From a virus: 28,814 nucleotides of DNA. The stretch covers positions 1 through 28,814 of the IMG/VR virus record IMGVR_UViG_3300028388_006115, one strand, 5' to 3'. A model generated the notes under the pieces. It saw only the letters and a list, made by a program, of their open reading frames with translations. It searched no databases and was not told where the DNA came from. Shown here one piece after another: positions 1 to 28,814 of this stretch. Every line of letters begins with the position of its first letter. Position 1 is the first letter of the stretch. A program made the translations under genes and the position numbers.

Positions 1-2
1 GT

Positions 3-779
3 AATAGGCGAAGAAATATTAGTTTTTTGCGTGACTCTGCTTTTATACGTGGTAATAATGATAGTCAACTAAAAGATTTTGTTGTCTATTTTTTAAACTC
101 AAGTGGTGATTTTGATTTTAAAATTGATTCTGCTTTTTTAATTCAAGAACTCATAAAAGATAAGACTGCCAAGGATGACATAGGTGAAGTTATACTTAGA
201 AAATGTCTTGCTTCACACTCTTATTATAAAACTAGATCAGCTCTTCAAAATCTTTCTAAAGAACACGCAACTTCTAAAAATGTTACACAAATGTTTGTAC
301 AGTATATTGACAATCTTGGAAAGCTTATGCCAGGCAGTGATGTTTACCAAGTATTTGACTATTTAGCAAAATTATTTAGTGAAAGAAATATTCCTTTTCC
401 TAAAAAATCTTTATCAAAGATTATTTTAATTAGAGAAAACCCTCTTAGAGGTAGTTATAAAAAAGACTATGACAGTATAATGGATAACTTTATCGCTGTC
501 CCTAGAGAAGTTAGTGGCAAAGATTTAGCAATTATTAGAAATACTCTTATAAAGATATTTAGAAAAAACAATAATAAAAATTATTATAATGACCCTAAAA
601 TGAAAAAATTTATTATTGAAAAAATAAGCGAAATGCCTCGTGTTGCTCGTGGTCATATGCAATTAGCATTTCCAGATTTAGCTTCACAACTTCGTGCTAG
701 AACGCCTGAGGAAGAAGCAGAACAAGCAGCAAGAAACGAAACGCTATTAAGACAATACGTTAAAATGCTTCTGTCATAA
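3..779 (+). CDS. Uncharacterised phage protein, 5' end outside window
   Basis: This is the only plus-strand gene. The reading frame is open to the left edge, so it is the C-terminal 258 residues of a longer protein; the TTG at 27 is probably not the true start. The visible part is mostly helical and rich in Lys, Asn and Ile, with no signal peptide, membrane segment or catalytic motif that I recognise. It ends in a charged helix (residues around TPEEEAEQAARNE) and a TAA stop at 777-779. The frame has no competing gene on the other strand until the last 6 bases, where it meets the stop of the convergent endonuclease gene. The orientation suggests it belongs to a different transcription unit from the head genes. 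No function can be assigned. Confidence 0.75.
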   Translation, partial: NRRRNISFLRDSAFIRGNNDSQLKDFVVYFLNSSGDFDFKIDSAFLIQELIKDKTAKDDIGEVILRKCLASHSYYKTRSALQNLSKEHATSKNVTQMFVQYIDNLGKLMPGSDVYQVFDYLAKLFSERNIPFPKKSLSKIILIRENPLRGSYKKDYDSIMDNFIAVPREVSGKDLAIIRNTLIKIFRKNNNKNYYNDPKMKKFIIEKISEMPRVARGHMQLAFPDLASQLRARTPEEEAEQAARNETLLRQYVKMLLS

Positions 780-2150
780 AATCCATATATTGCTTCCGCA
801 TCCCCATACTTTATAAAGATTTAAATCTGCTGCTTTTTCTCTTTCACATTTACCTTCTTCAGACTTTATAATAAATCTATCATACCTTTGTCTTCCGTCT
901 GAGTACCAATAGTCTACTCCTGTTTCTCCGTAGTACTTAAAACCAACTTTTTTATATCCTAAACCTTCACCAAATCTTCTGTCTGCGTAAGTCATTAAAG
1001 ATGTATTGTTATCTTGTCTAAATTTTTTCAAAAGCTTTCCTAAACCTCCTACAACAACTGTATTAAGCTTTGTCGCAAATCTACTTATTTCATAATAACC
1101 TTGCCACTTCTTTTGTCTAGGTTTTCTAAATCCAATAGCAGATACTAGTTCTTCGTTATAAAACAAACCAAGTCTAATACTACTGTTAACAGTTCCACTA
1201 ATATGACTTTTATTCATAAACACATCGAAGTCTTTTTTACTAATCTCTTTAACAATACATTTTCTTGCCCAAATCTTATTACAAAGACCTAATCGATTAT
1301 TAATCATACTTTTACAGATATCACGCTTATATTCCCACTCATCAGAAAATATATGCATTAACTTTATACCTAACTGCTTACATTTTTTTGTCTTCCACAA
1401 CATATCACCTTTTGTCGTAGAGTCGACAATATCAGAATGCCAGTATAAACCATTATATTCAATTCCAAAATAATTCTGTTTTAACATTATATCGATTTCT
1501 TTAGGTTTAATCAAACTTCTATCACCGTTAATAACAGAGTTAAATCCTAAACTCTTTATGTACTCAAATATTTCTATCTCTGCAGCACTTTTATTGATAG
1601 GATAACACTTAGGACATAAAGACCCTCTTTCAAAGGCTTGTAATGTTTTCTTACATACAAAATCACACTTCTTACATTTGAAATCTAAGTACTGACGCTG
1701 TCTACTGAAATATTCTTCTATAGGTGTCAATATTTCAAATTCTTCATTTCTATTCATAACTCTTTTTAAGACTTCAACACTTCCTAGCTGTTTAGTCATA
1801 CTAATTCTATTTTTAGTCTCTTCCGAGTGATTCTTTCCCCAAAATGGATTGTCTTTTCCTGTCTGTCCTTTTATTCTAGCATCTTCTGCTTTTGTTTTTC
1901 CTTTATTCCATGCACTAGCACTTCCACCTTTTCTTCCGCCTTCTCGCATTGCAATCTTTCCACAATTTTTACAATACTTCTTAAATGTAAATGCAACATA
2001 CCTAGTTTCATTACCGCAGTTTAAACAACCATTATAATCCTTAACAATATGTTTTCTTGTATATTCTTTACTACTTAGTTTATGTTCACTACTTAGATGA
2101 TTACTAAACTTCTTTCCTTCACCTTCAAAACTACATAAACAACACTTCAT
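774..2150 (-). CDS. Free-standing homing endonuclease, NUMOD3 plus Vsr-like (EDxHD/PD-(D/E)XK-type) nuclease
   Basis: The 458-residue protein probably cuts DNA at a defined site and spreads its own gene. Domains in order: a C2H2-like finger (C3, C6, H18, H23) followed by HKLSSKEY; a zinc ribbon (C42, C45, C60, C63); NUMOD3-type DNA-binding repeats at 80-118 (WNKGKTKAEDAR, NPFWGKNHSEETKNRIS); a second ribbon (C159, C162, C179, C182); and a nuclease core at about 187-285 with E191, D220 (KEIDIM), E231 (GIEYNG) and H238 (YWHSD). Residues 295-430 form another domain that looks loosely GNAT-like (VSAIGF, then GGLGKLLKKF). The gene sits just past the capsid gene terminator, has its own promoter-like sequence, and starts at ATG after AAGGTG. 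Such genes commonly lie beside conserved late genes in T4-like phages. The family call is fairly sure; the exact nuclease subclass and the C-terminal domain are inference. Confidence 0.8.
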   Translation of the reverse strand: MKCCLCSFEGEGKKFSNHLSSEHKLSSKEYTRKHIVKDYNGCLNCGNETRYVAFTFKKYCKNCGKIAMREGGRKGGSASAWNKGKTKAEDARIKGQTGKDNPFWGKNHSEETKNRISMTKQLGSVEVLKRVMNRNEEFEILTPIEEYFSRQRQYLDFKCKKCDFVCKKTLQAFERGSLCPKCYPINKSAAEIEIFEYIKSLGFNSVINGDRSLIKPKEIDIMLKQNYFGIEYNGLYWHSDIVDSTTKGDMLWKTKKCKQLGIKLMHIFSDEWEYKRDICKSMINNRLGLCNKIWARKCIVKEISKKDFDVFMNKSHISGTVNSSIRLGLFYNEELVSAIGFRKPRQKKWQGYYEISRFATKLNTVVVGGLGKLLKKFRQDNNTSLMTYADRRFGEGLGYKKVGFKYYGETGVDYWYSDGRQRYDRFIIKSEEGKCEREKAADLNLYKVWGCGSNIWIL

Positions 2151-2190
2151 ATCATTACACCTTTTTGTGGACTATGCATAAATATTATTT

Positions 2191-2219
2191 ATTATAGCTT
2201 TTATTTTACTTTTTTACAA
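2191..2219 (-). promoter_or_regulatory. Sigma70-like promoter for the homing endonuclease gene
   Basis: On the minus strand TTGTAA (2214-2219) is followed after 17 bases by a perfect TATAAT (2191-2196), about 41 bases before the endonuclease ATG. An overlapping AATAAATA (2186-2193) is one mismatch from the T4 late promoter TATAAATA, so either an early/middle or a late promoter is possible. It lies directly after the capsid gene terminator, where an independent start would be needed. This is sequence similarity only. Confidence 0.5.
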
Positions 2220-2221
2220 TA

Positions 2222-2246
2222 CAAAAAAACCAGCAAAAGCTGGCTT
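2222..2246 (-). terminator. Rho-independent terminator after the major capsid gene
   Basis: Read on the minus strand, AAGCCAGC pairs with GCTGGTTT (one G-T pair) around a TTTT loop, and the run of T continues beyond the stem. It starts 35 bases after the capsid gene stop. It is the only convincing intrinsic terminator I found in any gap of the window, so it probably marks the end of the long late transcription unit. Confidence 0.8.
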
Positions 2247-2281
2247 CTTGTCACCTTAGGGTGTTGTCACTAGAACTTATC

Positions 2282-4096
2282 TTAGATAACGTTCATATCG
2301 AGACAGGTTACTGTACCGTAGAAGTCAGCACGTACCATCTTCTTACCGTAACGAGTCATAACACCCTTACGTGGTGTGAAATCCTCTGGCTGGAAGATGG
2401 TTGGTGTTACGATCAATGGAACGTATGGAGCGTAAACGAAACCGGTCTCTAGGTAAGAACCACCCTTATATCCAACAAGGATCTTGTTACGTGGGAAGTA
2501 TGGGTCCTTGTAAACGGTGAAGCGGTTAGAAAGAGTACCAACCTTCTCAGCACCCATTGTGAAAGGAGCACCAACTTGGCCGTCACCGTCAAGGCTGTAG
2601 CTTGGGCGGTAAAGCACAGATGCCTCAAGGATAGTTGCAACGTCAGGAGAAACTACGATGAAGTTCGCAGAACCACGTAGAGTCTTACGGTGAATCTCAT
2701 TAGCAACGTCAATAACAGTCTCAGTTAGAGTCTCGTACCACTCACGAACTGTACCAGTAAATGCTGGACCAGGGTTAAGTGAAGATGTGCGCTCGATCTC
2801 TGCACCAGTACGCTTGTTAACGAACTTACCAGGTGAACGACTCCAGAAGAAGTTAGCACCCTTTGCACCAGTTAGAAGATCACCAAGGATCTCACGGTCG
2901 ATCTCAAGAGCGATTTGCTCAGAAAGAATCTGAGTAAGCTCAACCTCAGCGTCCATTGAGTGGTAAGCGTTAAGGTCTTGAGCTAGCTCAGGACTCCAAC
3001 GTGCACGCAACTTACGTGTTTGTGCTGTTACTGGAATTGACTCAATCTTAATGTCAATCTCTGGGATCTTAAGTTGATCGATTTCAGTGTTAGCCATGGT
3101 CGCCTCAAAAGGAGCCTCTTTGTGATTAACTTGACCAAAGGTATCTTGGCTATCAGAGTCAACGTGTGAAAGCTGGTCAGCTTGCGGGAAGTTAACAGCG
3201 ATTTCCTCGACTGCGCCGGCACCGGCGCCTAGTGCTAGTGCTGATCCTCCTGAAGAGGTAAGTTGTACAAGAACCATTAATTGTGTTCCAGCAACATCAT
3301 CAGCACTAAAGCCTTCAACTGTTGTACCGCTACCAAGCTTAGTTAGTTTACGAACGTTATGTGAAGAACCACCTTGTAGATCTCCTGCTTTTTCTGAAAG
3401 CGGGTCTTGACCTGCATTCTCATTTAAAGTTACAGAAATTGAATTTGCAAGTGTTAAGTCAACGTTTGTAAGTGCATCAGTTGCAATAAAAGCAAACTGG
3501 AAGTCATCACTTGCAGCCTGACTAATTACTGCTTGATCAAAATCAATAAGCTTAAGGTGAGTTGCATCTGTGACGTCAAGTTTGTCACCTAAAACAACTT
3601 TGCCGCCGCCGTGTGCAAGATCAACGTCTGCATACTTACGTGAGAAGCCGCTACCAGCGAGGTCATATTGACCGCCAAGAGCGTCAGCGCCACCTTGGAT
3701 CTCTCGACCACTTGGGCCACCGTAAATTGACTCACCTGCAGTTAGAGGACCATTGTTGCTACCGTATGTATAATCGAGGTAGAATAGAAGACCGCTTGGA
3801 AGGCTCATTGGTTGAATTGAAACTAGCTCGTTTGCGATAAGACCACCGAATACACGGCGAACGATTGGGAAAGCGATGTTAGTGAAACCACCAACTTCAC
3901 CACCACTCATTACGTTGCTCTCGCGAAGAACTTGTGCAGCTTGGTTCTCAAGAAGAGTAGCCATGTTCTCACGATTAACTTCTTCCATACCACGAAGAAG
4001 ACCAGTGCGAGACCATTTCTCAACGAGGCGCTTGTTCTGTTGGCCTACGTGGCGGTCTCTAATACCTTCAGTTAATTTGTTAAGTGTAAAACTCAT
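2282..4096 (-). CDS. gp23: Major capsid protein, T4 gp23 family
   Basis: The 604-residue protein forms the hexamers of the head shell. Family features include the N-terminal WSRTGLLRG block (28-36), the region 53-110 leading into RRVFGGLIANELVSIQPMS (HK97-fold start), and the C-terminal block around YAPYVPLIVTPTIFQPEDF ending in TRYGKKMVRADFYG. T4 gp23 is 521 residues; the extra length lies mainly between about 120 and 330, a Gly/Ala/Asp-rich stretch likely to be a surface insertion. Probable maturation sites are LLE50 and LRE59 followed by Ser, placed like the T4 cut at E65. The gene follows the scaffold gene by 44 bases, has a clear AAGGAA ribosome site, and ends just before a terminator. 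Its base composition is clearly richer in G+C than the flanking genes, as expected for a very highly expressed gene. Confidence 0.95.
   Translation of the reverse strand: MSFTLNKLTEGIRDRHVGQQNKRLVEKWSRTGLLRGMEEVNRENMATLLENQAAQVLRESNVMSGGEVGGFTNIAFPIVRRVFGGLIANELVSIQPMSLPSGLLFYLDYTYGSNNGPLTAGESIYGGPSGREIQGGADALGGQYDLAGSGFSRKYADVDLAHGGGKVVLGDKLDVTDATHLKLIDFDQAVISQAASDDFQFAFIATDALTNVDLTLANSISVTLNENAGQDPLSEKAGDLQGGSSHNVRKLTKLGSGTTVEGFSADDVAGTQLMVLVQLTSSGGSALALGAGAGAVEEIAVNFPQADQLSHVDSDSQDTFGQVNHKEAPFEATMANTEIDQLKIPEIDIKIESIPVTAQTRKLRARWSPELAQDLNAYHSMDAEVELTQILSEQIALEIDREILGDLLTGAKGANFFWSRSPGKFVNKRTGAEIERTSSLNPGPAFTGTVREWYETLTETVIDVANEIHRKTLRGSANFIVVSPDVATILEASVLYRPSYSLDGDGQVGAPFTMGAEKVGTLSNRFTVYKDPYFPRNKILVGYKGGSYLETGFVYAPYVPLIVTPTIFQPEDFTPRKGVMTRYGKKMVRADFYGTVTCLDMNVI
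3213..3228 (-). repeat. GC-only inverted repeat inside the capsid gene
   Basis: GCGCCGG (3213-3219) and CCGGCGC (3222-3228) form a perfect 7-bp inverted repeat with a 2-base spacer, coding for a Gly-Ala run (GAGAGA) in the capsid protein. It is the most GC-rich spot in an AT-rich window. It could fold in the mRNA, but may simply reflect codon choice for Gly and Ala. Confidence 0.6.
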
Positions 4097-4140
4097 ATGT
4101 TTTATTCCTTTATATAATTCTATTAAACTTAGTTAAATTC

Positions 4141-5694
4141 TTACTTAATTCCAGCTAGAGTTGCCCAACGGTCTAGAGCTACTGATTCGTTCATAGGCTT
4201 TGCTTGCGCGCTGCGAACTGGTCTTGAAGAAGAACTCATTGGTCGTCTTCTAGTAGCACCTTCTGTAAGGTTTCCTGTGCTGGTTCTACGACTGCTTACA
4301 AGTGACTTAGAAAGGCTTTCAAAAAGAATCTTGGCCTCACCTAATGTCTTTGCTTCATCAAGTGACTCAACAATGTGGCGTTGTTGCTTCATTGAAAGGT
4401 CACGGTTTTGCATGAGCTTGTTAGCGTAAAGGAGCTTCGCGTTGAAAAGGTTCATTTCGGTGAGTTGGCTCTTCATTGCGCGAAGTGCCTTCTTATGTTG
4501 TGTAAGCTTGCTTTCTAGCATACGATTCTTGCGTACAACCTTTGCAGCTTTAATCTTCATTTCATGTAGTTTGTTGAGTTCTACTCCGTCAACAAATACT
4601 TCACCTTCAATTGATCCTCCACCAAAGTGGTGAGCCATATCTTTAGCTTCACCTTCACGGATGGCCTTCATTCTACCAATCTCTCTTCTAAGCATATTTT
4701 CATCAATTTCTAAAACACGATTACGACGACGTGACTCTTGCATGTCACCTGCGTGAAGAGTTTCTTCTTGCTCTTCGTCCATTTCGTCCATTTCGTCCAT
4801 TTCGTCAATTTCGTCCATTTCGTCCATTTCAAATAGACCTTCAAGATCAAGCTCAGGCTCTTCAGCTGAATCTTCGGAGTCGTCTGACTCACCTGAAACT
4901 AAGTCGCCTAGCTCTTCTATTGTCATTGCTTTAAGATCATCAATATCTACAGAGTCTGAGCTATCAGAACCTTCAGGCATATCATCGCCTTCACCTTCTT
5001 CATCGTCGTCCATTGTGTCAACGTCTTCTTCTTCGTCGTCCATGCCTAAATCCATGTCATCGTCTTTTGGCATATCGTCGTCACCGTCGTCACCTTCAGC
5101 TTCAAAAAGATCCATCTCTAAAAGATCTTCAAGGCTTTCGTTAAGATATTTTCTATTTGAGCGTCTTCTAGACATATTCTCTAACTCCTTGTTTAATTTA
5201 TAAAATTCTCTTAAAAGTTCTCTATCACTTCTAATTATACTGTTTGTTTTTAATTTTGAAATTTCGTTAATTAAATTTTTATATAAAATAGCAACTCTTG
5301 ATTTTGTAGAAGAATATTGATTAGCATTTTCTGAAAGAATTATTGCTTTTTGCATTGATTTTATGCTTTCTCTAAGCTCTTCTATTTTTTGATAAGCTGC
5401 ATCTTTTTTAGCACTAGAACTAATTAACTTGTTTAAGATTCTTCTAGATTCTTGGTTTAATTCTACGCCTTCTTCTTTTTCTTCTTCGTCAAGGCCTTCG
5501 TAACCGCACTCTTCTTCTTCGTCAAGTGACTCTGTTCCGCACTCTTCTTCGTTAGACTCAAAAAGCTTTTTCTCAACTAAGGACTTGATTTGAGGAGAAA
5601 TAGACTCAACAATCTGTTGTTTAACTTTTTCTTCAGCAGCTAATTTAATTTGCTCAGCTGCTTCTATTGCTTCATTGTATAATGTGTTGCTCAT
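4141..5694 (-). CDS. gp22: Prohead scaffolding/core protein, gp22-like
   Basis: The 517-residue protein should form the internal core on which the prohead assembles and should be degraded by the prohead protease. It lies directly upstream of gp23, as in T4. The C-terminal half (about 375-465) is a long coiled coil with the stretch LTEMNLFNAKLLYANKLM and then SLDEAKTLGEAKILFESL, which matches gp22 of marine T4-like phages as I know it; it ends in ALDRWATLAGIK. Residues 1-47 form another helix. A very acidic middle (186-312) holds Asp/Glu runs and an MDE tandem repeat, and residues 49-75 contain a duplicated EEECG-x-ES/EGLDEEE element. T4 gp22 is about 270 residues, so this one is nearly twice as long, possibly having absorbed an acidic core protein. 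Many LxE sites suit proteolysis. Confidence 0.85.
   Translation of the reverse strand: MSNTLYNEAIEAAEQIKLAAEEKVKQQIVESISPQIKSLVEKKLFESNEEECGTESLDEEEECGYEGLDEEEKEEGVELNQESRRILNKLISSSAKKDAAYQKIEELRESIKSMQKAIILSENANQYSSTKSRVAILYKNLINEISKLKTNSIIRSDRELLREFYKLNKELENMSRRRSNRKYLNESLEDLLEMDLFEAEGDDGDDDMPKDDDMDLGMDDEEEDVDTMDDDEEGEGDDMPEGSDSSDSVDIDDLKAMTIEELGDLVSGESDDSEDSAEEPELDLEGLFEMDEMDEIDEMDEMDEMDEEQEETLHAGDMQESRRRNRVLEIDENMLRREIGRMKAIREGEAKDMAHHFGGGSIEGEVFVDGVELNKLHEMKIKAAKVVRKNRMLESKLTQHKKALRAMKSQLTEMNLFNAKLLYANKLMQNRDLSMKQQRHIVESLDEAKTLGEAKILFESLSKSLVSSRRTSTGNLTEGATRRRPMSSSSRPVRSAQAKPMNESVALDRWATLAGIK
4775..4828 (-). repeat. 9-base tandem repeat in the scaffold gene
   Basis: Six consecutive copies of TCGTCCATT (plus-strand reading) lie in frame, the fourth changed to TCGTCAATT. 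They encode repeated Met-Asp-Glu, with one Ile-Asp-Glu, at scaffold residues 289-306. A perfect codon-level repeat points to slippage expansion and may vary in copy number between strains. Confidence 0.9.
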
Positions 5695-5706
5695 ATTAAA
5701 ACCTAC

Positions 5707-5723
5707 TATTTATATTATTTATA
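5707..5723 (-). promoter_or_regulatory. Two T4-type late promoter motifs before the scaffold gene
   Basis: On the minus strand the octamer TATAAATA, the T4 late promoter consensus, occurs twice in 17 bases (5716-5723 and 5707-5714). They span the 20-base gap between the upstream stop and the scaffold ATG at 5694. The upstream copy would give a leader of about 15 bases containing TAGG; the downstream copy is nearly too close. In such AT-rich DNA the octamer arises by chance several times per window, so the support is its tandem, intergenic position. Confidence 0.5.
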
Positions 5724-6497
5724 TATGTTTGTTTTTTTATTTTTAGACAAAACATTATAACTATCTAAAAATTCTTTACCTGATGTATTATCTAAAATAT
5801 CATATGTTGAAGTTTCACCATCGTCATAATCTAAAAAATCTATTTCAGAAGATGAACTAGGAATTGTCTCGCCACCATCAGTTGTAGGTGTCATTTCAAG
5901 CTCATGATGCGTGGATGAACCTTTAATTTTTACTTTAACTTTCTTCTGGCCGTATCCTTTATTGTTAATACCATGTCGATTAACTGGAAGATGACCATCT
6001 GGCGCTGCATCTGCTGTGTTTGTCGAGCCGTTTAAATTTTTATATAGACTTGATTTACCAGTTGACTTAACAACAATATTACCACTTATTTGATTGCCAA
6101 CTTCTAAAGTCAAAGCTTCTTTAATGTAATTTTTCAAGATAGTCTCAGCGACAATATCGCCTTCTATGTTGTGACTTGAATGAATACCAATAACACCTGC
6201 GATACTATTGCCTAAGCCGCCAAGGCTTGAGATATCAGTTCCTTTTTTAGCTCTACTATCTGTTGCTCTTCTTTGATAAGCAGTATGTGCTTTAGACTCA
6301 ATGTCAGCATCAAGCTCGTCAAAGTCTTCATCATTTTTTAGTTCTTTATCCCATTTACCCATGGGCGAACTTAAAGCATCACCCATATTCCAATTTGAAC
6401 CACCACTAAGAGAACCAATTCCTAAGCCAGTTCTACTATCATAGTTAAATGCACCTCCAAACGAGTTAGGGTTAGTATTAGATAAAGAGTTACTCAC
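5715..6497 (-). CDS. Uncharacterised head-cluster protein
   Basis: This is a 260-residue protein that I do not recognise. It begins at a GTG codon (CGGATTAATAA upstream gives a GGA ribosome site at 8 bases). The N-terminus is Gly/Ser/Asn-rich and looks disordered (1-45), followed by an acidic patch (NDEDFDELDADIE). A short helix ILKNYIKEALTLEVG near residues 120-140 resembles helices at the start of two nearby small proteins. A basic Lys-rich strand (KKVKVKIKG) and an acidic Ser/Asp-rich tail follow. It sits 12 bases after the gene upstream and 20 before the scaffold gene, within the head module, so a prohead-core or internal head protein is the natural guess, from context only. Confidence 0.75.
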   Translation of the reverse strand: MSNSLSNTNPNSFGGAFNYDSRTGLGIGSLSGGSNWNMGDALSSPMGKWDKELKNDEDFDELDADIESKAHTAYQRRATDSRAKKGTDISSLGGLGNSIAGVIGIHSSHNIEGDIVAETILKNYIKEALTLEVGNQISGNIVVKSTGKSSLYKNLNGSTNTADAAPDGHLPVNRHGINNKGYGQKKVKVKIKGSSTHHELEMTPTTDGGETIPSSSSEIDFLDYDDGETSTYDILDNTSGKEFLDSYNVLSKNKKTNIYK

Positions 6498-6509
6498 TTA
6501 TTAATCCGA

Positions 6510-7076
6510 TCAAGGTTGGTTATACTTTATAAAAGGATCGTTTTCTGGGCTTTTTGCTTCGCCTAAAATAGGTAAAGTAACACTAGCATCGCCAGTTGAA
6601 TTATAATGTCTGCTAAAATATGTCCCTATGGTTGCTGCAGGTGTTGCTGGCTCATTTCTTTCGTCTCTCCAGCCAAAACCTCTATTTTGACGATCTTCAG
6701 GAGTTCCTGCTTGACCAGCAGTTTCTGCAGTGATATTATTAATGTCAGGAGCAATTAAGTTTGGGCCTTTTTTATTAGGCTTATCTTTTGCATTGCCTAG
6801 ATCATCATACATGCTTTGACCAGTTCTGTGCGAAAAGTCTATTTGAGGAATAAAGTCAGGATTACCTGGCTCTGATGATAGGTCCAAACTGTTCATTGTA
6901 TCTACAGAGCTTACTAAAACTTCTTCTCTTCGATCTGGAAAAACAGAATACTCAGAAGCAATTCCCATAGTACTTGTGCTTCCACCCTGATAGGCTTCTC
7001 TTTGTCTTTCAATTTGTTTATTAAATGTTGTTGCGTTAACAAAATCTTCAGCACCTGATTTTCTATACCCAGCCAT
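6510..7076 (-). CDS. Uncharacterised head-cluster protein
   Basis: This 188-residue protein has no domain I recognise. It is rich in Gly, Asn, Asp, Ser and Pro and probably largely unstructured, with a short helical start (TTFNKQIERQREAYQGG) and a C-terminal part with aromatic residues (IGTYFSRHYNST) before ILGEAKSPENDPF. No cysteine, membrane segment or catalytic motif is visible. It starts at ATG after AAAGGG. Its place between the prohead protease and scaffold genes suggests a minor virion or core component; LGE-A near the C-terminus would fit a gp21-type cleavage site. The function is not known. Confidence 0.7.
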   Translation of the reverse strand: MAGYRKSGAEDFVNATTFNKQIERQREAYQGGSTSTMGIASEYSVFPDRREEVLVSSVDTMNSLDLSSEPGNPDFIPQIDFSHRTGQSMYDDLGNAKDKPNKKGPNLIAPDINNITAETAGQAGTPEDRQNRGFGWRDERNEPATPAATIGTYFSRHYNSTGDASVTLPILGEAKSPENDPFIKYNQP

Positions 7077-7108
7077 AACAAAACCCTTTCAGTGTTAAAA
7101 TAAAAAAC

Positions 7109-7399
7109 TTATATACCTTTAATTATACGGCGCTTAAGCTCTCTTTTAACTTCTTGAAGCGTTTTTAACTCTTCAATCATTTTTGCTTCCTTGATTTTGC
7201 ACGCTTGATAATAATTCATGCAGTTAGCAAGAGAGTTTGCATAATCAGTTGCATCTACTTCACGAACTTTTTTGTGTACATCTGACGGGTGCTTCATCTT
7301 AAGCTCTAAAGTCTCGTTAAGTCTTTTACGCTCTTCCTTTACAAGTCTTTTAATTGTTGCAGGTGTAATTTCAACCATTTTTTTTCTATTTCTAGACAT
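7109..7399 (-). CDS. Small basic helical protein of the head cluster
   Basis: This is a 96-residue protein, strongly basic and almost entirely helical. It opens with MSRNRKKMVEITPATIKRLV and then KEERKRLNE-T, a short amphipathic element similar in style to the start of the next gene upstream (LKSIVKECLVELLAEG). The LNE-T at 27-30 would suit prohead protease. The remainder (residues 45-96) looks like a coiled coil ending in KRELKRRIIKG. The first ATG has a good GGAG site at 9 bases, preferred over the internal Met8. An 81-base gap lies upstream, the largest inside the head module, with no clear promoter or hairpin. A DNA-binding internal head protein is conceivable but unproven. Confidence 0.75.
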   Translation of the reverse strand: MSRNRKKMVEITPATIKRLVKEERKRLNETLELKMKHPSDVHKKVREVDATDYANSLANCMNYYQACKIKEAKMIEELKTLQEVKRELKRRIIKGI

Positions 7400-7480
7400 A
7401 AGTAAACTCCATATAGTGTCTGTTCTTTAATCAATATATTCTTAAATATGTCTAAAAACATAATTTTTTAAAACTTTCTG

Positions 7481-7894
7481 CTAATTATCTGAAAATGCTA
7501 GTGCAGCCCAGTTCTCAGAAGCACCTTCAAACATTGACATAGGATCTGATTCATTAGCTATTTGGCTATACGTATCAGTTGGCTTTGCTGTAAATTGATT
7601 AGGTCTATCTGCTCCATTTTGCTCTTGTAACGTTGTTTGTGCAGTATCTTCTAAAATAGATGCCATAACTGGGTCTTTAGTAGCTTGAGAAATAACCTGT
7701 TTTGTCTTTTCTTCAAATCTAGGATTAACAACCTTAGAAGAAGAAAAAGTCTTTTCTGTGCTTGGTATAGCATCTCTAAGAGAAAGACTCTCGTTAAGAG
7801 ACTCAGTATCTCCTCCACTAAGTCCTTCTGCTAATAACTCTACTAAACACTCTTTTACAATGCTCTTAAGCATGCTTCTACTTACTTTTGCCAT
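7481..7894 (-). CDS. Small head-cluster protein with protease-site-like leader
   Basis: This 137-residue protein is of unknown function. Residues 1-36 form an amphipathic helix (MAKVSRSMLKSIVKECLVEL) followed by LAE-G at 21-24 and LNE-S at 33-36, both matching the (I/L)xE rule for T4-type prohead protease; the rest is polar and low in structure, ending in SENWAALAFSDN. A leader helix released by the protease would be typical of proteins carried into the prohead with the core. The ATG has AGGATAAAAA upstream. It lies 8 bases after the preceding gene and two genes downstream of the protease. The encapsidation idea is inference. Confidence 0.75.
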   Translation of the reverse strand: MAKVSRSMLKSIVKECLVELLAEGLSGGDTESLNESLSLRDAIPSTEKTFSSSKVVNPRFEEKTKQVISQATKDPVMASILEDTAQTTLQEQNGADRPNQFTAKPTDTYSQIANESDPMSMFEGASENWAALAFSDN

Positions 7895-7902
7895 TTTTTA
7901 TC

Positions 7903-8484
7903 CTATACATTAATAGTAATATCGTCGCCACTAAACTTTTCAACGATATTGTCAAACTCAACTCTTTCTATTGTTGTAAGTCCTGCTAAAATTGTTCCTT
8001 CAGTTACTGTATCTGGCAAATAAATATTAACACATCTTAAACTAAGAGGATATGAATCAGTATTTTGATTTACGACAATCAAATTCCCATTTGCAGCATC
8101 TTTTCTAGAAAAAGCTAGACTCATTGAAGAACCATCAGGAGTTTGTATTTGAATCCATTGCGAAACTTTATCTAATTTTACAACTTTTAAAGTAACAAAG
8201 CCTGCTGTTAAATTGTTGTCTAATTTTTCGTCTGGTTGGATTCCATCTGCTGGATCATCATTATCAGTAAAAATATCTGTGTCAGCAACGCCAGACAAAG
8301 ATTCAAAAGTTGTTACAGCTTGTCCTTGTGCACCAGCAGGAGCAGTTCCTACAATTAAACCGTCTGTTTTTCTTACTACTATTTTTGTCGCATCTGATAT
8401 GTCAACAATCTTTGGAACAGCACTAATTTGATATTCTGGAGCAAAGTTATGCCCGACTGATCTTGGTATATGTGATATTGCCAT
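7903..8484 (-). CDS. Uncharacterised head-cluster protein, beta-rich
   Basis: This is a 193-residue protein using the ATG at 8484, whose A is shared with the TAA of the protease gene (TAATG), with GGAGTGG upstream. A GTG start three codons earlier is possible but less likely. The sequence is rich in Val, Ile, Thr and Asp with alternating hydrophobic residues, suggesting beta-sheets: FVTLKVVKLDKVSQWIQIQT, then a loop with NQNTDSYPLSLR, and ITINV at the end. There are no cysteines apart from one, no signal peptide and no catalytic motif. Translational coupling to the protease argues for a role in head assembly, such as a minor shell or decoration protein, but I do not recognise the family. Confidence 0.75.
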   Translation of the reverse strand: MAISHIPRSVGHNFAPEYQISAVPKIVDISDATKIVVRKTDGLIVGTAPAGAQGQAVTTFESLSGVADTDIFTDNDDPADGIQPDEKLDNNLTAGFVTLKVVKLDKVSQWIQIQTPDGSSMSLAFSRKDAANGNLIVVNQNTDSYPLSLRCVNIYLPDTVTEGTILAGLTTIERVEFDNIVEKFSGDDITINV

Positions 8485-9086
8485 TATTTCCACTCCATAA
8501 TTTCATTAAAAATTCTATCAATTCTGTCTGTTTTGTTAAATACGTTATTGATAAATTGAGGTGAGACTTCTTTTCCTTCTTTCATCATAAAAGCGCCAGG
8601 AGTTGAAGGCTCACTAACAAAGTCCCAACAAATAAGTTGAAAGTCATCTTGTACAATTTGCATATCGCCTTCACTTCTTGTGCTACCAACACCTCGAGAA
8701 GATATACCTAAAGTTACACCACTTTCAACTAGAGATTGTAATATTTTACCGCTTGGTGTGTTAAGAATCTCAACTACACCATAAACAATATTACCTTCCA
8801 TATACGCTTCTTTAATGTTATGTGATGCATTTTTAAGTTCAACAACAGAAGAATCAGGATGGTCTAGTTCGCCTAGTGCTCTATTTTCTTTAATAAACTT
8901 CTGGTAGTTTCTAATTTCTCTTTCAAGAATAACTCGAGGATAAACTCTACCGTTTTGGTTTAGAGTTTCAGCTTTTTGCAATATACCTTTCATAATAAGA
9001 GGTTGGCCTTGCTCTCGTTGCTCTTTTATAATCTTTGGGTCATATTCAAAATTAACCCATTCTGTAATAAGTCTTTGCGCACCCAT
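8484..9086 (-). CDS. gp21: Prohead core protease, T4 gp21 family (peptidase S80)
   Basis: The 200-residue serine protease matures the prohead by cleaving scaffold, core and capsid proteins after (I/L)xE sites. The family pattern is clear: KGILQKAETLNQNGRVYP near 33-50, the catalytic histidine in GELDHP (H76), and the catalytic serine in GVTLGISSRG (S129/S130), followed by a core ending in WDFVSEPSTPGAFM. The length is close to T4 gp21 (212). The ATG at 9086 has AGGAGACTAAA upstream and lies one base from the previous gene. It overlaps the next gene by the shared A of TAATG. Portal, core protein, protease, scaffold and capsid are in the T4 relative order, with extra genes inserted. Confidence 0.93.
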   Translation of the reverse strand: MGAQRLITEWVNFEYDPKIIKEQREQGQPLIMKGILQKAETLNQNGRVYPRVILEREIRNYQKFIKENRALGELDHPDSSVVELKNASHNIKEAYMEGNIVYGVVEILNTPSGKILQSLVESGVTLGISSRGVGSTRSEGDMQIVQDDFQLICWDFVSEPSTPGAFMMKEGKEVSPQFINNVFNKTDRIDRIFNEIMEWK

Positions 9087-9087
9087 T

Positions 9088-9918
9088 TTAGTCTCCTAAT
9101 ATTTCTTCTTTAAGTTTTCCAATTGTTAAAAATTTTTGTAAGTTTTCTTTTGACATATCTTTACAATCTAAATTGTTTATACTCTTTTTAACTGAATTGT
9201 ATTTTTCTTTAAGAATTCTATTGTCGCAACTAGACATATATGTTTCTATTAAGTTATTGCAAGACTTTTTAATGGCATTATATTTTTCTGTAAGATCTTC
9301 AGTTTTATCTTTAATATACAAAGAAATAATTTCTCTTTGTACTTCATTAAGCTTTGACTTATATTTCTTGTCAAACATTTCGTTCATTAGTTTATATGTA
9401 AACTTATTAAACTTTTTAGGCTGTGTGCTCTCAGTTAAAATTGGTTTCTGACTAGTTAAGCTTTCATGTAACTTAACTTCATACTCAGTTACCGTATCAA
9501 ACTGTGGATTTTTGCTACGCCACTCATTTAATAATGTCTGTATTGTTGCATATAGTCTATACTGTTTAACTTTTGTTTCAAAAATAACACCTTTGCCAAA
9601 AGTATAATTTAAGTCTTTAATAAGACTTGACTTTTCGTTTTCTAAAATTTTGTTATCAAACATGTGATTGCAAGCAGATTTAGCTTCTTTGATAATTGCA
9701 GTTGCTAAAGTATCAGAAGTTTCTTTAGTTTCAGATAAAGCCTTGAAAAGCTTATATTCTTTAAATAATTGAGTATTTTCTTTAAAGTTATTTTTTATAA
9801 TACTAATTGCTTTTTCGGCGCTTTCATTGTCATCTTCCATTAGCCTTTCACAAACAAAGTTGATAATTTGCTCGTATATAATACCAATGTTTCTTTTTTT
9901 ATTATGATTCTTCGCCAT
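9088..9918 (-). CDS. Prohead-core-like protein between portal and protease genes
   Basis: This is a 276-residue protein starting at ATG 9918, which has AGGAAACTAAAA upstream; an in-frame ATG at 9951 would deepen the overlap with the portal gene and has a weaker site. The N-terminus is basic (MAKNHNKKRNIGIIYEQII), then mostly helices with many Lys and Glu: an N-terminal helical domain up to about residue 160, a linker with LHESLTS and ILTEST, and a second coiled region. The linker sites are LxE-S/T, as expected for a gp21 substrate. In T4 this spot holds the small core genes 67 and 68, but I cannot show homology to them. Related proteins sit here in marine T4-like phages as far as I recall; the role in prohead assembly is inferred from position. 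Confidence 0.75.
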   Translation of the reverse strand: MAKNHNKKRNIGIIYEQIINFVCERLMEDDNESAEKAISIIKNNFKENTQLFKEYKLFKALSETKETSDTLATAIIKEAKSACNHMFDNKILENEKSSLIKDLNYTFGKGVIFETKVKQYRLYATIQTLLNEWRSKNPQFDTVTEYEVKLHESLTSQKPILTESTQPKKFNKFTYKLMNEMFDKKYKSKLNEVQREIISLYIKDKTEDLTEKYNAIKKSCNNLIETYMSSCDNRILKEKYNSVKKSINNLDCKDMSKENLQKFLTIGKLKEEILGD

Positions 9919-11950
9919 TTTTAGTTTCCTTGTTTTCAAACATATTATCATCTATAACTATATCATAGTCTTTATCATTATTTTCTTTTAACAATTTATT
10001 TGTATTTATGTTAATTGCACTTGACATTTTTTCTAAATCACGTGACATTCTATATGATAGTTGTCGATCAACAAAGTCGTTAATAATTGGACTTTGTGGC
10101 ATAACGTTGTCAAATAATCCAACTGATGCGCTAGGTGGCTCTAGCGCTCCACCGTCTGCCCATGTGTTTTGTATAGGATTATGCCCAATGTCAGCTTTTA
10201 AAGGATTTTCAGGTCTTTTTCTTCTATTTTTTCCGCCTTTAACTTTTGGGCTAGCTTTTACTGGATTGTTGCTTCCGGCATTTTTCATACCTTCAGCGTC
10301 AAGTTCACCAATTAACTCATCAAACTGTGAAAGCTCATCCTCTGACATTACCTTGCCTTTTTTAACTTCGCCAGCAAATAGTCCGCCTGCACCACCGGCA
10401 TCATCTCCTCCAACAGTATCGCCTCCTCCAAATAATCCACCAGCGTCGTCACCTCCACCTAAATCTCCTCCACCTAGATCTCCTCCACCAGCGTCGTCGC
10501 CTCCACCTTCTCCTTCATCGCCAAACAAGTTTGAAGCAGTTTCAGGTAGTTGCAATCCTTCCAACTCCATCTCTCTTAGTTTATCTTTTTCTCTGCCTCT
10601 TTCAATACGATGAATTTCATCGTCATTGAGATCAATAATATGCTTTCTAATCCACTCTCTATCAACAAATCCTTCGGGTGCTTGCCCTGCTATCTCAAAT
10701 TTAGTTCTAATTAATTCTAGTTTTTGTTGTTGCGCAACACTTGATGGATTGCACAATTTTAATTCAAAGTCTAATATGGCTTCATTTGTGTAACCGTGAG
10801 CATACAAATGAATCATTGCTATCTTGTTTAATTCTGAAATTATTGTTTTCTGTATTCTTTGAATTGTTCTACTAAATCTTATATCTTCTTGCGCTAATGT
10901 TGCTTTTGCACCAATATCTTCGTCATAGCCTAGATACGCTTTAGGTATTTTAAGTGCAGCAAAAAGTTTCTTTTGAATATACTCAACATCTTCAATTGCA
11001 GTTGTATTAGATCCACCTGCTAAAGTTTCAATTCTTGTACCACTCTCACCGCCTCTTACAGGCAAGAAGTAGTCCTCGTCAACTGAAAGTGGGTTGTATC
11101 TTAAATCAACTTGCCCAGTATTTTTATCAACAACAGCATTTCTTTTAAGCGATGTTTGTGCTTGCTCTAGATAATCTGCAATATTTTCAGGAGGAATGTT
11201 ACCTACATCGATATAAAAGACACGTCTTTCAGGTGACCTAATTACACGATAAACAAGCATTGCATCTTCAATTAAGATAAGTTGACGCCAAACTCGCCTT
11301 GCACCCTCTAAAACAGATGACCCGTAAGGCAGAAATGCATCACTACCTAATAATCTAAAGTGCGAGACTTGCCAGTTTTCTAGAACTCTATTGCCTTGTG
11401 TAACCCATCTAAACCTTACTGCTCCAGGATCGTCAGGATCGAAGCCTTCTTCTCTTTCTATTTCTGAAATAGGTATCGGAAAACAGTTTATTACTCCGTA
11501 TTCTGGGTGTATATCATTAAAAAGAAAAAAGTCACCGTACTTACAGAGATTCCTAACCCACATAACTAAGTTAAAGTCAACATTTAAAACATCATAAAAA
11601 AGCTCGTTTAATAACTTTTTAATCATAGTGTTTTCTGAATAGATATTAAGTATGTTTCCTTCAACATCAGGTGAAACACACTCTTCAGCATAAATATCAA
11701 GAGCAGAAGCAATTTCCGGAGTACCTTCCATTTCTGAAAAGTCTGAGTATCTTGCCATTCTATCGTATGAGCCGTATGCTCTTAGTGTGCTATTATAAAC
11801 ATCACTATGTGCTTTTTTAAATACTTCCAAGGAAGACTTTGAATAAGAAGATTTTTTTTCTAGGTTTTTGATTCTTCTTCTAACAACTGGCCCTGATCTA
11901 AATAAGGCCGTTAATTTTTTAAACAAGTTGTTGTTGTTCTTATCTGACAT
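9902..11950 (-). CDS. gp20: Portal vertex protein, T4 gp20 family
   Basis: The 682-residue protein forms the dodecameric portal through which DNA enters and the tail attaches. Recognisable blocks are ARYSDFSEMEGTPEIASALD (about 66-85) and YAEECVSP, the MWVRNLCKYGDFFL region (130s-140s), LLGSDAFLPYGSSVLEGARR with VYRVIRSPERRVFYID (the portal core), and LKIPKAYLGYDEDIGAKATL. T4 gp20 is 524 residues; the excess lies in a C-terminal extension with a Gly/Asp-rich low-complexity run at about 479-523, a basic patch (KGGKNRRKRP) and a predicted helical tail. The ATG has AAGGAA upstream and is one base from the terminase stop. The 3' end overlaps the next gene by 17 bases. Core identification is firm; the role of the extension is unknown. 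Confidence 0.95.
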   Translation of the reverse strand: MSDKNNNNLFKKLTALFRSGPVVRRRIKNLEKKSSYSKSSLEVFKKAHSDVYNSTLRAYGSYDRMARYSDFSEMEGTPEIASALDIYAEECVSPDVEGNILNIYSENTMIKKLLNELFYDVLNVDFNLVMWVRNLCKYGDFFLFNDIHPEYGVINCFPIPISEIEREEGFDPDDPGAVRFRWVTQGNRVLENWQVSHFRLLGSDAFLPYGSSVLEGARRVWRQLILIEDAMLVYRVIRSPERRVFYIDVGNIPPENIADYLEQAQTSLKRNAVVDKNTGQVDLRYNPLSVDEDYFLPVRGGESGTRIETLAGGSNTTAIEDVEYIQKKLFAALKIPKAYLGYDEDIGAKATLAQEDIRFSRTIQRIQKTIISELNKIAMIHLYAHGYTNEAILDFELKLCNPSSVAQQQKLELIRTKFEIAGQAPEGFVDREWIRKHIIDLNDDEIHRIERGREKDKLREMELEGLQLPETASNLFGDEGEGGGDDAGGGDLGGGDLGGGDDAGGLFGGGDTVGGDDAGGAGGLFAGEVKKGKVMSEDELSQFDELIGELDAEGMKNAGSNNPVKASPKVKGGKNRRKRPENPLKADIGHNPIQNTWADGGALEPPSASVGLFDNVMPQSPIINDFVDRQLSYRMSRDLEKMSSAININTNKLLKENNDKDYDIVIDDNMFENKETKNGEES
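10380..10515 (-). repeat. Imperfect Gly-Gly-Gly-Asp coding repeat in the portal gene
   Basis: The plus strand shows repeated CCTCCACC and CCTCCTCC blocks separated by AAATCT, AGATCT or GCGTCGTC. They encode repeats of the type GGGDLGGGD and GGGDDAGG in the portal C-terminal extension. The spacing varies, so this is a degenerate, probably slippage-prone low-complexity tract. The opposite strand reads as an open, proline-rich frame only because of this composition. Confidence 0.8.
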
Positions 11951-11951
11951 T

Positions 11952-13586
11952 TTATTTCCTTATTAGCCAGCTTAAGTCCCCTAAAGGATTTCTAGGAGTA
12001 GGCTGTCTATTTTTATTTTCACTAAAACTAGTTTGTGGCATAAACACTGGTACAAAAGGATTAACAGCATTCTGGTTGTTATTATAGAAAGGAGACATAA
12101 CAGTTTTATCAATATTTGTATTATTTATTTCCATTCCTTTTAAAATAGCGTCTGCTTGCTGAATTTGTGTAACGTTATAAGTGTTTGAGTTGTTATCTGC
12201 TAACCAGCAGCCAATCGCGATCGACATTATCAGGTCATCATTATAACCTTTCATAGCAGTAATCTTTTTACCGTTCCAAATAAAAGTTTTAAGCTCTTGA
12301 TAAAGTCTCTGAGAATATGTTTTTACTCTTCCGTTTCTTAGACTTTCTTCTAGATTTGCAAGAATCTTGTCTCTGCTTTCTTTACTAGTAGTAAATCCTG
12401 CTTTTGCAATATTTGTTGCATCACCATAGAGATATTGATACTTTTCTTTTTCTTTGGAAAAATAAACGTTTTTATATCCTAAGTCTGCAAGTTTAACAAG
12501 CATTGTATAGCCATAAGCATTATTTTCAGGACAAACCATTGCATTATTAAATCTTTTAGCAACGTCGTATACCAATGAAGCAAATTGATCAGGTGGTATT
12601 TTTCCTTTAAACTCACACTCAACAGTCATATCTCTGTTGTTAATAACATGAAAAGTTGAATAGTCTCCACTATCACCTCTTGCAATATCTGCTGATAGTG
12701 TATAACTTACGTTTTCTAAAGGATATCCCCAATACCAAATATTGTTATTAGGCCCGCTTTTTTCTATTGGCTGTTTAGTTAAGACTCGAATATTCTCTAA
12801 GACATCATTTGTAAGAAAAGTGTCACCAGAAGAAGCAAAGTCGCACAAAAGTTCTTGAGAAACCTGCTTTTGAGACATGTTTTTGGTTTCTTTGTCAAAC
12901 CATTCGTCATCTCTTTCTGGGTGAACATCCCACATAAGTTTAATTGGATTAAATTTATTTTCTTTTCTTTCAGCTTTTGTATATATTTCATGATATTGAC
13001 CACCAACGCCATTAGGTGTCGAAAGCAAAATAGCACGTCCACCAGTAGATAATGTGGGATATAAACCCATCCATAACTCGTCAAAGTTTCTTACAAAAGC
13101 GGCTTCGTCTACTATTAAAAGTGATAAAGCTTCTGAACGGCCTGCATCTTCTGAAGTGGGGACTGCTTTAATTTGAGATCCGTTTGAAAACTCTACTTGC
13201 TGCTTATTATTTGCTGTAATGACTGGAACTAGCAACCAAGGTGGCATTGACTTAATATATGTCTTAACTTTTCTTATAAAGTTTTGAGCTACAGCTAATT
13301 TTGTAGCTATAATTAAAATATTTTTTTCTTTATAAAAAGCTGCTTGCCAAACTGCATAAGCAGCAACCAAAGTTGACAAACCTAACTGTCTAGACTTTAA
13401 AATAATGTTAAATCTATGGTCGTTAAAGTCTTGTACACAGTCATCTTGAAAAGGAAAAGTATTAAATCTAATTAAGCCTTTTAAAGGATGCTGTATTTTT
13501 AAGTACTTGTTCATAAAGTACACTGGGTCTTTACCACACTTAATAATTTCAGCTATCTGGCCGTTTTTAGACTTAACACTTGCCAT
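11952..13586 (-). CDS. gp17: Terminase large subunit, T4 gp17 family
   Basis: The 544-residue ATPase-nuclease drives DNA into the prohead and cuts the concatemer. The ATPase half has a Walker A variant SRQLGLST (65-72), Walker B LLIVDEAAF (D160, E161) and coupling motif LLSTPNG (187-193). The nuclease half shows acidic residues in SADIARGDSGDYS (D300), CPENNAYG (E354) and GYNDDLIMS (D450/D451), the expected RNase-H-like arrangement. The length is close to T4 gp17 (610) but shorter at the N-terminus. The gene starts at ATG with GAGGTAAAATAAG upstream and sits one base from both neighbours. Unlike T4, portal follows directly, with no tail sheath or tube genes between. An octamer TATAAATA at 13601-13608 lies just upstream but overlaps the 3' coding end of the preceding gene. 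Confidence 0.95.
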   Translation of the reverse strand: MASVKSKNGQIAEIIKCGKDPVYFMNKYLKIQHPLKGLIRFNTFPFQDDCVQDFNDHRFNIILKSRQLGLSTLVAAYAVWQAAFYKEKNILIIATKLAVAQNFIRKVKTYIKSMPPWLLVPVITANNKQQVEFSNGSQIKAVPTSEDAGRSEALSLLIVDEAAFVRNFDELWMGLYPTLSTGGRAILLSTPNGVGGQYHEIYTKAERKENKFNPIKLMWDVHPERDDEWFDKETKNMSQKQVSQELLCDFASSGDTFLTNDVLENIRVLTKQPIEKSGPNNNIWYWGYPLENVSYTLSADIARGDSGDYSTFHVINNRDMTVECEFKGKIPPDQFASLVYDVAKRFNNAMVCPENNAYGYTMLVKLADLGYKNVYFSKEKEKYQYLYGDATNIAKAGFTTSKESRDKILANLEESLRNGRVKTYSQRLYQELKTFIWNGKKITAMKGYNDDLIMSIAIGCWLADNNSNTYNVTQIQQADAILKGMEINNTNIDKTVMSPFYNNNQNAVNPFVPVFMPQTSFSENKNRQPTPRNPLGDLSWLIRK

Positions 13587-13587
13587 C

Positions 13588-13959
13588 TTATTTTACCTCG
13601 TATTTATACGTGCATGTAAACTTAAGTTTTCGAAAAGGACTAAAGGGACTAACTGTCAATGTTTCAAAATCACATTTGTCATCAATTTTTTTTGCTGTGA
13701 GTGTTCTGCCTGCAGACTTTTTAAATTCTTCCTTAATTGATTTAAGACGTGACTTGATCATTTCATCTGATTCTTTTTTAAGATCTGCAATTTGCATGTG
13801 TAAATCAATTTCTCTTGAAGAGTTTAAAATCGTCATATAACTAACGTGCATGCATTCTCCAACTAACTTTGTAACAGTTTTTCTAGACCCGTCTTCAGAA
13901 TAGTTATTGTATACATTATCGATTGCATTTCCTATGCTAACAACTAAATCATATTCCAT
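13588..13959 (-). CDS. Uncharacterised protein upstream of terminase; small terminase candidate
   Basis: This 123-residue protein opens with a short helix (MEYDLVVSIGNAIDNVYNNY), has a central coiled-coil-like stretch (about 58-90, HMQIADLKKESDEMIKSRL and on), and ends in alternating hydrophobic strands (FETLTVSPFSPFRKLKF). The ATG follows AAAAGGAAATACT. It is one base upstream of the terminase large subunit gene. Small terminase subunits often lie there and are coiled-coil oligomers, T4 gp16 being 164 residues, but no helix-turn-helix or direct similarity is visible. Call it unknown, with small terminase as the leading guess on context alone. Confidence 0.7.
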   Translation of the reverse strand: MEYDLVVSIGNAIDNVYNNYSEDGSRKTVTKLVGECMHVSYMTILNSSREIDLHMQIADLKKESDEMIKSRLKSIKEEFKKSAGRTLTAKKIDDKCDFETLTVSPFSPFRKLKFTCTYKYEVK

Positions 13960-13989
13960 AGTATTTCCTTTTTTTTATTATATAATTAT

Positions 13990-14005
13990 TAACTAATATT
14001 AGTTA
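13990..14005. repeat. 16-base perfect palindrome over a stop codon
   Basis: TAACTAATATTAGTTA is self-complementary and includes the TAA stop (14003-14005) of the zinc-ribbon gene. It lies at the head of a 43-base gap before the gene upstream of the terminase. All but two base pairs are A-T and no T-run follows at once, so it is a poor intrinsic terminator; it could be a protein-binding site or an mRNA-stabilising end, or chance. Confidence 0.5.
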
Positions 14006-14257
14006 TTTATTTGGTCGCCAACCTTTATCCCATTTTTCTTTGTTAGGATAATAGTATAAATCATAACAAGAACAACATATGTTATGGGCTTTCATTTTTT
14101 CTACATCTTCAATTGTAGATATTAAAACTTTGCAATAACTACAGTCTAGAGATATAGGTTTATCACCGATTGGTCTGATAAATTTTATATTTTTATAGTA
14201 AACTTCTTCTTCAAATTCATCAATTTTTTCCCATTTTTGATTAAGCACAGTAGACAT
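14003..14257 (-). CDS. Small zinc-ribbon protein
   Basis: This 84-residue protein has a probable zinc ribbon: C39 and C42 (CSYC), then C61/C62 and C64 (CCSC), about 20 residues apart. The tail is aromatic and basic (YDLYYYPNKEKWDKGWRP). The start chosen is ATG 14257, nine bases after GGAG; an ATG six bases earlier is too close to that site. It overlaps the 3' end of the gp47-gp46 fusion gene by 17 bases, so the two are probably translated together. Such small zinc proteins may bind nucleic acid or act as adaptor proteins in phage DNA metabolism. The specific function is unknown. Confidence 0.75.
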   Translation of the reverse strand: MSTVLNQKWEKIDEFEEEVYYKNIKFIRPIGDKPISLDCSYCKVLISTIEDVEKMKAHNICCSCYDLYYYPNKEKWDKGWRPNK

Positions 14258-17200
14258 AAGCATCAGCTCCTTTTTTAGTTATTTCAATATTTTTGTCAAC
14301 TATATCTTTGATAGAATCAACATGTGAAATTATTAAAATTGTTTTAAAATACTTTTTTAAGCTTGTTAAAAGTCTAGAGCAAGCTTCGACGTTAGAATCA
14401 TCTAGTGCTCCGAATCCTTCATCAATAATAAAGATATTAGACTTAGGAAGTGAAGAAATATTAATAAGCGCAACTCTAATTGCTATTGAAGCAATCATTT
14501 TTTCCATACCACTTGCACATTCTATTATTCTTTTTGAGTCACCATAGTCAATATAAACATTTAGACTTGTGCCATCATCTTCTAAGTTAATTGTAAAAGT
14601 AGCAACGCCTGAGAGTATCTTATTAATCTCTTTGTTAATTAGAGGTAAGCTGTTATTAATCAGCATTGCTGGAATGCCTTTTTTAGAAACTGCATATGAA
14701 AAAAGGTCGTATGTTTTCCATTTTTTAACAATATCTAAATAATCTTCTTTTTCTTTATTGTAAGTGTTTATTCTATTTTCAATTGCAAACTGGTCTTTGC
14801 TAATTCTAACAAGCAGAGATTCTTTATCGTAAACATCAGAAGATATTAGATTTAGATCCTGTTTTAGCTTTTTTACTTTTTCATTTAAACTATCATTATT
14901 ACTTAGTTCTAATTCACTGCGTATCTTATTTAAATTTTCTAGTTTTTGTGTAAATATAGAAATTTTATCTTTCAAGTTTTCTATTTTTTCTTTATTTCTA
15001 TCTAAGTCAAGATTTGTTTTATACTCTTTGTTTAATACGCTATTAAATTTTTTTATTTTTTCTTCAATGTTTTCTTTTTCTATGTTTCTAACAGCTGATG
15101 TTATTTCTAATATGTTTGTTTCAATTGACTTTATCTCATTAGATAGCTTTTCTATCTGTGCTTTTGACTCATAAGCACCTTTAATAAACTTACAGTCAGA
15201 AAAAGTTTCATCACATGGCACTTCTTCTAGAATATTTAAGCTGTTTTTATTCCTTTTGATTTCTTCATTGATAAAGACTTGACTATTTTTATTAGAAGCA
15301 AGATTTTGTTTAAGCACACTAAGCTTCTTTTTCTGATCTTCTAACTCTTCAATAGAGAAACTTTGCTTAAAATCTTTTATTTTTTCAATAATACTTTTGT
15401 TAGAAACTATTTCTTCTTCTAGTAAATTGATATTGTTTTTGTTTTCATTAATCTTATCTTTTATATAAGAAATTTCTTTTGTAACACTTTCAAGAGAGTA
15501 ACCAGACGGGTGTGATTTTTGTCTTTTTTCTAAATTGTTTACTTCGACCTTTATGTTTACTTCTTTTTCTCTTAGCGCAGACAATTCATCTTTTACTTTG
15601 TTTTGTAACTTTTTGTTTTCTTGTATTTCAGCTTTGCATTCTTCTATTAGACTATTCCAATTTTTCTCGTTTAAACTTTTGTGTTTGTTTTTTAACACAA
15701 TATAGTCTTCCCTTGATCTTTTATAAAGATCCTCATACAGATCAAGATTTAAAAACTTAGAAAGCACAGTTTTTCTTGCACTTGATTTTTCTTTTATAAA
15801 AGTATTCATTTCTCCTTGAGACGCAAACGAAGTATATAGAAAATCTTCAGGAGTGCCGATCATATCTCTTATTATTTTTTCTGTTTCTCTTCTTTGTTCT
15901 TCTGTTTGATTGTTATTATCTGAAAGGCTTTTTAAGCTTAGGCTTGTTGTCGAACTTATCTTTCCTTTTTTGTCTGATTTTTTAAGTGTTTCTCTTTCAA
16001 TTAAAAACTTTTTCTGGCCTATAGAAATACTAGCAGAAGCTTTGCAACTTCCTTTTCTTATGTTGACTATATTTTGATTTTTAATTGATCCTCTATCAGA
16101 ACTGTTAAACAAACAATACATTAAACTTCCGGGTATTGAAGATTTTCCTGCTCTATTATTTCCAAACAGTCCAACAACGCCACCAAGATTATCAAAATTA
16201 ACAAGGTTGTTTTTACCGTAAGAAAAAGTATTGTCAAATTTTAAATCGTGAATTGTCCAATAGCTGCTATTTAAAGATGATAATTCATCGGGTATCTGGT
16301 CTAAGTAATCATTAAAAATATTATTAACGTCATTTGTAATATTTTCTTCTACGGAATCATTAAAAAAATCTTTTAAAAGACTAAGTCTTTTTGTTTTATT
16401 TCTTACATCAAAAGATTTAGCTTTTTCTTTGCTGACTACTTGTATGTCTAAATCGTTTTTTCCAGTATTTTGATATACTACTTCTTTTGCTTTTTTGTCC
16501 TCTTTAAGATAGTGATGAATTAGTTTGATTTCAATTTGTGAAATGTTTTGATTTGATCTAATTCTAAATCTAGCGCCTTTTTTAATTTTCTGTAGATATG
16601 GTAACGTGTTCTCAAAAGATCCTTGCCAGTCTACTGTAATGAAAGGGCTTGGGTTTTCTATAGCAATAAACTTACTTTTAAAGTCATTCGTATTGTTTAT
16701 TTCCCACAACAAATAACCTTTTTTGACGTCTTCGCCATAATTTTGTTGTATTGTAGAACCTGGGTATGCTACTCTTTTTTCGTTATCAAGATATTGTAAT
16801 TTATGAATATCACCTAAAAAGCTAAAATCGAAGCCATCAAAAAAACTAAGGTTAACCTCACCTTCTAATTCCCAGTCAATATCAGTCTTAGAGCCCCAGA
16901 CTGCCCCATGAAAACATGCAATATTTATTTGGCCGTCAATAGGTTTAACTTTATCCCAATTTTCTTCATCAAAACAAGAAAAAACACACCAGTTTATGCC
17001 AGCTTTTCCAGTTGGATATATACCACTTTTTTTATAAAGAAATATGTTTTTATCATCTAAAGCATTAACTATAGGAGTAATAGCATCCTGCCTGTCTTTG
17101 TTTAAAATAAGGCCGTCATGATTGCCTAGTATTACATGTGTAGGAGCAATAGAAGAAAGTTCTTTAAACCACCAGTGCAAGTTTTCAATAAGTTCAGGTG

Positions 17201-17369
17201 AAATACCTTGCGTCTTAGAGTGTACTATGTCGCCACCAATAAAAATAGCGTCTAAATCTTCTTGCTCTCTTAAGTTTGCGAATAATTTTTCAAATACAGT
17301 TCTATACTCTTCGTGTCTTTTGAGACCTCGCCAATGTATATCTGATATGTGTGCACATTTAAAAGTCAT
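14241..17369 (-). CDS. gp47-gp46: Fused Mre11/SbcD nuclease and Rad50/SbcC ATPase (T4 gp47-gp46 in one chain)
   Basis: The 1042-residue protein joins two recombination subunits that are separate in T4 and in cells. Residues 1-245 are the calcineurin-like nuclease with all metal motifs: SDIH (D10, H12), GGD47, GNHD (82-85), H154 (CFHGAVWG) and GDIH (D187, H189). Residues 245-365 contain the capping region and a likely Rad50-binding linker. Residues 366-1042 are the SMC-type ATPase: Walker A GNNRAGKSS (403-411), Q-loop Q518, long coiled coils around a hook CDETFSDC (C719, C726), signature ASGMEK (952-957), Walker B IIDEGFGALDD (D983, E984) and H-loop H1016. The frame is unbroken. The enzyme should resect double-strand ends for recombination-dependent replication. 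The ATG follows AGGAAAAAAT. The hook is CX6C rather than the usual CXXC. Confidence 0.93.
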   Translation of the reverse strand: MTFKCAHISDIHWRGLKRHEEYRTVFEKLFANLREQEDLDAIFIGGDIVHSKTQGISPELIENLHWWFKELSSIAPTHVILGNHDGLILNKDRQDAITPIVNALDDKNIFLYKKSGIYPTGKAGINWCVFSCFDEENWDKVKPIDGQINIACFHGAVWGSKTDIDWELEGEVNLSFFDGFDFSFLGDIHKLQYLDNEKRVAYPGSTIQQNYGEDVKKGYLLWEINNTNDFKSKFIAIENPSPFITVDWQGSFENTLPYLQKIKKGARFRIRSNQNISQIEIKLIHHYLKEDKKAKEVVYQNTGKNDLDIQVVSKEKAKSFDVRNKTKRLSLLKDFFNDSVEENITNDVNNIFNDYLDQIPDELSSLNSSYWTIHDLKFDNTFSYGKNNLVNFDNLGGVVGLFGNNRAGKSSIPGSLMYCLFNSSDRGSIKNQNIVNIRKGSCKASASISIGQKKFLIERETLKKSDKKGKISSTTSLSLKSLSDNNNQTEEQRRETEKIIRDMIGTPEDFLYTSFASQGEMNTFIKEKSSARKTVLSKFLNLDLYEDLYKRSREDYIVLKNKHKSLNEKNWNSLIEECKAEIQENKKLQNKVKDELSALREKEVNIKVEVNNLEKRQKSHPSGYSLESVTKEISYIKDKINENKNNINLLEEEIVSNKSIIEKIKDFKQSFSIEELEDQKKKLSVLKQNLASNKNSQVFINEEIKRNKNSLNILEEVPCDETFSDCKFIKGAYESKAQIEKLSNEIKSIETNILEITSAVRNIEKENIEEKIKKFNSVLNKEYKTNLDLDRNKEKIENLKDKISIFTQKLENLNKIRSELELSNNDSLNEKVKKLKQDLNLISSDVYDKESLLVRISKDQFAIENRINTYNKEKEDYLDIVKKWKTYDLFSYAVSKKGIPAMLINNSLPLINKEINKILSGVATFTINLEDDGTSLNVYIDYGDSKRIIECASGMEKMIASIAIRVALINISSLPKSNIFIIDEGFGALDDSNVEACSRLLTSLKKYFKTILIISHVDSIKDIVDKNIEITKKGADAYVYCA

Positions 17370-17377
17370 ATTTTTTC

Positions 17378-18367
17378 CTAAAGCATTGCTATTTTTCTTA
17401 GCAATAAGTCATCTTCTTCGTATTTTTTAGCTTTGTCTAAGCAGTCTTCAAACTGGTTTTTTGTCATGTCACCTACATCATTAGCAATTCTAGTATCTAA
17501 GATGTTAACATCAACGTCGTATTCTTTAAGCATTTTTGCAATTTTAAGTGATTTAAAATAAACGTCTTTGTCTAAAGCTAAATTAACTTCTGTTTTATTA
17601 GATACTATTTTTTTAAATAACTTCATGTCTTGGGTTAGTGATGAACCTAGCAAACAAGTAGCATTATCATTTGTTTTTATTAAGTCAAGAGGACCTTCAA
17701 CTAATGTTAGTGGAAGTGACCAGTCAATATGTAACTCATTAAAAATAATATCTTTTTTTGAAACTGAAGCATTTTTATATTTTATTGGGCTTGAAGTATC
17801 TACGTCGATTCTTCTTGAAGTATAAAAATTAATGTCGCCTTTTTCATCAAAAGAAGGAATAATGAGACTCCTACTAAATTCATTATCAAGAGAACATCCT
17901 AGTCTAAGAAGCCACATTTTATGTTTTGAAACTCCTCTTTTAATAGCATACCTAAAAACGTCTCTAATATCAGGATGTACAGAATTAAAATTGTTTGCTA
18001 GCAACTTAAAACCTATAGGTAGTTCAACACTAATTTTTTCTTCTTCGATAAAAACGTCTTGTGAATCAAACAAGTTAATTTGAAAGTCTGAGTTATAGTT
18101 TTTGCTTTTAAAGATTTTTTTTGCTTCTGCGACTTTGTTTTTATTGTATCTAGACACAACATAAGATACGTCAGCACCTTTTTTGTCACAAAGCCAACAA
18201 TGCCAAAAATTTTTTTCTAAATGAATTGCTAATTTTAGCTTGTTTTTATTATCATGTTTACAAAAAGGACACCAAATAGACAGGTTAACACCGTCTTTTG
18301 AAATCAAGTAATTATGAGTAATTTTTTCAATAAAGTTTATCTTATTGTTTATTGATGTTTCTTTCAT
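17378..18367 (-). CDS. DnaG-type DNA primase
   Basis: This 329-residue protein should make RNA primers at the replication fork. An N-terminal zinc finger is visible (C33, C36, then C57, C60, with H49 and H56 nearby: WCPFCKHD and HCWLCDKKG). The TOPRIM core follows with the glutamate in TLVEGPLDLI (E224) and the acidic pair in LALDKDVYF (D266, D268). It is close in length to T4 gp61 (342) and lacks a helicase domain. The ATG at 18367 overlaps the resolvase gene end by 26 bases; an in-frame ATG at 18427 would add 20 residues of overlap with no better ribosome site. The helicase partner is not in the window. Enzyme class is confident; the precise T4 counterpart is inferred. Confidence 0.85.
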   Translation of the reverse strand: MKETSINNKINFIEKITHNYLISKDGVNLSIWCPFCKHDNKNKLKLAIHLEKNFWHCWLCDKKGADVSYVVSRYNKNKVAEAKKIFKSKNYNSDFQINLFDSQDVFIEEEKISVELPIGFKLLANNFNSVHPDIRDVFRYAIKRGVSKHKMWLLRLGCSLDNEFSRSLIIPSFDEKGDINFYTSRRIDVDTSSPIKYKNASVSKKDIIFNELHIDWSLPLTLVEGPLDLIKTNDNATCLLGSSLTQDMKLFKKIVSNKTEVNLALDKDVYFKSLKIAKMLKEYDVDVNILDTRIANDVGDMTKNQFEDCLDKAKKYEEDDLLLRKIAML

Positions 18368-18932
18368 TATAAATTGCTGCCTTACAAATAACATAAGCGT
18401 CAGACATATCATAACAAGATTCATCAAATTTTACACGACCTTTATTTGGACCACTTTTTAATATTTTTTCTGGCCAATCAAATAAAAAATTGTTTTTATC
18501 AAAATCACGCTTTACCCACTCAAAAACCTGATCTTTGGTTGTTTTTTCTAGTTTCTTATTTACTTTTATACCAAGTGCTTTTCTTGCACTGTTAACATTT
18601 ATATACTCAGGTATAACTGAATATATCTCTGTTGCAATATAAGACACAATACCATTAAACATATTTAGTTTTGATAAAGTCTTTGCTGATGAAAAACCAG
18701 ATCTAAAAGACTGAAAGCTTTCTTCTATACTAATTTTGACATTTTCTTCAAAAATATATTTTTCTTTAAAATTTGTAAATTGCTGTTTTACTACGTTAGA
18801 CTTATTAAAAATACAATTTATCTTTTTAAGATTTATACTTTCTAAACTAACTAAATTACCAACATTATCAAGAAGAGCAACACCAATTATAGAAGTAGAT
18901 ATATCTAATCCTATGTATTTAACTTTGTTCAT
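18342..18932 (-). CDS. RuvC-like Holliday junction resolvase
   Basis: This 196-residue RNase-H-fold nuclease probably cuts Holliday and branched junctions before packaging. Catalytic acids appear in the RuvC order: D10 in YIGLDISTS, E70/E71 in ISIEESF, and the D175/D178 pair in CYDMSDAYVI, with the DxxD spacing of RuvC. Its start codon shares the A of the TAA stop of the LamG protein gene (TAATG), with GGATTTTTA upstream. It overlaps the primase gene by 26 bases. T4 uses endonuclease VII (gp49), which has an unrelated fold, for this step, so this phage appears to rely on a RuvC-type enzyme instead, unless a gp49 lies elsewhere. Confidence 0.85.
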   Translation of the reverse strand: MNKVKYIGLDISTSIIGVALLDNVGNLVSLESINLKKINCIFNKSNVVKQQFTNFKEKYIFEENVKISIEESFQSFRSGFSSAKTLSKLNMFNGIVSYIATEIYSVIPEYINVNSARKALGIKVNKKLEKTTKDQVFEWVKRDFDKNNFLFDWPEKILKSGPNKGRVKFDESCYDMSDAYVICKAAIYNERNINKQ

Positions 18933-21900
18933 TAAAAATCCATTTTGAGTCTAAATAAAACATTGTCAGTATCTTTTTTAGGAAAAGGCTTAACAATTTT
19001 TGCTTTAGCTACTATATTAAGATTTTCATCATGTAAGTTAATATCTGATATGTAAACAAAATCCTCGTCAGAATTAAATGCTGATTCATCAAGCCTAAGA
19101 TCTTTGATTTTTGAACTATTGTAAGACTTGTTTGTTCTACCTGAATAAGCGGGAAGATTTAGCTCTAAAATGTTTAGTTTTCTAGAAGACTTAAATTTTA
19201 TTTTATAACCATTTTCTGTAAAGTTTTCTAGTGACGGGTGAAGTATAGTAATAACACCTTCTTGATACAAACAATGTCCAACACAATTCCAGTCAGCTTT
19301 CTTTGTGAGGCAATCTGCTCTATACATTGTACCTTTACCATTATCTTTTAACCTTATTTTTTTACTTCCTAGTGTTCCTCCAAGATCTGAGTCAAAAATC
19401 TCAACAGATTCTCTTTCTACTTTTCTTCCAAATAGCTGTGTAGAAATACATAAAATATTACTAAAAGCCTCTGACGAAGTGTTATTAATATTTAATAATG
19501 GAAACTCAAACCTGTAATAATTAATTCTATTTGTACCATCAGCGTCTAACTGCTTGAAGTCAATTCTCGCTAAATTATCTGCAATACTTCTGTCAAAACT
19601 ATCGTTTATCTTTCTACTAACTGGATTAGAAAGATTTTTCAAGTAACTTCCTGATCCTATGACAATACTTTTTCTTCCTGAGTTGTTATTGTTTCTATTT
19701 TGTGACTTTATGTAAAGACCTACCCCACTATCACTACTAAGATTAAAGTTTTCTCTAAAATAGTTGTATAAAGAAGCATTTTTAAAATTATCATAGCTTT
19801 CTTTGAATCTTATGTTTTCTGAAACGTAAAAGTTTTGTCTTCTTTCTAAAGGAGATATTTCTTTTATTTCTTGTGTATAATCAAACAATTCTCTGTTAGC
19901 TACTTCAAGTAAAAGATTGTTTGATTCAAAAACTAAGTCTTCTTCAATCAAGTCATTCAGACCTATAAAGTCTAAATCAAAATTACCGTGTGACTTATTA
20001 TGTATACTCGGTTCTATGTCATTTTCGTAATAACCTTTGACATATTGTCTATGTTGAATTTGCAATCCGTTATCACATGGTAAAATTAAATTATTTTTAT
20101 AGGCAACGTAATTGTTGTAATAATAATCAATTGTATTGTTTGTAGGTGCTATTTCCTTAAGATTAGAAAGTCTTTTTGAATATGAAGAATTTAAAGATTT
20201 TCCTTTTTTAGTTTGCTCGCTTATAAAGCTAGTACTTAGATCAAGTGTATTAGTAGTAGTATCTTCGTTATAAGCGAGAATATTAAAACAATTAGCAGTT
20301 TTTTGCTCTGAAACAATATCATCGTTTAATATAATGTTTGGGCATGACTTATTCTTAAACTCGTAAAGAAAGCTCTCTATACAAACATCATGTCCCATTG
20401 ACTTATTTGAAAAATAATAATTTACAGGACTTTCTATTATGACGTTATGAAGATTTATATTGTTTAAGCTATCAGTTTCTGAATTATTATTTGCTATATT
20501 ATTTAAATTTATTAAGCTCTTTTTTTTAATTTTTGAGTTGTAATAGTATACAGGCAAAGAAAAAACTAATTTTTCATCCAAAAAGCTTCGTATAGAATTT
20601 TTACATATTTCGTAATCAATATTAGACTGATTTATAGTTTGATTGTAAATTCTTATATCATGAATTTCTGCTGACAGTGCAAAACTAGTATTGTCAATAA
20701 AATAATCAGGACTACTAGCTAAAGTTAATTGATCGTTTAAGCTAAAACTTTCATCTGTAAAGTCACTCTCATAATAATTGACAGCATTTGCTGATTTACC
20801 AAAATCTATGTTTTTATTAACGTAAGCACCTTCAAGATCATTATCTGTTGATTTTCTTATAGAAAACAATTTTTTATATAAGTTATCCGGGTTACTTTGT
20901 GAAGAATATCTATTGCCTAATAAAACAAAATTTCTATTGTTTGTTGTCATTAATTCGTCAAAAGATCCGACAGTGCTTAATTGTATCTCTTCAGAAGAAC
21001 TTAATTGTGCATCAATATAAATACCTGTGTCAATAATTTTAAAATCATTATCTGCACTATCTGAAGTCTGTATTGTTATTGATACGTTTTGCCAATTATT
21101 ATAGTTAATAATATTATCATTGCTTAAATAAAACGAAATATCAGACAAACCATCGTTTCGATCCTGTTTTACTGCAGTCGAGCTAGATATCTGACTATTT
21201 AAAAAATCTTTAATAAGAACTTCATTACCTAAACTATCACCGTATACAATTAGTAATCGAAACTTATCTGTAAGGTTGTTTTTGTCTGTGCTTGAACCTT
21301 TTACTAAATAGATACCAATAACACCTTCGACAAATAAAATACAACCTGGATTCAAACTGTAGCTTTCTACATTTTTATTGTTTTGATTTATGTAGAAAGA
21401 TATTGTTAATTTATCACTTTCGTTATTAAAAAAGTTATATATTGGAGTATTGTTAATGATTGGATTTGCAAATGCAATACAGTTTTTATGAGTCTTGCCA
21501 GTGTTTTTCGGACTTGATATGTTAAAAAAGTTAATTGCGTTATAATTAAAAAATCCCCAGTTTGGATCTACAACTCTATGTTGGATATTCTCTCTGTAAT
21601 ATCTATATAAGTTCTTTATAGCTTGTTTTTTATAAAAACCTTTGTCATCTACAAGGTATTCTTGTTTTACTTTTTCGATTCCAAACTTAAAAGAATCAGA
21701 AACGTCTTGTGAAAAACCTGCACTACTTAAAACCCGATCAGCTGTTTCTTGAGTATACGCATTATGTTGATTTAAAGACTTTATATTATTAATTTGTTGT
21801 AATGCAGTTAAATTATTTTCGTTATTATAATCTTTATTTATTAAAAAAGTCTTGCGAAAATTAACAGTATTACTATTGTTATTCATGTTTATATTATCGT

Positions 21901-22072
21901 GATGCTTAATTTTAGTAATACTAGAATCTAATTGACCAACTAAACCAGCACCACTGACTCCGTAAGAATCATAGTCATTACATTCTAGTGATGCTGAAAT
22001 ATAAGTACAATCAGGCTGTATTTCGATTGTATTTCTAACAACCATTTTTTTGTCAATTAAATTTAAAGTCAT
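18932..22072 (-). CDS. Large virion structural protein with LamG-like domain and shared C-terminal module
   Basis: This 1046-residue protein is probably a tail, fibre or baseplate-associated component. Residues about 196-490 look like a laminin-G/concanavalin-type jelly roll, shown best by SFYI strands, YNNWQNVSITI, and the closing motif ALSAEIHDIRIYNQTINQSN followed by IDYEI (465-489). Such domains bind sugars or pack in fibres. The remainder is Asn-, Ser- and Tyr-rich with no known motif. The last 40 residues (1007-1046) align without gaps to the end of the neighbouring 414-residue protein. It has no signal peptide. The ATG follows AAAGAGTTATT, 12 bases after the upstream stop; the stop overlaps the resolvase start. 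It could bind host surface glycans, but this is inference. Confidence 0.75.
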   Translation of the reverse strand: MTLNLIDKKMVVRNTIEIQPDCTYISASLECNDYDSYGVSGAGLVGQLDSSITKIKHHDNINMNNNSNTVNFRKTFLINKDYNNENNLTALQQINNIKSLNQHNAYTQETADRVLSSAGFSQDVSDSFKFGIEKVKQEYLVDDKGFYKKQAIKNLYRYYRENIQHRVVDPNWGFFNYNAINFFNISSPKNTGKTHKNCIAFANPIINNTPIYNFFNNESDKLTISFYINQNNKNVESYSLNPGCILFVEGVIGIYLVKGSSTDKNNLTDKFRLLIVYGDSLGNEVLIKDFLNSQISSSTAVKQDRNDGLSDISFYLSNDNIINYNNWQNVSITIQTSDSADNDFKIIDTGIYIDAQLSSSEEIQLSTVGSFDELMTTNNRNFVLLGNRYSSQSNPDNLYKKLFSIRKSTDNDLEGAYVNKNIDFGKSANAVNYYESDFTDESFSLNDQLTLASSPDYFIDNTSFALSAEIHDIRIYNQTINQSNIDYEICKNSIRSFLDEKLVFSLPVYYYNSKIKKKSLINLNNIANNNSETDSLNNINLHNVIIESPVNYYFSNKSMGHDVCIESFLYEFKNKSCPNIILNDDIVSEQKTANCFNILAYNEDTTTNTLDLSTSFISEQTKKGKSLNSSYSKRLSNLKEIAPTNNTIDYYYNNYVAYKNNLILPCDNGLQIQHRQYVKGYYENDIEPSIHNKSHGNFDLDFIGLNDLIEEDLVFESNNLLLEVANRELFDYTQEIKEISPLERRQNFYVSENIRFKESYDNFKNASLYNYFRENFNLSSDSGVGLYIKSQNRNNNNSGRKSIVIGSGSYLKNLSNPVSRKINDSFDRSIADNLARIDFKQLDADGTNRINYYRFEFPLLNINNTSSEAFSNILCISTQLFGRKVERESVEIFDSDLGGTLGSKKIRLKDNGKGTMYRADCLTKKADWNCVGHCLYQEGVITILHPSLENFTENGYKIKFKSSRKLNILELNLPAYSGRTNKSYNSSKIKDLRLDESAFNSDEDFVYISDINLHDENLNIVAKAKIVKPFPKKDTDNVLFRLKMDF

Positions 22073-22084
22073 AATAACTCTTTT

Positions 22085-23329
22085 TTAATAGTCTAGTCTA
22101 ACGCTTATTGAAAGATCAACTTCTGGATTTTTCTCTATAGGCCTCGATGTTTTTGCAACAGCTAATAAGTCGCCAGAAGCATCATACAATCCTATTGTTG
22201 TAATGTAAGAAAAAGGATCATCGCCTCTATCTTGTATACATCTAATGTTTCCATCACTGTCTGTATAAGTCGGGTTTGTAGAAAAATTTGCGTCATTTGG
22301 ACCAACTCTACAAAAATATAATGTAGAATTTATACTTGTTTGATTAATAAAACCTATTGCAGATTTATTTGACCTACCGAATCTAGTATCACATATATGA
22401 TCAACAACATTATCGATTGAGCCGCTAGTCCAAAAGTTAGGAATCATAGCAGCGCTAAAGTCTGTCTTCGTATTTGTATTGCTTTCAACAGAGCTAATTG
22501 TTCCTGTAACAACATCAGTGCCTGTAAATATTTTGTGTGCATTTAATACAACAATTCCTTTGTCATAAAAAATTAGTCCAACTTTTTCTGTGCCGTTTAC
22601 AATAGAGCCAATTTGACCTGAAACTGTTGAAACATTAAGATTAGAAGTTGCGTTTGCATCTGAATAAAGTTTAAAAGAAGGAGAATTATCAAACTCCTGA
22701 TCTTCAGGAATTAATGCTTCTATATTTGTTCCATCTACTGGTGCAGGAGGCAAGTGACTATGAATTTTTATTGAAAATTGTTCTTTTTCGAGTCCATCTC
22801 TAACAAAAAGTCTTTTAAAGTTAATAAAAACAGCATCATGAATCTTGTCATCATCATCGTCTGATTCAAAAGGCACATAAAACCAAGACTCAGAGTTACC
22901 TAGAAGAATCTGTGCGTATTGCTTATAAATAGCAATTTTCTCTCTCATCATTAAAACATCATTACCAAAAATTAATTTTCCTGATGCATCTGTATTAGGC
23001 ACCATATTGCCTTCACCATCATCTACGTCATTTACAGCTTTAACTGTGCTACTTGATTGATGGCTACCTATTGTAATATCAAGCATCTCGTTTGAAGTCT
23101 GAAAAGAGTGATCTTGATCAAAAACTGTTTGATAAAGAGAAGAAGTCACTGATCCTGATACATCTAAACCACCTGTGACAAAAACCTCGTATTTCTTTCT
23201 AGTGTTCAAATTTACAGCTTCGTTATCTGGGTCAATAGATGCAACATCAGCCTGTAAGACGTCTACAAGTTGTCTAATGTTAGATTTTTTGCTTACTCTG
23301 TCAGAGTCGTTTATGTCGTAAAATGTCAT
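22085..23329 (-). CDS. Conserved structural protein of marine T4-like phages
   Basis: This 414-residue protein has a recognisable layout: an N-terminal half with SSLYQTVFDQDHSFQTSNE, then LDITIG (about 62-88), and MMREKIAIYKQYAQILLG (127-144), leading to INFKRLFVRDGLEKEQFSI. I know this pattern from conserved structural proteins in cyanophages and other marine T4-like phages, where the role is unassigned. The end (375-414, starting YITTIGLYD) is a module shared with the LamG protein. AAGGAAATTTAAAC precedes the ATG, and the gap to the gene upstream is 13 bases. A tail or baseplate location is likely from its neighbours; I cannot name a T4 counterpart. Confidence 0.8.
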   Translation of the reverse strand: MTFYDINDSDRVSKKSNIRQLVDVLQADVASIDPDNEAVNLNTRKKYEVFVTGGLDVSGSVTSSLYQTVFDQDHSFQTSNEMLDITIGSHQSSSTVKAVNDVDDGEGNMVPNTDASGKLIFGNDVLMMREKIAIYKQYAQILLGNSESWFYVPFESDDDDDKIHDAVFINFKRLFVRDGLEKEQFSIKIHSHLPPAPVDGTNIEALIPEDQEFDNSPSFKLYSDANATSNLNVSTVSGQIGSIVNGTEKVGLIFYDKGIVVLNAHKIFTGTDVVTGTISSVESNTNTKTDFSAAMIPNFWTSGSIDNVVDHICDTRFGRSNKSAIGFINQTSINSTLYFCRVGPNDANFSTNPTYTDSDGNIRCIQDRGDDPFSYITTIGLYDASGDLLAVAKTSRPIEKNPEVDLSISVRLDY

Positions 23330-23342
23330 GTTTAAATTTCCT

Positions 23343-24104
23343 TTATGCTGATGCTATTTCATTGCTAGTTATTGTAACAGGAACAATCAAAGAAGACTTT
23401 GTAAAGTCACCAATAATTTCTACTTGAGTTTTAATTCTATTTCTAGAGTCACCACTAGCAGAAGTTGCGTAATACTTGTAAGAGTCTGATGTTACTTTAC
23501 CAATTGCAGTCACAGAAATTTTTCCAAACTTTTGATTATTAAACTCAATTTCAGAATTATCTGTAATTGCAGGTACTCTATAATAAGCAATGTCATTTTC
23601 AATATCAAAAGGCGTCACATCGTTTAACTTGAGCAGCTTATTAAAAACCTTTACGGTAAATGTTGTGTCTATAAGTCCAGATTCTGTAATTTCAAAGTCT
23701 TGATCTTGGTTAACATGTGTTTTAAAGCTAATTGAAGCATTTTTTCCTGAGCTAGACGCTGAATTTGAAGTAATTATTATGTCTGTTGACTGATAACTTC
23801 TTAGTTTTAAAGAAGGAAAAGCGTAAATACTGTTTGTATTATTTGCAATAAAAGTTCTTATAGGATATTTAAGAGCTAAATTTTCATCAGTTATTGCTTC
23901 AAACACAGGGGTGTTTTTTTCTATTTTTTCTTTACCAATAATTAGACCGTATTTTTCTAATATGGCATAATCAACTTCGTCATCACCAAGTCTAAACTTG
24001 CTTATACTAAAAGAATTATCGTTTCTTGACAACAATTCTCGACCTTTTTCAGTTAAAACTGCATCTATTATAACATTATTTGTAGAGTGATTTAAAAATC
24101 CCAT
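23343..24104 (-). CDS. Conserved structural protein, VLTEKGRELL family
   Basis: This 253-residue protein begins with MGFLNHSTNNVIIDAVLTEK and then GRELLSRNDNSF and KFRLGDDEVDY (to about residue 48), the signature of a structural protein found in many T4-like marine phages. The middle has KEKIEKNTPVFEA, and the rest is beta-rich with Thr, Ser and Ile. No enzyme motif is present. The ATG has GGAG upstream at 24111-24114 and a T4-type late promoter motif 28 bases upstream. It precedes the 414-residue structural protein by 13 bases, and the same pair order is familiar to me from marine phages, which supports a shared role in the tail or neck. Confidence 0.8.
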   Translation of the reverse strand: MGFLNHSTNNVIIDAVLTEKGRELLSRNDNSFSISKFRLGDDEVDYAILEKYGLIIGKEKIEKNTPVFEAITDENLALKYPIRTFIANNTNSIYAFPSLKLRSYQSTDIIITSNSASSSGKNASISFKTHVNQDQDFEITESGLIDTTFTVKVFNKLLKLNDVTPFDIENDIAYYRVPAITDNSEIEFNNQKFGKISVTAIGKVTSDSYKYYATSASGDSRNRIKTQVEIIGDFTKSSLIVPVTITSNEIASA

Positions 24105-24131
24105 CTTTTTCTCCAGTTTATTTTTCTATTT

Positions 24132-24139
24132 TATTTATA
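24132..24139 (-). promoter_or_regulatory. T4-type late promoter motif
   Basis: The minus strand reads TATAAATA in the 42-base gap before the structural gene that starts at 24104. Initiation about seven bases downstream would leave a leader of about 20 bases with a strong GGAG ribosome site. The octamer overlaps a mirror TATAAATA on the plus strand (24136-24143). Position supports it; in DNA this AT-rich the octamer also occurs by chance. Confidence 0.5.
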
Positions 24140-24146
24140 AATATGA

Positions 24147-25784
24147 TTAAATAAAATTCGTTATCTTAAATTGTTTCTCATATTTTTCAAGATCGTTTAG
24201 TCTAAATATTGTAAGCTTGTATTCTTCATCATTATTAAAGATGTTATGATAACTATCTACACCTGTTTTTACTTTACAATAATCTGGGGTAACATACAGT
24301 TTGATACTTTTAATATTTTTTACTATTGGTAAATTATCAATTATTTTATCATCGTAATCAAAAAATATACTTTTGTTTAAAAGCTTTTCGTTTGGCGTAT
24401 TTCTTTTTGCACCAGAATATGAAACTAAATCGTATATTAGTTTTTCTTTAAAAGGGTCAAAAACAATTGCAACTTGTTCAGAATAGTCTGAAAAATAACC
24501 GTGTGCGTCTATTGTTCTTATTGCGTATATAGTTATTTTTCCTCTTTGATAATCATTATCTATAAAACTATATTTAACCTCTCCTGGTGTTTTAACGACG
24601 AGCTCATCTAAAACACTCTCTTCAGGATTATATAGATCACTTTCGTTGTGCCCTTCTAATTGCGCAATTACAGTAAAACTTTCTTCAAGAGAGTGCCTTT
24701 TAAGAATTTGATAACCTTTTGCATCGTATTGATAGTCTGTAGGCTCATTCCATCTTATTTCAATGCTATTATCCCCTGTTATCATAAACTTTAAATTAAC
24801 AGGCGGTGGAGGTGCCTCTTCTTCAAAACAAGATATGTCACTAGTTATTATTGGATGATCACAAATTAAATATTTATTAACTACACACTTATCAATTGAA
24901 TCTATTTCTGAATATAAATATACATTGTGCACAACATACTTATAAGTTTGACCATATCTAACAGACTCGTCTTCGATAGAGTTGTTTATAATCATACTTT
25001 GAGAATCTTTATTTTTTGTTATAAACTTACCGCATAAGAATTTGTATTTTTCACCATCTAAAATAAATTTTTCTATTAATAAACCACATCGAATAGCATT
25101 GTAATTAGAAAAATCAGTTTCATACGATTCAATTTCATTAACAGTTTTTTCTAGCACTTTTAAATTAACAAAGTTACAACCATTTCTGTTAAGCTCCAAG
25201 TTTTCTGTTGGATCTTCAATTTTTGGACCTTGTTTTCCTTTGAATATTAATTCATTGTATTTAGAGTCATTTAAAAGCATCCCGTTTTCAGGAAAGTCAC
25301 TCATTATGTTTAATCTATTAAGATTGTTATTGAAAATTTCTGGATTTAAATAAGATATTTTTTGATTGTATTTTATGTTGTTTGAAAAGATCGATGATTT
25401 GTCTTCTTTAAAAAAGTTTGAAATTTTTATCTTTTCTTTGTCGTCAAGCGTGTTTGTGATAAACTTTCTTTTTGGAATAATGCTGTCTATCTTATTAAAC
25501 ATTAAAATATCTTGAGCAGTCAAAGTCTTTAGCGACATGTTGTAGATTGACTCTACAAAATTATCTCTGTTGTAGTCTGATTTGTCACTTTCGTTTAAAT
25601 TTTTAAAAACAAGCCTAATAAATCTTTTTTTCTGATATGAAAAGTCAGAGACTGTTATAATATCATCATCAATACTTGTTTCTTTGTCTTCGTAGTAATT
25701 GTATACAAATTTTGTATCGACTTCAAGCTCTTGAGTTTTTTTACTAGTATTTAAAGAAAATATATTGTCAATTATTTTTAACAT
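24147..25784 (-). CDS. Virion structural protein with fibronectin type III domain
   Basis: This 545-residue protein has one clear fibronectin-III domain at about 325-443: a Pro-rich entry (APPPPVNLKF), IEIRWNEPTD, the Y-x-I-L-K-R strand (GYQILKRH), and YAIRTIDAHGYFSDYSE at the end. Residues 276-320 (YKYVVHNVYLY) look like the last strands of a second, degenerate copy. Such domains are common in phage tail, fibre and decoration proteins, where they are thought to contact host surface sugars. The N-terminal 270 residues and the last 100 have no recognisable motif. The gene starts two bases after the previous stop and is followed by a 42-base gap containing a late promoter motif. Confidence 0.75.
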   Translation of the reverse strand: MLKIIDNIFSLNTSKKTQELEVDTKFVYNYYEDKETSIDDDIITVSDFSYQKKRFIRLVFKNLNESDKSDYNRDNFVESIYNMSLKTLTAQDILMFNKIDSIIPKRKFITNTLDDKEKIKISNFFKEDKSSIFSNNIKYNQKISYLNPEIFNNNLNRLNIMSDFPENGMLLNDSKYNELIFKGKQGPKIEDPTENLELNRNGCNFVNLKVLEKTVNEIESYETDFSNYNAIRCGLLIEKFILDGEKYKFLCGKFITKNKDSQSMIINNSIEDESVRYGQTYKYVVHNVYLYSEIDSIDKCVVNKYLICDHPIITSDISCFEEEAPPPPVNLKFMITGDNSIEIRWNEPTDYQYDAKGYQILKRHSLEESFTVIAQLEGHNESDLYNPEESVLDELVVKTPGEVKYSFIDNDYQRGKITIYAIRTIDAHGYFSDYSEQVAIVFDPFKEKLIYDLVSYSGAKRNTPNEKLLNKSIFFDYDDKIIDNLPIVKNIKSIKLYVTPDYCKVKTGVDSYHNIFNNDEEYKLTIFRLNDLEKYEKQFKITNFI

Positions 25785-25786
25785 TT

Positions 25787-28700
25787 TTACACTATTTCTG
25801 CTTCAATTATATAAGAAAAACTATCAAAAAATCCAGGTTTATCAGGAAGACCTGCCAAATTACTTTCGTAATATTTATAAATGTGTTCTTCGATATCTTT
25901 TCTACCTATTACAATAGAAAAGATATCATAAAACCTTTTTTGGCTAAAAGTTTCTGAAACTTTGTCTTCGTCAATGTACTTTGTAATTTGTTTAAAAAAC
26001 TCAACAGAATGTGCTTGATTGTTTACAACATCAAAATTATTTACATTTCTACTATCTATTCCAAAAGATGACGTAGCCTTACTGTAAGACTCAGCAAAAG
26101 TATTTTCAAAATCTGTTATTGACATTGTTTCAAATAAAGTTAATCCTAACTCTCCTAATATGGAAACATTTTCGTCAAACTCACCTATTTTATTTTCGTC
26201 AATATTTTTTTGTGTTCGATAATTGCAATACTTGACAGAGTTTGATAAAATTGCATCTGTAACTATTTTATATGCATTTCTTATTTTACTTAGTCCGTCA
26301 TTTGAAAGACTCGCAGACTCATTTCTAAAAATTCTTTCATTGTTAACATTGTCTAATAATATAAGTGCTACATATTGAACAGCTTCAGCAAAACTAGCTA
26401 CGCCATATCTTTCTTTAATGTCACTTGTATTAAAGTCATACATTCCTATAAAATCGTCAACAAATATACCTTCTTCGTACTTTTTTGTGTTTTCCAAAAG
26501 GCTTAAATGTGAAGGAGTAATCTCAGTAAAAACTGGCGTATAAAAATAATATATTGGTGGAATAAATAAGTTTGGATATTTGTGATTTGTAATATGACAC
26601 TTAAACTTTAAAAGTTTACTGTTTGAAAGGATTTTTGCCATATTTTGATCTATGCCAATTCTTATTATGTCGTAATTTAAATTTTTAACATTAAGAAGAG
26701 CAGAACCTTGCGCTGAAAGCGTGCCTTTGTTTTCTTCTTCTAACAAATGTGTACTGTAAAAGTTTTGACCATTTTCACTACTTGTCAATAAGCTTTTAAA
26801 ATGTTCTCTTAAATCAATACTAAAGTCTGAGTTTATTTTTTGGTTTATTTTTTGAAATTCTGTGTTTTGATAGTAGTAATAATCGTTTATTTTTTTTGCA
26901 AAAAGGTTTTTGTTTACATCATCAAATATTACGTCATTTAAATTAGTTATTCCTGCTTCTTCTTCAAGATCTGTAATTAACTCCTTTGTTCTATCAAAAC
27001 TTGACCCTTGAGTTTTAAATTTTTCAAACTCATTATGATAGCTAATTAATGTATCAAAAGACATAATTTCTAATATATCAGAGTTGTTTAAAGTTTTATC
27101 TATGCACATAATGTCAGCGTGTAGTTTTGTATACATTATATTGTCAAGATCAGACTCGCTTGAAACATTTTTTTCAAAAGAGTATTTTTTGTAGTTTTTA
27201 ATTAAGTTTTTTAAATTAAGCAAGTCAAAAAATTCTTTTTCCCAACAATGTGATGCATTATAGATTATAGAATCTTCATAGTTTTCAATATATTTTACAA
27301 TGTTTTTTTGAACAGATCCTTCAATAACAAGATCAAATACAGTACTGAACAAGTTGCATGAAAACTTTAATAGTTTTGTAAAAATAGGAACTTCATCAGA
27401 AAATGTTTGTGCATATTTAACTGCATCTTCTAGACTATTTATGTCTGCAACATTTGTATCAAAGTCTGCATCGATATATTTTAAAAACTCTATTATCGTC
27501 TTATTAATAAATGACTTTAGTCTAGGCTGATTTTTTGTATAAAACCCGTAATCTTTAAATTCAATACCCCATCTTTTATAATTTAGAGTTTTTTTAATAT
27601 TGTTTTCAAAAGTTTTTGGAGTTTCAGAGTCTATACTCTCTTGAGTCTCTGTAAGACCTTCCAAAATATTTCTATAGTCTGTGTCTTTATTTAAGCTGCT
27701 AGTATTGTCTTTCTTTTTTTCTCTTCTAAGAATGTTATATATTGACACATTATTTTCTTCAACATTAAAAGAAGTCTCGCTTAAAAAATTATTCTCTCCT
27801 AACGTTGCAGTTGAACTATCTAGATATACGTCGTAATTATAAAAATTAGAAAATACATATTCATACAGAGACTCACAACTACCAACAGGGTCATCTACTT
27901 CTTTAAATCTACGTCGATCAGCAATAGCTAATCCTTCGTTATTTTGTAAATCATATGCACAACATTGTGAGTTATCTTCTGAAACATTTGTCATGTAATT
28001 TCTAAACAAGAAAGGAAAACATATATTATAGGTCTCGCCTGGCATTACTCCAAAGTTAAAGTTATGATCTGCAATTTTTGCTATGTAGTTTATGTCAGAA
28101 TTATAATCAAAGCTTGCTTGGTTAGTAGAGGTTGACCTATTTTTATTTTCAGGCAAACAGCTTATGTTTATATTAGGAAACTTGACTGTTCTCAAAGTGT
28201 AACTTTTTTGGCGTTGAATATTTTCATATGAGTATACTTTTTCTAAATACCTTTGATAAATTCCTGAAGATTTTTCGTTAACTTCATCGAAATTTTTAGA
28301 TACTAATATATTTTTATGCTTAATTAACGCAGAGATTACTAATCCTAAACTTAAGTCCAAAGAGTCTTCGTTCAATACTGCATCACTCAAAAGTTTATCG
28401 TAACAAAGATTTATTCTATTTAATGTTGGTGAATTGTCCATATAACTAGACAAAATATTTATTGTGTTTTTATAACTATAGTTAAAAAATGTTGAAGAAC
28501 TTTTAAGCTCGCTATTAGTATAAAACAAGCTTAAAAACTCTTGTATTATATTGCTATTTAAATTAAAGTTTGTCAAGTCTTCACTGTTGTTTTTTACTAT
28601 AAAGTCTAATGTATTTTTAATTCCTTCTTGTGACGCTGAAAAGTCAAACTTCTTATAAGTATTACCGTTTGGATCTCTTAACGTAAATTCACTTTTTTCA

Positions 28701-28813
28701 ATTGTATCTAAAGAATTTTTAAAATCGTCGGAATATAACAGTGTTAAATAAGGTATTTGAGAATTTTGCTTTTGAATGTTTTTTGCTTTATTTTTTATTT
28801 GATTAAGATAGTT
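25787..28813 (-). CDS. Giant structural protein, 5' end outside window
   Basis: The frame is open to the right edge, giving at least 1008 residues; a TTG at 28576 would yield 929 but is not a convincing start because the coding sequence continues in frame with the same character for another 79 codons. The protein is Asn-, Tyr-, Phe- and Ser-rich and mixes helical stretches with polar loops. There is no signal peptide, membrane segment or nuclease, ATPase or lysin motif that I can see, and I do not recognise a family. Its immediate partner (2-base gap) is the fibronectin-III protein, and the run of genes beyond is structural, so a tail or baseplate component is the likely role from context. 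Confidence 0.7.
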   Translation of the reverse strand, partial: NYLNQIKNKAKNIQKQNSQIPYLTLLYSDDFKNSLDTIEKSEFTLRDPNGNTYKKFDFSASQEGIKNTLDFIVKNNSEDLTNFNLNSNIIQEFLSLFYTNSELKSSSTFFNYSYKNTINILSSYMDNSPTLNRINLCYDKLLSDAVLNEDSLDLSLGLVISALIKHKNILVSKNFDEVNEKSSGIYQRYLEKVYSYENIQRQKSYTLRTVKFPNINISCLPENKNRSTSTNQASFDYNSDINYIAKIADHNFNFGVMPGETYNICFPFLFRNYMTNVSEDNSQCCAYDLQNNEGLAIADRRRFKEVDDPVGSCESLYEYVFSNFYNYDVYLDSSTATLGENNFLSETSFNVEENNVSIYNILRREKKKDNTSSLNKDTDYRNILEGLTETQESIDSETPKTFENNIKKTLNYKRWGIEFKDYGFYTKNQPRLKSFINKTIIEFLKYIDADFDTNVADINSLEDAVKYAQTFSDEVPIFTKLLKFSCNLFSTVFDLVIEGSVQKNIVKYIENYEDSIIYNASHCWEKEFFDLLNLKNLIKNYKKYSFEKNVSSESDLDNIMYTKLHADIMCIDKTLNNSDILEIMSFDTLISYHNEFEKFKTQGSSFDRTKELITDLEEEAGITNLNDVIFDDVNKNLFAKKINDYYYYQNTEFQKINQKINSDFSIDLREHFKSLLTSSENGQNFYSTHLLEEENKGTLSAQGSALLNVKNLNYDIIRIGIDQNMAKILSNSKLLKFKCHITNHKYPNLFIPPIYYFYTPVFTEITPSHLSLLENTKKYEEGIFVDDFIGMYDFNTSDIKERYGVASFAEAVQYVALILLDNVNNERIFRNESASLSNDGLSKIRNAYKIVTDAILSNSVKYCNYRTQKNIDENKIGEFDENVSILGELGLTLFETMSITDFENTFAESYSKATSSFGIDSRNVNNFDVVNNQAHSVEFFKQITKYIDEDKVSETFSQKRFYDIFSIVIGRKDIEEHIYKYYESNLAGLPDKPGFFDSFSYIIEAEIV

Positions 28814-28814
28814 T

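Follow-up and report, generated by a model that had tools for sequence, protein, structure and literature searches.

An Mre11/SbcD-Rad50/SbcC fusion gene in tailed phages with T4-type heads

Proteins that carry Mre11 and Rad50 in one chain were described in 2011, when Yoshida, Claverie and Ogata reported Mimivirus R555 and twelve other fusions, including cases in Bacillus phage 0305phi8-36, plasmids, bacteria and eukaryotes (PMC3175470). Several origins of the fusion were argued for, and the domain order and linker were argued to fit the complex of T. maritima, in which the C-terminus of Mre11 lies ~28 A from the N-terminus of Rad50, i.e. a span of 9-12 residues (PMC3175470). In known structures the helix-loop-helix (HLH) of Mre11 binds the root of the Rad50 coil, the T. 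maritima case being summarised in the same paper (PMC3175470). The active site of R555 has GDxxH, and Asp at the position of P. furiosus His206 (PMC3175470). R555-like fragments were found to be abundant in aquatic viral metagenomes, some of them beside phage primases, and a phage source was suggested, with the fusion confirmed for only a few of the fragments (PMC3175470). We found no later papers on Mre11-Rad50 fusions in the open-access literature, a search from which subscription journals were mostly absent. The first-pass annotation of the DNA studied here had considered such fusions as not well described in phages; the 2011 report, which includes a phage case, contradicts this (PMC3175470).

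We analysed a window of 28,814 nucleotides, positions 1 to 28,814 of the IMG/VR virus record IMGVR_UViG_3300028388_006115, and found that it encodes a new, well-supported member of this kind of fusion. The gene (14241..17369, minus strand) encodes 1042 aa in one frame that starts with ATG, ends with TAA and has no internal stop, with a Shine-Dalgarno-like AGGA a little 5' of the start codon. The first-pass annotation had named no strand; the plus strand is rich in stops over the same interval. Pfam recognises Metallophos at residues 4-189 (E 2e-11) and AAA_23 at residues 376-586 (E 4e-7), while SbcC_Walker_B at residues 949-1002 is a weak match under the family cut-off. PHROG 77, the 'SbcC-like subunit', matches residues 279-1034 (7e-52). 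The only PDB sequence matches of the protein are Mre11/SbcD and Rad50/SbcC chains, and the Foldseek matches are Mre11-Rad50 structures, E. coli SbcCD included. It is highly probable that the product is an Mre11-Rad50 (SbcD-SbcC) nuclease in a single chain, with which the phage processes the ends of DNA double-strand breaks.

The protein resembles R555 in having Mre11 at the N-terminus and Rad50 at the C-terminus, in keeping the length of the cap and HLH, and in showing the same two active-site changes. It differs in its shorter coil (1042 aa in total, versus 1351 aa for R555) and its tailed-phage context, and perhaps in its C-x6-C hook. E. coli SbcCD has the same domain order, SbcD then SbcC, and is among the fold matches, but it is encoded by two overlapping genes, has the motifs GHIH and SGGE and a CPLC hook, and has a longer SbcC. 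T4 gp47 and gp46 have the same two activities and are colinear with the fusion, and the window has head genes of the T4 type; however, the T4 genes are separate, with 46.1 and 46.2 between them, their motifs read GDIFD and GHFH with a CPTC hook, and gp46 is much shorter (560 aa). The gene had been read at first as a fusion of gp47 and gp46. It is indeed a fusion of Mre11/SbcD with Rad50/SbcC, but of a distant branch and not of gp47 and gp46 themselves, which T4 has as separate genes.

We collected relatives by a single-sequence scan of IMG/VR, which gave 42 loci, and by a profile scan, which gave at least 590 stretches, with 80 loci kept. The whole protein is held in one frame by 111 of the 132 loci with a match, corresponding to 98 distinct proteins; most of the remaining loci run into the end of a contig, two are split by an inserted endonuclease gene, and a few are distant partial matches. 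Our alignment has 106 rows, 94 of them distinct, and we prefer the distinct counts since some loci were taken twice with different flanks. The relatives come from many metagenomes and an isolate, and the fused frame is also present in a 735-kb megaphage. The matches L126-L132 are in bacterial metagenome-assembled genomes, e.g. of Halobacteriovorax and Methylococcaceae; these may be misbinned phage contigs and we do not count them as evidence of cellular fusions.

The proposal that one unbroken frame carries both domains is borne out by ~94 distinct full-length, single-frame relatives with the motif sets intact, none of them with a stop or frameshift in residues 310-370. The fusion at 14241-17369 is real and is conserved across roughly a hundred of the phage contigs sampled. 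We estimated dN/dS as a sum over 22 close pairs, 20 of them independent (two pairs were counted twice), and as dS is near saturation the following values are rough: 0.053 for the nuclease, 0.088 for the cap, 0.117 for the HLH and linker, 0.042-0.049 for the ATPase, 0.153 for the coil and 0.107 for the junction (residues 345-372). The junction and every other segment are under purifying selection. An assembly or sequencing artefact, in which two genes were joined by a lost stop or frameshift, could be suspected from a run of seven Ts near codons 334-337, a possible error site. We give this practically no chance: the distinct full-length frames from many metagenomes and the isolate, the junction dN/dS of 0.11 and the near-constant spacing between the cap and W371 (71-73 residues for 74 of the 94 sequences, counted from where the cap ends) rule it out.

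We predicted the structure of the fusion with AlphaFold2 (AF2) using 79 alignment rows (pLDDT 84.6, pTM 0.51); with a pTM of only 0.51 the contacts between domains, including that of the HLH on the coil, are not readable from the model. On the minus strand, the protein starts with a phosphoesterase (nuclease) domain of the Mre11 type (residues 1-226, 16692..17369), supported by Pfam Metallophos, AF2 and the invariant active-site residues, which is followed by the Mre11 capping domain (residues 230-301, 16467..16682), supported by AF2, a profile match to E. coli SbcD and the T4 gp47 alignment. After a floppy stretch at residues 304-324 comes an HLH (residues 325-356, 16302..16397) with AF2 helices at 325-339 and 342-356, which is poorly conserved in sequence and is presumably the Rad50-binding element. 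The true fusion linker (residues 357-369, 16263..16301) lies between the second helix of the HLH and the first Rad50 strand in the AF2 model. Lobe I of the Rad50/SbcC ATPase (residues 370-542, 15744..16262) opens with this strand at 370-379 and contains the Walker A motif and the Q-loop; it is matched by Pfam AAA_23 and by SbcC 3-501, aligned from profile position 372. In the AF2 model, coiled-coil arm 1 (residues 543-716, 15222..15743) and arm 2 (residues 727-894, 14688..15191) lead to and from the apex, and lobe II of the ATPase (residues 895-1042, 14244..14687), with the signature, Walker B, D-loop and H1016, ends the chain.

The profile comparisons place the junction between two entire proteins. 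Positions 173-363 of the family profile match residues 210-399 of E. coli SbcD (407 residues in total), i.e. its C-terminal part, and the match to SbcC begins with its residue 3 at profile position 372. Because SbcD 399 and SbcC 3 abut on the profile, the fusion amounts to SbcD and SbcC, both entire, plus about ten added residues. The T4 proteins abut similarly at fusion residues 348 and 371, gp47 1-326 aligning weakly to residues 3-348 (probability 66%) and gp46 4-539 to residues 371-1019. Residues 245-365 had been regarded as a linker that replaces the usual non-covalent contact, a reading that the AF2 model and the profile matches overturn, since this region is the rest of the cap, the floppy stretch and the HLH. 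In the single-chain AF2 model the HLH at 325-356 does precede the linker, and the added linker is only ~13 residues (357-369).

The whole chain might still yield two proteins, through internal initiation or through proteolysis in the floppy stretch, and two observations would suit this: residues 304-316 have pLDDT below 50 and are predicted to be disordered, and two lineages carry two frames. We regard it as very unlikely. An internal start is ruled out, as the window gene has no in-frame ATG, GTG or TTG codon at residues 321-400, and no Shine-Dalgarno-like sites were found before the internal ATGs of the relatives. Split genes are found at L037 and L046 (the latter being LR756508), where different, unrelated endonuclease genes interrupt the gene just after motif V (GDIH), the split genes spanning 1259-5423 and 1534-5759, respectively. 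The insert in L046 is TnsA-like, and the N-terminal pieces of both genes finish in a similar 'ELExYLxxGW' tail. A group I intron was considered for both split genes and rejected, with no Rfam match at the gathering threshold.

The first-pass annotation had listed five complete phosphoesterase motifs and a complete Rad50 set in this phage with a T4-type head, and our analysis agrees. The phosphoesterase motifs, with their metal ligands, are D10-x-H12 (I), G46-D47 (II), G82-N83-H84-D85 (III), H154 (IV) and G186-D187-I-H189 (V), the last having Asp for its first His. The Rad50 set, split by the long coiled coil, consists of Walker A GLFGNNRAGKSS (400-411), the Q-loop at Q518, the signature SGMEK (953-957), Walker B IFIIDE (979-984), the D-loop L989-D990 and the H-loop H1016. 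The nuclease residues D10, H12, D47, H50, N83, H84, H154, D187 and H189 and the ATPase residues K409, S410, S953-E956, D983, E984, D990 and H1016 are invariant in all 106 alignment rows (94 distinct), and G403 and Q518 are kept in 105 of the 106. The signature reads SGME, not SGGE.

Two departures from the usual nuclease motifs are common to all members, i.e. GDxxD is GDxxH in motif II and GHxH is GDxH in motif V. Motif V of the window (G186-D187-I188-H189, 16803..16814, minus strand) has Asp where Mre11 has His, the same change as reported for Mimivirus R555. Asp here replaces a metal-binding His in every member, and judging from the motif, nuclease activity could be altered; the nuclease half may even have lost or shifted its chemistry, leaving the protein mainly to tether ends. 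We consider the latter improbable, as all other ligands are invariant and the domain is among the most constrained parts of the protein. GDLH also occurs in the unfused D12-like protein of the T5-like Vibrio phage PG07, so GDxH alone is no mark of fusion, and Asp can ligate Mn.

Our preferred reading is that the single chain works as the canonical complex does. Two copies would dimerise through their phosphoesterase domains and ATP-sandwiched Rad50 heads, giving a dimer head that is the same as that of the 2:2 complex, with the two coiled-coil arms meeting at the hook. Each HLH would hold on to the base of a Rad50 coil as before, and the linker of 13 residues would do no more than tie the C-terminus of SbcD to the N-terminus of SbcC, two ends that lie close together in the known complex. 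ATP binding would close the head round DNA and hydrolysis would let the nuclease cut. The resulting 3' ends would feed recombination-dependent replication, together with the neighbouring primase and RuvC-like resolvase. We infer the catalytic activity, the dimerisation, the contact between HLH and coil in cis and the role in replication. It had been suggested at first that nuclease and ATPase would be locked 1:1, which is no change at all, the canonical 2:2 complex being 1:1 already. The related idea that the fusion alters control, the cis tether making each nuclease work with its own ATPase and so changing how ATP gates it, gains something from the short linker of nearly fixed length and from the retention of the fused form across divergent phages. 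It nevertheless seems unlikely: the protein has kept its HLH and cap, and its linker matches the distance in the native complex, and for this reason unchanged gating is the parsimonious reading. Ease of co-transfer and co-expression, which has been offered as a reason for fusion, also explains why the genes are joined (PMC3175470).

The hook at the apex of the coil is unusual. The hook loop (residues 717-726, 15192..15221, minus strand) holds C719-x6-C726 instead of the CxxC of a zinc hook. The C-x6-C is found in 88 of 98 distinct sequences and sits at the mid-point of two arms of near-constant length (~177 and ~172 residues). The apex loop consensus is PC-x6-C-x-F-I, with CxxCC or C-x-C-x6/7-C in a few relatives, and CxxC-type loops occur in Mel-JY01, the megaphages, L111 and L120. 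As all ATPase features are present, we regard the C-x6-C hook as a variant within the Rad50/SbcC family and not as grounds for exclusion. Tentatively, and with the odds against it, one may speculate that the conserved apex loop of this clade joins two chains by other means than the CxxC zinc hook, i.e. another metal site or a disulphide, and that the fusion and the new hook together give a modified machine for tethering ends, gated in its own way.

The genes around the fusion assign this R555-type family to tailed phages that have T4-type heads and the order primase-fusion-terminase. Directly upstream is a DnaG-type primase with a zinc ribbon (17378..18427, minus strand; Pfam PF01807, 1.6e-6), followed by a RuvC-like Holliday junction resolvase (18342..18932, minus strand; phrog_159, 4.7e-7). 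Downstream are two small frames, then a T4-type, gp17-like large terminase (11952..13586, minus strand; phrog_2, 1.4e-49), portal, protease and major head protein. Among relatives with enough flanking sequence, 93 of 95 carry the primase on the upstream side and 105 of 107 the terminase on the downstream side. The nearest terminases to that of the window are those of Flavobacterium phage immuto and Mel-JY01 (39%), and the nearest head proteins those of megaphage LR756508, Mel-JY01 and immuto. A large group of R555-like genes is hereby traced to tailed phages with T4-type heads. With its short coil, its 1042 residues and a subunit ratio fixed by the single chain, the protein would also be handy for structural work.

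We searched for separate copies of the two genes in seven related contigs of 188-320 kb, which may be incomplete, and in Mel-JY01, and found no second AAA_23 over the cut-off; only one of these large records has Metallophos outside the fusion, in three other small genes. A quick tree without R555 set 24 fused or split sequences apart from six unfused pairs (SH-aLRT 99); the unfused branches are very long and the fused set was gathered by similarity to the window protein, so this separation does not establish a single origin.

Among isolates, fusions are encoded by Microcystis phage Mel-JY01 (WWT39521.1, 1066 aa), Tenacibaculum phage pT24 (BPT24_019, 1310 aa) and Sphingomonas phage PAU (gp288, 1301 aa), where they are annotated merely as AAA, DNA repair or gp288. 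All three have a Metallophos N-terminus and a Rad50/SMC-like C-terminus in one frame, and Mel-JY01 has a primase gene upstream as in the window. They differ from the window protein in having ~30% identity or less to it, in the CxxC-type hooks of Mel-JY01 and pT24, and in the greater length of the pT24 and PAU proteins. Among viral proteins, the best matches by fold come from giant viruses; these are 1343-1389 aa long and bear the name DNA repair protein. Proteins of Tenacibaculum phages rank high as well. In pT24 (14713-18645 of the stretch collected) motif I reads DFQ and not DxH, without the motif I His, and its nuclease site may be changed.

Elsewhere in the window, five large frames beside the replication genes (18932-28813; 1046, 414, 253, 545 and >1008 aa) have no PHROG match. 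The major head gene is adjoined by a homing endonuclease gene (774-2150; phrog_3339 2e-80, NUMOD3), the C-terminal stretch of which matches the Mom family (PF25680).
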